A DNA stretch of 64,000 bases, taken from NCBI GenBank assembly GCA_028285035.1, contig JANQQF010000038.1:248001-312000 (forward strand), written 5' to 3'. The first letter of the stretch is position 1; each line of letters starts with the position of its first letter. Below the pieces are notes generated by a model. The model saw nothing but the letters and a program-made list of their open reading frames with translations. It searched no databases and had not been told where the DNA came from. The position numbers and the translations under genes are program-made. Source of the stretch: Phycisphaerae bacterium. GTDB taxonomy: Bacteria; Chloroflexota; Anaerolineae; 4572-78; J111. Shown piece after piece: positions 1 to 64,000 of this stretch.

Positions 1-1264
1 CGCGCTGGCTGACCAAAATGACGTGGATGCCACCCTGACGAATATAGACTGATGGACCCATTGTGCTCTCCAATCCAGCATACATTGGCCCTTGATAGCG
101 AAAATGACCATCGGATAGCGCCATCACTTCGACCGTCATCGGAATGGGTGGCCCCTGAAGCGGATCTGATTTCCCGCCAACCTGCAAATCGAGCATCGCC
201 CCGACCCCAGCCTGATGACATAAGGCAATCGATTCGAGATCGACGATATAGAGGAGGCACGCATTAGTCAGATTTGCCTCGACAAAGGTTCGCAGTACCC
301 CCGTGCTGTCACCGGGTGAGCCGCCGCCCGTGTTGTCATTGGTGTCGGCAAATATCACTGGATAGTTACCCGCTGCCTTAGCTATTGATAACGCTTCGTG
401 GGTTGATGGGAGGGATAATTGCCAATCGGCACGTCGTTCGAAAATCCAGGCCCCTAGCGCGTCCGCGTGATGCTGCGCCAACGCCTGATCATTGTCGGTC
501 ACGACGTGAACGGACGACCCCATCGCAGGCACATCGGATAAATAGAAACCAGTGGCAATCGAGGCGCACACAACCCCAGGCTGGGCCTCGATTTTGTGCA
601 GCTCAGCAATCGCCTCGCGCATCGGTGGGTGTTCGGTCGCCTGGTTCAACCCCCAAATCATTGGCATCCGATGCAGGGCCATTGTTGGACGCAATCCCTC
701 CTGGCACATCCGCCACAGCACCTCGGCACATTCGCGTCCCCGTTCAGCCATATCAATTTCCGGGTAGGTCTCCCGACCGATCAATACATCAGCCATCTCA
801 ACCATTTGCTCGGTCACATTGGAGTGAATGTCGAGTTGCACCACAATCGGTATCTTTGGCCCAACCGCGTCCCGAACAGCGGCCAGAATATGTTCGTCCG
901 CATCAAAAATCGCCTCTGGGCCATCCAGATTCCCCACCACCATTGAGCCGTGTAGATCGAGCAACACCCCATCGATGACCCCGGCTTGGGTAATCCCACC
1001 CAGTAACATCTGCAAAAGTTCATCAAAGACCGCCCGCTCTGTTGGCGCACTCGGATGGGGTTCACCAAACACCGTTGGGATTGCCTCAAACCCGTGGACT
1101 TTAGCCCCTTCGATAAAACCGCCGATTGGAGTATTGGTGTCATTCAGGGTGTCGATGATCTCCTGTCCCTGCAAAAAGAAGTGCTCGTGATAGTTCTCCC
1201 AATTTGTCGGAATCGGGGTAAACGTACTTGTTTCGTGGTTAATGCCACCAATCACAACGCGCAT
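1..1264 (-). CDS. M81 family metallopeptidase (MlrC-like), partial at left edge
   Basis: The reading frame starts at ATG 1264 and is open to the window edge, so only about 421 N-terminal residues are visible. MlrC-type proteins are metal-dependent hydrolases, first known from microcystin degradation and widespread with unknown substrates. Family motifs are visible: NHETSTF (residues 9-15), LLDLHGSM (101-108), VVQLDIHSN (141-149) and the TYPEIDMAERG segment (166-176). A DNTGGGSPGDSTG stretch about 300 residues in fits the junction to the C-terminal MlrC domain. The family usually has a His in the YPH segment, recalled as a zinc ligand; here it is Glu169. The start lies 27 bp after the GMC oxidoreductase stop, so the two are probably one operon. 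The product is recognised with confidence at family level; the substrate is unknown. Confidence 0.88.
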   Translation of the reverse strand, partial: MRVVIGGINHETSTFTPIPTNWENYHEHFFLQGQEIIDTLNDTNTPIGGFIEGAKVHGFEAIPTVFGEPHPSAPTERAVFDELLQMLLGGITQAGVIDGVLLDLHGSMVVGNLDGPEAIFDADEHILAAVRDAVGPKIPIVVQLDIHSNVTEQMVEMADVLIGRETYPEIDMAERGRECAEVLWRMCQEGLRPTMALHRMPMIWGLNQATEHPPMREAIAELHKIEAQPGVVCASIATGFYLSDVPAMGSSVHVVTDNDQALAQHHADALGAWIFERRADWQLSLPSTHEALSIAKAAGNYPVIFADTNDNTGGGSPGDSTGVLRTFVEANLTNACLLYIVDLESIALCHQAGVGAMLDLQVGGKSDPLQGPPIPMTVEVMALSDGHFRYQGPMYAGLESTMGPSVYIRQGGIHVILVSQR

Positions 1265-1291
1265 TAGATAACTCCAAGAATAAAATCCCTG

Positions 1292-2992
1292 TTAAGATGT
1301 AACCGAGTGTCGATAGAAATCAATCTCAATTGGATCCAACGGTGTATTCCCCAAAATCAGATCAGCCGACTTTTCAGCAACCATCATTGTAGGGGCATAC
1401 AGATTGCCGTTTGTGATATAGGGGAAAACCGACGTATCGACCACCCGCAGCCCTTCCAGCCCGTGAACTCTCATCGTTGTTGGATCGACAACGGACATCT
1501 CATCGGTGCCCATCTTGCAAGTGCAGGAGGGATGATAGGCTGTTTCACCTTCGTGCCCCACCCACTCCAAAATTTCTTCAGGGGTTTGTACCGCTGGACC
1601 AGGAGAGATTTCGCCGCCATTAAATTGGTCAAACGCAGACTGGCCTAATATATTCCGAGCGCATTGAATGGCCTCAACCCACTCCCGACGATCGTTTGGG
1701 GTGGAAAGGTAGTTGAACTGTAAGGCTGGATAAACGGTCGGATTAGCCGACTTGAGCTTGATTGACCCTCGAACATCGGAGAACATTGGCCCGATGTGCA
1801 CCTGATAGCCGTGTCCTCCGCTGGGTGAGGTGCCGTCGTAGCGAATAGCAACGGGCAAAAAGTGGAACATCAGATTGGGCCACTTGACTTCGTCATTACT
1901 GCGGATAAAGCCGCCAGCCTCAAAGTGATTGGTTGCGGCTGGGCCAGACTTCCACAACATCCATTGGAGACCAACCCATGGCTTGTTGTACCAAACGGTT
2001 GAGGGGTAGACGGACACCGGTTGGGTACAAGCGTGCTGAACATAAACCTCAAGATGATCCTGTAAGTTCTCACCAACGCCGGGTAAATCGTGGACAACCT
2101 CGATCCCGACAGCCTGTAACTCTGTTGCGTTGCCCACACCTGAAACTTGTAGTAAGTGAGGCGAGTTTATGGCTCCGCCACAAAGGATGATTTCATTTGC
2201 ATAAAGTTTCTGCCTGGCCCCCCGATTCTGCTGCACCTCAACCCCAACGGCTCGTTTGTTTTCAAAAAGAATTTTGCGGACAAAGCTGCTTGTTTTGACG
2301 GTGAGATTAGGCCGTTGATCCAAAATGGGATGGAGGTAGGTTTGGGCCGCGCTCATTCGGCGGCCATTGTGGATATTTTTATCAAAGGCCGCAAAACCCT
2401 CCTGCTGGTAGCCATTCACATCTTGGGTGATGGGATACCCCGCCTGCTGGACTGCCTCGAAAAAGGCTTGAAACAGAGGATTTGTAGCTGGACCGCGTTC
2501 CATCACCAAAGGACCACTTTTCCCCCGGTACTCATCATCGGGATCAGCGGCTAAGGTGTTTTCCATCTTTTTGAAGTAGGGCAAACAGTGATGATAATCC
2601 CAGCTTTCCATCCCGGCATCACTACTCCATCGTTCATAGTCGAGAGGGTTGCCGCGTTGGAAAATCATACCGTTGATGCTGCTAGAGCCGCCTAGAACCT
2701 TGCCGCGCCCCTGAAAAACACGCCGATTGTGCATATACGGTTCTGGCTCAGACTCATAGCACCAATCATACCACTTGTTGCCGATGGGGATAGTTAAGGC
2801 CGCGGGCATATGAATAAAAATATCCCACCAGTAATCTTTGCGACCCGCCTCTAAAACGAGGACATTTGTGGACCGATCCTCGCTCAACCGATTGGCCAGA
2901 ACACACCCAGCTGACCCGCCGCCAATGATAATATAGTCGTAACGCTTTTGCATCTTTGCCCCAATATCTTTGATGTCTACTGACCCGGACAT
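1292..2992 (-). CDS. GMC family FAD-dependent oxidoreductase (choline dehydrogenase-like)
   Basis: This 566-aa flavoprotein oxidises an alcohol group of an unknown substrate. The FAD-binding dinucleotide motif GGGSAG is at residues 24-29. The first GMC signature ([15 protein letters not shown]) is near residue 100. The catalytic pair is His487 ([10 protein letters not shown]) and Asn530 (NGNLYAPT), as in BetA-type enzymes, where the His segment is usually HPVGTCRMG. Length fits the family. ATG 2992 has no clear Shine-Dalgarno; an internal ATG at 2953 ([10 protein letters not shown]) begins where most homologues begin and may be the true start. It lies upstream of the M81 metallopeptidase and diverges from the isomerase/epimerase gene, which hints at a catabolic locus for a polyol or sugar derivative. 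That last point is inference. Confidence 0.93.
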
Positions 2993-3242
2993 AGAAAACT
3001 AAACACGATTCCTTGTTCCATGGACCATCTTGAAAAGTTTAGAAAGTTACGTCTGGGTCAGTAATTTATATTGAATAATACCGTGTGGGTAATATTGGCG
3101 GAAATTATAGTAGTCTTTTGATACACGAGCTAATTTGTTGACTTATAGTCCAGTTTACACAAATTCTATTTTCTAAACCTTTTAGATTGATGTATCTTTA
3201 GGTCTCAACACATTCAACTAATGAAAATAGCGAGGATGTTCA

Positions 3243-4052
3243 ATGCCGATAAAACTATCAATTGCTGCTGAGCGGGTCACTGGCCCTGATGAATTTGAGC
3301 GTTATCTTGAGATTGCCAAGGAACGTGATTTGGGGATTGAGGTGCAGGAATTTTATCTGCACGATTTGATGAATGGGGATTGGCAGGGGCGATTGGCCGA
3401 GTATCAGACCTTGTTGGATGGCTTTGAGAGAAATCTGTCGCTCCATAACGCCTTCCATGGGATTGAACACCTAGGAATGGCTCCTGATGTGTTGGCTCTG
3501 ACCAAAAAGAAGTATGACTTTATGTTTATGATTGCTAAGGAGTTAGGGTGCAAGGAAATCATCTCTCACTTCACCTGGAACCCCTATGTGACAAGTAAAT
3601 ATATTCCAATGTGGCAGATGGCTGAGGTTAAATTTTGGGAGCCTTATGTTAATCAGGCGGCTAAAGATGGCTTTGTGATTACGGGCGAAAATACTGCTGA
3701 ACCTCGTCCTGATCTGCTTAAGCCTATTTTCGATGAGTTTGCTTCAGATCACTTTAAACTCAATCTTGATGTGGGGCATGTGAATTTACACTCAACCGTG
3801 CCTGTTGAAGATTGGGTCAGTGCCTTTGGACAAGATTTGGTCTACGTTCATGCCCATAACAATTATGGGGATTATGATGCCCATAATCCGGTGGCAAAAG
3901 GTACCTTCAATTTCGACCACTTCTTCAATCTACTGGATAAGTATGAAACCGCACCCCACATCACGACCGAGATTTATGATGATGACTTGCCCAAGAGTTT
4001 AGATTATTTGGCTGGTAAGATAGCGGACAGTCAAGTTTATCCAGCTGCCTAA
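3243..4052 (+). CDS. sugar phosphate isomerase/epimerase-like TIM barrel protein
   Basis: This 269-aa protein belongs to the AP-endonuclease-2/xylose-isomerase-like TIM barrel superfamily, whose members isomerise or epimerise sugars or act as lyases. Candidate metal and catalytic residues fall where the fold places them: SHFTWNP (108-113), Glu149 (TGENTAE), Asp176 and His179 (NLDVGHVN), His203/His205 (VHAHNNYGDYD) and Glu243 (TTEIYDD). The ATG is preceded by GAGG about seven bases upstream. The gene diverges from the GMC oxidoreductase across a 250-bp gap and ends at a strong terminator. Linkage to an oxidoreductase suggests sugar or inositol-type catabolism, but the exact reaction cannot be read from the sequence. 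Confidence 0.85.
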   Translation: MPIKLSIAAERVTGPDEFERYLEIAKERDLGIEVQEFYLHDLMNGDWQGRLAEYQTLLDGFERNLSLHNAFHGIEHLGMAPDVLALTKKKYDFMFMIAKELGCKEIISHFTWNPYVTSKYIPMWQMAEVKFWEPYVNQAAKDGFVITGENTAEPRPDLLKPIFDEFASDHFKLNLDVGHVNLHSTVPVEDWVSAFGQDLVYVHAHNNYGDYDAHNPVAKGTFNFDHFFNLLDKYETAPHITTEIYDDDLPKSLDYLAGKIADSQVYPAA

Positions 4053-4070
4053 TCGAAGCATAAAATAACA

Positions 4071-4105
4071 AAAGTCTCGAATCAAAAGGGATTCGAGGCT
4101 TTTTT
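4071..4105 (+). terminator. intrinsic terminator after the isomerase/epimerase gene
   Basis: A 13-bp stem (4071-4083 with 4088-4100, one G-U pair) has a four-base loop and is followed by a run of Ts to 4105. It sits 18 bp after the stop codon and 15 bp before the end of the convergent CorC fusion gene. The A-rich flank on the other side could let it work in both directions. Confidence 0.85.
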
Positions 4106-4119
4106 GAGAATACTAACAA

Positions 4120-6018
4120 CTATCCCTCAAATGCAAAATTGGGCATCCCAACAACATCGGTCTTGATACGGAACAAACCACCCGCATTGGGATATTTTTC
4201 CAAAATATCTTCACCTGTATTGATACGGGCTGTCGTAATATACAAATCCTTCAATTCCGGCCCTCCAAAGGTACAGGCGGTGACATTCTGGGCTGGTATT
4301 GGAATGCGTTGTAGTAATTTGCCTGTTTTAGGATCCCAGCGTGTCACACTTTCCCCCTCCCACAAAGCAACCCAAAGCATCCCTTCGGTATCGGTTGTCA
4401 TGCCGTCAGGAAAGCCCTCTCCTTCGGAAATGGTTATAATGACCCGACGATTGCTGAGTTGCCCCGACTCAAGATCATAATCAAAGGCAACCACTTCTCG
4501 GGTAGGTGAATCAATGTAATACATCGTGTCATAATTGGGACTCCAGCCAATACCATTCGAAACGCCGACTTCATCAAAAAGCTGGCGTAGTTGATGATTG
4601 GGCTCCATCAGGTAAAGCGCTCCAGTTGTTTTTCCTTCATTATCATCCATTGTTCCAGCCAAAAATCGTCCTTTGGGATCACACTTACCATCATTAAAGC
4701 GGTTGCCAGGTAAATGGGTCTCAGGATCAGCCAGATACGTTACCTCCTCGGTTTCTAGGTCGAGCGTGGCTATGCCATTGTCCAAGGCGATGATGAGGCC
4801 GCCTTGTGTTCGAGGTGAAAGGGTGCCAATCTTGCGGTCAAGTTGAATGGTTCGACTGGTATCCGTATCGGGGCGATAAATGTGAATTTGTTTTTGCAAA
4901 ATATCCACCCAATATAGCTGTTGTTTGTCCTGATCCCAGCACGGTCCTTCTCCTAACACTGCTTTTTGATCAACAATCAATTCAACATCAGTTTCCACAA
5001 TATCCTCTCCCAAAAATCGTTTGCGGGTCACCGTCCGCAAATCTGTATATTCATCAGTTTCATCAACAATATGTCCGGTTAATGTTTCTAGCACATCTTC
5101 CAAAGTCACCAACCCGGCGACCCCCCCAAACTCATCCATCACCACAGCGATATGTTGACGGCTTTGCCGGAAGATTTGTAACAGTCGATCAGCAGGTACT
5201 TTTTCGGGAATGAATTTGATTGTGCGGGCAAATTCTGACACAGGGTGGTCCATCTTTTGCTCAACCATTGCCGTCAGCAATTCATCTTTTAAGGCAACGC
5301 CCAAAACATCATCAACCGTTTCACCAATCACAATCATTCGACTGTGATTTGAGTCAAAGATCTGTTCTTTTGCCTCAGCTAAGGTCAAATCTCCATCAAG
5401 TGATGTCATTGCCACTCGGGGCGTCATCATCTCCTCAGCCGTTTTATCATTCATCGAAAAAACACGTTCAATCATTTCCGATTCATCATCTTCGATGATC
5501 CCCTCCTGCCGACCAATTCGTGCTAACAATCTAATCTCAGCCTCATTGGTGGTTGGGGAAACTTGGCCTTTGGTAATCGGGGATGTGAGCTTCTCCACGA
5601 GCCAGACAATGGGGGTCAAAATTAAGGTCAGGATTTGGACGGGGCGGGCCACTAACAAGGCGATTTGTTCGGCATACTGCTCGCCTAATGTCTTTGGAAT
5701 AATCTCGGAGAAAATAATAACCAGAAACGTCAAGATTGTGGTGACTATGCCTAACCACGCCTCACCAAGTTCATTAGTGACAATTAACCCAACGACGATT
5801 GAACCGACAATATTGGCAATATTGTTGAGCACTACAATACTGGCGATGGGCCGATTCATATTTTCTCGGATGTTCAATAATACCTTAGCCGCTTGACTGC
5901 CGCTTTCCGCTAACTGACGAACACGGATAACCGAGACTGAAAATAAAGCAGCCTCTGAGCCAGAGCACAATCCAGATACGAGCAATAGTATAAAGACAGC
6001 AACGATGATTTGGATCAT
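4120..6018 (-). CDS. CorC/HlyC-type membrane protein (CNNM + CBS pair) fused to an SMP-30/gluconolactonase domain
   Basis: The 632-aa product has two parts. Residues 1-180 form the CNNM (DUF21) membrane domain, with hydrophobic segments and the SEIIPKTLGEQYA motif. Residues about 195-330 form a CBS pair, ending with VVMDEFGGVAGLVTLEDVLE. CorC proteins normally continue into a small C-terminal CorC_HlyC domain. Here that domain is missing and residues 341-632 form a complete SMP-30 beta-propeller, with metal-site residues Glu357 (LGEGP), Asn442 (NRFNDGKCD), Asn488 (VSNGIGWSP) and Asp538 (FPDGM). SMP-30 proteins are lactonases or related hydrolases. The join is in frame with no stop. At the join lies GTG 4998 with a strong ribosome site, so the propeller may also be made alone. 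CorC proteins are implicated in Mg2+/Co2+ transport or resistance. The fusion is unusual; an assembly join is the main alternative. Confidence 0.87.
   Translation of the reverse strand: MIQIIVAVFILLLVSGLCSGSEAALFSVSVIRVRQLAESGSQAAKVLLNIRENMNRPIASIVVLNNIANIVGSIVVGLIVTNELGEAWLGIVTTILTFLVIIFSEIIPKTLGEQYAEQIALLVARPVQILTLILTPIVWLVEKLTSPITKGQVSPTTNEAEIRLLARIGRQEGIIEDDESEMIERVFSMNDKTAEEMMTPRVAMTSLDGDLTLAEAKEQIFDSNHSRMIVIGETVDDVLGVALKDELLTAMVEQKMDHPVSEFARTIKFIPEKVPADRLLQIFRQSRQHIAVVMDEFGGVAGLVTLEDVLETLTGHIVDETDEYTDLRTVTRKRFLGEDIVETDVELIVDQKAVLGEGPCWDQDKQQLYWVDILQKQIHIYRPDTDTSRTIQLDRKIGTLSPRTQGGLIIALDNGIATLDLETEEVTYLADPETHLPGNRFNDGKCDPKGRFLAGTMDDNEGKTTGALYLMEPNHQLRQLFDEVGVSNGIGWSPNYDTMYYIDSPTREVVAFDYDLESGQLSNRRVIITISEGEGFPDGMTTDTEGMLWVALWEGESVTRWDPKTGKLLQRIPIPAQNVTACTFGGPELKDLYITTARINTGEDILEKYPNAGGLFRIKTDVVGMPNFAFEG
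4996..5011 (-). promoter_or_regulatory. possible internal translation start for the SMP-30 domain
   Basis: On the minus strand GGGAGAGG (5011-5004) lies five bases before an in-frame GTG (4998-4996), which encodes Val341 of the fusion. This is exactly the domain boundary: stand-alone SMP-30 proteins begin just here. If used, it yields a separate protein of about 292 residues, which would make the locus either a fusion gene with two products or a recent join of two genes. This is inference from spacing and sequence only. Confidence 0.45.
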
Positions 6019-6150
6019 TTACAGGTCCATTTTATTTTGATGCTATACAGTTGGTTTACATGAGTTGGAGATAATTTAGGAGAGAGAGGAGACGACCCAA
6101 AAAAAAGTTGGTGCAGATATGGTAAATATTCGGTTGCTTGAAAAACGTGG

Positions 6151-6223
6151 CCGCTCAAAGAGACTCTCTGCGGAGATGTTAGGCTTGGTGCCTAAGTCTA
6201 GTTTAGTAAATCAATTGATTTAC
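6151..6223 (+). other. three adjacent hairpins in the corC-argJ intergenic region
   Basis: Three inverted repeats follow one another: CCGC/GCGG (6151-6154 with 6170-6173, AGAG/CTCT inside), TTAGGC/GCCTAA (6179-6184 with 6190-6195, five-base loop) and the perfect palindrome GTAAATCAATTGATTTAC (6206-6223), followed on the plus strand by GTTTTCT. They could belong to the 5' leader of the minus-strand CorC fusion gene, or form a small plus-strand transcript with a weak terminator. No match to a known riboswitch was recognised. Confidence 0.4.
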
Positions 6224-6324
6224 GTTTTCTAGTATACCGCATAAATAGGGCAAGTCAATACTCATTTTGACTCACTTGGGTCTTAAATAGATTGCCAAAA
6301 TATTTTGATTACAGTATCTTAAGT

Positions 6325-6520
6325 AAACGGCAAGAAGTTTTGGGAAATAAGATTTTAGTGTTAGGTCCAAACAGTCTGAAAATTGAGCAAATTTTGCCGT
6401 TTGCCTTCTAAACTTGCCGTGAAATTGACAACATTTGGAACTATTTTTGGCTTTTGAGCAATCTTTTATTTACAAAACTTTCTGCCAAATACTTTAGCAT
6501 AATTTTAGACTGTAGGACCT
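6325..6520 (+). promoter_or_regulatory. long structured leader candidate upstream of argJ
   Basis: A composite long-range pairing encloses about 160 bases: AGGTCC (6363-6368) with GGACCT (6515-6520), and CAGTCT (6372-6377) with AGACTG (6507-6512). Inside are AAAATT/AATTTT near 6379-6395 and TTTGGC/GCCAAA near 6447-6489. Just upstream AAACGGCAA can pair with TTGCCGTTT about 70 bases further on, or alternatively with a second TTGCCGT near 6414-6420. The argJ ribosome site lies 30 bases downstream. The sequence is AT-rich, so part of this may be chance. Confidence 0.35.
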
Positions 6521-6560
6521 CGTATCTTACTTTACCCTTTTGTCATTTCAGGAGAAAAAA

Positions 6561-7775
6561 ATGCAATCATCCATTACATTGGTTCCTGGGTTTCGAGCAG
6601 TTGGTCTAGCTTGCGGTATCAAACCCTCAGGGAATCCAGACTTAGCCCTAATTGTAGCTGACCAGTTATGTAACGCTGCCGCCGTGTTTACCAAAAATGC
6701 CTTTCAGGCCGCCCCAGTTATTTACGATATTGACCTCTTGAAGCGGAATCAAGGCACCTTACAAGCCATTGTTGTCAATGCCGGTGTTGCCAACGCAATG
6801 ACTGGTGAGCAAGGGATGCAAGATGCGGAAACGATGGCACGTTTGACTGAAACAGCTTGTCAATTGCCGTTAGATAGTGCCTTTGTAATGAGCACTGGTA
6901 GTATCAGCCACTTATTGCCAATGGACAAAATTGAACCCGGCATTCAACAGGCCAGCGAGTTAATTCAAACTGATGCTGGGGCTGTTGGGCAAAATGTAGC
7001 TGAAGCAATCTTGACCACTGACTTGGTGAAGAAAGAAGCCAGTGTGCAAGCAACAATTGCCGGTCAGACTGTCACGGTTGGCGGAATTGCCAAAGGGAGC
7101 GGAATGATCCATCCAAACATGGCCACAATGCTATCAGCCGTTGTCACCGATGCCAAGATTACTCCCTCGATTTTACAATGTGCCTTGCAGAAAGTGGTCG
7201 ACGTTACCTTCAATCGGATTACTGTGGATGGCGATACCAGCACAAATGATACGGTTGTAGTCATGGCCTCGGGTAAGGCCGATATGCCGACGATAGAAGC
7301 CGAAACATCCGCAGAATTTGAAGCATTTTGTCAAGCGCTGACTGACGTGTGCCGAGAGTTGGCTAAAGCGGTCGCGCGTGATGGTGAAGGAGCGACAAAA
7401 TTGATGGAGATTACGGTGCAGGGGGCGGTCAGTGAAGCTGATGCCGAATTGGCGGCAAAAGCCATCGGAACCTCGCCCTTACTCAAAACAGCAATGTTTG
7501 GCAATGACCCCAATTATGGTCGTGCCTTAGCCGCCATTGGCTATAGCGGAGCCGAGGTCGATCCAGCCAAGGTTTCTTTTTGGCTTGATCATATTCAATT
7601 AGTTGAACAGGGTGAGCCTCAGGATTTTGATGTTGAGGCTGCAACGAAATGGCTGGAAAGTAATAAAGAAATCAAACTGATTGCTGATTTGGGGTTGGGT
7701 GATGGCTCTGCAACCGTTTGGAGCTGTGATTTCTCATACAAGTATGTGGAGATTAATGCGGAGTATCATACGTAA
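6561..7775 (+). CDS. argJ: bifunctional glutamate N-acetyltransferase / amino-acid acetyltransferase ArgJ
   Basis: The 404-aa product recycles the acetyl group from N-acetylornithine to glutamate in arginine synthesis and may also use acetyl-CoA. ArgJ cleaves itself in the sequence (A)TML; the nucleophile here is Thr189 within KGSGMIHPNMATMLS (179-192). The N-terminal GFRAVGLACGIKPSG and the C-terminal INAEYHT are typical. ATG 6561 is chosen because AGGAG lies seven bases before it; a TTG at 6540 in the same frame lacks support. It stands alone, without other arg genes, after a 540-bp region with apparent RNA structure, and converges with smc. Confidence 0.95.
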   Translation: MQSSITLVPGFRAVGLACGIKPSGNPDLALIVADQLCNAAAVFTKNAFQAAPVIYDIDLLKRNQGTLQAIVVNAGVANAMTGEQGMQDAETMARLTETACQLPLDSAFVMSTGSISHLLPMDKIEPGIQQASELIQTDAGAVGQNVAEAILTTDLVKKEASVQATIAGQTVTVGGIAKGSGMIHPNMATMLSAVVTDAKITPSILQCALQKVVDVTFNRITVDGDTSTNDTVVVMASGKADMPTIEAETSAEFEAFCQALTDVCRELAKAVARDGEGATKLMEITVQGAVSEADAELAAKAIGTSPLLKTAMFGNDPNYGRALAAIGYSGAEVDPAKVSFWLDHIQLVEQGEPQDFDVEAATKWLESNKEIKLIADLGLGDGSATVWSCDFSYKYVEINAEYHT

Positions 7776-7785
7776 ATCTATGATT

Positions 7786-7833
7786 TCAGATTGACGAATA
7801 GGTTATTTCAAAGCAAATAAGTCGTCAATCTGA
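7786..7833. terminator. 12-bp inverted repeat between convergent argJ and smc
   Basis: TCAGATTGACGA (7786-7797) is repeated inverted and perfectly at 7822-7833, with a 24-base AT-rich loop. It lies between two convergent stop codons. No clear T run follows on either strand, so the assignment as a bidirectional terminator is tentative. Confidence 0.5.
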
Positions 7834-7848
7834 GCTTCTTCTCTATGG

Positions 7849-10800
7849 TTATGCCGCAATTTTTTCCTCTTCCAACCAATCATCGATTTTCAACGAAATG
7901 GCCTGTGAGACAGAATCCTGCCCCATCGAGATGCCATAAATGGTATCGGCGGCCTCAATCGTTTTACGATTGTGGGTGATGATGATAAATTGGATGTCTT
8001 GCGCCAGCGCAGTCAGGGCATCGCGGAAACGACCAACGTTGGCCTCATCCAACATCGCGTCCACCTCATCGAAGATGACAAAGGGCGTTGGACTGATGCG
8101 GAGCAGGGAGAAAATTAAGGCCTGTGCGGTCAGTGATCGCTCTCCACCCGAAAGCAGGGCCAGACTTTGCAACCGTTTCCCCGGAGGCCGGGCTACGATA
8201 TCAACACCGGACTCAATCATATTGTCGGGGTCGGTCATAATCAGTTTTGCTTCACCCCCGCCGAATAACGCTCGGAAATAGCGCTGAAATTCTTTGGCTA
8301 CTTTTTGGAAAGTATCAGCAAAGGCCTCGGCCATTGTTTCATCGAGTTTGGCAATCACTGCTTTCAAGTCAGATGCCGCTTGCTCCAAATCGTTCATTTG
8401 GGTGGTTAGAAACTCATAGCGTTCTTTGAGCTCGGTGTATTCACGAGGAGCATCAGGATTGATGTTTCCTAGCCGACGAACCTGAATTTTCAAACGCTGT
8501 ACATCTTCTTCCACACCAGGTGGCAACTCGTCCACAATCGGCAGGTCAGACACAAGGGGCCGAATCGGGAGCACCGGCTGCCCTACCTGCTCCTCGGCCA
8601 TATCTAAATGAACCAAACCTAAATCTTCCTGAATTTGTCGCTGCAAATGATCGAGCTCATCCTGGCGACGGGCCGTTTCCAAGGTGACTCGATTATGCTC
8701 AGCCTCCAAGCGACGGAGATGCTGGCGGGCCTGCGTTTCATTTTGGCCCTGCACCTTTTGTGCTTCGTCAATCTCAAACAATCGTTGCTCAATGTTTTGA
8801 ATGTCGTGTGTAAATTTATCAAGCTGCTGGCTAAAATCTGCCTTTTGCGTCAATAAATCCTGTTGTTGATTGATGAGTGAGTCTCGTTCAACCGCTAAGG
8901 TTTCAGCTCGATTTTGCTTACTTTCAATTTGGCTACTCAATTGCTGTCGGGTTGCTTTATGATTGGTTAAGATTGATTGCTGATTCTTCTGACGACTTTG
9001 AATCAACGTTACCTCGTTTTTGACCTGACTTAGATCAGCCAGCAAGCTTTCAGCTGAAAAGGCACTCACTTGGTCAGCCAATTCTCGTGCCTTTTGTTCA
9101 GCAACCTGTTGTTCTTCGGTTAACTGATCGATGTCACTTTGAATTTCTCCTTCACGTTGGCCTAAATGCTCTAGTTCATTGTCAGCTTTATGCTGAAGCT
9201 CCTGTTGCCAACCAATATTGTCGGTCAGTTGGGTTAGGGCTCGGTTGAGTTTGTCTGATACCCCCTGCACCTCTTGCCGACGGTGTTGATTACTTTTCTG
9301 TTCATTGTTCAGCGTTGTCGTTTTTTCCTGGACCGTCGTTGTTTCTTTACGATTAGCCTCAGCCTGATCCGTCAAATCCTTAATTTGCCGTTCAAGATCA
9401 GCTAGTTGGGCCGGGATTTCTCGCCACTCTCGTTCCCGGGCCAAGAATGTGCCCTGCTTACCACGCTTTCCACCATCACGCCCCCCAGTCACTGCCCCGC
9501 CGGAACGCATCACTTCCCCTTCACGGGTTACAATTTGGAAACCGCCGTGCATTGCTTTGAAGGCTGCCCGGGCAGCGGCCAAATCTTCGACAATCAAGGT
9601 TCGGTTGAGAACGGCCTCAAGGATTGGGCGTAAGCGAACCTCACTACGCACAAGATTTGAAGCCAGACCAACGACACCTGGGGTATTGGGCACCTTTGCA
9701 TCGGAGCCACTCCGAATGGTATCCAGAGGGAGAAAGGTTGCTCGACCTTGGCGAGTTTGTTTCAAATGTTGGATGGCTGCCTCGGCGTCTGAGAATGACT
9801 CGACGACCACATCTTGTAACCGTCCGCCAAGAGCAGTTTCGATGGCGACTTCTAAATCAGGGGGCACCTCCATAATTTGACTAATCGTGCCGATGATCCC
9901 CGATAATCCGGCATCTGATTGAAGAACGGCTTTTACCCCTTCATAATACCCGGCCATATCCATGCGTAGTTTGCCCAAGACATCTTGTCGGGCTTTGAGC
10001 GCATCCTCTTGGCGATGCAACTGGGCCAGCTTGTCTCGCAGATCAGTCGCAACCGTTTCCAAACGGGCCAAATTGTCCCGCTGTTGACTTTGCTCCTCGA
10101 CCAAGCGCAACAACGTTTCATCAAGCCCAGCTAACTCTGATAGCAACTGAGTTTGTTTTTCTTGAAGTTGGCCTTGCTCGATCGTTAACCGAGAAATTTC
10201 AGTTTTACGATCCTGTTGCTCACCCAATAACCGCTCGCGTTGTTCGCCCATTTGGGTTAACCGTGACTGACGTTCAGTTAACCGGGTACTTAATTGTCGA
10301 ACCTGTTTTTCGGTTTGGGCTTGCTGGGCCAGGATTTGTTTTCGCTCTGACTGATGAGCATCAAGCTTTTTCTGAGCATCCTGCCGCATTGTCTCGGCGT
10401 TGGTCAGCGCCTCATTAATAGCTGTTAATTCGCTTTCTGCTTGGTTGATCAGATCGTCGCGAGTAGTCAGGCTGATTTGTAACTCATCAAGTTCAACCAG
10501 AATTTCCTCTCGCTGAGCCCCGAACTGTTTGGCGCGTTCTTCCCCAACAGCAAGTTGGCGTTGGATCGTTTCAGCCTTAGTTTGTAATTCACTATTTTCA
10601 GTGTATTGGGTCCCTAATTTTGCGCGAAGCTCTGTTTGTTCAGCACGTACCTGCCCCATTTCCTGCTCGATGGCCGTTAATCGATTTTTCTGATTCGTGA
10701 GAACAACTTCGCTTTCTCCCATAAATTTGGTCGATTCAGTTAGTTGACGCTGGGCGACACGCCAGCGATAGCCATACCAAACCCGAAGTAAGCCATCCAG

Positions 10801-11463
10801 ATGACGCATCAATTGGAGATATTCCTCGGCTCGCTCAGCTTGGCGCGACAAGCGTTTGACCCTTGGTTCAATTTCTTTGGCAATGTCATTTAAGCGAAGC
10901 AGATTGTCGTGGGTATCGTCCAACTGTTTCAGTGTTTGGATTCGCTTTTGCCGATGGAAGGTAATCCCAGATGCCTCTTCAAAGAGTTTGCGCCGTTCAT
11001 CCGCTTGAAGTGACAAAACTCGATCAATCGTTCCTTGTCCAATCACCGTGTATGTCTGACGACTAAGCCCACTACGGGCCAGCAACTCATTGATGTCTTT
11101 GAGGCGTACTCGACTGCCATTGAGATAATATTCATTCTCGCCCGAACGATACGCTCGGCGGGCGATAGTGACCTCAGAGAAGTCGACGGGCAGCCATTTG
11201 TCGGTGTTGTCAAGCACCATAGTTGCCGAGGCCATTCCCAACCTAGCTCGACCATCTGAGCCGGAGAAGATCATGTCCTCGGTCTTTTTGCCACGGAGAT
11301 TGCTGTAGCCTTGCTCGCCTAATACCCAGCGAATAGCATCAGCTACATTTGATTTGCCACAGCCATTTGGCCCAACAACTGCCGTAATGCCACCGGCAAA
11401 GTTGATTGCAGTCTTATTTGCAAAGGATTTATATCCTTGGATTTCGAGATTTTTTAGTCTCAA
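7849..11463 (-). CDS. smc: chromosome segregation protein SMC
   Basis: This 1204-aa ATPase condenses and segregates the chromosome together with ScpA/ScpB. Walker A is GPNGCGKSN (31-39). A long coiled coil is rich in Gln and Glu. The hinge lies near residues 500-660 (SGIIGTISQIMEVPPDLEVA). A second coiled coil leads to the signature LLSGGERSLTAQAL and Walker B FVIFDEVDAMLDE. The length is normal. The start is TTG at 11463 (reads MRLKNLEIQGYKSF), with GGGAG ten bases upstream; no better start is present. Partner genes scpA and scpB are not in the window. The 770 bp upstream hold structured RNAs on the other strand. Confidence 0.97.
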   Translation of the reverse strand: MRLKNLEIQGYKSFANKTAINFAGGITAVVGPNGCGKSNVADAIRWVLGEQGYSNLRGKKTEDMIFSGSDGRARLGMASATMVLDNTDKWLPVDFSEVTIARRAYRSGENEYYLNGSRVRLKDINELLARSGLSRQTYTVIGQGTIDRVLSLQADERRKLFEEASGITFHRQKRIQTLKQLDDTHDNLLRLNDIAKEIEPRVKRLSRQAERAEEYLQLMRHLDGLLRVWYGYRWRVAQRQLTESTKFMGESEVVLTNQKNRLTAIEQEMGQVRAEQTELRAKLGTQYTENSELQTKAETIQRQLAVGEERAKQFGAQREEILVELDELQISLTTRDDLINQAESELTAINEALTNAETMRQDAQKKLDAHQSERKQILAQQAQTEKQVRQLSTRLTERQSRLTQMGEQRERLLGEQQDRKTEISRLTIEQGQLQEKQTQLLSELAGLDETLLRLVEEQSQQRDNLARLETVATDLRDKLAQLHRQEDALKARQDVLGKLRMDMAGYYEGVKAVLQSDAGLSGIIGTISQIMEVPPDLEVAIETALGGRLQDVVVESFSDAEAAIQHLKQTRQGRATFLPLDTIRSGSDAKVPNTPGVVGLASNLVRSEVRLRPILEAVLNRTLIVEDLAAARAAFKAMHGGFQIVTREGEVMRSGGAVTGGRDGGKRGKQGTFLAREREWREIPAQLADLERQIKDLTDQAEANRKETTTVQEKTTTLNNEQKSNQHRRQEVQGVSDKLNRALTQLTDNIGWQQELQHKADNELEHLGQREGEIQSDIDQLTEEQQVAEQKARELADQVSAFSAESLLADLSQVKNEVTLIQSRQKNQQSILTNHKATRQQLSSQIESKQNRAETLAVERDSLINQQQDLLTQKADFSQQLDKFTHDIQNIEQRLFEIDEAQKVQGQNETQARQHLRRLEAEHNRVTLETARRQDELDHLQRQIQEDLGLVHLDMAEEQVGQPVLPIRPLVSDLPIVDELPPGVEEDVQRLKIQVRRLGNINPDAPREYTELKERYEFLTTQMNDLEQAASDLKAVIAKLDETMAEAFADTFQKVAKEFQRYFRALFGGGEAKLIMTDPDNMIESGVDIVARPPGKRLQSLALLSGGERSLTAQALIFSLLRISPTPFVIFDEVDAMLDEANVGRFRDALTALAQDIQFIIITHNRKTIEAADTIYGISMGQDSVSQAISLKIDDWLEEEKIAA

Positions 11464-11782
11464 TGGAAAAATACTCCCGTGAAAACAGTGGATAGTGGGT
11501 AATTTCTAGTGCGTAGTTAAATCTTAAAAATACCCAATGTGATAGATGGTTATTTACGTTGTTACGCATGCAGCGTCAAGCGATTTTAACGGTTGCGAAA
11601 ATATGGGCAAATTGATACCTTTCGCGTATCCAGTCAAAACACCCACCTTTTTAGAAGTTCATCGCAAAAAATGTCTCCTAATATTATTAAAATCGTGAGC
11701 TCATAACCCAAAAGTACCAGCCCCTACCGATGTTTATCCGATTCAACTATGTTACACTGAACTTAGCATTAGTCTTTGCGAA

Positions 11783-11915
11783 GGTTCCATCTAAAAATGG
11801 ACCACATCCAGGCGGGATGTTTTGTACCTTATACAACATAACAAATTTTTGAATGGTGATGTCAATCATCATCTTTAGCTGCTTCCCGCCAAGATTAGGA
11901 AGCAGTTTTTATTTT
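11783..11915 (+). ncRNA. candidate small structured RNA 1, with intrinsic terminator
   Basis: Five hairpins follow one another with little spacing. They are GGT(T)CCAT/ATGGACC (11783-11790 with 11797-11803), ACATCC/GGATGT (11804-11809 with 11815-11820, loop AGGCG), TTGTA/TACAA (11822-11826 with 11832-11836, loop CCTTA), GGTGATG/CATCATC (11855-11861 with 11867-11873, one G-U pair), and a terminator CTGCTTCC/GGAAGCAG (11879-11886 with 11898-11905) followed by TTTTTATTTT. The series lacks an ORF with a start signal. This is the layout of a trans-acting sRNA or a processed leader. The promoter is not clear; a weak -10-like TACACT at 11753-11758 is possible. No known RNA family was recognised. Confidence 0.55.
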
Positions 11916-11967
11916 ACTAGAATATTCCGAACTTGAAATCATGTATAAGAGATTTGTAGTTTATCAT

Positions 11968-12070
11968 CATACAAACAAGCTATCAATGAACCGATATCGT
12001 GTTGATTTTTGTATGCAAAGTACCCTTTAGACTGTTTGTCAAAATAAGTCATTTAAAGGGGCTTTTTTTA
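11968..12070 (+). ncRNA. candidate structured RNA 2 / attenuating leader, with intrinsic terminator
   Basis: The first part is a long hairpin: CATACAAA (11968-11975) pairs perfectly with TTTGTATG (12008-12015), and inside it ATCAA (11982-11986) pairs with TTGAT (12002-12006). The second part is a terminator: CCCTTTAGACT (12023-12033) pairs with AGTC plus TAAAGGG (12047-12060) with a three-base bulge, then GC and seven Ts. The Shine-Dalgarno of the 19-codon ORF begins about 20 bases after the T run. The element could therefore be an aptamer-plus-terminator leader that gates the mini-ORF, or a second sRNA in tandem. Confidence 0.5.
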
Positions 12071-12102
12071 TTTTAGAGGGTTGTCATCAAAGGAGTTAAA
12101 AA

Positions 12103-12162
12103 ATGGTATGGGAAATTATGTCACTTGATCCGGCTTACGATTACGGTGGTGGTGGCTGCTAA
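12103..12162 (+). CDS. 19-aa mini-ORF with C-terminal GGGGC
   Basis: ATG 12103 is preceded by AAAGGAG with ideal seven-base spacing, and the frame ends at TAA 12160-12162. The predicted peptide is MVWEIMSLDPAYDYGGGGC. There is no hydrophobic signal segment. The acidic, aromatic-rich middle and the Gly4-Cys tail recall short precursor or signalling peptides, but no modification enzyme is adjacent. It lies after two terminator-bearing structured RNAs and before a 13-bp inverted repeat. It converges with a KGGVGR ATPase-TPR gene. Function unknown; the ribosome site is the main support. Confidence 0.45.
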   Translation: MVWEIMSLDPAYDYGGGGC

Positions 12163-12176
12163 GATTTCGAGGCTTA

Positions 12177-12213
12177 TGATCCGTAATAATATTTGAAAAT
12201 TTATTGCGGATCA
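12177..12213. terminator. 13-bp inverted repeat after the mini-ORF
   Basis: TGATCCGTAATAA (12177-12189) pairs with TTATTGCGGATCA (12201-12213), with a single G-U pair and an 11-base loop. It sits between the convergent mini-ORF and ATPase-TPR gene ends. No T run follows directly on either strand, so termination efficiency is uncertain. Confidence 0.55.
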
Positions 12214-12234
12214 CCTTATAGAAAAAATGTGACT

Positions 12235-14574
12235 CTATTCTACATTAGTCAAGAGCGCGTTGATCTTATTCTGCGTGATTTCTGGTGTATTTGTCTGTGT
12301 GAAAAAGTGATCTAGCATTGGCTGAACATCGGAAATCGTGAGGAGTAACTCTCGATTATCCTGTAGATTGTCAATCCCCTCAACAATTTTCAGTGCATCT
12401 TCAAGCTGACTAAAAGCCCCGTTTTGATTTTTGACCAAATATTCACCATATGCTGCCCATAACGAAACAATAACATACTCTACAGAATTATTTTTTGTAA
12501 AGTATGCCCCTGCATCCGTTAAAACTTGTTGGCTGGCTTCATATTCCTCAAGCTTTAAATAAATTTTTGCCAAAGTAATACAAGCTAAACCCTCCTCAAT
12601 CGATAAGCCGTTTGTAGCTGCATTAGCTCGAGCTGTTTTCGCTTGGGCCAACGCCTCTGTTAGACTGCCTGCTCCATTGAGATAATATAGGCATTCACCA
12701 ATTTGAATTTGATTGGCGATTTCCAGGGATTGTACTTGGGCATCCTGAGCATAACCGTTGGATAATTTGTAAGCTTTGATCGCTTCCTCATATGACTTTT
12801 GGCGAAAATGAATTTCACCAATCCCTGCCATGGCGAATGCAGCCCGACGGATGGTGTTGATACGCAGGGCAATTTCTAAACTCTCATTGAGTATCTTGAG
12901 GGCTTCATCATAAGACCCGGTTTTTCCTAAAATACGTCCCAAACCAATCAATGTGTTCGTCAAATCATTGTCATTGCCTAAGGCTTTCCATATTTCAATG
13001 GCCTGACGATAGTGATCTTCAGCCTCGATGAAGTTCGCCTGACGCTCTAAAGAGACGCCAATGTCGTGATGGCACAGCCCTACCAAATATTTGGCGTTGA
13101 TCGACTCAAACTGATGTAAAGCCATTTGGGTATCGATAAGAGCCTTTTCAATCTGCCCCGCCGTCCCATAGGCTAAGCCTCGGTTTCGGGTGGCCCAGGC
13201 AACCAGACGGAGGTCGTTTGCGGCTAACAATTTCAATTGAGCCAAGCCCTGCTCAGCTAATTCGACAGCTTCATTGGCTCGACCCATCATCCTTAACCCG
13301 ACAGATTGCCAGATTTGAGCTTGAGCCACCTTTTCAGGTTGATTTCGTTTCCCAAACTCCTCTTCTGCCAAACTGAAGAAGGCGATGGCTCGTTTGGCTT
13401 GACCAAAGTTATCATTAAGAATTTGGCCCCACCAAAGTAGCAACCGTGGATATTGTTCCAGATAGGTGAAGGGCAGTTTTGAGAACCAATCATTTAAAGT
13501 TTTTGCTCTCCCTGCCTGATACAAGGCTCGAAGGGTTTCATCGTCAAGCAAATCAATTGCACTTTCCCACTCTTTGGCCGCCAAATGTGAGTTAATCGTC
13601 GCTTCTAACGAGGCTTTAATCGCTTCCACAAACTGGCTACGTTTCATTAACAAATCTTCGGCTGTACGTAATTTATTCGCAATAAGCGCAGCCAGATTTT
13701 CGTAAGCGTAGCCCAATCCAGTTGGATCTGTCGTGCCTTGTTCAAGAACAGGTAATCGCTCCCCAAAGCTAAAGTAGGCTTGGTAAGGAATTTTTGTGAT
13801 TTCTAGAAAATCACGGCGATTAATGTTTCGAGGTAGCCACGTGGTATAGACATCGGCCAATGTTTCAGCCGCCCGGGTCAGCCATTGCTGCGCATTAGCA
13901 AATTCTTCGTGGCTATCAAAGCGGCTGAGAATAGGTAATGTTGGCAAGTTAGTTTGCGATGTGTTTAATTGACTTCGAGCTGCTTGAGTTTCTTCAAAGA
14001 TGGTTACACTCCCTCGCAACCCTTGATCGGTGGCTGTTAGCACTAGCACTAAGAGATCGGGGAGCTGGGTCGTGCAAATTCGACCATTGTCAGTTACGCC
14101 GGTTCGAGAATCGATTAGGATAAAATCAAACTTGCGTTTCCAATCCTGACGGAGCGTTTCTATGAATTCAGCCCCATGCTGTTCGGCAAAGAAGATTTCG
14201 AGATCAAGCTCACGGACTTTGGAGAAGTAATCCTGGTCGCGGCGTCCAGCACTGAGAAAATAAAGGGGCCGTTTGCTGTTAGGAAGTGTCATTTCAATGA
14301 GGGTATCATCAAGGTTAATCGTATCGGTGGGGGCCAAATGCCCTTCGAAAACATCATTGAGCAGGTCAACCACACCTTCTCGTTGCGCAATGGTTTCTAA
14401 ATCGAGATTTGTGAAGTAATCTTTGAAGAAAAATTCAAGCCCCGGTGCTTCCAGGTCCCAATCGACGACAAGCGTTTTATACCCGTATTGTGCTAGCAAT
14501 ACAGCCACATTGGCTAGGGCCATGGTGCGCCCAACCCCGCCTTTGTATGAGTAAAATGTTACAATGTCTCCCAT
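12235..14574 (-). CDS. KGGVGR-motif ParA/MinD-like ATPase with C-terminal TPR domain
   Basis: The 779-aa protein begins with a deviant Walker A ATPase domain: SYKGGVGRT (9-17), with Arg in place of the usual second Lys. It also has VDWDLEAPGL (37-46) and a Walker B-like FILIDSRTGVTDNG. From about residue 320 to the end it is helical TPR repeats, for example NTLIGLGRILGKTGSYDEAL. Such ATPase-TPR proteins are common in bacteria with complex signalling. They often lie near CHAT, STAND or small-peptide loci; here a TPR-CHAT gene and a 19-aa ORF are in the same region. ATG 14574 fits the family N-terminus (MGDIVTFYSYKGG). The exact role is unknown. Confidence 0.85.
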   Translation of the reverse strand: MGDIVTFYSYKGGVGRTMALANVAVLLAQYGYKTLVVDWDLEAPGLEFFFKDYFTNLDLETIAQREGVVDLLNDVFEGHLAPTDTINLDDTLIEMTLPNSKRPLYFLSAGRRDQDYFSKVRELDLEIFFAEQHGAEFIETLRQDWKRKFDFILIDSRTGVTDNGRICTTQLPDLLVLVLTATDQGLRGSVTIFEETQAARSQLNTSQTNLPTLPILSRFDSHEEFANAQQWLTRAAETLADVYTTWLPRNINRRDFLEITKIPYQAYFSFGERLPVLEQGTTDPTGLGYAYENLAALIANKLRTAEDLLMKRSQFVEAIKASLEATINSHLAAKEWESAIDLLDDETLRALYQAGRAKTLNDWFSKLPFTYLEQYPRLLLWWGQILNDNFGQAKRAIAFFSLAEEEFGKRNQPEKVAQAQIWQSVGLRMMGRANEAVELAEQGLAQLKLLAANDLRLVAWATRNRGLAYGTAGQIEKALIDTQMALHQFESINAKYLVGLCHHDIGVSLERQANFIEAEDHYRQAIEIWKALGNDNDLTNTLIGLGRILGKTGSYDEALKILNESLEIALRINTIRRAAFAMAGIGEIHFRQKSYEEAIKAYKLSNGYAQDAQVQSLEIANQIQIGECLYYLNGAGSLTEALAQAKTARANAATNGLSIEEGLACITLAKIYLKLEEYEASQQVLTDAGAYFTKNNSVEYVIVSLWAAYGEYLVKNQNGAFSQLEDALKIVEGIDNLQDNRELLLTISDVQPMLDHFFTQTNTPEITQNKINALLTNVE

Positions 14575-14757
14575 ATCACATCGCTTGCCACAGCTTCTGA
14601 GTAGTCTTTGAAATTATATCATTGAAACCGATTGAGATGGGGCGAATGAGGACCAATGTCTTAGGTGTAAAAGGGGCAGTAGTACTATTTTCTTAACTTG
14701 CTCATCTATGGGGCTTTTTGTAGAATCGTTTCTTATTATTCTTAGGAGAGGTATACG

Positions 14758-15447
14758 ATGAGACGTTCAGAAATTAATCAAATTATTCGAGAGGCTGATG
14801 CATTTATGAAGGTAAATGGCTTTCATTTACCGCCGTTTGCTTACTGGACTCCAGAGCAATGGCAGACAAAAGGCCCAGAAGTGAGCGAAATTGTAGAGAA
14901 TAATTTAGGGTGGGACATTACTGATTTTGGCTTGGGTGATTTTGGTAAAACGGGATTATTTCTGTTTACGATTCGGAATGGGGGCTTGGAAAACCTGAAA
15001 ACAGGCCAAGGCAAAACATATGCCGAGAAAGTATTGATTGTGGATGTTGACCAAGTGACTCCGCTTCATTTTCATTGGTCTAAAACGGAGGACATCATCA
15101 ATCGGGGGGGTGGAAAATTAGCAATTAAGCTATACAACTCAACTGAGGATGAACAATTGGCCCAAACAGATATTACCGTTAGCCTCGATGGCGTAGTACA
15201 ACACTTTAATGCTGGGGATACGGTTATTTTAGATGTCGGCGAAAGTATCACCCTCCCCACAGGCTTGTATCACGAATTTTGGGGTGTTGAGCAAAAAGTG
15301 TTAGTTGGCGAAGTCTCCAAAGTCAATGATGATGCTAATGACAATCGCTTTTTTGAGCCGATTGGCCGCTTCCCTGAAATTAAGGAGGACGAGGCACCCT
15401 TACATCTCTTAGTGGGAGATTACAGTCGATATTATCAGCAACCATGA
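14758..15447 (+). CDS. D-lyxose ketol-isomerase (cupin type)
   Basis: The 229-aa protein matches the YdaE-type D-lyxose isomerase family, which interconverts D-lyxose and D-xylulose (or mannose and fructose) using a metal in a cupin barrel. The metal ligands are visible: His104 and His106 (PLHFHWSKTED), Glu111 and His172 (GLYHEFWG). TDFGLGDF and the C-terminal IGRFPEIKEDEAPLHLL are typical of the family. A good Shine-Dalgarno, AGGAGAGG, lies upstream of ATG 14758. It converges with an aldo/keto reductase 9 bp away, which may act on related sugars. Length and motifs fit well. Confidence 0.9.
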   Translation: MRRSEINQIIREADAFMKVNGFHLPPFAYWTPEQWQTKGPEVSEIVENNLGWDITDFGLGDFGKTGLFLFTIRNGGLENLKTGQGKTYAEKVLIVDVDQVTPLHFHWSKTEDIINRGGGKLAIKLYNSTEDEQLAQTDITVSLDGVVQHFNAGDTVILDVGESITLPTGLYHEFWGVEQKVLVGEVSKVNDDANDNRFFEPIGRFPEIKEDEAPLHLLVGDYSRYYQQP

Positions 15448-15456
15448 CAATTAGTA

Positions 15457-16452
15457 TTAATTCCAGGCGAGTTGCCCCCGCGTTTTCCAGTAAACCTCAG
15501 CAGGCTCAACAAGCGTTGCTAAAGCTGTTGCCGCCGTTTCATCCCAAGCTACCTCAAGTGCTCTGTTGTTTGCTTGAAGGTGCTCAACTTGAGCCGCCCC
15601 ACTGAGCACAACATCGACCCACGGCTGAGCGATAACAGCTGCCAAGGCCAGCGCATCAATCGTTGTATTTAGACGTTGCGCCTCTTGAATAAGCAGATGA
15701 CGTTTTGTTGTGAACTCAGGGTTATTATTTCGATTAGTCAGCCGTCCATTGGCGACGCCTTCCTTGATGATAACGCCAACCCCCATTGAGTGCGCTGCAG
15801 CTAAGACCTTGCCAGATGAAGTTTCTAGCAAATTCCATGTTGCTTGTACACAATCAAACAAACGTACCCCGTCAATCTCAATTTGAATGGCTGTTTCAAT
15901 GACGACTGCCTGCTGGGGACCGCTGACACTCAAACCAATAATCAGCCCTTCTGTTTTGAGACGTGACAACGCTTGTAAAACTTCTGTGTTCTCTAAAATA
16001 CCGCTTTCCAGTGTAGCGGAGTGTACTTGATACAAATTTAAATAAGGGCCAAGATGTGTTTGGCTCTCTTGCCATTGCCTTTGTAGTACCGCGAGCGAGT
16101 GATCCTTAACCTCGTGTTTTTCGGCCTGAACCTGCCAATCTGCAGTGTAGGTATAGCCCCATTTTGAGCCAATAGCCACCTCCGTTACCGAAATATTTCG
16201 ACTTGTCAACCAACTGGCCAGGAAAGCCTCGGCGCGACCATAAGAGCGAGCAGCATCAAAGTAGCGGATGCCTGCCTGATGTGCTGCGTCCAACACCGCG
16301 TGAGCTTGTGCCTCCATCGCGGCTATCTCATAATTTTGCTGTAAATCATCGCTATGTCCCAGATTGATGTATCCTGGGCGGCCCAATGCCGCCAAGCCTA
16401 AGCTAATTGGGGAAACCATCAAGCCAGTAGACCCTAACTGTCGTAAATCCAT
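15457..16452 (-). CDS. aldo/keto reductase
   Basis: The 331-aa protein is an NAD(P)H-dependent TIM-barrel oxidoreductase. The catalytic tetrad is complete: Asp66 (YFDAARSYG), Tyr71, Lys97 (GSKWGY) and His144 (YQVHSATLESG). The opening MDLRQLGSTGLMVSPISLG is typical of sugar or aldehyde reductases of this superfamily. ATG 16452 has GGAGGG a few bases upstream. Convergent with the lyxose isomerase and divergent from the M48 protease. Substrate unknown. Confidence 0.92.
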   Translation of the reverse strand: MDLRQLGSTGLMVSPISLGLAALGRPGYINLGHSDDLQQNYEIAAMEAQAHAVLDAAHQAGIRYFDAARSYGRAEAFLASWLTSRNISVTEVAIGSKWGYTYTADWQVQAEKHEVKDHSLAVLQRQWQESQTHLGPYLNLYQVHSATLESGILENTEVLQALSRLKTEGLIIGLSVSGPQQAVVIETAIQIEIDGVRLFDCVQATWNLLETSSGKVLAAAHSMGVGVIIKEGVANGRLTNRNNNPEFTTKRHLLIQEAQRLNTTIDALALAAVIAQPWVDVVLSGAAQVEHLQANNRALEVAWDETAATALATLVEPAEVYWKTRGQLAWN

Positions 16453-16562
16453 AGATCCCTCCAGATGTGATTTTCGAAATGATTATACGTGGGCTGTGCT
16501 TATCAAGCGAGACAGTTGACAAAAATTTGAATCGCTTGATAATCCCGAGCAGGAGAAATATT

Positions 16563-17699
16563 ATGTCTGAAAATAGTGTTGAATTAGATTTAGAACGGCA
16601 AAAAACAGCAAAAGAATATTCGAAACAAAGCCGAATGCTTTCATTGGTTGATTTAGTGCTGGGAACGATATATGTTTTGATTTGGGTATTTAGCGGATTA
16701 TCCCCTTGGTTACGTGACCAAGTTCATAATATCACGACAGTTACTTGGCTCAGTGTACCCCTGTTTGCCTTGGGCTTTGGCTTACCATACAGCATTTTGA
16801 CGGCTCCCTTAAGTTTTTACAGCGGCTATATCTTGCCTCATCGTTATGGCCAGTCTACGCAATCATTAGGATCTTGGCTATATGATCGGTTCAAAGGGAT
16901 AGCCCTTTCGGGGGTGTTTGGCTTGCTTATTTTGGAGATCATTTATGCTTTATTAGGGGCCGCTCCTACCTTCTGGTGGCTTTGGATGGCCTTGGTAATG
17001 CTTGTGTTCACCGTACTGCTCAGCAATCTTGCCCCGGTGTTAATCTTTCCCATCTTTTTCAAATACAAGCCGCTGGAAAACGAGGATTTAGAAAATCGCC
17101 TGACAAAACTGGCTGAACAGGCAGGGACTCACGTTCAGGGAGTGTATCAATTTGATTTGAGCAGCAAGACTGTGGCAGCAAATGCGGCTCTGATGGGGTT
17201 GGGCCGCACGCGACGTATTGTATTAGCCGATACGTTGCTGGATAGCTTTTCGGCAGATGAGATTGAAACGGTTTTAGCCCACGAACTGGGACATCACGTT
17301 TACAATGATTTGACCACAGGGATCGTAGTGCAATCAACCTTAACGCTGTTTGGCTTTTGGCTGGCCGATTTGGTTATGCGTTGGGGAATTAGTTTTTTTG
17401 GCTACGCGGGTTTAACCGACCCAGCGACCCTCCCCTTGCTGATGATTGCCCTCAGTGTGTTTGGCCTAGTGACAATGCCTCTTGGTAACTTGTGGTCTCG
17501 GTGGCGCGAAGTTCACGCCGACCGTTATGCTTTGACCACAACCCGCAAACCCCAAGCCTTTATCAGCGCTATGACGCGGCTGGCCAACCAAAATTTGGCT
17601 GATGCCGAGCCGCCAGCTTGGGTTGAGTTTCTGCTTCATAGCCATCCTTCAATTAGCAAGCGCGTGGCCATGGCTCAGAGCTTTCAGGTTGATGATTAA
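16563..17699 (+). CDS. M48 family (Ste24-type) membrane metalloprotease
   Basis: This 378-aa integral membrane protease has several hydrophobic segments (about 30-50, 60-95, 112-165 and 255-310). The zinc motif is HELGH at 240-244, and the third ligand Glu316 lies in WREVHADRYAL. The long N-terminal membrane region and AANAALMGLGRTRRIVLADTLLD resemble eukaryotic-type Ste24 CAAX protease homologues rather than HtpX. ATG 16563 is chosen because AGGAG precedes it with good spacing; the frame extends upstream to 16467 without a ribosome site. It probably takes part in membrane protein quality control. It ends 30 bp before the convergent CHAT gene. Confidence 0.9.
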   Translation: MSENSVELDLERQKTAKEYSKQSRMLSLVDLVLGTIYVLIWVFSGLSPWLRDQVHNITTVTWLSVPLFALGFGLPYSILTAPLSFYSGYILPHRYGQSTQSLGSWLYDRFKGIALSGVFGLLILEIIYALLGAAPTFWWLWMALVMLVFTVLLSNLAPVLIFPIFFKYKPLENEDLENRLTKLAEQAGTHVQGVYQFDLSSKTVAANAALMGLGRTRRIVLADTLLDSFSADEIETVLAHELGHHVYNDLTTGIVVQSTLTLFGFWLADLVMRWGISFFGYAGLTDPATLPLLMIALSVFGLVTMPLGNLWSRWREVHADRYALTTTRKPQAFISAMTRLANQNLADAEPPAWVEFLLHSHPSISKRVAMAQSFQVDD

Positions 17700-17729
17700 G
17701 CTTTTGTCACCTTCATTGGACACAAGAAT

Positions 17730-19454
17730 TTATTTTTCATACTCCGATAATGGTCCTGGCTCTCCCTGACAGATGAATCCTCCCCAGTTGCGTGGATCCT
17801 CATACCTCTTTTTCTTTTTAAGGGTAAGTTGAGCTTGACGTAAGGCCTCGACCCGCGCTTCACCAGCCAGGATGCGGGAATAGTAGTCGGTCATCAGCAT
17901 TTGTGTTGGTTTGTCTAGCACTGCCCATAAACTGATCACAAGCGTTTTTGCCCCAGCTAGCATAAAGGCTCGTCTTAGACCGAAGACCCCTTCTCCGGCT
18001 TTCACTTGGCCTAAACCAGTTTCGCAGGCGGAGAGAACCACCAAATCGGTTGCTAACAAGTCGATTGCAGCCACATCCTCGCCATTAAGAATAGCATTTT
18101 CCGCCTCTTCGGGGAGTGTGCCACCCTGGATTTGAGTATTTGCACCAGCCAAAGCCAAGCCACAGCGGAGCAGTGGATTTTCTAAATAGGTTAATTGAGC
18201 TTGGGGAGTATTTGAGCGAGCTAATCCAAAACTCATTGAACGGGTTGGGCTTTTTTCTGTCGTCTTTTGTTGATCTTCAAGATAGTAACCGTGCGTGGCC
18301 AAATGAAGAATATAAGGCGAGGCATGCTTTTTTAGTTGACTTTCCAGAGCTTTGGCTCCCAATAAAGGGGTGACCTCCAATAACTCAGCGATTTGCTTCC
18401 CTTCAGCTCGTGTTCCTGGTAGCTGGGAAAAGTGAATATTTTCCTGGCTTAGATTTCGTAAATGACGAGGTTGTGGGGGGCTAACAGGAGATTTTGAAAC
18501 CTGATCTTCGGTTGGAGCTATTTGCGTTTGATTTACCTCTAGATCAAAGTCAGGATCAGCCAGGACAATTGGAGCCGTTGGTACACCTGAAACGGGTGCC
18601 CCAAATCGTAAAATATCACGCCCGACCCTAAGGTAGCTAAAAGTATAGATGTCAATTAACCTTTGCCCATCGTTATCTTCTGTGGGCAAAATCTCAAAAG
18701 GCAGGCGGGTCAGGTCGCCATCAGGTGAGAGAAACACCCGATGACAATCACCCAAGGCTGGGCGTAAGGGATCAAAGATTTTTTCTCTTAGTTGTTGACC
18801 CAAGGCTAAGGCATTTTCGGCTGGGCTCTTCTGCCCTTTTCGTCGTTTTCGTCGGGCCAAACGAGTCTCCTCAACCCCACGTGTTTCGTCCTCACCCGTG
18901 ACTGTTGCCCGAAAACGAGAGATCAGATCATCAATTGGCTCTGCTTCCCCCAAGTCAAACATCGTGACCGCCTCAGGCTTTTGCGCGGGTAAGACGAAGG
19001 CTAGATAACGGGCGGGCTGGGTTATACCCTTCTCAGCATCAAAGCCACTGAACTGCATAAATTCAACCAGCATTGTGTGGGGTGGCAAGGCCTGAGCTAT
19101 AGCAGTTGCATTGGCAGCCTGCATTTTTTTTGTTAAATTCATCTCCGGAATCTGACGGGCCAGTTCGGCCTCCAGAGTTCCGTATTCAGTCTGCCACCTT
19201 CTTAACTGACGTCGGTCAGCCGCCACGTCGTCACTGTTTAGGCCGTCCATTAGCTTGTCGTTAATCTGCTGTCCCAAGATTTTGAAGCGTTGTATCTGTG
19301 GGGCTAGAGCGGGATAACGACCACTTAGGAGAGCCTCTCTTTGGGCCAGCGCGCCTTCCGTGCTTAACCCTTTCCGTCGTAGCCACACCTCGAAACATTT
19401 GATAATAGCCTCTGGTCTATCGAACATATCTTGGCTTACTAAGGAATACAACAA
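17730..19454 (-). CDS. CHAT domain protease fragment (C-terminal part of the broken TPR-CHAT gene)
   Basis: This 574-aa reading frame holds the linker typical of TPR-CHAT proteins (LRRKGLSTEGALAQREALL) and a complete CHAT domain. The catalytic His is in HLATHGYYLED (codon 18291-18293) and the Cys in VVLSACETGLG (codon 18024-18026). CHAT proteases are caspase relatives used in prokaryotic proteolytic cascades, including defence-linked craspases. The frame opens with an ATG that matches the middle of homologues and has no ribosome site, and it overlaps the TPR frame by 16 bp. It is most likely a 3' piece of a larger gene rather than an independent gene. Confidence 0.7.
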   Translation of the reverse strand: MLYSLVSQDMFDRPEAIIKCFEVWLRRKGLSTEGALAQREALLSGRYPALAPQIQRFKILGQQINDKLMDGLNSDDVAADRRQLRRWQTEYGTLEAELARQIPEMNLTKKMQAANATAIAQALPPHTMLVEFMQFSGFDAEKGITQPARYLAFVLPAQKPEAVTMFDLGEAEPIDDLISRFRATVTGEDETRGVEETRLARRKRRKGQKSPAENALALGQQLREKIFDPLRPALGDCHRVFLSPDGDLTRLPFEILPTEDNDGQRLIDIYTFSYLRVGRDILRFGAPVSGVPTAPIVLADPDFDLEVNQTQIAPTEDQVSKSPVSPPQPRHLRNLSQENIHFSQLPGTRAEGKQIAELLEVTPLLGAKALESQLKKHASPYILHLATHGYYLEDQQKTTEKSPTRSMSFGLARSNTPQAQLTYLENPLLRCGLALAGANTQIQGGTLPEEAENAILNGEDVAAIDLLATDLVVLSACETGLGQVKAGEGVFGLRRAFMLAGAKTLVISLWAVLDKPTQMLMTDYYSRILAGEARVEALRQAQLTLKKKKRYEDPRNWGGFICQGEPGPLSEYEK

Positions 19455-20368
19455 TTCTGTTTCAATTGAATCCTGTTGAGATAGACTAGGCGTTGATGTT
19501 CCGAGCCAAAGGAAAAGATCTGACCAATGACCTGATCGGTGACCTCAGCCGTTTTGAGGCTGTATTGTAATGCTTCATCGAACCGCCCCTGACTACGATA
19601 CAAAAATGCTAAACCGTTTAGACAGTTGGCATAATCTCGGTGATTTTCGCCCACTTTTTTCTGTGTGATCTCTACTGCCTCTTGAAATAGAGGCTCTGCC
19701 TCATCGAGTTGGCCCATTTTATGGTACAACATACCTAAACCGGTCAGGTTGGGCACGTAACTTGGATGGGTTTCGCGCCCAACTTTTCGAGCAATCTCCA
19801 CCGCATCTTTTAACAGGGGTTCTGCCTCATCGGGCTGGTCTCTGCTATCATATAACCTGCCTAGGTTACCCAGACTCAGAGTATAATGCGGATGGGTTTC
19901 ACGCCCTGCTTTTCGCATAATCCGAATTGCATTTTTTAATAGGGGTTCTTCCTGATCAAGCTGGCCTATACTATCGTACAACATGCCCAAATTAATCAAA
20001 CTAGCAACATAATCTGGATGACTTTCGTTCAGTGTTTCTCGTCTGATCTTCCACGCTTGTTCAAGTAGTGGTTTTGCCCGATCAAGCTGGCCTATTTGTT
20101 GGTACAACGCAGCCAAATTGGTCAGAATAGAGGCATAAAGTGGATGATTTTCGCCGACTGTTTTCCGTATGATTTTCCGCGCCTGTTCCAATAATGGTTT
20201 TGCCCGATCATACTGGCCCATTTGTTGGTACAAGGCAGCCAAATTGGTCAGACTAGCAGCATAATCCCAATGATTTTCCCCTATTATTTTCCGCCTGATC
20301 TCTAAAACCTCACTATACAAAGGTTCTGCCTCATCGAGTTGGCCCATTGTTTGATACAATAGGCCCAA
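19439..20368 (-). pseudogene. middle TPR fragment of the broken TPR-CHAT gene
   Basis: This frame carries about six TPRs of the type GENHxxYAxxLxxLGxLYxxxGQxDxAEPLL. It is in phase with the upstream 253-aa fragment (the two are separated only by the TAG codon at 20429-20431) and out of phase with the CHAT frame. The apparent start is a TTG within a repeat and has no ribosome site. It ends at a TAG soon after the frameshift, with residues (KQNCCIP) that match nothing in the family. Confidence 0.7.
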
Positions 20369-21130
20369 ACCGTTTAGATTATGGGCATAATCTGGATGGT
20401 TTTCGCCGACTGTTTTTCGTATAATCCCCTACGCCTGACTCAACTGGGTCTCTGCCCGATCATATTGACCCATTTTTTGGTACAACATGCCCAAACCGTT
20501 TAGACTCTTGGCATAATCCAAATGATTTTCGCCCACTGCTTTCCGCAAAATCGCCTGTGCCTGACTCAACAAAGGCTCTGCCTGATCAAATTGGCCTAGG
20601 CTATCGTACACGCTACCCAAATTGTATAGAACGGCGGCATAACTCGGATGGGTTTCGCCCATTGCTTGCCGCGTGATGTCTCGTGCCTCGCTCAATAAAA
20701 GTTCTGCTTGATCGTACTGGCCTGTGTTCTGGTATAGAATACCCAAGTTGGTCAGACTGGTAGTATAATCAAGATGGGTTTGGTCCAACGCTTGCCGCCT
20801 GATCTCCAGTGCTTGTTTCCACAGGGGCACCGCTTGTGCATATTGACTGGTGTTAAAATATATCAGGCCCAAATCGTATAGAATACTGGCATAATAAGGA
20901 TGGTTTTCCCCTGTTGTTTGCCGCGTGATCTCTCGCGCCTCACTTAATAGAGGCTCTGCCTGACCGGGCTTCCCGATGTGAAAATACAATATACCCAATA
21001 TGTAGAGACTGTGGGCATAGCTAGAATGGTTTTCGCCCACTAGTTGACGGCTCAGCTCTCTTGCTGCTTGGGCAGGTGCCAGAGCCTGTTGATAGTTGCC
21101 TTGCCGCATAAGCTCGTCTGTTTGTTCAAA
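19560..21130 (-). repeat. 126-bp tandem repeats encoding TPRs
   Basis: About twelve degenerate copies of a 126-bp unit encode 42-residue TPRs across the broken TPR-CHAT gene. Copies share recognisable DNA, such as variants of TGGCCCATTTTTTGGTACAA and CGGATGGTTTTCGCC on the plus strand. This implies recent expansion and makes the region prone to recombination and mis-assembly. Confidence 0.75.
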
Positions 21131-21190
21131 CAAGGAATTCAGTTCTTCTTCTGGCGTACGATCACCAAATAAATGCTTTAGAAATGACAT
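20429..21190 (-). CDS. N-terminal TPR fragment of the broken TPR-CHAT gene
   Basis: This 253-aa piece carries the true start of the locus: ATG 21190 with AAGGGG about eight bases upstream. It begins [20 protein letters not shown] and continues into TPRs of 42 residues, each with the GENHxxYA and GQxxQAEPLL pattern. It stops at TAG inside the sixth repeat. It could still be made as a soluble TPR protein without the protease. Confidence 0.65.
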
Positions 21191-21418
21191 CGTTATCCCC
21201 TTTTTATTTCTTTAATCAATCCAACACTTGCTTGCTCGCCAGTGACAAGAGCTTACACGAACTCTCGACAATTTTTAAGCCAAATATTTCAACTAAGATT
21301 ACTAAATGGGTTGATTGACACTTTTATCGTAAATCTCTTAGGATGGCAAGATTGTACCAGACGGGTAGGAGCCTCGGTGATATACTTTTGGTTAAAATTT
21401 TCAGAAGAGTTTATTGTT

Positions 21419-22168
21419 ATGGCACAAGCAATCACAGATCAACAACCCTTATGGCCTGCGTCTAATTTATCCGAATTTTTTGCAGGAATGCGGGCGACGA
21501 TTCCCCTCGTCATTGGGGCAATTCCATTTGGAATCATATTTGGGACCCTATCCTCAAGTAGCGGTCTCTCGTTTGGGGCCACGATGGCGATGTCGGCCAT
21601 TGTTTTTGCTGGCTCGGCCCAATTTATTGCGCTTGGGCTTGTGGCAGTGGGGACAACGTGGCCGATCATCGTTTTGACCACCTTTGTCGTCAATTTGCGC
21701 CACTTGCTTTATGCTGCGGCCCTTCTTCCCTTTGTTAAACAATTATCTCAGGTCTGGCGCATTCCCCTTGCCTTCTGGTTAACTGATGAAACCTTTGCTG
21801 TGGTGATTGAGCGCTACAATCAGCCCGATACCTCTCCCCGAAAGCATTGGTACTACTTTGGCTCGTCTTTATTGATGTATGTGAATTGGCAACTTTGTAC
21901 CTTTATCGGGTTAACAGTAGGGCAAACGATCCCAAATGCCGCCGCTTGGGGCCTTGATTTTGCGATGCCTGTTACGTTTATTGGCATGATCATTCCGTAT
22001 TTGAAGAATCGGCCGATGTGGGCGGCTGTGATCGTCTCGGGTATTGTCTCTGTCCTAGCCTTTTCTCTGCCTCACAAGTTAGGCCTAATGTTGGCCGCCT
22101 TATCGGGAATCATTACTGGCCTGCTGCTTGAAACGATTTCGTTCAAAGAGGAGGCTGATCGTGACTGA
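21419..22168 (+). CDS. azlC: AzlC family branched-chain amino acid exporter, large subunit
   Basis: This 249-aa integral membrane protein pairs with AzlD to export branched-chain amino acids or analogues. Family segments are visible: [35 protein letters not shown] and [18 protein letters not shown] 21419 gives the normal family length and N-terminus; the frame is open upstream to 21242, but that extension has no family match. A weak GAAGAG precedes the start. Its last codons overlap the azlD start. The same window has Val-attenuated ilvBN, so branched-chain amino acid balance is a shared theme. Confidence 0.9.
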
Positions 22169-22487
22169 AGTCTATTTAATTGGGGGAATGGCTCTGGTTA
22201 CCTTCTTGATTCGCTATAGCCTATTTGCTCTATCGGGTCGGATTGAACTGCCAAAGCGTATATTTGCAGGCCTGCGATATGTGCCTCCCGCTGTTCTAAC
22301 CGCAATTGTGGTGCCAGCCGTATTGATGCCAGGTGGTCACATAGAATTTAGCTACACCAATGTTTATCTAATTGGTGGTATTGTAGCTTTTCTTGTGGGC
22401 TGGTTTAGTCGAAGTTTATTATTGACGATTGTCATTGGCATGATGAGTTTCTTTGCTTGGCAATGGCTCTTACTATTTTTTACTTAA
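22161..22487 (+). CDS. azlD: AzlD family branched-chain amino acid exporter, small subunit
   Basis: The 108-aa hydrophobic partner of AzlC begins at GTG 22161 ([18 protein letters not shown]), with GAGGAGG six bases upstream, overlapping the azlC stop by 8 bp. This is typical translational coupling. [16 protein letters not shown] and about four membrane segments match the family. Starting further upstream would add residues ([11 protein letters not shown]) that lie within azlC and are not expected. Confidence 0.92.
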
Positions 22488-22532
22488 ATGGCTATAAAAT
22501 CTTAAAAATTTCTTTAAAATTTTATAGCCATT
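22487..22532. terminator. 14-bp inverted repeat after azlD
   Basis: AATGGCTATAAAAT (22487-22500) pairs perfectly with ATTTTATAGCCATT (22519-22532), starting at the azlD stop codon. No T run follows, so it may act through stem strength or as a 3' end stabiliser. Confidence 0.55.
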
Positions 22533-22587
22533 AAGATTCTTGGTACCTAATCGCTATTGTTGTTAGCTCATTGCTCGTGTTATGCTG

Positions 22588-22836
22588 TCACTGCTCAGGT
22601 AAAAGACCTGGCCAGTGAACCTTGCTCTTTATAAATTGAATTAAGCTGAGATGTGTGTAACGAATAATTGTTTTTGACTGTTATGGTCAAAAATCTCAGC
22701 TTTGATGGTTGTCAGAAGTGATTATTTTTCTCGAAGCCATCAAATCAATGTCTATTTAAGCTCGCTTTGGGTTCATTGGTTCTTTGTGATGATTTTTCAT
22801 CAAACTAACCAATATGGTGCCCAAGCGAGTTTTTTG
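22588..22836 (+). ncRNA. candidate 250-nt structured RNA upstream of the cohesin cluster
   Basis: Four elaborate hairpins follow in series. H0: TCACTG/CAGTGA with CAGGT/ACCTG inside (22588-22618). H1: AAGCTGAGAT/ATCTCAGCTT outside (22643-22652 with 22693-22702) and TTTTTGAC/GTCAAAAA inside (22671-22678 with 22686-22693). H2: TTTGATGG/CCATCAAA (22701-22708 with 22737-22744). H3: a long terminator hairpin. The pairing is nearly complete and has no coding content with a start signal. It ends 33 bases before the first cohesin gene, so it is either an independent RNA or an attenuating leader for the cluster. No known riboswitch class was recognised. Confidence 0.65.
22761..22835 (+). terminator. 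long nested terminator hairpin before the cohesin cluster
   Basis: CTCGCTT(T)GGG (22761-22771) pairs with CCCAAGCGAG (22820-22829), ATTGGTT (22775-22781) with AACCAAT (22807-22813), and TGATGA (22787-22792) with TCATCA (22797-22802) around a TTTT loop. That is 23 base pairs in one nested hairpin, followed by six Ts. Only the plus strand has the T run, which fixes the orientation. Confidence 0.8.
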
Positions 22837-22868
22837 TTTCAATATATTATTGATTTGTGGAGAAACCT

Positions 22869-23957
22869 ATGTATCAATCCCCCTCAATTATCCGACCACT
22901 TCGGATAGCATTACTTATTTCTGTTTTAACCTTGGTTACGTTTTTCAATGCATCAAATCGAGTAGTTTTTGCACAAGAGCCATCAGATGAAGGGGCTCCA
23001 TCCGAGGGTCCAAATCTTGCGATTGAATTGTCTTCTGCATTTAGCATCGCTAACCTCTCACCAACACCGGTTTTTCAAGTGGGTGATCAATTTCAAATTT
23101 CAATTACGGCGCTTGGTATCGATGCCCCAGGCTTATTTGGTAGCCAGTTTGAAATTAATTATGACCCCCAATATTTGAATGTTGTCGAGGATAGCTTGTC
23201 CCCAGGTAGTGTAACCGAACCCGTTGTCAACCCTATTCGAGTTATTGATAACGAGGCAGGGCAAGTTAGATTTGCGGCTAGCCGCCAGGGCGATCTTGAA
23301 AACCTGACCGGCAATATTGTTTTGGCAACGTTGACCTTTGAAGCTGTTGGTGCCACGGAACCCCCGTCTGGACAAACAACAACTATTGCCTTGGATGATG
23401 TTAGATTGGGGGCTAAAGGCGGTGTCTCAATTACAGTGGCGGGTATCGTCGATTTAGCGCTCATAATTCAAGAAGATGACTCCTTGCCAGGTCTAGGAGA
23501 CATTATTGGCGTTGCAACTGTTGAAGGTCGGGATGCAGATAATCAAGCTGGTCATACGATTACCCTTATTGATGAACTTGATAATGAGATTTTAATAAGT
23601 ACGAATGATGAAGGTGATTTCTGGTTCGATGATATTTCTGCCGGTACCTACGACATCTCAGCAAACCGAGACGGTTTTCTTGTTGCACGTTGTGAAGACT
23701 TAAGTCATGCGGAAGCTACCCTAACCGAGCTATTAGCCGTAAATCTATTAGCTGGGGATATTGATAGTGATGAAGTGATTGACATTAGTGATGCTGTCGC
23801 CATAGGGCAGTCTTTGGGCGAAACCGACTCTGTCGCCGACCTGAATGCAGATCAGAGCGTTGATGTGATCGATTTAATTCTTATGGCTACCAATTATGGT
23901 CAAACATCAGGAGACAATCCCTGGACCTGTCAGTTACCAGTTTCAGTTCAAGGATAA
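22869..23957 (+). CDS. secreted cohesin-dockerin protein 1
   Basis: The 362-aa protein has a signal peptide (about 1-35, ending VVFA). It then has a cohesin-like beta-sandwich (50-200, with GSQFEINYDPQYLNV), a carboxypeptidase-regulatory-like domain (211-280) and a type I dockerin (292-345). The dockerin has two calcium loops: DIDSDEVIDISD and DLNADQSVDVID. Having both partner modules on one chain means copies could bind each other or neighbours in chains. ATG 22869 has GGAG six bases upstream; a GTG at 22857 is in frame but is itself part of that ribosome site. Only 53 bp separate it from its paralogue, with no terminator between. No catalytic module is present. Confidence 0.85.
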   Translation: MYQSPSIIRPLRIALLISVLTLVTFFNASNRVVFAQEPSDEGAPSEGPNLAIELSSAFSIANLSPTPVFQVGDQFQISITALGIDAPGLFGSQFEINYDPQYLNVVEDSLSPGSVTEPVVNPIRVIDNEAGQVRFAASRQGDLENLTGNIVLATLTFEAVGATEPPSGQTTTIALDDVRLGAKGGVSITVAGIVDLALIIQEDDSLPGLGDIIGVATVEGRDADNQAGHTITLIDELDNEILISTNDEGDFWFDDISAGTYDISANRDGFLVARCEDLSHAEATLTELLAVNLLAGDIDSDEVIDISDAVAIGQSLGETDSVADLNADQSVDVIDLILMATNYGQTSGDNPWTCQLPVSVQG

Positions 23958-24010
23958 ATAAAATTTATGATTATGAAATTTAATGAATATTAGAATAAAG
24001 GAGAGTGATT

Positions 24011-25384
24011 ATGAAACTTTCGACAATCTCAACAAGAATACAATTTATCTCACTTGGCCTCGTATTTGCGTTTGTGCTCATTTTTAGTATGGCTCAAGCG
24101 GCACCCCAAGCTCAGGACAGTGGCACGGCTTGGGAGGATCCCACAGCGACACCAACAGCCGATGACGCGACAAGTACCCCTGTAACAGCAACTGAGACGG
24201 CAACAACCGCACCTACGGAAACGGTTGATCCAACGGCGACAGCAGAGGCAACGGTGATAGCTACACAAACTGTTGCTGCAACAGCGACTAGCACAACCAC
24301 CACGCCCACTGCAACCCAAACAACTGTGGCAACAACAACGGCAACAGCTGTTCCCACAGACGACCCTACTGCAACTGTAACAGCTGTCCCAACTGACGAA
24401 ACCGTTGAACCAACGGCGACAACCACAGTGGAAGCTACAGCGACTGCAACAACCGAACCCACAACTGAACCCACAGCAACTGCTACGGCGACCGATGAAC
24501 CTACAGCTGACTTTATTGTTGAAGTCGAGGGACCGTCTACGGTTACTGTTGGTGATACATTTGATGTAAGTGTTGTCGCTAAAAACGTCCCTGATCCAGG
24601 AATTTTTGGATATCAATTTGAGTTTAATTGGGATGATACGGTTGTAAGCCCCGTCGATGATACGCTGAGTTTGAATGACTCATTCGGATTACAAGCGCAA
24701 AGAGATATCAGTACAGATCAGCTTAGTCTCGCAGTCAGTCGACAAGGTGATGTTGATGATTTAGGTGGAGATTTAACCCTGCTCACCTGGACATTCCAAG
24801 CTGATGCTGTCACTGACCCAGATGCAACGACGTTTAGCTTAAGCGATTGGAAATTTGGTCGAAAAGGTGGTGTTGTGGTTTTAGTCGATCAGGTTATTGA
24901 TCTGGATGTTATCATTGAAGAAATCGATGATACCGCAGGGAATGGCGACATTGTTGGTAATATAACGGTCGAAGGTCGTGCCGATGATAATCAAGCAGGC
25001 CACGAAGTGACAGCCATAGCAAATAGCACGGCGAGTGATATTACAGATGATGCTGGTGATTTCTGGATCAATGATGCCCCGGCCGATACCTACACGGTTA
25101 CTGCAAACAGTGCTGGCTTCTTGTCTACAACTTGTACTGATGTTGCTCATAGTGTAGATGCCCTAACCACACTGAACAATACAACTCTCTTGGCTGGTGA
25201 TATTGACGATGATGGTGTGATTGATATTACAGATGCCACCGCTATTGGTACAGCATTTGGCAGTACTGAGGCCGATGAAGTTGCTAACTTGAATGTTGAT
25301 GATGAAGTAGACATTCTGGATTTGATTTTGATGGCTGCCAATTATGGGCAAACCTCAGCGGATAATCCTTGGAGTTGTCAATAA
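24011..25384 (+). CDS. secreted cohesin-dockerin protein 2 with Thr/Ala-rich stalk
   Basis: A paralogue of the preceding gene, 457 aa. It has a signal peptide (1-30, ending AQA), a mucin-like stalk of about 125 residues made almost only of Thr, Ala, Pro, Glu and Val (42-166), a cohesin-like domain (168-302), a regulatory-like beta domain (311-380) and a type I dockerin (393-446) with loops DIDDDGVIDITD and NLNVDDEVDILD. The stalk is a likely O-glycosylation site and would hold the domains away from the cell. ATG 24011 follows AAAGGAG with good spacing. Cotranscribed with protein 1, to judge from the gap. Confidence 0.85.
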   Translation: MKLSTISTRIQFISLGLVFAFVLIFSMAQAAPQAQDSGTAWEDPTATPTADDATSTPVTATETATTAPTETVDPTATAEATVIATQTVAATATSTTTTPTATQTTVATTTATAVPTDDPTATVTAVPTDETVEPTATTTVEATATATTEPTTEPTATATATDEPTADFIVEVEGPSTVTVGDTFDVSVVAKNVPDPGIFGYQFEFNWDDTVVSPVDDTLSLNDSFGLQAQRDISTDQLSLAVSRQGDVDDLGGDLTLLTWTFQADAVTDPDATTFSLSDWKFGRKGGVVVLVDQVIDLDVIIEEIDDTAGNGDIVGNITVEGRADDNQAGHEVTAIANSTASDITDDAGDFWINDAPADTYTVTANSAGFLSTTCTDVAHSVDALTTLNNTTLLAGDIDDDGVIDITDATAIGTAFGSTEADEVANLNVDDEVDILDLILMAANYGQTSADNPWSCQ

Positions 25385-25425
25385 TAAAGTAGTGTGACGT
25401 TAAGGTCCACATCATATATCCTTTC

Positions 25426-25459
25426 AAAGGTGTGATAGGTTTTTGCCTATCACACCTTT
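25426..25459. terminator. 14-bp inverted repeat after cohesin-dockerin protein 2
   Basis: AAAGGTGTGATAGG (25426-25439) pairs perfectly with CCTATCACACCTTT (25446-25459) around a six-base loop. No T run follows, so it may be a weak terminator or an mRNA 3' stabiliser between the first two and the third cohesin genes. Confidence 0.6.
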
Positions 25460-25505
25460 CCCAGAATTTGGAAAGCTCAAATTATTTCTTTGAGGCATAA
25501 CAATC

Positions 25506-26279
25506 ATGATGAAGTACTCTAAATTAGTTTGGTACAGTTCACTTGTTTTTATTTTAACATTCTTTTCTTCTAATGCTTTAGCTCAGGAAGAGGCTCGCTT
25601 ATACCTCAGTCCAGTTTCAACCGATCAGGGTAACTTGGTATTTGATGTTATGGCCGAAAACGTTACAGACTTGTATGGGGCCGAATTTCGGTTGAGCTAT
25701 GATCCAGCTTTATTGATGGTTCAGGATGTCAATTCTAATCAAGATGGGGTGCAAATTGAGCCAGGAACATTGCTCCCTGTTGATCAAGGATTTGTGGTCG
25801 CAAATCAGGTTGATGCCACTGAGGGCACAATAACTTTCGCAATGACCCTACTGAATCCAGCGCCACCAGCTACAGGCACGGGGGCTCTTGCTAGGGTTAC
25901 TTTTAGCCCTCTACAAAATTCGTCAACGACAATTGATGTTGCTCACGCCAAATTAGTTTCTGCTGATCTGCAAACCATTCCTAGTGAATTGATCGCATTT
26001 ACAGTGTCACCAACACAGAGTGGATCAGAATATGAGGGCGCAAATTCAACGGAGTCTGATTTTCCTTGGTGGATTCTTGCCGCAGGAATTATGTTAATTG
26101 GTGGTGGTGTGTTAATTGGATTAATTTTATTTATAGGGCGAGGCACCTCTCAAACGGGGCACAATAGTGTAAATAACGCGCCTCAAGAAAACCGCAATGT
26201 ATCCTCACCCCCAACCGGGACTCGCCCCAGTGCTTTCAAACAGCAAACATTCCCCCCCGAACCTAAGCCGAAATCATAA
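25506..26279 (+). CDS. membrane-anchored cohesin domain protein
   Basis: The 257-aa protein has a signal peptide (about 1-26, ending ALA), one cohesin-like domain (30-168, with EFRLSYDPALLMV), a short Ser/Glu linker, a transmembrane helix (188-212) and a Pro-rich cytoplasmic tail. This is the topology expected of an anchoring cohesin that could hold a dockerin protein at the cell surface. GAGG lies about ten bases before ATG 25506. It follows the two cohesin-dockerin genes in the same orientation and ends at a strong terminator. Confidence 0.8.
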   Translation: MMKYSKLVWYSSLVFILTFFSSNALAQEEARLYLSPVSTDQGNLVFDVMAENVTDLYGAEFRLSYDPALLMVQDVNSNQDGVQIEPGTLLPVDQGFVVANQVDATEGTITFAMTLLNPAPPATGTGALARVTFSPLQNSSTTIDVAHAKLVSADLQTIPSELIAFTVSPTQSGSEYEGANSTESDFPWWILAAGIMLIGGGVLIGLILFIGRGTSQTGHNSVNNAPQENRNVSSPPTGTRPSAFKQQTFPPEPKPKS

Positions 26280-26317
26280 AGCCTATATTTTACAATTTAG
26301 ACTAATCAGTTTAATTG

Positions 26318-26355
26318 AAAGTGTGACAAAATGTTAAATTTGTCACACTTTTTTT
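26318..26355 (+). terminator. intrinsic terminator after the membrane-anchored cohesin gene
   Basis: AAAGTGTGACAAA (26318-26330) pairs perfectly with TTTGTCACACTTT (26339-26351) around an eight-base loop and runs into seven Ts. A clear Rho-independent terminator. Confidence 0.9.
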
Positions 26356-26356
26356 A

Positions 26357-26607
26357 CATATCCATTAAGGATTATGTTATGTTGGATTTTTATTTATTTT
26401 AAAGTTTATGTTACACTATTTAATAATGACATAATGTTGTATCTTTAGGGAATTCAAGAAATTGAGAGACAACATATCGTCCAAAAGAGCCAAAAATTAA
26501 ATAGGCTGGGGCGAAGCGAGTCATTAACGAATGCACTGGATATATGCTTAGTATTCCAAAATTTGTTTTGGAGTCCTTTTCTGGTTTTCTTTTTAAGGAG
26601 ATAGCCG
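26357..26607 (+). promoter_or_regulatory. leader of the cohesin-LysM lipoprotein gene, with hairpins
   Basis: No gene is seen in these 250 bases. Pairings include ATGTTGT/ACAACAT (26434-26440 with 26469-26475), AGCC/GGCT (26488-26507) and TCCAAAA/TTTTGGA (26555-26561 with 26566-26572), the last followed by a T-rich stretch. The ribosome site AAGGAG precedes ATG 26608. The promoter of the lipoprotein gene should lie here, after the terminator, but no box stands out. Confidence 0.35.
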
Positions 26608-28038
26608 ATGAATAAATTTAAGATAACTAGTCAGTTCCTTGCAATCATTGGATTAATCATTGTGCTTTCAGGATGTACCTTGAATAGATCTGATGATGGG
26701 GAAAGTCAAATTGAGGCCTTTTCCCCGTCAAATGGCTCATCGGCAGATTTTGCCCTACAATCTTCAGATGCAATCGTTACATTTTCTCCCGCAGAACAAT
26801 CGCTTCAAGTGGGAGATGCAGCTATCATCAATGTTCAAGTGGAACAGGCTGAAAATTTATTTGCTGTTGCAATGAACTTGCGATTTGATCCTACGGTTCT
26901 GCAAGTTCAGGATGCCAATCCAGAGATAGAAGGTATTCAAATAGGTCTTGGTGATTTTCCAAATCCAGAGGAAGTTTCAGAAAATCGAGTGATACACTCA
27001 ACGGGCGTTATTGATTATGCGGCGGCTCAAGTGTCAACTGACCAGCCCAATAAAAGCGAGGGCTTGTTGGCGACGATTGCAGTTGAGGCGGTTGGACCAG
27101 GTACGAGCGACTTAACGGTTGTCTCGATACAATTGGTTAATGGGAATGGCGATGAAATTCCTACAACCACAGAACGTGGCACAATTTCTGTACAAGTTGA
27201 CCCTAATCAATCGATAGCAACACCAACCTTAGAGATTACATCCACTGTTGTCATCACTACAACGGAGACGCCTACGACTAATGTCACACCTACAGGTATA
27301 GTGATAACCTCAACACCAGTGATTACTACATCTCCTACAATCACGGCAACACATACGCCAACTCCTGAAGTAACAATTACTCCCTTGCCTACACCTACGC
27401 CGACAAATACACCATTACCACCCAATACCCAAATACCTTCGGGAAGTACCGTCGGTTTTTGTTATCGTGTCCAAGCCGATGATACTTTGGAGGGGCTTGC
27501 AACAACTTATAATACAAGTGTAGCGGCAATTCAAACAACAAATGATCTCTATCCTCCTCAATATATCTATCAAAATCAGGCCCTGTATATTCCCACGCAA
27601 CTGGGTAGTGGCCCCAATCTTTACGTTATTGAGCCGGGAGATACCTTAAATAGGGTAGCTACAGCCTGTAATCTACCCGAAGATTTTCTGAGCTGGACGA
27701 ACACCGGATCATATCAATCGACATTAGATTTTACACCGGGAGCGGTTATTGAAATTCCAAAGCCACCATTTCCCCCACCTTCTCGATACCTTTATCCGCG
27801 CTCAGGTCCATTTGGGCCGCCATCAGTGTCACCACCTATTTCATATGGTACGCAACCACATTATCGAACCCCTTCATCTTATAATCAGGGCAATTGTGAT
27901 TATGTCATTCAAAGTGGAGACACGCTCTACAGTATTGGTCGGTATTATGGTATTTCAATCGAGAAGTTGATGTCTGATAATGGCATTACCAATGCCGATC
28001 ATATTTATGCGGGTCAGTGCCTAACATTGTGGTGGTAA
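26608..28038 (+). CDS. lipoprotein with cohesin domain, Thr/Pro linker and three LysM motifs
   Basis: The 476-aa protein starts with a lipoprotein signal (lipobox VLSGC, Cys23). It then has a cohesin-like domain (54-197, with MNLRFDPTVLQV), a Thr/Pro-rich linker (200-280) and three LysM-type modules: 284-330, 337-384 and 430-474 (DYVIQSGDTLYSIGRYYGIS is canonical). Lipid anchoring plus LysM would fix the cohesin to both membrane and cell wall glycan. Cys residues flank LysM 1 and 3. A strong AAGGAG precedes ATG 26608. Directly followed by an SleB-like hydrolase gene. Confidence 0.87.
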   Translation: MNKFKITSQFLAIIGLIIVLSGCTLNRSDDGESQIEAFSPSNGSSADFALQSSDAIVTFSPAEQSLQVGDAAIINVQVEQAENLFAVAMNLRFDPTVLQVQDANPEIEGIQIGLGDFPNPEEVSENRVIHSTGVIDYAAAQVSTDQPNKSEGLLATIAVEAVGPGTSDLTVVSIQLVNGNGDEIPTTTERGTISVQVDPNQSIATPTLEITSTVVITTTETPTTNVTPTGIVITSTPVITTSPTITATHTPTPEVTITPLPTPTPTNTPLPPNTQIPSGSTVGFCYRVQADDTLEGLATTYNTSVAAIQTTNDLYPPQYIYQNQALYIPTQLGSGPNLYVIEPGDTLNRVATACNLPEDFLSWTNTGSYQSTLDFTPGAVIEIPKPPFPPPSRYLYPRSGPFGPPSVSPPISYGTQPHYRTPSSYNQGNCDYVIQSGDTLYSIGRYYGISIEKLMSDNGITNADHIYAGQCLTLWW

Positions 28039-28056
28039 TATTTTTGATATACAATC

Positions 28057-28770
28057 GTGAGCCATCAATCACAAAACTCTAAAAGGCCATCTAATAAGCG
28101 TAAATGGTTAAGTGCCGAGCGAATTTTATTATTTGTCGGTTTATTAGGTTTCTCAGTTTTTTTGGCTATTATAGCCTTCTTTTTTGTCCCTATTCTTCGT
28201 GACCGTCCCCAACCGGCTGCATTAAATCCAGTATTCCTTGCCCCTACACCTTCCCCCACATTTGCTTTGCCGCCCACGTGGACACCGAGCCCCACGCCAG
28301 AAGTTATCCCAACGGGTATTGGCACTCAGGTCGTTGTAGGCGTGCCCACGCGAATTTATACACCTCGTCCTACCTCATTGTCGGGTTTACCCATCTCATT
28401 ATTTATTAGAACCTCTGATGATGCAGTTATCGATTTGGCTCGAATTATGCAAGGAGAGTCAACGGGCGATTATGAAGCTGCTTATATGGTTGGCTGGGTG
28501 GCTAAGAATAGATTGTTACATCCAAACTTTGGAGATACTTATTATGAGGTCTCAAGTGGATTTTTTGGTTATTTGGATGGAGTACAGCCCAATGAAGCAT
28601 TTATGGATATCGCACGGCGTGTGATTCGCGATCATGATGATCCAACGAATGGGGCCTTATTCGCACTTTCTCGAACAGACATTACAAATTTAGGTGTTCC
28701 CCCAGGTCGGGCTGATGTGGCTTTTCATGAGTGGTTCTTCTTCTACACTTGGCCGCTAAATGGCCGGTAG
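28057..28770 (+). CDS. membrane-anchored SleB-like cell wall hydrolase
   Basis: The 237-aa protein has a cytoplasmic N-terminus, one transmembrane helix (about 20-45), a Pro/Thr linker (55-115) and a C-terminal domain resembling the SleB/Hydrolase_2 fold (LARIMQGESTGDYEAAYMVG, WVAKNRLLHPNF, FFGYLDGVQP). Glu in the GES motif is the likely catalytic acid, by family analogy. The start is GTG 28057, only 18 bp after the lipoprotein stop, with no strong ribosome site, so translation may be coupled. It probably remodels peptidoglycan so that the neighbouring LysM/cohesin proteins can be placed. Confidence 0.68.
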   Translation: MSHQSQNSKRPSNKRKWLSAERILLFVGLLGFSVFLAIIAFFFVPILRDRPQPAALNPVFLAPTPSPTFALPPTWTPSPTPEVIPTGIGTQVVVGVPTRIYTPRPTSLSGLPISLFIRTSDDAVIDLARIMQGESTGDYEAAYMVGWVAKNRLLHPNFGDTYYEVSSGFFGYLDGVQPNEAFMDIARRVIRDHDDPTNGALFALSRTDITNLGVPPGRADVAFHEWFFFYTWPLNGR

Positions 28771-28808
28771 AGGATATCACGCTCTTCAATCATATGTATT
28801 AATTTCAA

Positions 28809-28840
28809 ACCCAATCTAGAATTATATTTCTAGATTGGGT
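28809..28840. terminator. 13-bp inverted repeat between convergent genes
   Basis: ACCCAATCTAGAA (28809-28821) pairs perfectly with TTCTAGATTGGGT (28828-28840) around a six-base loop, followed by ATCTTTATT. It ends the cohesin-hydrolase cluster and may serve the convergent minus-strand gene too. Confidence 0.7.
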
Positions 28841-28855
28841 ATCTTTATTCAATGA

Positions 28856-29809
28856 TTAGTTGTATTTGTAGACGGTATAATTATCAAATTTCATCAAGAC
28901 ATCTTTGTTATCAGATCTAGCATAAATGCCAACCCCTGTACCTGTTAAATGATTGGCTGCATCTTCATTTACGATTCCAACTAAGGTTCCGTTAATGAAT
29001 ACCGAAATTTTAAGATCGGTTTCATGACTAATCTTTAAACTATTGGTGTTGGCAATCCCATATCCCCGCTTAATTGAGGGATGACAGGTTCCACTGGCGA
29101 TAACTGTGTCATCACCATCTTTGCGTCGGGTGAGTTCCCAATCCCCCCCAGATACACAATCATTTTCATTTGGCTGGATTCTAAATAAGTAATAATTATC
29201 TCCCCCTGCTCCATTGATAAATAAACCCAGCCAAGCCTCACTTTCTCCTTCACTGTGATATGCGTCTACTTCAAATATGCCATAAGTTCGATACGGTGTT
29301 TCTGGCTTATTTTCTTCCGCTACTGGGGGTAAACAAGTTCGATCACTTGAGTCTAAATCTATCCAAAATTGTTGATCCTGGTGTTTGGTTAAGCAACCGT
29401 TGTTACTAAACTCGAGCCAAGGAGTCCCACTACTAAAATCTTCACTGTATGCCAAGGTAATTGTTGGCGGGATACTATAATGAATTGTTGGTATAAATAG
29501 GGTCGTTGTTGTTGTTGTGTAAGTAGTTAAATTTTGTACTGAAAGAAATGATGGGGCATTCAAGCTTTGATCAACTTCTTTAACAAATTTACGATTTTCT
29601 TGCAACTCTTTTGAGGGTTGTTCGTAGTGATAAATAGGCTGGTTGTCGATCTTTGCATCTGTAATGATTGCTAGCCCCTGAGTTGCTTGATCCCAGACGG
29701 GGTGGTTAATTTTAGTCCCTGATAGAATGATAAAGGCGGGTAAAATTAAGCAGACGATTAGTAATGTGTTAAAAAAGTTCTTTAGGGCCAATAAACTTAG
29801 CTTTATCAT
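28856..29809 (-). CDS. hypothetical secreted protein with laminin-G/concanavalin-like domain
   Basis: The 317-aa protein has an N-terminal hydrophobic signal or anchor (about 10-31), a variable Thr-rich segment (TYTTTTTTLF near 100) and a C-terminal beta-rich domain from about 125. The C-terminal part (FINGTLVGIVNEDAANHLTG, GVGIYARSDNKDVLMKFDN) resembles LamG/glycosidase-associated jelly rolls that bind glycans. No catalytic residues were identified. The start at ATG 29809 is preceded by GGAGTAAA. It converges on the cohesin cluster and is probably another surface protein; its function is unknown. Confidence 0.65.
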   Translation of the reverse strand: MIKLSLLALKNFFNTLLIVCLILPAFIILSGTKINHPVWDQATQGLAIITDAKIDNQPIYHYEQPSKELQENRKFVKEVDQSLNAPSFLSVQNLTTYTTTTTTLFIPTIHYSIPPTITLAYSEDFSSGTPWLEFSNNGCLTKHQDQQFWIDLDSSDRTCLPPVAEENKPETPYRTYGIFEVDAYHSEGESEAWLGLFINGAGGDNYYLFRIQPNENDCVSGGDWELTRRKDGDDTVIASGTCHPSIKRGYGIANTNSLKISHETDLKISVFINGTLVGIVNEDAANHLTGTGVGIYARSDNKDVLMKFDNYTVYKYN

Positions 29810-30052
29810 TTTACTCCTCCGTGGAACATCTAAGTTTGAAAACAGTCTTAATATACATACTTAAAACGAATTAATTTTACAAAATCTTGCTTGAGTATTT
29901 TGCGATTATAATTTAGCCCAAAATTTTCGGCAAGGCTTATAAATAAACCAATGATTATCTATGTTTTGATAGAATATGGATGCCATTCTATCGATCTTTA
30001 GGGGAAAGATTAGATTACATCATACATATTATATTTAAAATCTGGTTAGTTG

Positions 30053-30061
30053 TGCTATAAT
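30053..30061 (+). promoter_or_regulatory. extended -10 promoter for the hypothetical coiled-coil gene
   Basis: TGCTATAAT (30053-30061) is a perfect extended -10 element. No good -35 is needed or seen. Transcription would start near 30068, inside the following long hairpin, giving an mRNA with a structured 5' end. Confidence 0.5.
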
Positions 30062-30129
30062 AACCTACACTCAGCAACATAATAAAAATGTAACACTAAA
30101 ATAGTGTATTGTGTTGTTGAGTATAGGTT
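30062..30129 (+). promoter_or_regulatory. long hairpin at the 5' end of the coiled-coil gene transcript
   Basis: An 18-base arm (30062-30079) pairs with 30112-30129 with one mismatch and one G-U pair. Inside, ACACTA/TAGTGT (30093-30098 with 30102-30107) forms a second stem around AAA. No T run follows. It lies 30 bases before the gene start, so it may protect the mRNA 5' end or bind a regulator. Confidence 0.5.
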
Positions 30130-30159
30130 CCTCGACCATAAAATTACGGGAGACCCAAA

Positions 30160-30837
30160 ATGGTATTATTTTTATTAACATTATTATCGATCATTTCAGC
30201 AGCGGCGGTTATTGGAGCAGGAATTTTTGCCTATTTATCGTATAAGGGAGCAAGTAGTTTAGTCACTGTTGTGAATGTATCTTCAGCCTTACCGAAAGCT
30301 GTGAAGAAATCGCTGCGTGAGTCTCGACAATATGGGCAATTAATGACTCGTACTTTACAACGATGCCCAGAAGGGCCATTGCGAGATCGTTTGACTTTGG
30401 TTGTTAAACCAGTCGATGAGTGGTTAAGTAACCTGACAAAACTTGAAAAGGCTTTAGCTCGATCTTATCGGGAGCGTAATTTGAAACGGGAAATGCGACG
30501 TACTGAATTTGAAATTGAGACATTGCATCGACGCCTGCTAATTGTAGAGAAAGACGAAGTGATCTCATTACAAGAGCTGATTGAGAGTAAGAAGCAACAC
30601 TTGAGTGTTCAAAAAGAGTTAATTACGTTTCAAAAACGGGCGGAGATAAAGATTCATAAGATTGCAACTGATTTAGGGGCTGTCCACGCGGAAATGATGT
30701 TGATTGTGGCTAAGGGAGAGTTTAATGAAAATCGGATCAATCGTTTGGATCATAATCTAAAAGAACACGTTTCTAACATTCGCGATATGCTGCATGTTAT
30801 GGACGAATTAGGCTATAGCAGCAACGCAATGAATTAA
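30160..30837 (+). CDS. hypothetical membrane-anchored coiled-coil protein
   Basis: The 225-aa protein is not recognised. Residues 1-26 form one hydrophobic helix, and the rest is strongly helical and charged, with coiled-coil character (about 95-185, rich in Arg, Glu, Leu and Lys). GGGAG lies eight bases before ATG 30160. The topology suggests a cytoplasmic coiled coil tethered to the membrane. It stands alone between the LamG-like gene, from which it diverges, and the convergent coaBC gene. A terminator follows. Confidence 0.75.
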   Translation: MVLFLLTLLSIISAAAVIGAGIFAYLSYKGASSLVTVVNVSSALPKAVKKSLRESRQYGQLMTRTLQRCPEGPLRDRLTLVVKPVDEWLSNLTKLEKALARSYRERNLKREMRRTEFEIETLHRRLLIVEKDEVISLQELIESKKQHLSVQKELITFQKRAEIKIHKIATDLGAVHAEMMLIVAKGEFNENRINRLDHNLKEHVSNIRDMLHVMDELGYSSNAMN

Positions 30838-30862
30838 ATAAAATTAAGCAAGCATTCAATTC

Positions 30863-30896
30863 AAAGTTGATCTATTGATATTAGATCAACTTTTTT
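30863..30896 (+). terminator. intrinsic terminator after the coiled-coil gene
   Basis: AAAGTTGATCTA (30863-30874) pairs perfectly with TAGATCAACTTT (30882-30893), with a seven-base loop, and the stem runs into six Ts. It reaches the last codons of convergent coaBC. Confidence 0.88.
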
Positions 30897-32121
30897 ATTT
30901 ATCAAGCAATAAAACCACCTTATCTAATAAGGTCTTCGCTACCTCAGTTTTCTGCATCAAGGGCAGTTGGGTTTGACTCCCATCAACACCTAGAATCGTG
31001 ACCCGATTTGTATCAACAGCAAAGCCAGCATCACTGGCACTTACATCATTAGCCACGATAAAATCTAAGCGTTTTCGTTCTAACTTTCCTTGTGCATTCT
31101 TTAATAGATTTTCTGTTTCCGCCGCAAATCCAACAGTGATCTTAGGGCCGCCCCCAGCCTCTTTTCGCTTGGCTACCTCGGCGAGTATATCTGGATTACG
31201 TCCTAATTCAATCGTTAACCTCTCTGTTTCATCCTGCTTCTTAATCTTTTGATCCGCTACAGATTTAGGGCGAAAATCAGCCACAGCCGCCGCCATAACC
31301 AATACATCGGCTTCTTGTGTTTCTACAAGCACCACATCTTTCATCTCTAAGGCGCTGTTTACCGGGATTAGGTTTGCCCCTACAGGTGTAGGCAAATTCA
31401 CCGTGCTAATCAAGGTTACATCTGCCCCGCGATTGCGGGCGACTTCGGCGATGGCGTATCCCATTTTTCCACTGGAGTGATTGGTTATAAATCGAACGGG
31501 GTCAATAGCTTCGCGTGTTCCTCCTGCGGTAACAACAATTTTTTTCCCGACAAGGTCTGCTGTTTGCCCCAGAATCACTTTAGCCATTCCTACAATTTTG
31601 TCAGGATCGCTTAGCCGTCCCTGCCCCATTGCTCCCGAGGCAAGTCGCCCTTCAGCTGGCCCAACAAAGGTTACACCCCAGGACTGTAATTTTTCAATAT
31701 TAGTTCGAGTCGCCGGATGCTGCCACATATCAGTTTCCATGGCCGGGGCCATCAAGATTGGGGCCGGGGTAGCTATAGCAATGGTCGTTAATAAATTGTC
31801 AGCGATTCCGTTTGCAATTTTTCCAATGGTATTCGCAGTGGCGGGTGCGATCAGTAATAAATCGGCAGAATCGGCCAGAACAATATGGGGGATATTTTCC
31901 CCATCAGGGATGTTAAAGATGTCTGTATATATTGGACAATGGGTCAATGCTTGAAAGGTGAGCGGTGCAATAAATTTCTGAGCGGCTTCGGTCATAACGA
32001 CGTCTACTTGAGCCCCTCCTTGCACCAACTGGCTACAAATAATCGCTGCTTTGTACGCCGCAATTCCACCTGTGATCCCCAGGACAATTCGTTTGTTTTC
32101 AAATCCCGTTTGCTTAGACAT
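30895..32121 (-). CDS. coaBC: bifunctional phosphopantothenoylcysteine decarboxylase / phosphopantothenate-cysteine ligase
   Basis: The 408-aa enzyme carries out two steps of coenzyme A synthesis. The N-terminal FMN decarboxylase domain (CoaC, about 1-185) shows GGIAAYKA, APATANTIGKIANG and PAMETDMW. The Asn of the better-known PAMN motif is Glu here, a kind of variation I recall from other CoaBC proteins but did not check. The C-terminal ligase domain (CoaB) shows VVTAGGTREAIDPVRF, NHSSGKMGYAIAEVA and the nucleotide-binding GFAAETENL. ATG 32121 lies 3 bp after the coaX stop, so the two CoA genes are cotranscribed. Confidence 0.95.
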   Translation of the reverse strand: MSKQTGFENKRIVLGITGGIAAYKAAIICSQLVQGGAQVDVVMTEAAQKFIAPLTFQALTHCPIYTDIFNIPDGENIPHIVLADSADLLLIAPATANTIGKIANGIADNLLTTIAIATPAPILMAPAMETDMWQHPATRTNIEKLQSWGVTFVGPAEGRLASGAMGQGRLSDPDKIVGMAKVILGQTADLVGKKIVVTAGGTREAIDPVRFITNHSSGKMGYAIAEVARNRGADVTLISTVNLPTPVGANLIPVNSALEMKDVVLVETQEADVLVMAAAVADFRPKSVADQKIKKQDETERLTIELGRNPDILAEVAKRKEAGGGPKITVGFAAETENLLKNAQGKLERKRLDFIVANDVSASDAGFAVDTNRVTILGVDGSQTQLPLMQKTEVAKTLLDKVVLLLDK

Positions 32122-32124
32122 AGC

Positions 32125-32889
32125 TTATTGATTCATCTCCCAGATAAGCCTCAAACCTTCAAGTGTTAACCAGGGATTTACGATTTCAATCACATCAGTT
32201 TCTTCTGAAAACATCTGCGCAAACCCACCAGTGCCAATGACTTTGGTACCTGGTCCCAATTCTTCTTTGAATCGGGCTACCAGATTTTCCACAATACCAA
32301 CATAACCAAAAATTAGACCACTTTGGATGGCATTAATCGTATTTGCGCCAATTGCTTTTGGGGGGCGGACTAAGTCAACACGAGGTAATTTTGAGGTTCG
32401 GCTAAACAGTGCTTCTGCGGCAATACCAATGCCTGGTGCAATAGCGCCTCCCAAATATTCGTTGTTTCCAGAGACAGCATCAAAGGTGGTGGCTGTCCCA
32501 AAATCAACAATGCAGGCTGGCCCCCCATATAATTGTAAGGCTGCTACTGCATCGACAATACGGTCAGCGCCGACATCTCGGGGGCTATCATATCGGATTT
32601 GAACCCCTGTTTTGACCCCGGTTCCAACAATCAGTGGCTTTTGTTCGATAAACCGTTCGCTCATTCGGGCAAAAACTTGGGTTAGTGGTGGAACAACACT
32701 GGCCAGGGCTACGCCAGTGATCTGCTTAAAGTCAAGTCCCTCATGACGCATTAAGCCCAGCATAATAATGCCATATTCATCAGATAATCGATCATAATCC
32801 GTTTTTATACGCCATTGTTGAGTGAGGGTAGAGCCGTCATAAAGCCCAAATGTAATGTTTGTATTACCAATATCGATGGCTAATATCAT
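32125..32889 (-). CDS. coaX: type III pantothenate kinase
   Basis: The 254-aa enzyme phosphorylates pantothenate, the first step of coenzyme A synthesis. The N-terminal P-loop-like ILAIDIGNTNITFGLYDG, the pantothenate site GADRIVDAVAALQLYGG and the DFGTATTFDAVS segment are typical of CoaX. Two ATG codons are adjacent (32892 and 32889). The second is chosen because it lies six bases after GGGAG, while the first lies only three. Forms an operon with coaBC and probably with the flavoprotein gene 52 bp upstream. Confidence 0.94.
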   Translation of the reverse strand: MILAIDIGNTNITFGLYDGSTLTQQWRIKTDYDRLSDEYGIIMLGLMRHEGLDFKQITGVALASVVPPLTQVFARMSERFIEQKPLIVGTGVKTGVQIRYDSPRDVGADRIVDAVAALQLYGGPACIVDFGTATTFDAVSGNNEYLGGAIAPGIGIAAEALFSRTSKLPRVDLVRPPKAIGANTINAIQSGLIFGYVGIVENLVARFKEELGPGTKVIGTGGFAQMFSEETDVIEIVNPWLTLEGLRLIWEMNQ

Positions 32890-32941
32890 CATCAGCTCCC
32901 GTGTTGAAATATGCCGCTATTATAACATAAATCCGACTGAT

Positions 32942-34498
32942 TTAAGACTTTCGATGGGATAGCTTCTGACGAATCCATTTCAATACCACTTCCATTTTCC
33001 CAGCGAGCCACTCTGGCTCAGGGTGCGCCATCAAGGGCCAAGGCTCCAAATCTTGTGTTTGTAATACAGCATTGGCAGCCTTGATGCCCGTCGTGGAGGC
33101 TCGCTCTAAGTACAATGTTGGTGATTGATCATAGACCCAATCACCACACACAAATAAATTAGGCCAAGGCGAAGTGATCGTTAGATGATGACCTAAGGGG
33201 CCGATACCGAAAAGCGTATGTGTTGCCTTATTGCGTTGTAAAATTGAATGGATTAATGAGCCACGTAATTCTGGGAAGGCTCGATATGTATCTACGATGA
33301 CTTGGGCCAGTAAAGAAGCGTCGGGTTGGGCCAACAATTCTGGTGGCCCATAAATATGCATTTCTATGGCACTTCCGCCCGTACTCTGTGCCCATTCCCG
33401 ATAATCCGTTTGTAGACGATGTAACCAGAAGAAATTGTCTACCATAAAATCACCTGAAACAAGACCAGCCTCGCTAATTCCTTTGGGCTGGGCTGCAAAC
33501 CACAATCTGATAATGGCGGTTGGAATGCCTTCCGGAAAATATAGATTCTGAGCTTTCTCAGTTGTAGATGAGCTTCCTTTTAACAATTTTTCAGCCGTAG
33601 GTGAGTCAACAGCTAAAACAACTTGGTTGGTTTCAAGAACTTTTTGTTGATCTTTTGTTCTATAAGTGATTTGCCATAAATCATTTGCAACCAAGTCTAA
33701 ATTGGTCACCTGACTGTCAAGTTGTATGTTTGCGCCAAAGCTCTTAGCCACTTCTGTCAGAGGCTCGATAACAGCTGTGCCGCCAGGCTCTGGTAGGTAG
33801 TCAAATATCCACGTGTCGCGTCGTAACAAGGTATAAAACCGCAAAAAAGCTATGAAACCAGCGGCCGGTACGTGTTCTGGATGATGGGCCAAAGCATTAC
33901 GAGCTAACCCCGCAAAAAAGCTCTTAAGGGTAGGGGACCAGCCATCCATAAAATCAGCTAAGGTAAAGCCAGTTAGCGATTTGTGCTCGGCTAGCGGGTC
34001 TATTGACATCGCTGATAGGAGACTGCCCAAGACGCGAAATAAGGCCGCAACATCTCGTAAATGTAAAATATTTAAAAAGTGGGGGCGTATAAATAAATGT
34101 AGATAATGGAAGGGGGCAGGTACGAAGCTATATCGAATTGCCTGTCCCATGGCTGCTTTACGGATTCGCTGACCTCGTCCAAAAATCCAGGTTTCTTCAA
34201 GAGCAGGGACAAACTTTGGCGCAATATCGTGACGCTTGAGCGTATGTTTTAGATTGTGGTAGGGAGACCAAATACCGTGTACCCCATGTTCACCAGCAAA
34301 ATGCCAGGTTTTTCCCTGGTGCTCGATTTGGACGGACTCGGTATTGGCTAATCGTCCCCCTAATGTGTCAGGATGCGCCTCAAGAATGAGCGGGGTAAGA
34401 CCTCGCTCGGCCAAATGCAGGGCTGCCATTAACCCAGCAACGCCGCCACCGATGATCAATGGGGAATTTGGAGAGAGTTTGATATGATCTTGGGACAC
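32942..34498 (-). CDS. FAD-dependent amine oxidase / phytoene desaturase-like oxidoreductase
   Basis: The 518-aa flavoprotein has a dinucleotide-binding motif at its N-terminus (LIIGGGVAGLMAALHLAERG, 14-33) and the matching C-terminal FAD segment FVCGDWVYDQSPTLYLERAS. It resembles the family of carotenoid desaturases/isomerases and squalene-related hydroxysqualene dehydroxylases. No other carotenoid or terpene genes are nearby, so the substrate is open. ATG 34498 is 87 bp after the ilvN stop, with the ilv terminator between. coaX follows 52 bp later. Confidence 0.85.
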   Translation of the reverse strand: MSQDHIKLSPNSPLIIGGGVAGLMAALHLAERGLTPLILEAHPDTLGGRLANTESVQIEHQGKTWHFAGEHGVHGIWSPYHNLKHTLKRHDIAPKFVPALEETWIFGRGQRIRKAAMGQAIRYSFVPAPFHYLHLFIRPHFLNILHLRDVAALFRVLGSLLSAMSIDPLAEHKSLTGFTLADFMDGWSPTLKSFFAGLARNALAHHPEHVPAAGFIAFLRFYTLLRRDTWIFDYLPEPGGTAVIEPLTEVAKSFGANIQLDSQVTNLDLVANDLWQITYRTKDQQKVLETNQVVLAVDSPTAEKLLKGSSSTTEKAQNLYFPEGIPTAIIRLWFAAQPKGISEAGLVSGDFMVDNFFWLHRLQTDYREWAQSTGGSAIEMHIYGPPELLAQPDASLLAQVIVDTYRAFPELRGSLIHSILQRNKATHTLFGIGPLGHHLTITSPWPNLFVCGDWVYDQSPTLYLERASTTGIKAANAVLQTQDLEPWPLMAHPEPEWLAGKMEVVLKWIRQKLSHRKS

Positions 34499-34512
34499 CA
34501 GAGAACCTTATT

Positions 34513-34549
34513 GTAAAAAGCCCCATAGTTATTTATCACTACGGGGCTT
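34513..34549 (-). terminator. terminator of the ilvBN operon
   Basis: On the minus strand a 12-bp stem (34538-34549 with 34518-34529, one G-U pair) is followed by TTTTT. It begins 35 bp after the ilvN stop and separates ilvBN from the flavoprotein gene. Confidence 0.88.
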
Positions 34550-34584
34550 AGAAATTTTATTAAATCAACTTGTTCGTGTAGAGA

Positions 34585-35115
34585 CTAATTCTTGCCATTT
34601 ATTCCATTTGTAGCAACAGCAGAACTACGCGGTTTGACTTGACCGCGGGTCATTGCAATCTTTCCGGTACGCATTACCTCAAGAATACCAAAAGGTTCTA
34701 GTACGTCCAAAAGCGAGGCGATTTTTTCAGATTCACCCGTTACCTCAACAATAAGAGCTTCCGTGCCTACATCAACAATGCGCGCTCGATACATTTCAGC
34801 CACATCCATAATTTGACCACGTTGAGTAGAATCTGCCGCCACTTTGATGAGGGCTGTTTCCCGAACAACACAGGGCTTGTCTGTCACGTCTTCAACATCA
34901 ATAACATTGATCATTTTGAGGAGATTGGCACGAATAATATTGCGCCGTAAAAATTGTTCCTCATCGGTTACAATTGTCATCCGGCTGACACCGGGCGTTT
35001 CACTGTGGCCAACGGCCAAACTTTCGATGTTAAAATTCCGGCGGCGAAATAGGCTGGCTACCCGATTCAAAACACCGGGCTTATCTTCTACAAGAGCAAT
35101 GAGTGTTTGTTTCAT
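34585..35115 (-). CDS. ilvN: acetolactate synthase small (regulatory) subunit
   Basis: The 176-aa subunit controls acetolactate synthase by binding valine through an N-terminal ACT domain (LIALVEDKPGVLNRVASLFR, GVSRMTIVTDEE), followed by the C-terminal half typical of full-length IlvH/IlvN. ATG 35115 is chosen because it gives the family N-terminus (MKQTLIAL) and has AGAGG nine bases upstream. An in-frame ATG at 35148 would overlap ilvB and lacks family support. It starts 13 bp after the ilvB stop. Confidence 0.94.
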   Translation of the reverse strand: MKQTLIALVEDKPGVLNRVASLFRRRNFNIESLAVGHSETPGVSRMTIVTDEEQFLRRNIIRANLLKMINVIDVEDVTDKPCVVRETALIKVAADSTQRGQIMDVAEMYRARIVDVGTEALIVEVTGESEKIASLLDVLEPFGILEVMRTGKIAMTRGQVKPRSSAVATNGINGKN

Positions 35116-35128
35116 GATAAAATACCTC

Positions 35129-36844
35129 TTACATTTCCATATTTTCAAAGCGTGGATGAGGGCGGCGGATCATTGCGTGCAAATCAGCCCCTGCGGGAAC
35201 CATTGGGTAAACATTGTCATTTTGTTCGACCACAAATTCAATCAATACTGGACCGTCATGTTCTTGAGCCTTTCGCATTGTTGGAATAACATCCTCAAGC
35301 TTATCCACACGATATCCTGGCATTCGATAGGCTTCAGCAATTTTTACATAGTCAGGACTGTAAATTGGTGTTTCAATGTAGCGGCTATCATAGAACATCT
35401 GCTGCCATTGACGTACCATTCCTAAGTAACCGTTGTTGATGATAGCGATATTGATGTTGGTGTTTTCTTGAACGGCCGTTGCCAATTCTGTAATGGTCAT
35501 TTGGATACAGCCATCGCCCACAATGACCCAGATTTCCCGATCTTTGACATGGAAGCTGGCCCCAATCGCGGCGGGCAAGCTAAAGCCCATAGTGCCGAGA
35601 CCACCAGAACTACTCAAGGTATGGGGATCGTCGTGTCCATAATATTGACACTCAAGCATTTGGTGCTGTCCAACATCTGTGACGACAAATGCATCGCCTT
35701 TGGTGCCTTCCCAGATTTTGCGGATGGCTTGAGCGGCTAATAAGGTTGGCGACTCAAACTGTAGAATATCCCGCTCATTCGCATCTTCTTCCCAATCCTT
35801 AATTTTTGCCCACCACGAATTGCGATCTCGCCCTTCTACACTTGGATTCAATTGACGTAGAACGGTGCCAAGATCAGCGTTGATACCAACATCAACTTTA
35901 ATATTTTTATTGATTTCCGAGGGATCAATTTCGATGTGAATTTTTTTGGAGTTTGGTGAGTATGTTTTGATATTTCCAGTCACTCGATCATCAAAACGCA
36001 TTCCACAAGCAATCAATAAATCTGCCTCTTGAATGGCGTGATTTGACCACGCACTCCCGTGCATTCCCATCATGCCCATGTTTAGTGGGTGGCTATCAGG
36101 GAAGCCACCTGTCCCCAAAAGTGTTGTAGTTACAGGAATAGTTCCTTTTTCGGCTAACTCCATCAACTCTGTCATTGCCCCTGAAATCATAACCCCGTGT
36201 CCAGCCAAAATCACTGGGCGTTCTGCATTGTTGATGAGATCTAATGCTGCGGCCAATTCCTCATCGGTCGCTTTCTCAGGCGGGTGATAGCCAGGCAATT
36301 CGATTGGCTCTGTAGGATACTCAAATTCAATGGTGTCATTTTGAACATCTTTAGGAAGATCAATTAAGACGGGGCCAGGCCGACCAGTTCGAGCAATGTA
36401 AAATGCCTCGCGAATGATTGAGGCAAGCTCGCTGATATGCGTGACCAAATAGTTGTGCTTAGTAACTGGCAAGGTCACACCAGTCATGTCTGTCTCTTGA
36501 AATGCATCACCACCGATGGCTGTGGTTGGCACCTGACCAGTGATACAGACCATCGGTGAGGAGTCCATCATGGCTGTAGCCAAGCCCGTGACCAAATTTG
36601 TACCCCCAGGTCCCGATGTGGCAATGGCTACACCGACCTTACCACTGGCTCGAGCATAGCCATCGGCCATATGGCTGGCACCTTGCTCGTGCCGAACCAA
36701 AACGTGATGAATTTTGTCTTGATACTTGCTGAGGGCATCATACGTTGGTAAAATTGCTCCGCCGGGATAGCCGAAGATAACCTCGACTTCTTCCCGGATG
36801 AGACATTCCCATACAATTTCTGCCCCGGTTTTAACTTCACCCAT
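35129..36844 (-). CDS. ilvB: acetolactate synthase large (catalytic) subunit
   Basis: The 571-aa ThDP enzyme condenses pyruvate to acetolactate (or with 2-oxobutyrate) in valine, leucine and isoleucine synthesis. The catalytic Glu53 lies in VRHEQGASHMADG. The ThDP/Mg motif runs from VGDGCIQMTITE to INNGYLGMVRQWQ in the C-terminal third. The start ATG 36844 has AGGAGG in good position. The gene is preceded by a complete transcription attenuator with a Val-rich leader peptide, so its expression should respond to charged Val-tRNA. Confidence 0.96.
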   Translation of the reverse strand: MGEVKTGAEIVWECLIREEVEVIFGYPGGAILPTYDALSKYQDKIHHVLVRHEQGASHMADGYARASGKVGVAIATSGPGGTNLVTGLATAMMDSSPMVCITGQVPTTAIGGDAFQETDMTGVTLPVTKHNYLVTHISELASIIREAFYIARTGRPGPVLIDLPKDVQNDTIEFEYPTEPIELPGYHPPEKATDEELAAALDLINNAERPVILAGHGVMISGAMTELMELAEKGTIPVTTTLLGTGGFPDSHPLNMGMMGMHGSAWSNHAIQEADLLIACGMRFDDRVTGNIKTYSPNSKKIHIEIDPSEINKNIKVDVGINADLGTVLRQLNPSVEGRDRNSWWAKIKDWEEDANERDILQFESPTLLAAQAIRKIWEGTKGDAFVVTDVGQHQMLECQYYGHDDPHTLSSSGGLGTMGFSLPAAIGASFHVKDREIWVIVGDGCIQMTITELATAVQENTNINIAIINNGYLGMVRQWQQMFYDSRYIETPIYSPDYVKIAEAYRMPGYRVDKLEDVIPTMRKAQEHDGPVLIEFVVEQNDNVYPMVPAGADLHAMIRRPHPRFENMEM

Positions 36845-36882
36845 TACAATCCTCCTAAATATGTTAATTGATTTTGATGGAT

Positions 36883-36912
36883 AAAAAAACGCCTCCCTAA
36901 CGGGAGGCGTTT
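36883..36912 (-). terminator. attenuator terminator in the ilvBN leader (segments 3 and 4)
   Basis: On the minus strand AAACGCCTCCC (36912-36902) pairs perfectly with GGGAGGCGTTT (36897-36887) around a four-base loop and is followed by TTTTTTTAT. It lies 38 bp upstream of ilvB. Its 5' arm, with the preceding base (36902-36913), can instead pair with 36961-36972, which lies inside the leader peptide ORF. Confidence 0.92.
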
Positions 36913-36989
36913 GCGCGTGTTTTAATGCAACTTGTGTAGATTAAGCCGCGTTGACAGCACCAAACGCCCCCCTCCAGTTAATAAGGAGG
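36902..36989 (-). promoter_or_regulatory. antiterminator and pause segments of the ilvBN attenuator
   Basis: Three segments can pair in two exclusive ways. Segment 1 (CCTCC, 36989-36985) pairs with segment 2 (GGAGG at the start of 36975-36961). Segment 2 (GGAGGGGGGCGTTTG) can instead pair with segment 3 (CAAACGCCTCCC, 36913-36902) over 12 bp with one G-U pair, which destroys the terminator. A ribosome stalled on the Val codons leaves segment 2 free and favours readthrough; one that reaches the leader stop covers or clears it and favours termination. Confidence 0.8.
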
Positions 36990-37036
36990 ACGCTGCTTAC
37001 CACGACTACCACTACGATAGATGCAAAAATAAACAT
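36941..37036 (-). CDS. ilvBN leader peptide (31 aa, six consecutive Val codons)
   Basis: The ORF runs from ATG 37036 to TAA 36943-36941. It reads MFIFAS, then Ile, six Val codons in a row (GTA GTG GTA GTC GTG GTA, 37015-36998), SSVLLI, then NWRGAFGAVNAA. It starts about 30 bases after the predicted transcription start, and the stop lies 28 bp before the terminator hairpin. No strong Shine-Dalgarno is visible. The codon run and position are diagnostic of ribosome-mediated attenuation for a branched-chain amino acid operon. The regulated amino acid is mainly valine, with Leu and Ile also present. Confidence 0.88.
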   Translation of the reverse strand: MFIFASIVVVVVVSSVLLINWRGAFGAVNAA

Positions 37037-37074
37037 AAAGTAACTTTCAATACTTATTTTTGTAGAACGCGGCA

Positions 37075-37103
37075 ATCATAACATAGGTGAATTTATCTGT
37101 CAA
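37075..37103 (-). promoter_or_regulatory. sigma-70-type promoter of the ilvBN operon
   Basis: On the minus strand a perfect -35 TTGACA (37103-37098) is separated by exactly 17 bp from TATGAT (37080-37075), one base off the consensus -10. Transcription should start near 37068, just upstream of the leader peptide. The TGA stop codon of the upstream MFS gene lies within the -35 hexamer. Confidence 0.88.
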
Positions 37104-38317
37104 GACTCTAAAATATTAGAAGGAGCATCAGGATGAATTTCAACCAAAAACATCAATAAAATAGCCAATGTCGCTAGCAATGATGCTGATGCAGTAAGGC
37201 AAACGGCCCACAATCCTTGCGTTTCCCATAAAACAGTCGCTACGGGAGAGCCCAGGGTTCCACCTACAGCACCGCCTACGATTGTTAGAGCTAAGACCGT
37301 GCCTCTAGCCTCTGGTACTTGCTCAGAATAAATAGGGATCAGAGAAACGATGGCGAATTCGATAAATAGGCCAATTGTAATGAGTACCGTGATTGCAACA
37401 AACAGAAAGCTTTGGCTCAGGGGTAATAATAGTAGAAGCAAACTCGTGATCAATAGGGCGATACCACTTCCGCGTTTCTTGCCAATACGATCAATGAATA
37501 AGCTTGATATGCCTGCCCCCAAGATTTCAGCAACACCAATGCCTGATTGGACTAATCCCGTTTGAATACCACGCAAACCAAAATCAGCATTCAGCCATAT
37601 GCCCCAAATGGTGATAAATATTGTTACGGCAAAAAACAATAACGTAGCAACACCTGTGACAGCTAAAACGTTTGGTTTTAGGAGGAGATGCAGAAGATTG
37701 CCCCAAGATATGTTCGAAATCGAGCCGGGTTCAACCTTTGGTAATCGGAGCCAAATGATTGAGCTGGTGATGAGGCTGATCAGGCCGAGAATCAGAAATG
37801 GACTTTGCCAGCCCCATTGATCAATCAACCAACCCGCTATGGGGATAAAAATAATGGCCGATGCGGCCCAGGAGGTTTCTATAATAGCTAGGGCTCGTCC
37901 TCGTTTTTCATAGTGTACAAGATCACTAATGTAAGCTTGTTGAGCTGGGATAAACGCAGCCAGGGCGAGACCAAAAATGATCATAGAAAATGTAGCACCT
38001 GACCGACCAAAGAACGCTAACCCTGCTACCCCTAAAGCTTGGCAAAATAATCCTATGGCCATGACCTTACGTCGACCGTAGCGGTCAGCTAGAATACCAA
38101 AAAGTAGACTTGACATGCCGGCAAACGTACGAATAGCAATCAGCACACTAAATGCTGTTAAGCTAATCCCAAGCCCTTCAGAGATTTGTGGAATAAAGGG
38201 ATAAACGATTCGTGTGCCGATATCAATCGTAAAGCGTCCCAAAAAAATGACGATAACGATTTGGAGACTTACACCGAGAAAAATATCAATTTTATCTGAA
38301 AGCTTTAATGACGCCAC
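37100..38317 (-). CDS. MFS family transporter
   Basis: The 405-aa protein has about twelve transmembrane helices and the major facilitator motif in GILADRYGRRKVMAIG after helix 2. A repeat-like motif (SLFIDRIGKKRGSGIAL) lies after helix 8. It resembles drug/metabolite efflux or uptake carriers; the substrate cannot be inferred. The start is GTG 38317 (MASLKLSDKIDIFL), with no strong ribosome site. It follows maf by 57 bp in the same orientation and ends inside the ilvBN promoter. Confidence 0.87.
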   Translation of the reverse strand: MASLKLSDKIDIFLGVSLQIVIVIFLGRFTIDIGTRIVYPFIPQISEGLGISLTAFSVLIAIRTFAGMSSLLFGILADRYGRRKVMAIGLFCQALGVAGLAFFGRSGATFSMIIFGLALAAFIPAQQAYISDLVHYEKRGRALAIIETSWAASAIIFIPIAGWLIDQWGWQSPFLILGLISLITSSIIWLRLPKVEPGSISNISWGNLLHLLLKPNVLAVTGVATLLFFAVTIFITIWGIWLNADFGLRGIQTGLVQSGIGVAEILGAGISSLFIDRIGKKRGSGIALLITSLLLLLLPLSQSFLFVAITVLITIGLFIEFAIVSLIPIYSEQVPEARGTVLALTIVGGAVGGTLGSPVATVLWETQGLWAVCLTASASLLATLAILLMFLVEIHPDAPSNILES

Positions 38318-38374
38318 GAGGTGCTCAATATAAAAAATTTGAGCAGGGAGTATAGGGTATTCGCTTTGATTTGG

Positions 38375-39106
38375 CTATTGTTGGCAGCAAACTTGGTCAA
38401 TAAATTGGGTGCAAATTGGAGACATATCTGGTAAAGGGAGGTTGATTTCTTGCAATGCTAGTGCTAATTCATTCACTGGAAAGCCCATAACACTAGCAAA
38501 GCACCCATCTAAGTGAGCGACAGGGGCAAATGATTGATTTTGAATCCCGTAAGCGCCAGCTTTGTCAAGCGGGTCTTTGCTCACAATATATGCCTCAATT
38601 TCTTCATCCGTGTAGGGACGCATTTGGACTGTACTGCGGTGAAGTTTTGTCGTCAGGAGAAGACTTTTTGGTGAATGGATATTTAGCTGGTGAGCTAAAT
38701 AGGCTGAAACTGCAATCGTTAATCCTGAGTAAACTTGATGCGGTTCTTGGCGTAATGCTTTTAACATCAGGCGTGCTTCCGCTTCATCTTTAGGTTTCCC
38801 CAAAATTTTGTGCTTTTGAGCGACAATCGTATCGGCAGCTATTACCACAGCTCGGTTGTGAGGTTTATTATTTAGTCGCTCAGATGGAACATTATGTAGC
38901 TGTAGAGCAACTGCTCTGGCTTTCATCTGGCTAAGACGTTGAACGAGATCACTTGGCTTTTCATTCGGGAGCGGGGTTTCATCAACATCTTCTTCAGACG
39001 ATAACGTTGAGGGGGGAATAACAACAAAAGGGTAACCTAGGAGCGCCATAAAATCTTTACGGCGAGGTGAACCAGACGCTAGGATAAAAAAGATATCTTC
39101 GATCAT
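38375..39106 (-). CDS. maf: Maf family nucleotide pyrophosphatase
   Basis: The 243-aa protein hydrolyses non-canonical or pyrimidine nucleoside triphosphates (house-cleaning activity). ASGSPRRKDFM (10-20), VVIAADTIV and DKAGAYGIQ are the family motifs. It is longer than the usual 190-200 residues, with an insert near residues 40-85 and another near 135-160. ATG 39106 overlaps the stop of the receiver-kinase gene by 4 bp (ATGA), so it is the last gene of the signalling operon. Confidence 0.92.
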   Translation of the reverse strand: MIEDIFFILASGSPRRKDFMALLGYPFVVIPPSTLSSEEDVDETPLPNEKPSDLVQRLSQMKARAVALQLHNVPSERLNNKPHNRAVVIAADTIVAQKHKILGKPKDEAEARLMLKALRQEPHQVYSGLTIAVSAYLAHQLNIHSPKSLLLTTKLHRSTVQMRPYTDEEIEAYIVSKDPLDKAGAYGIQNQSFAPVAHLDGCFASVMGFPVNELALALQEINLPLPDMSPICTQFIDQVCCQQ

Positions 39107-40422
39107 TGAGTGTTTATTTCGGAGGCATTAAGCGGAAGATAGACCGAAAATGTACTTCCCGGAAATCGTCGTTTGTCATGACCAGGACTGTCGACCCAAA
39201 TCCGTCCTTGGTGCGCTTCAACAATACCTCGGGCAATGGGGAGGCCTAGGCCCATTCCTCCGCCCCCAAATGCGGTTTTACTGCTGCTATGATAATTTGT
39301 ATTGCCTACAATGTAAAATTGATCAAATACTTTTTGCTGTTCTGATCGGGCGATGCCCACTCCGGTATCTTTGATTTGAATTAGGATCCCGTCATCAGCC
39401 TCTTTAAGGAATGGAGGTAGCTCATTTTCAATGACGTTAAATGGTGAACGCCAGCCTTTAATGGTAATTGCCCCGTTATCTGGCGTAAATTTTATGGCAT
39501 TGCTCAATAGGTTCCAAAAAATTTGCTGTAATCGCTCTCGATCTGCCTGAATTAAAGGTAATGATGCAATGTCGACAAAATTAATGCTAAGGGTTCGGTC
39601 ATTTTTAGATGGACTTAGCTCATCCAAGGCATGTTTAATAACATCGGCAAGATAAACTTCGCCGTAGTCCAACCGCATTTCATCGGATTCAATCAAGGCG
39701 ATATTTAGAATGTCGTTGACCACTTCACTCAAACGATGAACAGAATGATAAATTCTTGTGGCTAAATCTCCAATGCTACCTTCAATCAAATCATCTCGTT
39801 CACTGTCTTGCACGGTTGATTGCATCAAACGGGCGTACCCATAGACCAATGTAATCGGTGTTCTTAATTCATGGGCAGCTAAAGTAATAAAATCAGACTT
39901 GATTTTATCAACTTTTTGCAATGTAATGTTTGCAGCCTGAAGCTCGCGAACCTTTTCTTCAAGACGCTCAACCAATTTATGACTGTATTTGCTTAAAAAC
40001 TCTTGTCGTTCGTCCTGGGTAATCGTATCTTTATGACCATCCAGGTATGACAATATTTGATGGGGGAAACTGTCGACATCGATTGGTTTGGTAATATAGC
40101 CGTCACACCCTGCTGCCAGAGCTAACTCACGTTCGCCCTTTGCTGTTCGGGCAGTGATAGCAATGATTGGTACTTTTTTGAGGGGAGCCATACTACGCAT
40201 ACGAGTGGTGGTTTCATGCCCATCCAAACCTGGCATATTGATATCCATAAGGATCAGGTTTGGCGCCGTTTCACGTGCCAAATCCATTCCCTCAAGGCCA
40301 CTCGTTGCTTCTAATACCTCAAAGTCGTAAGTTGTGAGGAGGCGGTTAACTAGAGATCGATTGGCGGGATCATCGTCGATGTACAAAATTTTTGGAGTAG
40401 AGGTCGGTGTAGCTAATGACAA
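39103..40422 (-). CDS. receiver-histidine kinase hybrid (REC-HisKA-HATPase)
   Basis: The 439-aa soluble protein has an N-terminal receiver domain (phospho-acceptor Asp60 in LILMDINMPGLDG), a short coiled linker, the HisKA domain with His184 (TLAAHELRTPITLVYG) and an HATPase domain (N box FWNLLSNAIKFTP, then GVGIARSEQ and GMGLGLPIARGIVEAH). A receiver at the N-terminus means its kinase activity is probably set by phosphotransfer from another kinase, such as the giant GAF kinase upstream. It starts 34 bp after the PLP-receiver gene and overlaps maf. Confidence 0.93.
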   Translation of the reverse strand: MSLATPTSTPKILYIDDDPANRSLVNRLLTTYDFEVLEATSGLEGMDLARETAPNLILMDINMPGLDGHETTTRMRSMAPLKKVPIIAITARTAKGERELALAAGCDGYITKPIDVDSFPHQILSYLDGHKDTITQDERQEFLSKYSHKLVERLEEKVRELQAANITLQKVDKIKSDFITLAAHELRTPITLVYGYARLMQSTVQDSERDDLIEGSIGDLATRIYHSVHRLSEVVNDILNIALIESDEMRLDYGEVYLADVIKHALDELSPSKNDRTLSINFVDIASLPLIQADRERLQQIFWNLLSNAIKFTPDNGAITIKGWRSPFNVIENELPPFLKEADDGILIQIKDTGVGIARSEQQKVFDQFYIVGNTNYHSSSKTAFGGGGMGLGLPIARGIVEAHQGRIWVDSPGHDKRRFPGSTFSVYLPLNASEINTQ

Positions 40423-40456
40423 GATGGATTATCCTCTTAATGATTTTTTACAACTG

Positions 40457-42133
40457 TTATCTGACATCACTGATACGGGCAAACAACTCTTCTTCCATAA
40501 ACTCTCCCTTTTGTAGCAAAGACTCAACTTTACCAGAGAGGCGTTTATAATCATTATTTGTCAGATCCTTTGCAGTAATCACAATGACAGGGATATTTCG
40601 TAGACCTTCATCGGCCTCCATCATATCAAGCACAGCAAAACCATCCATTTCAGGCATCATCAGATCCAGTAGAACCAAATCCGGCTTTTTAGACCGAATT
40701 AACTCAATGCCTTTTGCTCCGTCAGGCGCTTCATCAACATTATAACGGCGATATTCTAAAATACGGCGAAGTAGGACACGAGCATCTGGCTCATCTTCAA
40801 CAATTGCAATATTTTGAACGCGATCATCTAACCGTTCTAATGCAGTTAGGAGTCCTTCTTGCCGCGGAGCAGGACTGTCTAGCTTGGTATTTTCAATTAA
40901 CTCTTTTTCAAGAGTTTGGAAGCGAGTATGTGAAGCCACACTTTTGCTTTCCAAGATATGTTTTTCAATGGGGAATGTGTGCCCTGATGTATTTACGACA
41001 ACAGTTTCTTCTGGAGCGATAATTTGCTTTTGTAACATTTGGATCAACCCAGCGCAAGCAACTGCTGCCGCAGGTTCCATTGATAGCCCCTCAAATTGAG
41101 CCATATCTCGCATTGCTTTGAATGACGCTTGATCTTCAACCTTTTCAAATGCGCCGCCATGTTTCAGGGCAATCTCTCGCAGTTTCTGATAGGCGGCACC
41201 AGGCGCACCTGTCGATAAAACATTGATGACACTTGAGGGATCGGAAACAACCTCGCTGACTTCAAGGCCTTTGTGGAAACTATCAACCATTGGGGCACAT
41301 CCAGCCGTTTGAATCACAGCAATTTTTGGGATTTTGGAGATAAACCCCATTTGATACAATTCATGGAACCCAGACCAAACCCCGATAGGCCCCATACCGC
41401 CACTGACGGCTTGAATGTACCAATCTGGAGCATCCCAGCCAACCCCTCTTAATCGACCTAGCTGTTCAGCAATTTCAAAAGCAACGGTTTTCATTGCTTC
41501 ACGTGCAGCTAAACTGCGCACACCCTTGTCTACAAATATATTTTTATGCCGAGCAAATTGATTGGCCACCTCTTTAGTTTTGTCGTAAGTACTATCAACT
41601 TTGACGACGTTAGTACCATACAGCCGAACCTCTCGTTCTTTTTCATGAGGTACCTTTTGTTCTAAAAAGGCCCATAAACGCATGCCTGATCGAGCACAAT
41701 AGGCGGAGTAAGAAATGGCAACGTTACCAGTGGATGCAACGACCAGCTTCTTGATGCCCTCTTCTTTCATCACTGAGATAGCCAAAGATGCTTGACGATC
41801 CTTGAAGGAGGCGGTTGGACCTTGTCGTTCGTCCTTTATAAAAATATTATAATGGCCGAGCATTGCCCCTAAATGCTCAACCTGTAGAAGCGGTGTCCAT
41901 CCTTCACCCATACTTACAATATTTCGCTGTTGAAGGAGTGGAAGAAGCTCCCAATAGCGCCACATGGTTCGATCTCGATCTGAAAGCTCCTGCCTCCACC
42001 TTGTAGCTGCTCCTTCAAGATCATAAATAGGATCTAGCCATCCACCATCACAATTTGGGCAGTTTGTAATAAGGCCTGAATATTTTTGAGTATACCCACA
42101 CTTAACACATCTGATAGAGAAATTTTTGGTCAC
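40457..42133 (-). CDS. threonine-synthase-like PLP enzyme fused to a C-terminal receiver domain
   Basis: The 558-aa protein begins with a zinc ribbon (Cys9, Cys12, Cys25, Cys28) and a fold-type II PLP domain with Lys111 in GPTASFKDRQASL, STGNVAISYSAY and VSGGMGPIGVW. This part (to about 430) looks like threonine synthase, which makes threonine from O-phosphohomoserine; related enzymes act on other amino acids. Residues 440-558 form a full receiver domain with Asp446/Asp447-type acidic residues, phospho-acceptor Asp490 (LVLLDLMMPEMDG), Thr520 and Lys522. Its C-terminal pattern (AKDLT, LLQKGEF) matches the last receiver of the giant kinase next door. A metabolic enzyme carrying a receiver inside a two-component operon suggests direct phospho-control of catalysis, or reuse of the fold as an effector. 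ATG 42133 is 18 bp after the kinase gene. Confidence 0.9.
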   Translation of the reverse strand: MTKNFSIRCVKCGYTQKYSGLITNCPNCDGGWLDPIYDLEGAATRWRQELSDRDRTMWRYWELLPLLQQRNIVSMGEGWTPLLQVEHLGAMLGHYNIFIKDERQGPTASFKDRQASLAISVMKEEGIKKLVVASTGNVAISYSAYCARSGMRLWAFLEQKVPHEKEREVRLYGTNVVKVDSTYDKTKEVANQFARHKNIFVDKGVRSLAAREAMKTVAFEIAEQLGRLRGVGWDAPDWYIQAVSGGMGPIGVWSGFHELYQMGFISKIPKIAVIQTAGCAPMVDSFHKGLEVSEVVSDPSSVINVLSTGAPGAAYQKLREIALKHGGAFEKVEDQASFKAMRDMAQFEGLSMEPAAAVACAGLIQMLQKQIIAPEETVVVNTSGHTFPIEKHILESKSVASHTRFQTLEKELIENTKLDSPAPRQEGLLTALERLDDRVQNIAIVEDEPDARVLLRRILEYRRYNVDEAPDGAKGIELIRSKKPDLVLLDLMMPEMDGFAVLDMMEADEGLRNIPVIVITAKDLTNNDYKRLSGKVESLLQKGEFMEEELFARISDVR

Positions 42134-42151
42134 GGTCTTTCAACTCATTTA

Positions 42152-45100
42152 CTATAGTTTGATGACATCTTTTTGTTGAATTTGATTTAAGGCGCGTTGA
42201 ACATCTTGAAGTAATTCGTTTTCTGTGAAAATGTTTTTATGTAACAGAGCTTCAACCTGGCCATTAAGGAACTTACTTTCTTTTGGTGTTAGATCCTTGG
42301 CACTAGCAATAATGATTGGAATGGAGCGAGTTTCTTCTTTATCTTTGAGCGTTTCAACAACCTTAAATCCATCCATTTCAGGCATACTCAAGTCAAGAAT
42401 AATTAGATCTGGCCTATCTTGTTGGACAAATTTTAGACCATCTTGACCGCTTTGAGCTTCGTGAATGATGTAATTTTGTTGCGCTTCAAGCATGCGTCGG
42501 ATGAGTAGAATATCATCCGCCTGATCATCAATGACCAAGACCTTTACTTGATCTTTATCATTATTGTGGATATGCTCAAGGGCTTTTAAGAGATCGTCTT
42601 CCGTAATTGGTTTGTTTAAGTAACCTGTGGCACCTAATGAGAAACCACGTTTTCTATCACTCACCATACTACAAATAATAACGGGGATAGCCTCTGTCGT
42701 TTGATCTTTCTTTAACTCACGTAGTACAGACCAGCCGTCTCGATCTGGCATGAGTACATCAAGTAAGATCGCCGCTGGATTAGCATCTTTAACCTGCTGA
42801 AGAATGTTTTCCCCATTGCTAATACCGATTAATTCGTATCCCTGTGCTTCTAGAAATCGCTCATACAAACTAATGACGCTTGGATCATCATCAATGGCAA
42901 TGATCGTCTTATTATGTTCTTCCAAGTCAGCTAAAGCCTGTTGTAAGGGCATTTCAATTTCATCAACCATATCTTGATTGATGGGGATTGATACTTTGAA
43001 GATGGACCCTTGCCCACCTCCCGACTCAACCCAGATTTTTCCTTGATGTAGTTCGACAAAATGTCGGCTGATAGGCAAGCCGAGACCTGTCCCCCCAACT
43101 TTTCGAGTGGTACTAGCATCAACCTGAGTGAATTCCTCAAAGATACTTTCGTGATCCTCTTGGGGAATACCTATACCAGTATCTGTCACACTAATCGTAA
43201 GCCATTTGTTGTCTGTGGTTGCTTGGAGAAGAACATAGCCTTCATCAGTGAATTTACAGGCATTGGATACAAGATTAAGAACAATCTGACGTAGTCTTGT
43301 TGGGTCAGCTTGGATGACAGGAAGATTTTCTTGAACATCCTGTTTTAATTCAACAGGTTTATCTTTTACCAGCGCGATAGCGGTTGACATAACCCCTTTG
43401 ATAATCGGCTCAATTTCAACATCTTCAAAATTAAGCTCCATCTTACCTGCCTCAATTTTTGAAAGGTCTAGGATGTTATTAATTAATCCCAACAAATGTT
43501 GCCCACTATTATGGATTGAGGTCAAGTCAGTTTTTTGTAATTCTGTTAATGGCCCATCAATTCCTTTCAGAATCACTCGGGAGAAACCAATAATTGAGTT
43601 CAAAGGTGTACGTAGCTCGTGGCTCATATTGGCCAGGAATTGTGTTTTTAACTTGTCAACCTCTTTTAATTTTTCTGTTGTTTCCTGTTGCTCTTTAAAG
43701 GCTCGTGCATTTTGAATAGCGATAGCAATTTGGTCGGCTAGAAGCTCCATTGTGGCGATATCGCTGTCTGAGAAAGCCTCTGGGTTTTCACTATGAACAT
43801 CTAGAACACCGATTTGTTGGTCCCCAACTTGTAGGGGAATAGCTAATTCGGCTTGAGTATTTGGTAGAAACTGTTGATAATATGGTGTGTCAAAATCAAC
43901 CGGGTTAGCATCTCGAATTACAATGGGCTCTGTTTGTACTGTTGCTTGCCCAATAATACCTGCACTACCTAACTTAACTTTATAATTTGTTGCGAGTAGT
44001 TGTTCACCAACATCTCCGGTGCTCCTGTCTAAGAATGCGATTTGATTTTCCTGATCAATTAAGAATATCTGTACGTGGTAGAAGCCAAATCGCTCTTTAA
44101 TCAGCTCTACAGCTTGATCAAGCATCTCATCCAAAGCGAGAATAGATGTTGCTACCCGGCCAACATCGGCACTTGTACGTAGCTGAAGGGCACGCTCATT
44201 AGTTTCTTCCAGAAGACGATGGTTCTGTAGGATGATGGCCAATTGATCGGCCATTGCGCTGGCTAGGTTAATTTCCCATTCGGTGAAATGATGCTTTTCA
44301 CCAACAGCATCAGCTCCAATCGCCCCAATGACTTGATCATCAATGATGATTGGTACTAACAATAATGAAGCCACGCCACGTTGTCGATTTATATCTCGCA
44401 CTGTTTCAACAAGAGGATCATTCATGACATCTTCAATGGGAAGAGGTCTTTTTGTCTCGATGAGACGATCATATGAGGCATTCCCTTCAATAGGAATAAC
44501 TTGGTTTGTTTTGACTGGCTGGCCATTTTCGAACAAAGCCCTTAAGGATCCTAATTTTCTGTCTTTATCAAAGAACAAAATGCCACCTTGGTTTAGACCA
44601 AGCGTTAACAGCATTTTTTCTAAAACGATATGAAACATTTTCTGTTCGTCTTCGGCAGTTACCAAAGTTCGGCTAACTTGATACAGCGCTTCAGCCTCAT
44701 CACGGGATGTTTGTGTTTGTTCAAACAATCTAGCTGACTCAATGGCTTGGGCTGCTTGATTGGCGATTGCTTCTACAATTTTGACGCGATCTTCTTCCCA
44801 AGCACTGTCATTTGTTTCCATTATCTCAAAATCTAAGGCCCCGATTGAAACACCATCCTGCAGATTGAGAGGCGCAGCTAAGGTTACTTGGCTTTCAGTC
44901 GACTGATTCCCTTTAGACGGAAGATAAAGCTGGAAAGCTCCCTGCTTGTTCCGTTTTTGTGGCGAAGTGAAAGTTATGCCGTTCTCTTCAGAATGAGAGG
45001 AAATGATGATCGGATCTTTTTCGGCAATAACGCGACTGGCAATCGGTGACCACTCTTCTTCCTCGGTTTGAAACATGCCATCAGATGTGAACTGGTAGCC

Positions 45101-48100
45101 AATACTTTGTCGATGTTTATTTACGAACTCTTCCCACTGTTCCTGTACATAGTACTGAGTCATGTTCTGCATTTCATCAAGAGTTTCTTGCGTTTTTTGC
45201 GAAGCAAGTGCAGCAGAGATTGCGTTGGCTAATTGATTAGACATTGATTGCAAGATAGTGATGTCAGCCTCGCTAAAGGCGTTTTTTCGAGTACTTTGCA
45301 CATCTAACGCCCCAATGACTTCTCCCCCGGCGACAAGTGGCAAAGCCATCTCGGAACGGGTGTCTGGGAGCAATGGATTTTTGTAGTGCCCGCCATCCTC
45401 CCCAACATCGACAGCAATTCGCGGCTGTTGGGTCCCCGTAGCTGTCCCAACAATACTTCGACCGCCAACTTCTAGCTTATGCTGCATTGTTAACATTCTT
45501 TGACCAACTTCGCCAGTCGAAGCCTGAACAACTGCATATTTTTTGTATTCATCAATCAAGAATATCGAAACGTGGTGAAAGTCAAATCGGTCTTTTATCA
45601 GATCAACAGATTGACTCAACATTGTATCAAGATCGAGGAAACGTGTTGCCGCTGCAGATACTTCAGATGCAGTTTGTAACAATGTGGCTCGATATTGAGC
45701 CTCCTTGAAAAGGCGTTGATTTTCCAAGGCCACAGCTATTTGTCGTCCAATGTCTTCGTATAAGCGAACCATCTCTATGGGGAAGCTGCGTTGACTACTG
45801 TGACAAACGATGATAAAACCTACAATTTCTCGATTACGCCAAATTGGTACTGAAATCAAACTTTCAATCTCCAATTTTTTGTATAAAGCTTTTTCTGACG
45901 TAGAAAATCTTTCATCAGTTGCTACTTGAGGGGCAATAACCGTTTGTTCACTTTGATGGAGGTAACTGGTCTCGTAACTTTCTAAGGCAAAACGATGACC
46001 ACGTTCCATCGTCACCCAGTCACGCGCTGGATTATCCCAAACAGCCACGATATTTAATTCTGTACTGGTGTCAGTCGCTTCATACATCAAAATCGCAGCG
46101 CCTCGCTCGGGCTGTGTAGCGCAGATGGCGTCTAATCCTAAATCATAAATAACTTCGGATGTTTCAGCCCCTAACAAATCTTGACTGAGATGTGATAGTG
46201 TCTCTGAGTAATACAGAGTTTGTTGTGTCTCTTCAACGAGCTGTAGGTTACGCAGGACAACTGCAACTTGACCAGCTAAGGTTGTAATTTGATTTACAAA
46301 TTGATGATTGGCCTCAAAATTATTTTGTTGACTGACACAGAGCAAGACACCTAACCAAGTTTGCCCGACTCTTAGGGGCACTGCAAAAATAGATTGAGTG
46401 TCACCAAAAATTTGACCAAGATTTGTTTGAGTCGTCTCATTTAATTGAGAGGTAGTAAAAATAGTGGTTTCTTCGGCCTTTAAATGTGGTAAAAAATTAT
46501 ATTCCTTGGCTGTCATAACCCGGTCCATGGCCGATAAACCATTTGTTCGGCTCCAATGGGCTACAACTTCTAATTGTTCGGGGGCACCAACCTCAGTTTG
46601 TGTTAAAAGACCAATAACTAAGCTATCTAACCCTACCTCTTTTTTTGTAATTACACTTTCTGCAAGGGCATCTAAGAGTTCTTCAGGCTGCTGAGCGATA
46701 CTAAACTCGCGTGTCGCATCGTATAATAGCTCTGTTTCTCTCAATGCAGCCTCAGTTTGTTCACGTAACCACAAGTTTTCCAGAATAGCCACAGTTTGAG
46801 TAGCGATGCCCTTTAACATTTCAACGTGATTAGGTGAAATGTTATTAGAGTCGTTATAGAAAAATGTTAATACACCACGTAGACTGCTATGGCGGGCACT
46901 AAATGGTAGTGCGATTACCGATTGTACGGGATTTAAGCTCTCAAACCGAGACAAATCTAACTCTATTTGTGAGCGATTTTTAATGACAGTTTGTTGGTCT
47001 GCTAGGGCTTGAGGTTCCAACATGGGGGAAAGGGTGTTGTAAACAGGTAGGTCAATATTAGTTTCCACATTAGATTTACGCTCTGGAATTGTTGTATCCC
47101 AACGATCAAAACCGTCTCGATCTGTTAGATATATTTCACCAAAACTGGCTCCGACCAACGCTGCGAAGCTCAAAATAATTGTTTGGGCCTCTGTAATTGT
47201 GCTGGCTTGACTTAAGTTTTGATCAATCTCAACAAGAAGAGCCGCCTGATCCCGCTCAGCTTGAATGGAGTCGAATAGTTCGCGGTTTTCAATCGCAGCG
47301 GATAAATGGAGGGCCATCTGCCCAAATAATCCTTCATAATGTGATCCATAAGCCTGTGGTTGGTGGTTTGCTACATTTAGTGTCCCGATCACCTTTCCAT
47401 CAACGACAAGAGGGGCCATCATACAAGAGCGTAATTTTTGTTTTCCCAGCATTTGTAAATCACGAAACTGTTGCCATTCTTCATCAAGAAAATCACTGAC
47501 AACAACAATTTTGCTTTGGCCAACAACTACCTCAGATAGTGTGCCTGTAATTGGAACTTGTGGGCCTAAGGAAATTGAATTGTTTCCATCCAAAGCAGCC
47601 GCTCTAATTTTTTCTCCATCTGCATCGAGTAATCCAATGCCACCGCGATCACCGGCAAATATCTTTGTCACCATTTTTGCCGCAACTTGGAAGATTTCAC
47701 CACGATCTCGAATAAGACTTAACTGTCGACTCATTTCATTGAGTTGGGCCAGTCGTTCGGTTTGTAACTCAGTTTGTATAAGCGTTGCCTTAGTTTGCTC
47801 AAATAATCTTCTGTTTTCAATAGCAATGATTGCCTGACCGGCCAAGGTTTGATAAACACGTTTCTCTTGCTCACTATAAATGTGTGGTGTACGAGTAGAT
47901 ACAGACAAAACACCTTTATACTCTAGGCCCAAAAACATTGGCGTTGAATACAAAGTTATGGCTCCAATGCCTTCATGCATAAACAATCTGAAATTTTCGT
48001 CCATTCGTTTGTCTAACTGGTTGGGACTACTCAAATCTTCAGAGATGAGTGGGTCAAATGGTGGCTTGGCAAAAGATTCAACCAATGGAAACATTGATGC

Positions 48101-49801
48101 GGTAATCTTTGAGCCTACTGGCAATATTTGATCCGATTCTTTGTCCCAACTTGCGACAATCGTAACTGCTTCAGCTGTCAAATTTTCATTATTTTGTAAT
48201 ATCGCTGGATCCAAAAGTGAGATACTGACACGATCAACATTAAATTCTTTGACGTGGGTCAAGACAACGTTAAAAATTTCATCTAGGTCATTTGTTTCAA
48301 CAAGTGCTCGACTTATCTCATACAATTTTTGCGTTTCAGCCAAGGCAGCTTCTGTTTTCTGGAATTGCAAAGCATTATCAATAGCCACAGCAACCTGGGC
48401 GATAATAGCTTGAGCTACCTGTAGTTCGTTTGAATTGTAAGCTCGATCAGCATCATAGTGCCCGATTTCTAATAGGCCGATAACCTCATTACGGACGAGA
48501 AGGGGGAATATGGCCACAGTTAATAGGCCCATCTCTTTATGTCTGGCTTGACGATCAAGTAGATTATCTTGCTGTAAGGTTTCTATTAAAACAGTTGGTT
48601 GGGTTAATAGTTTGGACAAACTGGCATCATTTGTCGGGGAAACGTGAGACGCACGATTTTGAAATAATAGTTTGTTATTTTCTCGGACCATTACTCGTTG
48701 TCCGATAAATGTATTGGTTGTTGAGTCTAATAAAATTACCCCACCTTGATCAGCCTGCAAATAAATCATCATCTGTTCAGTTAAAATACCGTAGATTTGT
48801 TCAAGATCTATGGTTTCAGATAGTCTTTGGCTGGCTGAAAATAGTAGAGATAACTCTTGCGTCTGGGCCTGAGTTTGCTGAATAAGTCGAGCATTCTCTA
48901 AGGCTAACGCAACCTGAGTGCTCACCTCCTCTAATAAACGCTGATCATCGGCTGTCCATTCATCTTGCTCTAAATCACTAGCAATTCCCAAAACACCAAT
49001 GGTTTCACCGTATAACTGAATAGGGGCTACTAACTCCTTAGCTTCTGAATTATGATCATTAGCCAAAACTTCGGTATTCTGTTTAGCGATTGCCAAACGA
49101 GCCGTTGAACTGAGTTCATCAGAAACAATGATTTCGTTGTTTCGGTTATAACTGTAACCCACCCCTGAAATGGGATCGACCCCACTTTGGCCGTGCCCAA
49201 TATCTGTCTGGCGTTGTAAGTTATAAAGAATTCTTATTTCTTGTAGATCGTTTTCTAGCTCTTCAACAGTTTGATTGTGACGGATTGTTGTTGCCATTAA
49301 GTGAGCTAGGGTATCCAGAAATTGACGATCTGCTGGCGGGAAACTTGCTGTTTTGTCATGTTGAACTCGAAGAACACCCAGAATGACTTCATCCTCACTA
49401 GCAGCTAGTGGCAAGGCAATCTCTGATCTTATTGGTGTTGCCTCTGGTGCGGGCGCCTGTGTGGCATAAGGCCCTTTATGCAAATTTGTGATATAGATGA
49501 TTTGTTTTTTGCGAACAGTATCACTAACAATGTTTCGGGTTTCAATCGAAAAGATGTCAGGTAGATTTATGATTGTTAAATCAGTCTCGCCAACGGCTAA
49601 GTATCGCCACAAGTCCTGTCCATAGGGTGAGAGACGATAGATTTGAGCCGTTTGATAACCTAGCTGAGCATGTAGTGCGTTTAAGGTTGCTTCTAGTACT
49701 TGCTCGGTTTTATCGCCACGAGCTAAACCTTGGCTAAGATTTTCAATTATTTTTAGTTGACCACTATGCTTATCGCGACGAGATGTTGTGCGTTGGCTCA
49801 T
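42152..49801 (-). CDS. giant multi-GAF hybrid histidine kinase (about 12 GAF, HisKA, HATPase, two REC)
   Basis: The 2549-aa soluble protein is an array of about twelve GAF domains. Each ends in a helix like QxAxAIENARLF and is joined to the next by a coiled linker. HisKA follows, with His2061 (NMSHELRTPLNS), then HATPase (FTQVDASTTRKVGGTGLGLPISR) and two receivers with Asp2348 (LLDVLMPDRDG) and Asp2470 (LDLSMPEMDG). The two receivers suggest an internal phosphorelay. No membrane segment is seen, so ligands are intracellular. Two GAFs are of a subclass shared with the neighbours. ATG 49801 overlaps the stop of the upstream GAF gene by 4 bp. Confidence 0.92.
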   Translation of the reverse strand: MSQRTTSRRDKHSGQLKIIENLSQGLARGDKTEQVLEATLNALHAQLGYQTAQIYRLSPYGQDLWRYLAVGETDLTIINLPDIFSIETRNIVSDTVRKKQIIYITNLHKGPYATQAPAPEATPIRSEIALPLAASEDEVILGVLRVQHDKTASFPPADRQFLDTLAHLMATTIRHNQTVEELENDLQEIRILYNLQRQTDIGHGQSGVDPISGVGYSYNRNNEIIVSDELSSTARLAIAKQNTEVLANDHNSEAKELVAPIQLYGETIGVLGIASDLEQDEWTADDQRLLEEVSTQVALALENARLIQQTQAQTQELSLLFSASQRLSETIDLEQIYGILTEQMMIYLQADQGGVILLDSTTNTFIGQRVMVRENNKLLFQNRASHVSPTNDASLSKLLTQPTVLIETLQQDNLLDRQARHKEMGLLTVAIFPLLVRNEVIGLLEIGHYDADRAYNSNELQVAQAIIAQVAVAIDNALQFQKTEAALAETQKLYEISRALVETNDLDEIFNVVLTHVKEFNVDRVSISLLDPAILQNNENLTAEAVTIVASWDKESDQILPVGSKITASMFPLVESFAKPPFDPLISEDLSSPNQLDKRMDENFRLFMHEGIGAITLYSTPMFLGLEYKGVLSVSTRTPHIYSEQEKRVYQTLAGQAIIAIENRRLFEQTKATLIQTELQTERLAQLNEMSRQLSLIRDRGEIFQVAAKMVTKIFAGDRGGIGLLDADGEKIRAAALDGNNSISLGPQVPITGTLSEVVVGQSKIVVVSDFLDEEWQQFRDLQMLGKQKLRSCMMAPLVVDGKVIGTLNVANHQPQAYGSHYEGLFGQMALHLSAAIENRELFDSIQAERDQAALLVEIDQNLSQASTITEAQTIILSFAALVGASFGEIYLTDRDGFDRWDTTIPERKSNVETNIDLPVYNTLSPMLEPQALADQQTVIKNRSQIELDLSRFESLNPVQSVIALPFSARHSSLRGVLTFFYNDSNNISPNHVEMLKGIATQTVAILENLWLREQTEAALRETELLYDATREFSIAQQPEELLDALAESVITKKEVGLDSLVIGLLTQTEVGAPEQLEVVAHWSRTNGLSAMDRVMTAKEYNFLPHLKAEETTIFTTSQLNETTQTNLGQIFGDTQSIFAVPLRVGQTWLGVLLCVSQQNNFEANHQFVNQITTLAGQVAVVLRNLQLVEETQQTLYYSETLSHLSQDLLGAETSEVIYDLGLDAICATQPERGAAILMYEATDTSTELNIVAVWDNPARDWVTMERGHRFALESYETSYLHQSEQTVIAPQVATDERFSTSEKALYKKLEIESLISVPIWRNREIVGFIIVCHSSQRSFPIEMVRLYEDIGRQIAVALENQRLFKEAQYRATLLQTASEVSAAATRFLDLDTMLSQSVDLIKDRFDFHHVSIFLIDEYKKYAVVQASTGEVGQRMLTMQHKLEVGGRSIVGTATGTQQPRIAVDVGEDGGHYKNPLLPDTRSEMALPLVAGGEVIGALDVQSTRKNAFSEADITILQSMSNQLANAISAALASQKTQETLDEMQNMTQYYVQEQWEEFVNKHRQSIGYQFTSDGMFQTEEEEWSPIASRVIAEKDPIIISSHSEENGITFTSPQKRNKQGAFQLYLPSKGNQSTESQVTLAAPLNLQDGVSIGALDFEIMETNDSAWEEDRVKIVEAIANQAAQAIESARLFEQTQTSRDEAEALYQVSRTLVTAEDEQKMFHIVLEKMLLTLGLNQGGILFFDKDRKLGSLRALFENGQPVKTNQVIPIEGNASYDRLIETKRPLPIEDVMNDPLVETVRDINRQRGVASLLLVPIIIDDQVIGAIGADAVGEKHHFTEWEINLASAMADQLAIILQNHRLLEETNERALQLRTSADVGRVATSILALDEMLDQAVELIKERFGFYHVQIFLIDQENQIAFLDRSTGDVGEQLLATNYKVKLGSAGIIGQATVQTEPIVIRDANPVDFDTPYYQQFLPNTQAELAIPLQVGDQQIGVLDVHSENPEAFSDSDIATMELLADQIAIAIQNARAFKEQQETTEKLKEVDKLKTQFLANMSHELRTPLNSIIGFSRVILKGIDGPLTELQKTDLTSIHNSGQHLLGLINNILDLSKIEAGKMELNFEDVEIEPIIKGVMSTAIALVKDKPVELKQDVQENLPVIQADPTRLRQIVLNLVSNACKFTDEGYVLLQATTDNKWLTISVTDTGIGIPQEDHESIFEEFTQVDASTTRKVGGTGLGLPISRHFVELHQGKIWVESGGGQGSIFKVSIPINQDMVDEIEMPLQQALADLEEHNKTIIAIDDDPSVISLYERFLEAQGYELIGISNGENILQQVKDANPAAILLDVLMPDRDGWSVLRELKKDQTTEAIPVIICSMVSDRKRGFSLGATGYLNKPITEDDLLKALEHIHNNDKDQVKVLVIDDQADDILLIRRMLEAQQNYIIHEAQSGQDGLKFVQQDRPDLIILDLSMPEMDGFKVVETLKDKEETRSIPIIIASAKDLTPKESKFLNGQVEALLHKNIFTENELLQDVQRALNQIQQKDVIKL

Positions 49802-52800
49802 TGGTCACTCCTTTTTTGATCATGCTTATCGTGCCCATTGATTGGCGGCAAAAGATTGATGTATGCCTTTTGGCTAGATGTAGCTGCCCTGATTTCTCGG
49901 ACAGTGGTTTGTAGAATGGTGTCAATATCTGTTGAGGCCCGAACCCTGGTGGTAATTTCTTTGATCAATGCTTCCCTACGCGCTGTTCGTTGACTCTCTT
50001 GATATCGCCAAGCATTATCTAAAGCTAATGCTGTTTGATCGACAAATGCTCTTAATAATCCGATTTGGCTATCCTCTAAAACCTGTGATTGATTTTTAAA
50101 TCCGGCTTCTACAATGCCAATAGGTTTTTGTCGTAACATTAGAGGGGTAATTAAGCGAGTCCAGGTGTTGGCTTGTTTTACCTCATATAAATGATTTTGC
50201 AGACGTTCATCCCAGCCAGTAATGATTTGGGTTTGCCCTTCCTGCATTACTTCAATGGCAAGACTTGTTTCCAAAAGCATTTTTTGTTGATGTAATTTTA
50301 ATTCACTGATCCCAACATTATTAATACTTGAAACTGTATGTTCATTTAGATCAATTTGAGCAAGAATAACATATTCAAAGCCGATAACTCTAGTACACGC
50401 TCGGAAGAAAATATCCAGAATTTCATCAACTTGCAGGGTTCCTGATAAAGCTTGGCTCAACTGCTGTAAAGCAATTGTTTCATGCAGCCGCTCTTCAGCT
50501 TCTTGTTGAGCCTGTTGGGACTCCTCAAAAAGTCGAGCATTAAGAATAGCGTTAGCGACTTGATCCGCCATAATTTGTAGAAGGGTAATGTCCTCTTGGG
50601 AAAAGGCTTCCCGTTGTTCACTTTGAACTGTCAACGCCCCAATGACTTCGTCTCGGCTGATTAAGGGTAGGGCCATTTCAGATCGTGTTTCAGGTAAATC
50701 TGGATTTTCAAAATGGACCGCCTCCTGCCCCACATCAAGCGCTATTCTTGCTTCACGATTAGAAACACTCCAACCGATCATTGAGTCTCCACCAATTTGA
50801 AGCCGGTGATTTTTTGCGAGTTGCCGACGTCCTGGCTCACCTGTTCCCGCCCGTAACACCGCCCATTCATTAGCTGGATCAATAAGGAATAACCCGACAT
50901 AATAAAGGCCAAACTGATCGCGGATCAAATTAACTGACTTGTCGATAAGCTCATCCTCATTAAGAATTGAACTGGCTACTCGAGAAACTTCAGCCCCGAT
51001 TTCTAGTAACGATGAACGCCGTTGAGTTTCTTGCAACAGACGCCTATTTTCCAACCAAATCGTTAGCTGATCAGCCAATAACTCGCTAACCTCTAGATCT
51101 TGATCAGAAAATTGATAATTGGGATCACTTGTAGCGACTCCTATAATTCCAATAACATTGTCTTTTACGGTTAGCGGGGTAAATAAGACCGCCTCAATAT
51201 CATCTTGACTGTATTGATAACCTGCGGTGAGTGGATGCTCTTTTACATTTTCAATAACAAGCGGCTCAGTATTTTTCCTTAAATAATCTGCAATCTGATC
51301 TTGATCTGCTAAAAAATTAAATGATGGGATTTCTTTTTGACCATCAGCATAAAACGCTGATACTTCGTGAATAACGTCCTGTTTATCTAATAAAATCAAG
51401 CTACCACGTTGTAAGCCCAAGAGATTTAGATACTCTTGTAACACTATTTCAAAAATAGTATCTTGATCACTATGGGCGACTAAAGTATTACTAATGTGAT
51501 GCAAAGATTGTGTTCGTTTAAATGTAGTTTGTAGGGCGGTTTCAGTTTGTTTTCTTTCTGTGATATCTCGTAAGATAGAAACTAGCCCTGTAATGTCCCC
51601 ACTTTTATTTTTGATTGACGCGCCACTAATCAGCATATCTAACACTTGATTTGTCTTTGTGAGACGTTTTGTTTCGTAAAGTACCGTTTCATGACGTAAC
51701 ATTCGCTGAAATGCATCTTCTGTTTCAGCTTGACTGTCCTGAGGGATAAAATTGAGGGGCTGTCCCAGTATATCTTTTATTGACCAACCGAATGTTTGTG
51801 AAAATGCATCATTGATGTATGTAATATTCCCTTCGGGGTCATACATAACGATTGGGTCTGGTGATGAGGTTAGCAATAAACGATACCGCTCTTCACTATC
51901 TCGTATTGTATCTTCAGCGCGTTTACGTTCAGTAATATCTTCGATGGCAATTTGTTGCCCTACAATTTGATCTTTATCATCCTGAATCGGGCGTAGTCGT
52001 AAACTTGTTGAAATGACCCGTCCGCTGGCCCTTGTCATCTCTACTTCTTCACCTTGAACTATATCACCCTCAATTAAACGCTGATGAAATCTTTCAGCTT
52101 TTGGCTTTCCTAGCGGCGTATCCGCGTACAAATCAAATATTGAGTGTCCAATGAGCTCGTCTTGATTGTATCCCAGTAAATCGGTCGTGCTGGCATTACT
52201 CATATAAATAACGCCCTGCGTATCTGTGGAAAGATAAGCAATCGGCGAGGTGTCATACAAATTGCGATATCGATTTTCACTTTCTTTAAGAACGGTTTCC
52301 ACCCGTTTTTGCTCGGCGAGTGCGATTTGAGTTTTCTCAAATAGATTTGCATTTTCAATCGAACTGGCGATTTGACTGGCGATTGTTTCTGCTAATTGAA
52401 GCTCTGCCGTTGTAAAGTCTCGATCTACTTCATCCAAGTCAACACCAATGGTTCCAACCACCTCATTTCTCACAATCAGTGGTACAATCATAATTGCTTC
52501 AGTTTCAAGTATCCGGAACATCTCTTTGACATCAGGTGTGCTTAATTCATTAGATGGAGAATATGGTTTTGATACTGCAAATGGTTGACCTTTTTTAATC
52601 ACCTCAAATGCAGAATCACCTGGTTCGATCGGAATAATAAGTCCTTCGGTACTGTCATTTTTGTGCTGTGAATAACTAGCGATTACTTCTAAGTTGGTTT
52701 GTTCATCATTGATAAGTGTTATACCACTACGCCGAGCATTGAAAATAAGTACAATTTCACGGGCGGCGGCTCGAAGCATATCTTGTAGATCCAAAGTTGT

Positions 52801-55467
52801 TGATACTGCGGCGGCTACTCGATTGATTGCAGCTAATTCTTTGTGTCGATTTAGAATTTCTTGCTCTATACGCTTACGCTCCGTAATCTCTAGTTGAGCT
52901 TTTTCAAATAGTAATGCATTTTCGATGGCATTGGCTAACTGATCTGCCATCGTTTGCAGAAAAATAATATCTGTATGGCTAAAGGCCACCTGCTCTCTAC
53001 TTTGAACCGTTAAGGCCCCAATTGCCTCATTACGATATATCAGTGGCAAAGCCATTTCAGAAGAGGTGTGGGGAAGATGTGGATTTTGAAAATGAACAGC
53101 CTCTCGACCCACATCCAAGGCAATTCTTGCCTTTAGATTTGCCAAACACTGCCCGATCATCGACTCTCCACCAATTTCAAGTCGATGCTCGTTGGCAATC
53201 TGGATTCGACCAGGTTCTCCAGTTCCTGCCTTTAGAATGGCCCACTCTTTTTCATCATCAACTAGAAATACACCGACATAATATAGCTCAAATCGGTCTC
53301 GAATTAGCTTTACAGCAGAGTTTAGAAGTTGATTAACACCTAAAATGGAACTGGCAGTTCTGGCCACATCGGCAGCCGTTTCAATTTGAACAGCTCGATA
53401 TGTGACCTCTTGTAGCAACTGACGGTTTGATAACAAAACTGATGCTTGGTCCACCATCGCTTGCCAGAACTGTTTCACAGTGTTTGTAAATTCAAATGGT
53501 TCTGCGAAATCAATGAGAATAATTCCTATATTTTGCCCCGTTGTTACTAGGGGTAATAAGGCCGTTGATACAGCCCCTCTTTGCCTAAAACTTTCACGTT
53601 CATCATCAGACAAGCGGCTATCTGTAGCTACATCTTCTAAATAAGTGGACTGGTTGACTGTTAAACAATTTGCCTCTGGGCTATCAGGCAAATAGAGACG
53701 ATCACCCGTACGGCGGGTCCACCCTGTTTGTTGTGACCAACGTGCTTTCAATTCGACCCAGATAGGCTCATCATCGACTGACTTATAATAGTATGCTGTA
53801 ATTTGGCTGGGATTTTGTAGGCGAATTTGTTTGAACAAGGCCGCAAAAACTTGGCGTTCACTCAATGCACTCGCGATAGTTTGACTACCGTTGTACATCA
53901 TTGCCATTTCATTCAGTAAGCGTTCTCGTTCGGCTTCACGAGCACGTCGTTCAGTAATATCTTGGCTGATCCCCAATAAATATTGAGGTTGTCCATTATT
54001 ATCAGGAATGGGAATCAATCGGGTATAGGCGATGTGGGCTTCACCGTCTGCCCAAGTTGTTTTATCCTCAAAAGTTAGGGTCTCATTTTTTGTGAAGACT
54101 TGATCATCACGTCTGTAAAATTCGTCGGCTAGTTCTTTAGCAAAGAAGTCATGATCTGTTTTCCCAATTACATCCTCAGTTGGCCGTCCTACGACAGCCA
54201 AATTGGCTGAATTCATCTCCACCCAAGTATGTTGACGATCTTTGATAAAAATTGGGTCTGGAATATGTTCTAATATTGTTTTTAAGAATCGACTATTATT
54301 TTCAGCCTGATTGAATAAATGTGTGTTTTCTATAGCAATTGCTGCTTGTGAGGCTAATAAAGATAAAATATGAAGGTCGTTATCATCAAAGGGATTGGCC
54401 TCATCAAAATGTTGTACTTCCATTGTTCCAATGGCTCGGCCTCGTAAAACAATGGGAACATGCATCAAAGCTTTAATTTCCTCATCCATAATTGCTTTAG
54501 TCGGAAAGTGTTCCCCAAGCGCATGTTGCGACCATTGATTACCTAATACGGGCTGCTTTGTTTGCAGTACGTGTTGTTCTAAACCTGAAATTTGTCCTTT
54601 ATCTCTTTTTACAACAGATTTATTGGGAATGAGTGTGGTAGCACTCCATCCAGTAATTTGATCTCGATCAGGATCAATCAAATAGACTTGACTTGCTTCA
54701 GCCCCAGTTAGCTGCAAACTTAGATGAGCCAGATTATCAAGTAAGGCGTCGAAATCAAGGTTGTGATTATGTAATTGCAAGTTGATGTTTAGATGACTAC
54801 CAACTTGTAGACTGATGTGATACAACGTAGCAAGCTGCTCAAGTTGTTCATCAATAGTTGAGAACAAGCGGGTCGTTTGTAAAGCATTTGCAACTTGGGC
54901 GGCAAGCGTTTGCAAAGCTGTTAGGTTATCAGGATGAAGAGGATCAACCCGATGAATTAGGATACACCCTAAAGCATCTCCACGGCTCAGGAGAGGCAGG
55001 GCTAGCCCGATACCAACTTTATCGGCGGGAAAAAGAGTTGGTTGTTGTCGCAAAATAGCTCGACCAATTGGGGTTGACTCGTCTATCTTGGGTTTTTCAG
55101 GGGCAAGTTCAATGGGTAAGCTAGGTTCTGTTTGGGCTTTTCGTTCAGCCTGTTGACCAGTCGCATCAAGTAAATACAAAGCAACCGGTGTTCCGGCAAA
55201 GTGTTGCTGAACAATCTCGACCAAATTGGGGCGTAAATGCTCTGGCCGTGAGATTGTATCAGTCACTTCAGCTATGGCTGTCGTTGTATCAAGGACACGA
55301 TCCTGTTGTTGAATATCTTCGGCCAATCCATGAACTTCTTCCTTTAATGCCGACCATATACGACCAATTTCAGATTGATCATTATCTAATTCTGGCAGAT
55401 GACTTACCATTTGCCCAAGGTATTCTTCTATTGTACCTAAACGTGTACGCTTTACGGACTCAGTCAT
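49798..55467 (-). CDS. giant GAF/PAS sensor protein without kinase domain (about 8 GAF, 3 PAS)
   Basis: The 1889-aa protein contains about eight GAF domains and three PAS domains: one after the second GAF (TILEHIPDPIFIKDRQHTW) and a pair near residues 1080-1310, each followed by a DITERK linker. It ends in a half GAF-like segment (ARREALIKEITTRVRASTDI) and has no HisKA, HATPase, GGDEF or output module. It is probably a scaffold or sensory partner for the kinase encoded immediately downstream, with which it overlaps by 4 bp. ATG 55467 is 9 bp after the stop of the other GAF protein. Confidence 0.88.
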   Translation of the reverse strand: MTESVKRTRLGTIEEYLGQMVSHLPELDNDQSEIGRIWSALKEEVHGLAEDIQQQDRVLDTTTAIAEVTDTISRPEHLRPNLVEIVQQHFAGTPVALYLLDATGQQAERKAQTEPSLPIELAPEKPKIDESTPIGRAILRQQPTLFPADKVGIGLALPLLSRGDALGCILIHRVDPLHPDNLTALQTLAAQVANALQTTRLFSTIDEQLEQLATLYHISLQVGSHLNINLQLHNHNLDFDALLDNLAHLSLQLTGAEASQVYLIDPDRDQITGWSATTLIPNKSVVKRDKGQISGLEQHVLQTKQPVLGNQWSQHALGEHFPTKAIMDEEIKALMHVPIVLRGRAIGTMEVQHFDEANPFDDNDLHILSLLASQAAIAIENTHLFNQAENNSRFLKTILEHIPDPIFIKDRQHTWVEMNSANLAVVGRPTEDVIGKTDHDFFAKELADEFYRRDDQVFTKNETLTFEDKTTWADGEAHIAYTRLIPIPDNNGQPQYLLGISQDITERRAREAERERLLNEMAMMYNGSQTIASALSERQVFAALFKQIRLQNPSQITAYYYKSVDDEPIWVELKARWSQQTGWTRRTGDRLYLPDSPEANCLTVNQSTYLEDVATDSRLSDDERESFRQRGAVSTALLPLVTTGQNIGIILIDFAEPFEFTNTVKQFWQAMVDQASVLLSNRQLLQEVTYRAVQIETAADVARTASSILGVNQLLNSAVKLIRDRFELYYVGVFLVDDEKEWAILKAGTGEPGRIQIANEHRLEIGGESMIGQCLANLKARIALDVGREAVHFQNPHLPHTSSEMALPLIYRNEAIGALTVQSREQVAFSHTDIIFLQTMADQLANAIENALLFEKAQLEITERKRIEQEILNRHKELAAINRVAAAVSTTLDLQDMLRAAAREIVLIFNARRSGITLINDEQTNLEVIASYSQHKNDSTEGLIIPIEPGDSAFEVIKKGQPFAVSKPYSPSNELSTPDVKEMFRILETEAIMIVPLIVRNEVVGTIGVDLDEVDRDFTTAELQLAETIASQIASSIENANLFEKTQIALAEQKRVETVLKESENRYRNLYDTSPIAYLSTDTQGVIYMSNASTTDLLGYNQDELIGHSIFDLYADTPLGKPKAERFHQRLIEGDIVQGEEVEMTRASGRVISTSLRLRPIQDDKDQIVGQQIAIEDITERKRAEDTIRDSEERYRLLLTSSPDPIVMYDPEGNITYINDAFSQTFGWSIKDILGQPLNFIPQDSQAETEDAFQRMLRHETVLYETKRLTKTNQVLDMLISGASIKNKSGDITGLVSILRDITERKQTETALQTTFKRTQSLHHISNTLVAHSDQDTIFEIVLQEYLNLLGLQRGSLILLDKQDVIHEVSAFYADGQKEIPSFNFLADQDQIADYLRKNTEPLVIENVKEHPLTAGYQYSQDDIEAVLFTPLTVKDNVIGIIGVATSDPNYQFSDQDLEVSELLADQLTIWLENRRLLQETQRRSSLLEIGAEVSRVASSILNEDELIDKSVNLIRDQFGLYYVGLFLIDPANEWAVLRAGTGEPGRRQLAKNHRLQIGGDSMIGWSVSNREARIALDVGQEAVHFENPDLPETRSEMALPLISRDEVIGALTVQSEQREAFSQEDITLLQIMADQVANAILNARLFEESQQAQQEAEERLHETIALQQLSQALSGTLQVDEILDIFFRACTRVIGFEYVILAQIDLNEHTVSSINNVGISELKLHQQKMLLETSLAIEVMQEGQTQIITGWDERLQNHLYEVKQANTWTRLITPLMLRQKPIGIVEAGFKNQSQVLEDSQIGLLRAFVDQTALALDNAWRYQESQRTARREALIKEITTRVRASTDIDTILQTTVREIRAATSSQKAYINLLPPINGHDKHDQKRSDQ

Positions 55468-55476
55468 ATTATAAAA

Positions 55477-58400
55477 TTACTCTTTCTGAGATCGAGGCTG
55501 AGGGGCCAAATAAATATTTCCCTTTTCGCTTCCCAAAACACGGCTTAATTCAGTCAATGTTGTCTTTAAAATCGAGTCAATATCTTTTGCTCCACGAATT
55601 TTTCCAGTTACTTCTCGAATAATTGCTTCACGTCGAGCGGTTCTTTGACTATTTTCAAATCGTTGAGCATTGTCTAAGGCGAGAACGGTTTGATCGATAA
55701 ATGATTTCAGGAGACGAATTTGGCCTTGGCGAATACTCACTGCGTTTTTAAAGCCTGTTTCTACTAAACCAATAGTTTGTTGTCGAAGTATGATAGGGGT
55801 GAATAGACGCACCCATTCCATGTGATTTTCTAACTCGAATTGTTCTGGATCAAATCGGTCATCCCATCCCGTAATTACTTCAGTCTTTCCAGTGCGAATA
55901 ATATCGGCCATGATATCTTGACTGTTTAGGGGTTTACACGACAAAGCCAGTTGTTGTTCGCTAATGCCTACCCCTGCAATCGCCCGAACTTCTGTTTCTT
56001 CGACTAAAGAAAATTGGACATATTCAAATCCGATAACTTTTGTGCAGGCCTGAAAGAACATTTCAAGAATTTCATTGACATGGAAGCTACTGGCCAAAGC
56101 TTGACTAAATTGCTGCATCGCAACACTTTCTTGGAGGCGTGTTTCGGCTTGCTTTTGTGACTCAGCTACATTTTCGAATAAGCGAGCATTTGTAATAGCG
56201 TTTGCCAACTGATCTGCCATCGTTTGTAATACCGTAATATCCTCTTGTGAAAAAGCGTTACGTTCGACACTTTGCACTGTCAATGCGCCGATTACCTCTC
56301 GTTTGCTTTGGAGAGGGAGGGCTAGCTCAGATCGTGTATCGGGTAAATGCTTATTTCGGAAAAAGTTTTTCGCATCGGCACCAACATCCAGATCAACCCG
56401 TGCCTGTCGATGCTGAATACTCCAACCAATCATGGAGCCAGAACCAATTTTGAGACGGTGATTATCGGCAATTTGGTTTTTTCCGGCTTCGCCCGTCCCA
56501 GCCTGCAATACAGCCCACCTGCGTTCGTCATCAACGAGAAACAGACCAACATAATACAATCTAAACATATCTCGAATTAAATTTACGGAGGTGACTAAAA
56601 GATCATTAACATCCAAAATAGAACTCGCGGCCCGGGACACTTCAGATGCAGCTTGTAATAACGTGGATTTATGTTGAGCCTCAGTTAAAAGTTGCCAACT
56701 TTCTAGACGAACACTTAACTGGTCAGCAATCGCTTCACCCATTTCAATATCAGCTTGAGAGAAGGTATGATCAGCTTCGGTGGCGTCCGCTGCAAACGAT
56801 CCAACAACATTGCCTTGTACGACAATTGGAATAAATAGCATTGAGGTTACATTAGTTTGGCCTCTTGTTTTGTGGCTGTTTTTGATAAAAGGATGGCCTT
56901 CTGGGTCATCGATAATTAGGGGCCCAGGTTGCTTTTGCAGCTGTTGGAATACCAAATCTTCTTCAACAGCCAGACTAAACTTGGGCGAAACCGGTTCGCC
57001 AGCAATGTAGCGAGCTTGTGCTCTAACATAGTTAGATGCTCGGTCAAATAATGTTAAACTTCCCTGTTGCAAATTCAGCAGATTGAGATATTCACCTAAT
57101 AAAGTTTCAAATGCGGTTTGTAAATCGTTTGAGGTTGCGAGTGCGTGACTGATACGGTAGAGCGATTGAGTACGCGCTAAGTTTTGTGCGGTATCTAGAA
57201 TAAGCTGTTCACGCTCTCTTTCTCTTTGTTTCTGATCAGTAATATCATTAACAACCCCAATAATAAAGTCAGGTTTATTCACATTTGATGTTAAGGATAG
57301 TGGAATTTTGCGGGTGAAATAAATACGATTTTCCTCCGCAGCATTTAGCATTGGTGCTTCGAACTCTAGGGTTTCTCCCGTCTCAAATATATGCTGATCT
57401 TGCTCTCTAAACTGCTTGGCAACCTCTTCTGATCGAAATTCATAATCTGTCTGACCAATAAGGTCGGTCTCTTGTTTGCCAAGCATATTGTTGGCGTAGG
57501 CTTGATTCACCACTGTTAATTCGTAGTTCTGATTTTTGATAAAAATTGGATCGGGGATCTGATCAATAATGGCCTTCATAAAGGTTTCACTCTCTTGAGC
57601 GGCCTGGAATAGTCTAGCATTTTGAATTGCATTAGCTGCTTGTAGGGCAATCGAATCAAGAAGATTGATGTCTGCTCGACCAAGTCTTCGTCCGGACGTA
57701 TGGTCATAGACCTCTAAGACACCAATTACTTGATTTCTAAGAAGAACGGGGATTAAACCCAAAAGGGACCCGTTATGCTCTGTTAAATATTCATATTCCC
57801 AACGATCTTCTGATAGATCATCAGGATAACAAATTATTTCTTCTTTGGTTGCTAACACTTGTTTAAGTGCGACAAAATCCTCTATCTTATAGCGGTCTCC
57901 CTGATCACTTTCAAATGTAGAGTCTGGTCGCACATAGTCGCTAATTGTTTGAGCATAGTCGCCATCAATCAGTGATAGAGCACATTCAGCGAGGTTTAGA
58001 GCAAACGCAGTTTCAACGACTAGATTATTAGCAGCGTCTTGCAAATCAAGGGTTGAACCTATTTTTGTGCCAATGCTATAAAGCGTGGCTTGTTCAGAGA
58101 GACGGCGTTGGGTTTCATCACGTAGACGGGCATTGTCTAAGGCTACGGTTAACTGATCGGCCAGAATTTGTAGGGTTTCAACATCTTCAGGTGTAAATGC
58201 ATTGGGTTCTGTACTTTGTACATCCAGAGCCCCGATTACTTCGCCCTTCGAAATCATCGGTAGCGCTAACTCCGAACGGGTATCAGGTAAGAGCGGATTG
58301 TTAAAGTGGACTTTATCTTCACCGACATCAAGAGCAATTCGTGGTTCGGCATTGCCTGTAACAAAACCAACAATCGATTTTTCCCCACCCACTTTTAGTT

Positions 58401-60753
58401 GATGAGGCCGTTCAACCATAATCTTGCCTACTTCACCTGTAGACGCCCGAACTTGAGCCCATTCTCTCTTTTCATCGATTAAGAAAATTGAGACATGATA
58501 GTAGCCAATTTGATCGCGAATTAAATCAACGGTACTGAACAGAATTTCGTCAAGATCAGTCATTTCTGAAACAGCACGTCCCACCTGGGCTACTGTCCTA
58601 AGCTGTTCTTTTTGCTTTTCACTGGTTTCCAACAGACGTCGATTTTGAATTGTAATGGCAATTTGGTCGGCCATAGCGCGGGCTAGATCGATCTCGCGTT
58701 GTGAGAAATGACGATGTGCTTTGACTGAGTCGGCACCAATCCAGCCGATTGTTTCGCCGCTGACAATCATAGGAGCTTCCAATAAAGATTTGACTGGTAC
58801 CTCTTCATTGAAATTTTGATAATCTGTTAAGCGAGGGTCGTTATCAACGTCATAGCTGGTAAAGGGTTGTCCAGAGAGAAGAATTTGTTGATATGGGATG
58901 TTGTCTCGAATACCAAATCGTAATGTTTCAATATCCTGCACTAGACCATTTTGAACGTAGGCTACTAGCTCGCCTTGAAGCTTATCCGTACTTAGTAGGG
59001 TGATACCCCCTTGGTCTAAATCAAGACTGTAGAGAAACTCTATCAACGATTCCTGAAGAATTTCATCAAGATTATTTGCGCCGGCCAAAACGCGACCAGC
59101 TCGATATAACGTTTGGGTTTCCGCAAGTGCGACTTCAGTTTGTTGTCGTTGGCGAACATTTTCAATGGCAACAATGCTTTGGTTACATAGCGTATGATAT
59201 AAGGTGAGTTCATGCTCCGTAAAGTTATGAAACTGTCGATACTCTATTGATAAAAGACCAAGAACACGACTACGAGTGACTAATGGGATGAAAGCTATGC
59301 TGGTGGTTTCTGCCCGTTTTAAGAATTTTCGATCTGCTTTGGTAAGTTGGGGATCAGTATCTATGTCTGCAATAGAAACAGATAATTTACTTTGAACCAG
59401 TTGAGCTAAGATAGGATATTCGGCCAATACGAGGCGGACACCAATTTCTGACTGGTTACGTTTTTCTTTTCTAGTGTCATTGACAAAAACAATTTCACTT
59501 GAAGTAGGGATACTATTCGAGTCGAGATCATCACAAAGATAAAGGACACAACGATCAGCACCTGTATTCATCGTTCCTTTAACTAGGGCGGTGTAAACTT
59601 GCTGTACCGATGTTGAAGCAACAAGTTGACGACTGATATCAACGATAAGTTGAGTTTCTTGTAAATTAGTTTGTAGGTCGTTTAGAAGAACTGTATTTTC
59701 TAGAGCTACAGAAACTTGTGTGGCAAGAGTGTCTAACACATTTAAATCATTTTGACTAAAATGACCTGGGGTAGGGTGTACAAAGGATAATGCACCTTGA
59801 AGACGACCACGTTCTATGATGATTGGGGCGCAGATTATACAGCGAACTGTAACTTTTTGATCAGCATGCTCTACAGGTAACCATCGTTCATCTTCTAAAG
59901 TATCTATAATAAGCGTTGGTTCTTCATGTTCTAGAACCCAAGCCTCTAACCCTTCAGTTAAGATTTGTCTGACTAATTTTTGTCGCTCAACATCATCCAA
60001 TCGATTACGCTCTGGATATGTACTACGAATATAAACATCGCCTGTGTCAGTCAATATGTGAATGTTTCCGGCTGTGGCTTCCAGTCGAGGTGCAAAATTA
60101 ACAGCTGCCGTAGTGATTGCTTCAAAATCAAGGGCAGCACCTAACTCTGCCGCAACCTCATATAAAAGGTTGGATTTATCACGCTCACTGATAATTTGGC
60201 GATATTGCTGAGTTTTTGCGATGGCTGCAGCGATAGGTTGACTAAATCTTTGGAGCGCATCGATGTCATCTTGTGAAAGTGTTGCCTCTTTATTCCCCAA
60301 AGCGTGTAAAATGCCGATGAATTTGCCATTTGATAACAAAGGAAGAGCCATCTCGGATAGATAAGAGTCGCCGTTACTCCCATTTGTTTTTGGGATATTG
60401 ACATAGACAGAATTTTTCGATTGGCTGGCTTCACGTACAGCTTTTGGCTCACTGCCATTAATGCGATTGTGTCTTCGCTGATCAGCATGATACTTGAGCC
60501 AAGCCTTATTATCATCGACAGGTAAAAAAATTGTAGCATCACTAAAAAAGAAACTACTTTTTATGATTTCTAGAATTTGGACATTAAGGGTGGTTAAATC
60601 AAGCGTGGAAGCAAGGATTTGGTTTAGCTGTTGGTTTACATGCAATAATTTTGCTTGATGGTGGATTTGCTCTTGTGCAGTAGCTAATTTTGCAGACAAC
60701 TCAGCAATTTGGTTTTCTAATTGATTAACTACATCCTGCTGCTGGTTATTCAT
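55477..60753 (-). CDS. giant GAF/PAS sensor protein without kinase domain (about 9 GAF, 1 PAS)
   Basis: The 1758-aa protein starts with a short coiled coil (NQLENQIAELSAKLATAQEQ) and continues with about nine GAF domains and one PAS (IIDQIPDPIFIKNQNYEL) after the sixth. The C-terminus is the same half GAF-like segment as in its neighbour (ARREAIIREVTGKIRGAKDI), so the two arose by duplication. No catalytic output domain is present. It is the first of the three giant GAF genes. ATG 60753 has no clear ribosome site. A palindromic sequence lies about 95 bp upstream. Confidence 0.88.
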   Translation of the reverse strand: MNNQQQDVVNQLENQIAELSAKLATAQEQIHHQAKLLHVNQQLNQILASTLDLTTLNVQILEIIKSSFFFSDATIFLPVDDNKAWLKYHADQRRHNRINGSEPKAVREASQSKNSVYVNIPKTNGSNGDSYLSEMALPLLSNGKFIGILHALGNKEATLSQDDIDALQRFSQPIAAAIAKTQQYRQIISERDKSNLLYEVAAELGAALDFEAITTAAVNFAPRLEATAGNIHILTDTGDVYIRSTYPERNRLDDVERQKLVRQILTEGLEAWVLEHEEPTLIIDTLEDERWLPVEHADQKVTVRCIICAPIIIERGRLQGALSFVHPTPGHFSQNDLNVLDTLATQVSVALENTVLLNDLQTNLQETQLIVDISRQLVASTSVQQVYTALVKGTMNTGADRCVLYLCDDLDSNSIPTSSEIVFVNDTRKEKRNQSEIGVRLVLAEYPILAQLVQSKLSVSIADIDTDPQLTKADRKFLKRAETTSIAFIPLVTRSRVLGLLSIEYRQFHNFTEHELTLYHTLCNQSIVAIENVRQRQQTEVALAETQTLYRAGRVLAGANNLDEILQESLIEFLYSLDLDQGGITLLSTDKLQGELVAYVQNGLVQDIETLRFGIRDNIPYQQILLSGQPFTSYDVDNDPRLTDYQNFNEEVPVKSLLEAPMIVSGETIGWIGADSVKAHRHFSQREIDLARAMADQIAITIQNRRLLETSEKQKEQLRTVAQVGRAVSEMTDLDEILFSTVDLIRDQIGYYHVSIFLIDEKREWAQVRASTGEVGKIMVERPHQLKVGGEKSIVGFVTGNAEPRIALDVGEDKVHFNNPLLPDTRSELALPMISKGEVIGALDVQSTEPNAFTPEDVETLQILADQLTVALDNARLRDETQRRLSEQATLYSIGTKIGSTLDLQDAANNLVVETAFALNLAECALSLIDGDYAQTISDYVRPDSTFESDQGDRYKIEDFVALKQVLATKEEIICYPDDLSEDRWEYEYLTEHNGSLLGLIPVLLRNQVIGVLEVYDHTSGRRLGRADINLLDSIALQAANAIQNARLFQAAQESETFMKAIIDQIPDPIFIKNQNYELTVVNQAYANNMLGKQETDLIGQTDYEFRSEEVAKQFREQDQHIFETGETLEFEAPMLNAAEENRIYFTRKIPLSLTSNVNKPDFIIGVVNDITDQKQREREREQLILDTAQNLARTQSLYRISHALATSNDLQTAFETLLGEYLNLLNLQQGSLTLFDRASNYVRAQARYIAGEPVSPKFSLAVEEDLVFQQLQKQPGPLIIDDPEGHPFIKNSHKTRGQTNVTSMLFIPIVVQGNVVGSFAADATEADHTFSQADIEMGEAIADQLSVRLESWQLLTEAQHKSTLLQAASEVSRAASSILDVNDLLVTSVNLIRDMFRLYYVGLFLVDDERRWAVLQAGTGEAGKNQIADNHRLKIGSGSMIGWSIQHRQARVDLDVGADAKNFFRNKHLPDTRSELALPLQSKREVIGALTVQSVERNAFSQEDITVLQTMADQLANAITNARLFENVAESQKQAETRLQESVAMQQFSQALASSFHVNEILEMFFQACTKVIGFEYVQFSLVEETEVRAIAGVGISEQQLALSCKPLNSQDIMADIIRTGKTEVITGWDDRFDPEQFELENHMEWVRLFTPIILRQQTIGLVETGFKNAVSIRQGQIRLLKSFIDQTVLALDNAQRFENSQRTARREAIIREVTGKIRGAKDIDSILKTTLTELSRVLGSEKGNIYLAPQPRSQKE

Positions 60754-60847
60754 ATGATTGGACCCGAAGTTTGAATTTGGAACTGAACAACGGATAAAGG
60801 TTAAGTCTAAGAAGTAAAAGCCTAATTTGTTTTATTACTATCAATAT

Positions 60848-60867
60848 ATCAAATGAGTACATTTGAT
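60848..60867. promoter_or_regulatory. palindromic operator candidate upstream of the giant GAF operon
   Basis: ATCAAATG (60848-60855) and CATTTGAT (60860-60867) form a perfect inverted repeat with a four-base spacer, in the 228-bp gap between the small receiver genes and the giant GAF genes. The spacing fits a dimeric DNA-binding protein, possibly the OmpR-type regulator encoded upstream. No other copy was noticed. Confidence 0.35.
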
Positions 60868-60981
60868 TAGATGGTTTAGGATTGAAATAGACTTCTTTTA
60901 GTAGCTAAAATTTAGCGGATTGTTTAAGCTCAAGCGTTTGCTACACATTTTACATTCGCTACTTTCTAGATTAGGGGAATA

Positions 60982-61428
60982 CTAGTAACCTAAATCCCAA
61001 ATATTATTACCCTGCAAAATGCTAATGATTTGGTCAGGGAATTTGTCTGGATCTATTGGTTTTCCAAGAAATCCATCAAAACCAGCTTCTTTTGTTTTCT
61101 CCATTGTGGTCGGATTGGCATCTGCCGTGACGGCAACAACGCGTGTATTCGTAAAACGCTCATCACTTCGCAATTTTGCCAAAGCCTCGTAACCATCTTG
61201 ATAGGGCAAGTGAAGATCCATTAAAACTAAATCAACCCGAGGCATCGTATCTGCGAACTCCAAGACCTGCCAGCCAGAAGCTTTCCATTCATATCGGCGA
61301 ACCCCAATAAAAGCCAAGAGGCGGGCAATGAGAACGAGGTTTTGTAGATTATCCTCCACCACCAATACATAAGCATCCTTAGGATCTATTGCTTTTTTCT
61401 TCTCTGGTTGTACAACTGCATCTGTCAT
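60982..61428 (-). CDS. stand-alone response regulator receiver protein
   Basis: The 148-aa single receiver has an 18-residue charged N-terminal extension, acidic residues in VLVVEDN, phospho-acceptor Asp71 (LVLMDLHLPYQDG) and a FLGKPIDPDKF end. Such CheY/DivK-like proteins relay phosphate or act by protein contact. ATG 61428 overlaps the stop of the preceding receiver gene by 4 bp. Confidence 0.92.
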   Translation of the reverse strand: MTDAVVQPEKKKAIDPKDAYVLVVEDNLQNLVLIARLLAFIGVRRYEWKASGWQVLEFADTMPRVDLVLMDLHLPYQDGYEALAKLRSDERFTNTRVVAVTADANPTTMEKTKEAGFDGFLGKPIDPDKFPDQIISILQGNNIWDLGY

Positions 61429-61805
61429 GAGGACTTACCTTTCAAATAGTGTTCGATCTGTTCGGGGAGTTTATCGATGTCGATTGGCTTGGTTATTAAT
61501 CCATCACAGCCAGCTTCGAAAACCTCACCTTGTTGCTTTGGGGTAGCATTTGCAGTCATGGCTACGATAGGGATATGTGCAGTGGTTTCATCTTTCTTAA
61601 GTTGCTTGGTGATTTCATATCCGTCAATATCTGGTAGATTAATATCGGTTAGAATAATATCAGGAGTATCTGATGTTGCTTTTTCTAGCCCTTCAGTTCC
61701 GTTTTCAGCCTCGATGATTTCATACCCCTCAACCATTAAGACACGTCTAACTAACATCATGTTGTCGCTATTATCTTCTATATAAAGCACTTTGGCTTTG
61801 CCCAT
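61425..61805 (-). CDS. stand-alone response regulator receiver protein
   Basis: The 126-aa receiver is close to the DivK type, with acidic residues in YIEDNSDN, Asp54 (IILTDINLPDIDG) and a TKPIDIDKLPEQI end. ATG 61805 (MGKAKVLYIEDN) is chosen since it gives the family N-terminus and has AGGA six bases upstream; the frame is open upstream to 61913 without family match. Coupled to the next receiver by an ATGA overlap. Confidence 0.9.
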   Translation of the reverse strand: MGKAKVLYIEDNSDNMMLVRRVLMVEGYEIIEAENGTEGLEKATSDTPDIILTDINLPDIDGYEITKQLKKDETTAHIPIVAMTANATPKQQGEVFEAGCDGLITKPIDIDKLPEQIEHYLKGKSS

Positions 61806-61941
61806 GTGTGTCCTATCTCCTTGCAATATTTCTATCATTGGTTTGCTGACCCCGTGTGCTAAGTATAGCAGCTTTTTACGGGGGATATAGTAGGAAATTG
61901 TAGCTACTTTCAAAATGACAATAATGAATAAAATTAACCTA

Positions 61942-62385
61942 TTATTTTCCCGCTACCGAGTTATTTTGGGAAGTAATCATATTGTCAGTAGATTCTGTAG
62001 TTCGGAATAAAATTGAGTTAACAAGATTTTGGAGCTGTGCAATCGGGAAAGGTTTCGTCAAATATCCATCTACATTGAGATGGTCAGCTTCATTTTGGAC
62101 CTCAGGTGAGCCAAAGGCGGTAATTAAGATAATCCCAATTTGAGGGTGTAAAGAACGCGCAACCTCTACCAATGTAAACCCACTGATACCTGGCATTTTT
62201 AAGTCAGTGATTAAAAGATCATACCGGCTATAGGTTAGTTTGGTGAGGGCTTCTTCTCCTGAAGCAGCTCCATCTACTGTAATTAAACTCTCATCTTCTT
62301 GTAAACCTTGTTTCAAGAAGAATACTAAAGTTGCTTCATCATCAACGATGAGCACTCGTTTTTGTCGATTTAGCCGATTTAGCAT
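61942..62385 (-). CDS. stand-alone response regulator receiver protein
   Basis: The 147-aa single receiver has acidic residues in VLIVDDEATL, phospho-acceptor Asp61 (LLITDLKMPGISG), and a TKPFPIAQL end followed by a short polar tail. Its NtrC/OmpR-like receiver type differs from the two DivK-like ones downstream. ATG 62385 has AAGGAG upstream. It is preceded by a 350-bp gap with hairpins. Confidence 0.92.
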   Translation of the reverse strand: MLNRLNRQKRVLIVDDEATLVFFLKQGLQEDESLITVDGAASGEEALTKLTYSRYDLLITDLKMPGISGFTLVEVARSLHPQIGIILITAFGSPEVQNEADHLNVDGYLTKPFPIAQLQNLVNSILFRTTESTDNMITSQNNSVAGK

Positions 62386-62642
62386 GGATTGCTCCTTATA
62401 AGGGTAACTATCAATTCTAATATAACATAGAATTCTAATAATGATGGTTACAAGATTGTTACAGTTAAAATTTTCAAGAAAAAGGTCGCTTTGTAGAGGG
62501 ATAGTAAATTAGAGTGCCCAAAATGGGTATGGAGAAAGTATTTATGTTGAGGCTATTATTTATCTATCATAGCCTATCTATTAATGAGAGTAGTGTCGAG
62601 AATAAAATGTATGTAATTTCTTTGGGATGAAAGGGGAAGTGT

Positions 62643-62707
62643 GTCACAGTTCAAAATTAGAGAACTGGAACCTGTGACCCCTGAAGGGGTAGCGGTTTAG
62701 TCCGCTA
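62643..62707. repeat. three adjacent hairpins between regulator and receiver genes
   Basis: Three inverted repeats abut: GTCACAG/CTGTGAC (62643-62649 with 62672-62678, with CAGTTC/GAACTG as an alternative inside), ACCCC/GGGGT (62677-62681 with 62686-62690, loop TGAA) and TAGCGG/CCGCTA (62690-62695 with 62702-62707). They resemble a REP-like element or an mRNA processing signal. The rest of the 352-bp gap (62386-62737) shows no gene. Confidence 0.5.
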
Positions 62708-62737
62708 AAATTTCTCTAAAAATAAATTGTTAAACCC

Positions 62738-63448
62738 TTAAATAGAACTTATTAAATATCGACCACCGGCTATGGTCAATACATATTGAGGGTTACTGGG
62801 GTCTATTTCTAATTTATGCCGTAAGCGATGCACATGTACTCGGGCAATTGCTCGGGCATCTGCCTCGGTTGCCTCATATCCCCGCACTTGCTTGATAAGA
62901 TTGATTGAGTCTATTGCAGTATCTGGCCGTTTCATCAGAACCAAAAGAATATCAAATTCAGTTGGGGTTAGGTTGATAATTTCTTCATCTCGGTTAACTT
63001 GGCGATTAGCGGGGTTAAGGGTTAGATTTCTTATTTTCAAGGTTTGATCGGACACAGGGTGTGTGTTTTCCAATTGAGAGCTATCCTGACGGCTAATACC
63101 ATCTGCCACGCTGGCTAATAGCTCAGCAGTGTTAATTGGCTTTGTTATATAGTCGTGGGCCCCTTGACGTAAGGCCTCAATGGCCGAGTCAAATGTGGCA
63201 TACCCGGTCGAAATAATGACGCTAGTTTGAGGTGATTTTTTTCGCGAATGCCGAACAACATCCAACCCGTTCATATCTGTTAATCGTAAATCTACAATGG
63301 CAACATCAAAATGAGTTTGATTGATGAGATCAATCGCTGATTGTCCATCAGCTGCTTCCGTTACAATATAACCTTCTGCTTCGAGATGGCGCACCAGAAA
63401 ATAGCGAAACGTACGTTCATCATCAACAACCAAAATATGGTAGGTCAT
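62738..63448 (-). CDS. OmpR-family response regulator (REC + winged helix)
   Basis: The 236-aa transcription regulator has a receiver domain with Asp53 (VAIVDLRLTDMNG), Lys in YITKPINTAEL, and a C-terminal winged helix (about 140-236, LTPTEFDILLVLMKR, RVHVHRLRHKLEIDP, YVLTIAGGRYLI). It pairs with the histidine kinase upstream, whose stop overlaps its start by 4 bp. It is the only evident DNA-binding output in the locus. Confidence 0.95.
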   Translation of the reverse strand: MTYHILVVDDERTFRYFLVRHLEAEGYIVTEAADGQSAIDLINQTHFDVAIVDLRLTDMNGLDVVRHSRKKSPQTSVIISTGYATFDSAIEALRQGAHDYITKPINTAELLASVADGISRQDSSQLENTHPVSDQTLKIRNLTLNPANRQVNRDEEIINLTPTEFDILLVLMKRPDTAIDSINLIKQVRGYEATEADARAIARVHVHRLRHKLEIDPSNPQYVLTIAGGRYLISSI

Positions 63449-64000
63449 GTTTTCTCCGTAAAAACTGGCAGGGTTATGATAAATCGCGTACCTTGATTTT
63501 GTTCACTCTCCATAACTATCGAGCCCTTATGTTCTTCAATAATTCTCCGTGCGACAGTTAATCCTAATCCGGTGCCCCGTGTTTTTGTCGTAAAAAATGG
63601 TTCAAATATATGTGCACGAATATCTAAAGGGATACCTGGCCCCGTGTCTTCCAGGGTAATAACAGTATATTCAGGATTAGACTCATTTTTTTGTGATACG
63701 CCTGATACATCAATTTTGAGTACCTCTCTATTCATGGCTTGAGTCGCATTGATAATTAAATTACTAAACACTTGTTCCAAACGCTGCCGATCAACCGGCA
63801 TCATCGGAATATTGGACCCATAATGAGAAATAATTTTTAGGTTACTTTCATTAATTTGGGATTGACATCGCTGAATAACTGTATCAATAATTTCTGGAAT
63901 ATAAGCTTCAGAAACGCTAAGCTGCAACGGTCTGGCAACAAAAAGGATGTCCTCTAAAATGCGATTAACCCGTTCGATCTCTCCCAAAATCATCCCAGCA
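63445..64000 (-). CDS. sensor histidine kinase, C-terminal part (runs off right edge)
   Basis: About 185 C-terminal residues are visible and the frame is open to the edge. The end of HisKA (EIERVNRILEDILFVARPL) and a complete HATPase domain are seen: N box LEQVFSNLIINATQAM, G1 LEDTGPGIP, F box FEPFFTTKTRGTGLGL and IIEEHKGSIVMES. The pattern is of the NtrB type. The phospho-accepting His and any sensor domain lie outside. Partner of the OmpR-type regulator. Confidence 0.93.
   Translation of the reverse strand, partial: AGMILGEIERVNRILEDILFVARPLQLSVSEAYIPEIIDTVIQRCQSQINESNLKIISHYGSNIPMMPVDRQRLEQVFSNLIINATQAMNREVLKIDVSGVSQKNESNPEYTVITLEDTGPGIPLDIRAHIFEPFFTTKTRGTGLGLTVARRIIEEHKGSIVMESEQNQGTRFIITLPVFTEKT

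What the first reader, a model, noticed from the sequence alone, without database searches (positions are those of the whole stretch)
40457..42133. Threonine-synthase-like enzyme with a receiver domain, inside a two-component operon
The reading frame joins a zinc ribbon and PLP domain (Lys111, STGNV and SGGMGP motifs) to a complete receiver with Asp490, Thr520 and Lys522. Receivers normally end in DNA-binding, cyclic-nucleotide or kinase modules; a PLP amino-acid enzyme as partner is rare. The receiver resembles the last receiver of the giant GAF kinase 18 bp upstream. Hypothesis: the kinase network sets threonine (or related amino acid) synthesis by direct phosphorylation of the enzyme, or the enzyme senses an amino-acid precursor and reports to the receiver.
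Basis: partly seen in the sequence, partly recalled or inferred. Interest (0 to 1): 0.82.

Follow-up and report, generated by a model that had tools for sequence, protein, structure and literature searches.

The report
Amino-acid enzyme fused to receiver domain
A vitamin-B6-dependent enzyme resembling threonine synthase is fused to the on/off switch of a bacterial signalling pathway, next to its likely sensor kinase, and this pairing recurs across one bacterial phylum, so these cells probably switch an amino-acid reaction on or off directly by a signal.

Summary
One intact 558-aa gene on the minus strand (42133 to 40457) joins a zinc ribbon, a PLP fold-type-II domain and a receiver. It is no artefact: a fusion is found in 42 of 400 phylum genomes and 144 of 396 class genomes. 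PLP-lysine and phosphorylation residues are kept in 178 of 178 aligned homologues. One detail is wrong: the conserved beta-5 lysine is Lys542, not Lys522. A same-strand histidine kinase is the adjacent upstream gene in 47 of 58 counted loci. The "threonine synthase" reading is weak, not excluded: 16 of 16 fusion genomes have a separate threonine synthase; an arginine kept in 16 of 16 stand-alone relatives is gone in 57 of 57 fusions; one loop looks more like cysteate synthase. Best reading: a response regulator whose output is a PLP enzyme of unidentified substrate, gated by the neighbouring kinase. Receivers on metabolic enzymes are a known kind; this enzyme class is a new variant. Phosphorylation and catalysis are inferred, not shown.

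The parts
40457..42133 (-). PALP-REC fusion gene, 558 aa, GTG start
42050..42109 (-). zinc ribbon, C9 C12 C25 C28
   Evidence: four cysteines invariant in 36 of 36 rows
40982..41917 (-). PLP fold-type-II (PALP) domain, residues 73-384; Schiff-base Lys111 at 41801-41803
   Evidence: Pfam PF00291 209.8 bits; Lys111 and STGN in 178 of 178 homologues; one row outside that set, L198, reads TTGN
40811..40981 (-). linker, residues 385-441, mostly low-confidence in the model; its end (about 424-440) resembles the last helix of the kinase's first receiver
40472..40810 (-). receiver domain, residues 442-554; phospho-acceptor Asp490 at 40664-40666, Lys542 at 40508-40510
   Evidence: Pfam PF00072 78.2 bits; D447, D490, K542 in 178 of 178
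42152..49801 (-). giant hybrid kinase, 2549 aa: GAF array, HisKA, HATPase_c, REC1, REC2
   Evidence: REC2 is in the same clade as the fused receivers
49798..55467 (-). GAF protein without a kinase match, 1889 aa, overlaps the kinase gene's start by 4 bases
55477..60753 (-). GAF/PAS protein without a kinase match, 1758 aa
60982..62385 (-). three single-domain receivers (148, 162 and 147 aa)
62738..63448 (-). response regulator with winged helix
   Evidence: PF00072 and PF00486
39103..40422 (-). REC-histidine kinase, 439 aa, directly downstream of the fusion
   Evidence: same position in 11 of 36 type-A loci, the window included
38375..39106 (-). Maf nucleotide pyrophosphatase
   Evidence: homologue in 6 of 7 close-relative loci L189-L195
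37100..38317 (-). MFS transporter
   Evidence: homologue in 5 of 7 close-relative loci L189-L195

Best explanation
The gene encodes a response regulator whose output domain is an active PLP enzyme. The neighbouring GAF-array histidine kinase (or its relay through the downstream REC-kinase) phosphorylates Asp490, and this changes the activity or assembly of the enzyme domain. The enzyme is a separate branch of the threonine synthase / cysteate synthase group. Its substrate is probably not O-phosphohomoserine, and its product is probably an amino acid or amino-acid-like compound, in many type-A loci perhaps handled by a transporter encoded next door. Shown: one intact frame, PLP and receiver active-site residues kept across the family, one branch holding all fusions in the tree, a conserved kinase neighbour, receiver kinship with the kinase's last receiver. 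Inferred: phosphotransfer, its effect on catalysis, the substrate, the role of the transporter.
For: Lys111, S-T-G-N, Asp447, Asp490 and Lys542 kept in 178 of 178 aligned homologues, Thr or Ser at 520, so both halves are under constraint. The 57 fusions in the enzyme tree share one 100* branch (58 of 81 rows; the 58th, L227, runs off its contig end) apart from the other stand-alone enzymes. Same-strand kinase gene immediately upstream in 47 of 58 counted loci, within 150 bases in 46. In type B and C loci with such a kinase it has no receiver of its own (11 of 11 and 5 of 5), so the acceptors at hand are the fusion's receiver and a free receiver encoded just downstream (12 of 13 and 9 of 9 loci). 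Fused receivers (38 of 38) and kinase last receivers (16 of 16) share one 99* branch. The fusion's linker best matches the helix before the kinase's last receiver: rank 1 in 15 of 29 kinases, top 5 in 27 of 29. Thirteen positions are invariant in 57 fusions and absent from 16 stand-alone relatives, as expected of a separate specificity.
Against: No phosphotransfer, enzyme activity or regulation was measured. The model gives no trustworthy domain arrangement: linker 386-423 has pLDDT under 50 and pTM is 0.68. 11 of 58 counted loci have no kinase directly upstream: two end at a contig edge (L121, L189), nine show another gene (L125, L128, L138, L142, L199, L201, L202, L203, L208). Five fusions pass the thrC cut-off of 167.1 bits (G218, G098, G120; L120, L134), so threonine synthase activity in some members is not excluded. 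Stand-alone PRK08197-type proteins, named threonine synthase, also lack three of the four Thermus pocket residues, so those three losses prove little. The linker test uses related kinases and a helix type common in receivers.
Confidence: 0.57

Rival explanations
1. It is a threonine synthase put under kinase control.
For: Best NCBIfam match is a threonine synthase model, PRK08197, 249.5 bits; best folds are threonine synthases; five other fusions pass the thrC cut-off (3; 2 of 3 tested); public annotation calls many such proteins threonine synthase.
Against: The window protein misses both the PRK08197 (303) and thrC (167.1) cut-offs; 0 of 4 fusions tested reach PRK08197. A stand-alone threonine synthase over the thrC cut-off exists in 16 of 16 fusion genomes. 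Residues aligned with N154, S155, R160 and N188 of the Thermus enzyme are kept in 0 of 57 fusions and in 7 of 7 thrC rows; R160 is also kept in 9 of 9 PRK08197 rows, the other three are not.
Confidence: 0.16
2. The enzyme domain is an amino-acid sensor that tunes the receiver, and the protein signals by protein contact rather than by making a product.
For: PLP-enzyme folds serve as sensors in MocR-type regulators (recalled). The kinases carry many GAF domains, so ligand sensing is the theme of the cluster.
Against: PLP lysine and STGN are kept in 178 of 178 homologues, which a pure sensor might not need; a transporter gene follows in 18 of 36 type-A loci.
Confidence: 0.15
3. The fusion is a regulatory partner of a free PLP enzyme: enzymes of this group are dimers (recalled), and the fusion could pair with a stand-alone paralogue.
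For: A stand-alone PALP gene is second downstream in 4 of 13 type-B loci; the one tested with NCBIfam is over the PRK08197 cut-off (585 bits).
Against: Neither of the next two downstream genes is a PALP in the 36 type-A (window included) and 9 type-C loci counted.
Confidence: 0.08
4. Assembly or frameshift artefact joining two genes.
For: None found.
Against: 120 of 120 listed proteins carry both domains; the fusion matches listed have no stop inside; one branch holds the fusions.
Confidence: 0.01

Closest known systems
Response regulators with enzymatic output domains, including REC attached to metabolic enzymes (Galperin et al. 2018, PMC5847659; passages and section 14 read)
   Same: Receiver joined to an enzyme; narrow phyletic spread
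   Different: [quoted passage not shown] 'pyridoxal' and 'threonine' do not occur in the held text. The paper is about archaea; its two bacterial review references could not be read.
Threonine synthase (thrC / PRK08197)
   Same: Fold, N-terminal zinc-ribbon region covered by the PRK08197 model, PLP lysine; STGN is shared with thrC
   Different: Pocket residues differ, C-terminal receiver added, window protein under the curated cut-offs
Cysteate synthase (TIGR03844; PDB 9k3c)
   Same: Loop resembling GxxxxAxRxxMxT and PDxYxQAVxxGxGxIxxW (weak match, E 0.014)
   Different: Whole-protein score 109.9 against a cut-off of 324.9; 0 of 8 genomes have a hit over cut-off

Membership tests
Threonine synthase | Score over the curated family cut-off | tested here: not met
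   Window protein 140.4 bits against 167.1 (thrC) and 249.5 against 303 (PRK08197). Five other fusions do pass thrC.
Threonine synthase | Pocket residues N154, S155, R160, N188 of the Thermus enzyme (roles recalled) | tested here: not met
   0 of 57 fusions keep any of the four; 7 of 7 thrC rows keep all; 9 of 9 PRK08197 rows keep R160 only.
Threonine synthase | Makes threonine from O-phosphohomoserine | not testable with these tools
   Needs an enzyme assay.
Cysteate synthase | Score over TIGR03844 cut-off | tested here: not met
   109.9 against 324.9 bits.
PLP fold-type-II (PALP) enzymes | PALP domain with Schiff-base lysine and STGN motif | tested here: met
   PF00291 209.8 bits; Lys111 and STGN in 178 of 178.
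Response regulator | Receiver with acidic pair, phospho-acceptor Asp, Thr/Ser and Lys | tested here: met
   E/D446, D447, D490, T/S520, K542 in 178 of 178.
Response regulator | Phosphorylated by a histidine kinase | not testable with these tools
   Only neighbourhood evidence: 47 of 58 loci.

The most novel reading that the evidence does not exclude
A signalling system spread through much of one phylum in which histidine kinases directly switch a dedicated PLP enzyme to make and export an as yet unidentified amino-acid-like compound, possibly itself a signal sensed back by the dCache/GAF sensors of the same cluster. The enzyme would be a new specificity branching off the threonine/cysteate synthase group.
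Probability: 0.15. Interest if true: 0.82.

Novelty: new variant of a known kind. Interest (0 to 1): 0.55.

Why it matters
It is a conserved case in which a two-component system seems to act on an amino-acid-type enzyme itself rather than on its gene. Public records call many of these proteins threonine synthase, which may be wrong for this branch. A cultured species carries one (Herpetosiphon giganteus, 100% match to L134), so both the phosphotransfer and the reaction can be tested.

Tried and rejected
Own genome: not held, so a second thrC in the window's own genome could not be tested; 16 related genomes were used instead. 'Bulk threonine synthase' was set low, not excluded. Cysteate synthase membership was tested and rejected. 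A short-profile search for the linker in 590 non-fusion proteins gave nothing significant (best E 0.45); a position test within the 29 kinases did, but those kinases are related and receiver end-helices are alike in general. Plasmids: 52 records match, none over 80% of the query, so no plasmid-borne fusion was seen. Papers: searches showed no paper on such a fusion, judged from listings; passages of PMC7090099 were seen and are unrelated; of PMC5847659 passages and section 14 were read. The Galperin 2006 and 2010 reviews are not held, so a mention there cannot be excluded.

Rows dropped: 61 loci were taken for neighbours (L120-L159, L189-L208, window). One search counted 57 because other frames hid the fusions of L124, L129, L132 and L140; one search recovered L129 (58 counted). 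The four are missing from the tree and the, 68 tables but are in the 178 rows. By, the kept frame just upstream of the fusion in L124, L132 and L140 is also a same-strand kinase. Types A, B and C were set by architecture and by eye; L208, typed A, groups with C in the tree. All trees are quick trees with SH-aLRT support only. The sample is fusion-centred and the lineages are related, so counts are not independent events; no chance level for a kinase neighbour was computed. The 47 genomes came from receiver-only hits, a biased outgroup sample. On rechecking I found that PRK08197-type proteins also lack three of the four pocket residues and that five, not three, fusions pass the thrC cut-off; I raised the threonine synthase rival from 0.12 to 0.16 and lowered the best explanation from 0.60 to 0.57 for that.

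Full report
What is there. Coordinates 40457-42133 hold one 558-codon frame on the minus strand, starting GTG at 42133. It carries a four-cysteine zinc ribbon, a PLP fold-type-II domain (Pfam PALP, residues 73-384) and a receiver (442-554). The gene sits 18 bases after a 2549-aa hybrid kinase, in a same-strand run that includes a winged-helix regulator, three lone receivers and two giant GAF proteins upstream, and a REC-kinase, Maf and an MFS transporter downstream.

It is real and common in its clade. The best 120 of 7168 database matches (one of them the window's own protein) all carry both domains. A match at E <= 1e-90 is present in 42 of 400 genomes drawn from the phylum and 144 of 396 from the class; the draws overlap, and each contains its fusion-bearing centre. 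Of 47 genomes behind receiver-only hits, one (G450) has full-length matches; its record (L021) is titled Pleurocapsa, but the genome was drawn in the same class as G010, so the record is probably mislabelled. The other 46 show no full-length match. A Herpetosiphon giganteus protein matches L134 at 100%.

Three forms exist. A: kinase usually ending in two receivers (29 of 36 loci), then PALP-REC, then an EamA transporter (18 of 36) or a REC-kinase (11 of 36). B: kinase without receiver, PALP-REC, lone receiver (12 of 13), in 4 of 13 a stand-alone PALP next. C: PALP-REC-REC followed by a lone receiver (9 of 9). A same-strand kinase is the adjacent upstream gene in 31 of 36 A, 11 of 13 B and 5 of 9 C loci; 58 of 61 loci could be counted. 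A ParA-like ATPase gene lies in 15 of the 57 loci counted, in all of them just before the kinase; Pfam confirmed the one tested. In the window's own branch, Maf is found in 6 and MFS in 5 of 7 close-relative loci.

Origin. The 57 fusions in the enzyme tree share one 100* branch of 58 of 81 rows; the 58th row, L227, is cut by its contig end. The receiver tree puts fused receivers together with the kinases' last receiver (99*, 54 of 116 rows), apart from first receivers, lone receivers and REC-kinase receivers; it has few columns. The fusion linker resembles the end helix of the kinase's first receiver. The simplest story is that a kinase tail was copied onto the enzyme once, early; this is inference.

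Both halves look functional. PLP lysine, STGN, the acidic pair, Asp490, Thr/Ser520 and Lys542 are kept in 178 of 178 aligned homologues; one row outside that set, L198, reads TTGN.

Which enzyme. Folds and profiles point to the threonine synthase group, but the window protein misses the curated cut-offs. Five fusions from other genomes do pass the thrC cut-off (three, two), none of four tested passes PRK08197. Each of 16 fusion-bearing genomes has a separate threonine synthase over the thrC cut-off. The positions aligned to N154, S155, R160 and N188 of the Thermus enzyme, whose roles in the pocket I recall, are kept in 0 of 57 fusions and in 7 of 7 thrC rows. Nine PRK08197-type rows keep only R160, so R160 alone separates fusions (0 of 57) from stand-alone relatives (16 of 16). 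In turn, thirteen positions are invariant in the 57 fusions and absent from those 16 rows: Q114, L153, W154, Y183, K187, F193, D202, G204, Q241, S244, P249, I303 and T308. The stretch around residues 193-262 matches cysteate synthase better than threonine synthase in the PDB (E 0.014 against 1.5, both weak), but the whole protein is far below the cysteate synthase cut-off. So the substrate is open, and a conserved one is implied.

Mechanism. Most likely the kinase phosphorylates Asp490 and thereby changes enzyme activity or assembly. The predicted model has a low-confidence linker and does not settle the domain arrangement. Nothing here measures phosphotransfer or catalysis.

Novelty. Receivers on metabolic enzymes are a known kind (PMC5847659, section 14). 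I found no report of one on a PLP enzyme in the listings of searches, but the two main reviews are not held. I rate it a new variant of a known kind.

Noticed in passing
window 49798-60753: Two giant GAF-rich proteins (1889 and 1758 aa) without a kinase match precede the hybrid kinase; GAF-only proteins recur upstream of the kinase in many related loci.
   Followed up: partly
L149:9785-10573: A ParA/MinD-like ATPase of about 262 aa lies directly upstream of the hybrid kinase in 15 of 57 loci, perhaps for positioning the complex.
   Followed up: partly
L199-L207: A longer paralogue, PALP-REC-REC of about 700 aa, with a lone receiver downstream in 9 of 9 loci.
   Followed up: partly
L021: Record titled Pleurocapsa minor lies in genome G450, which was drawn in the same class as a Thermoflexales genome; probably a mislabelled record.
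   Followed up: no
window 35129-36844 and 34585-35148: Frames that look by eye like the large and small subunits of acetolactate synthase (no family search run) lie beyond the MFS gene on the same strand; no link to the fusion shown.
   Followed up: no
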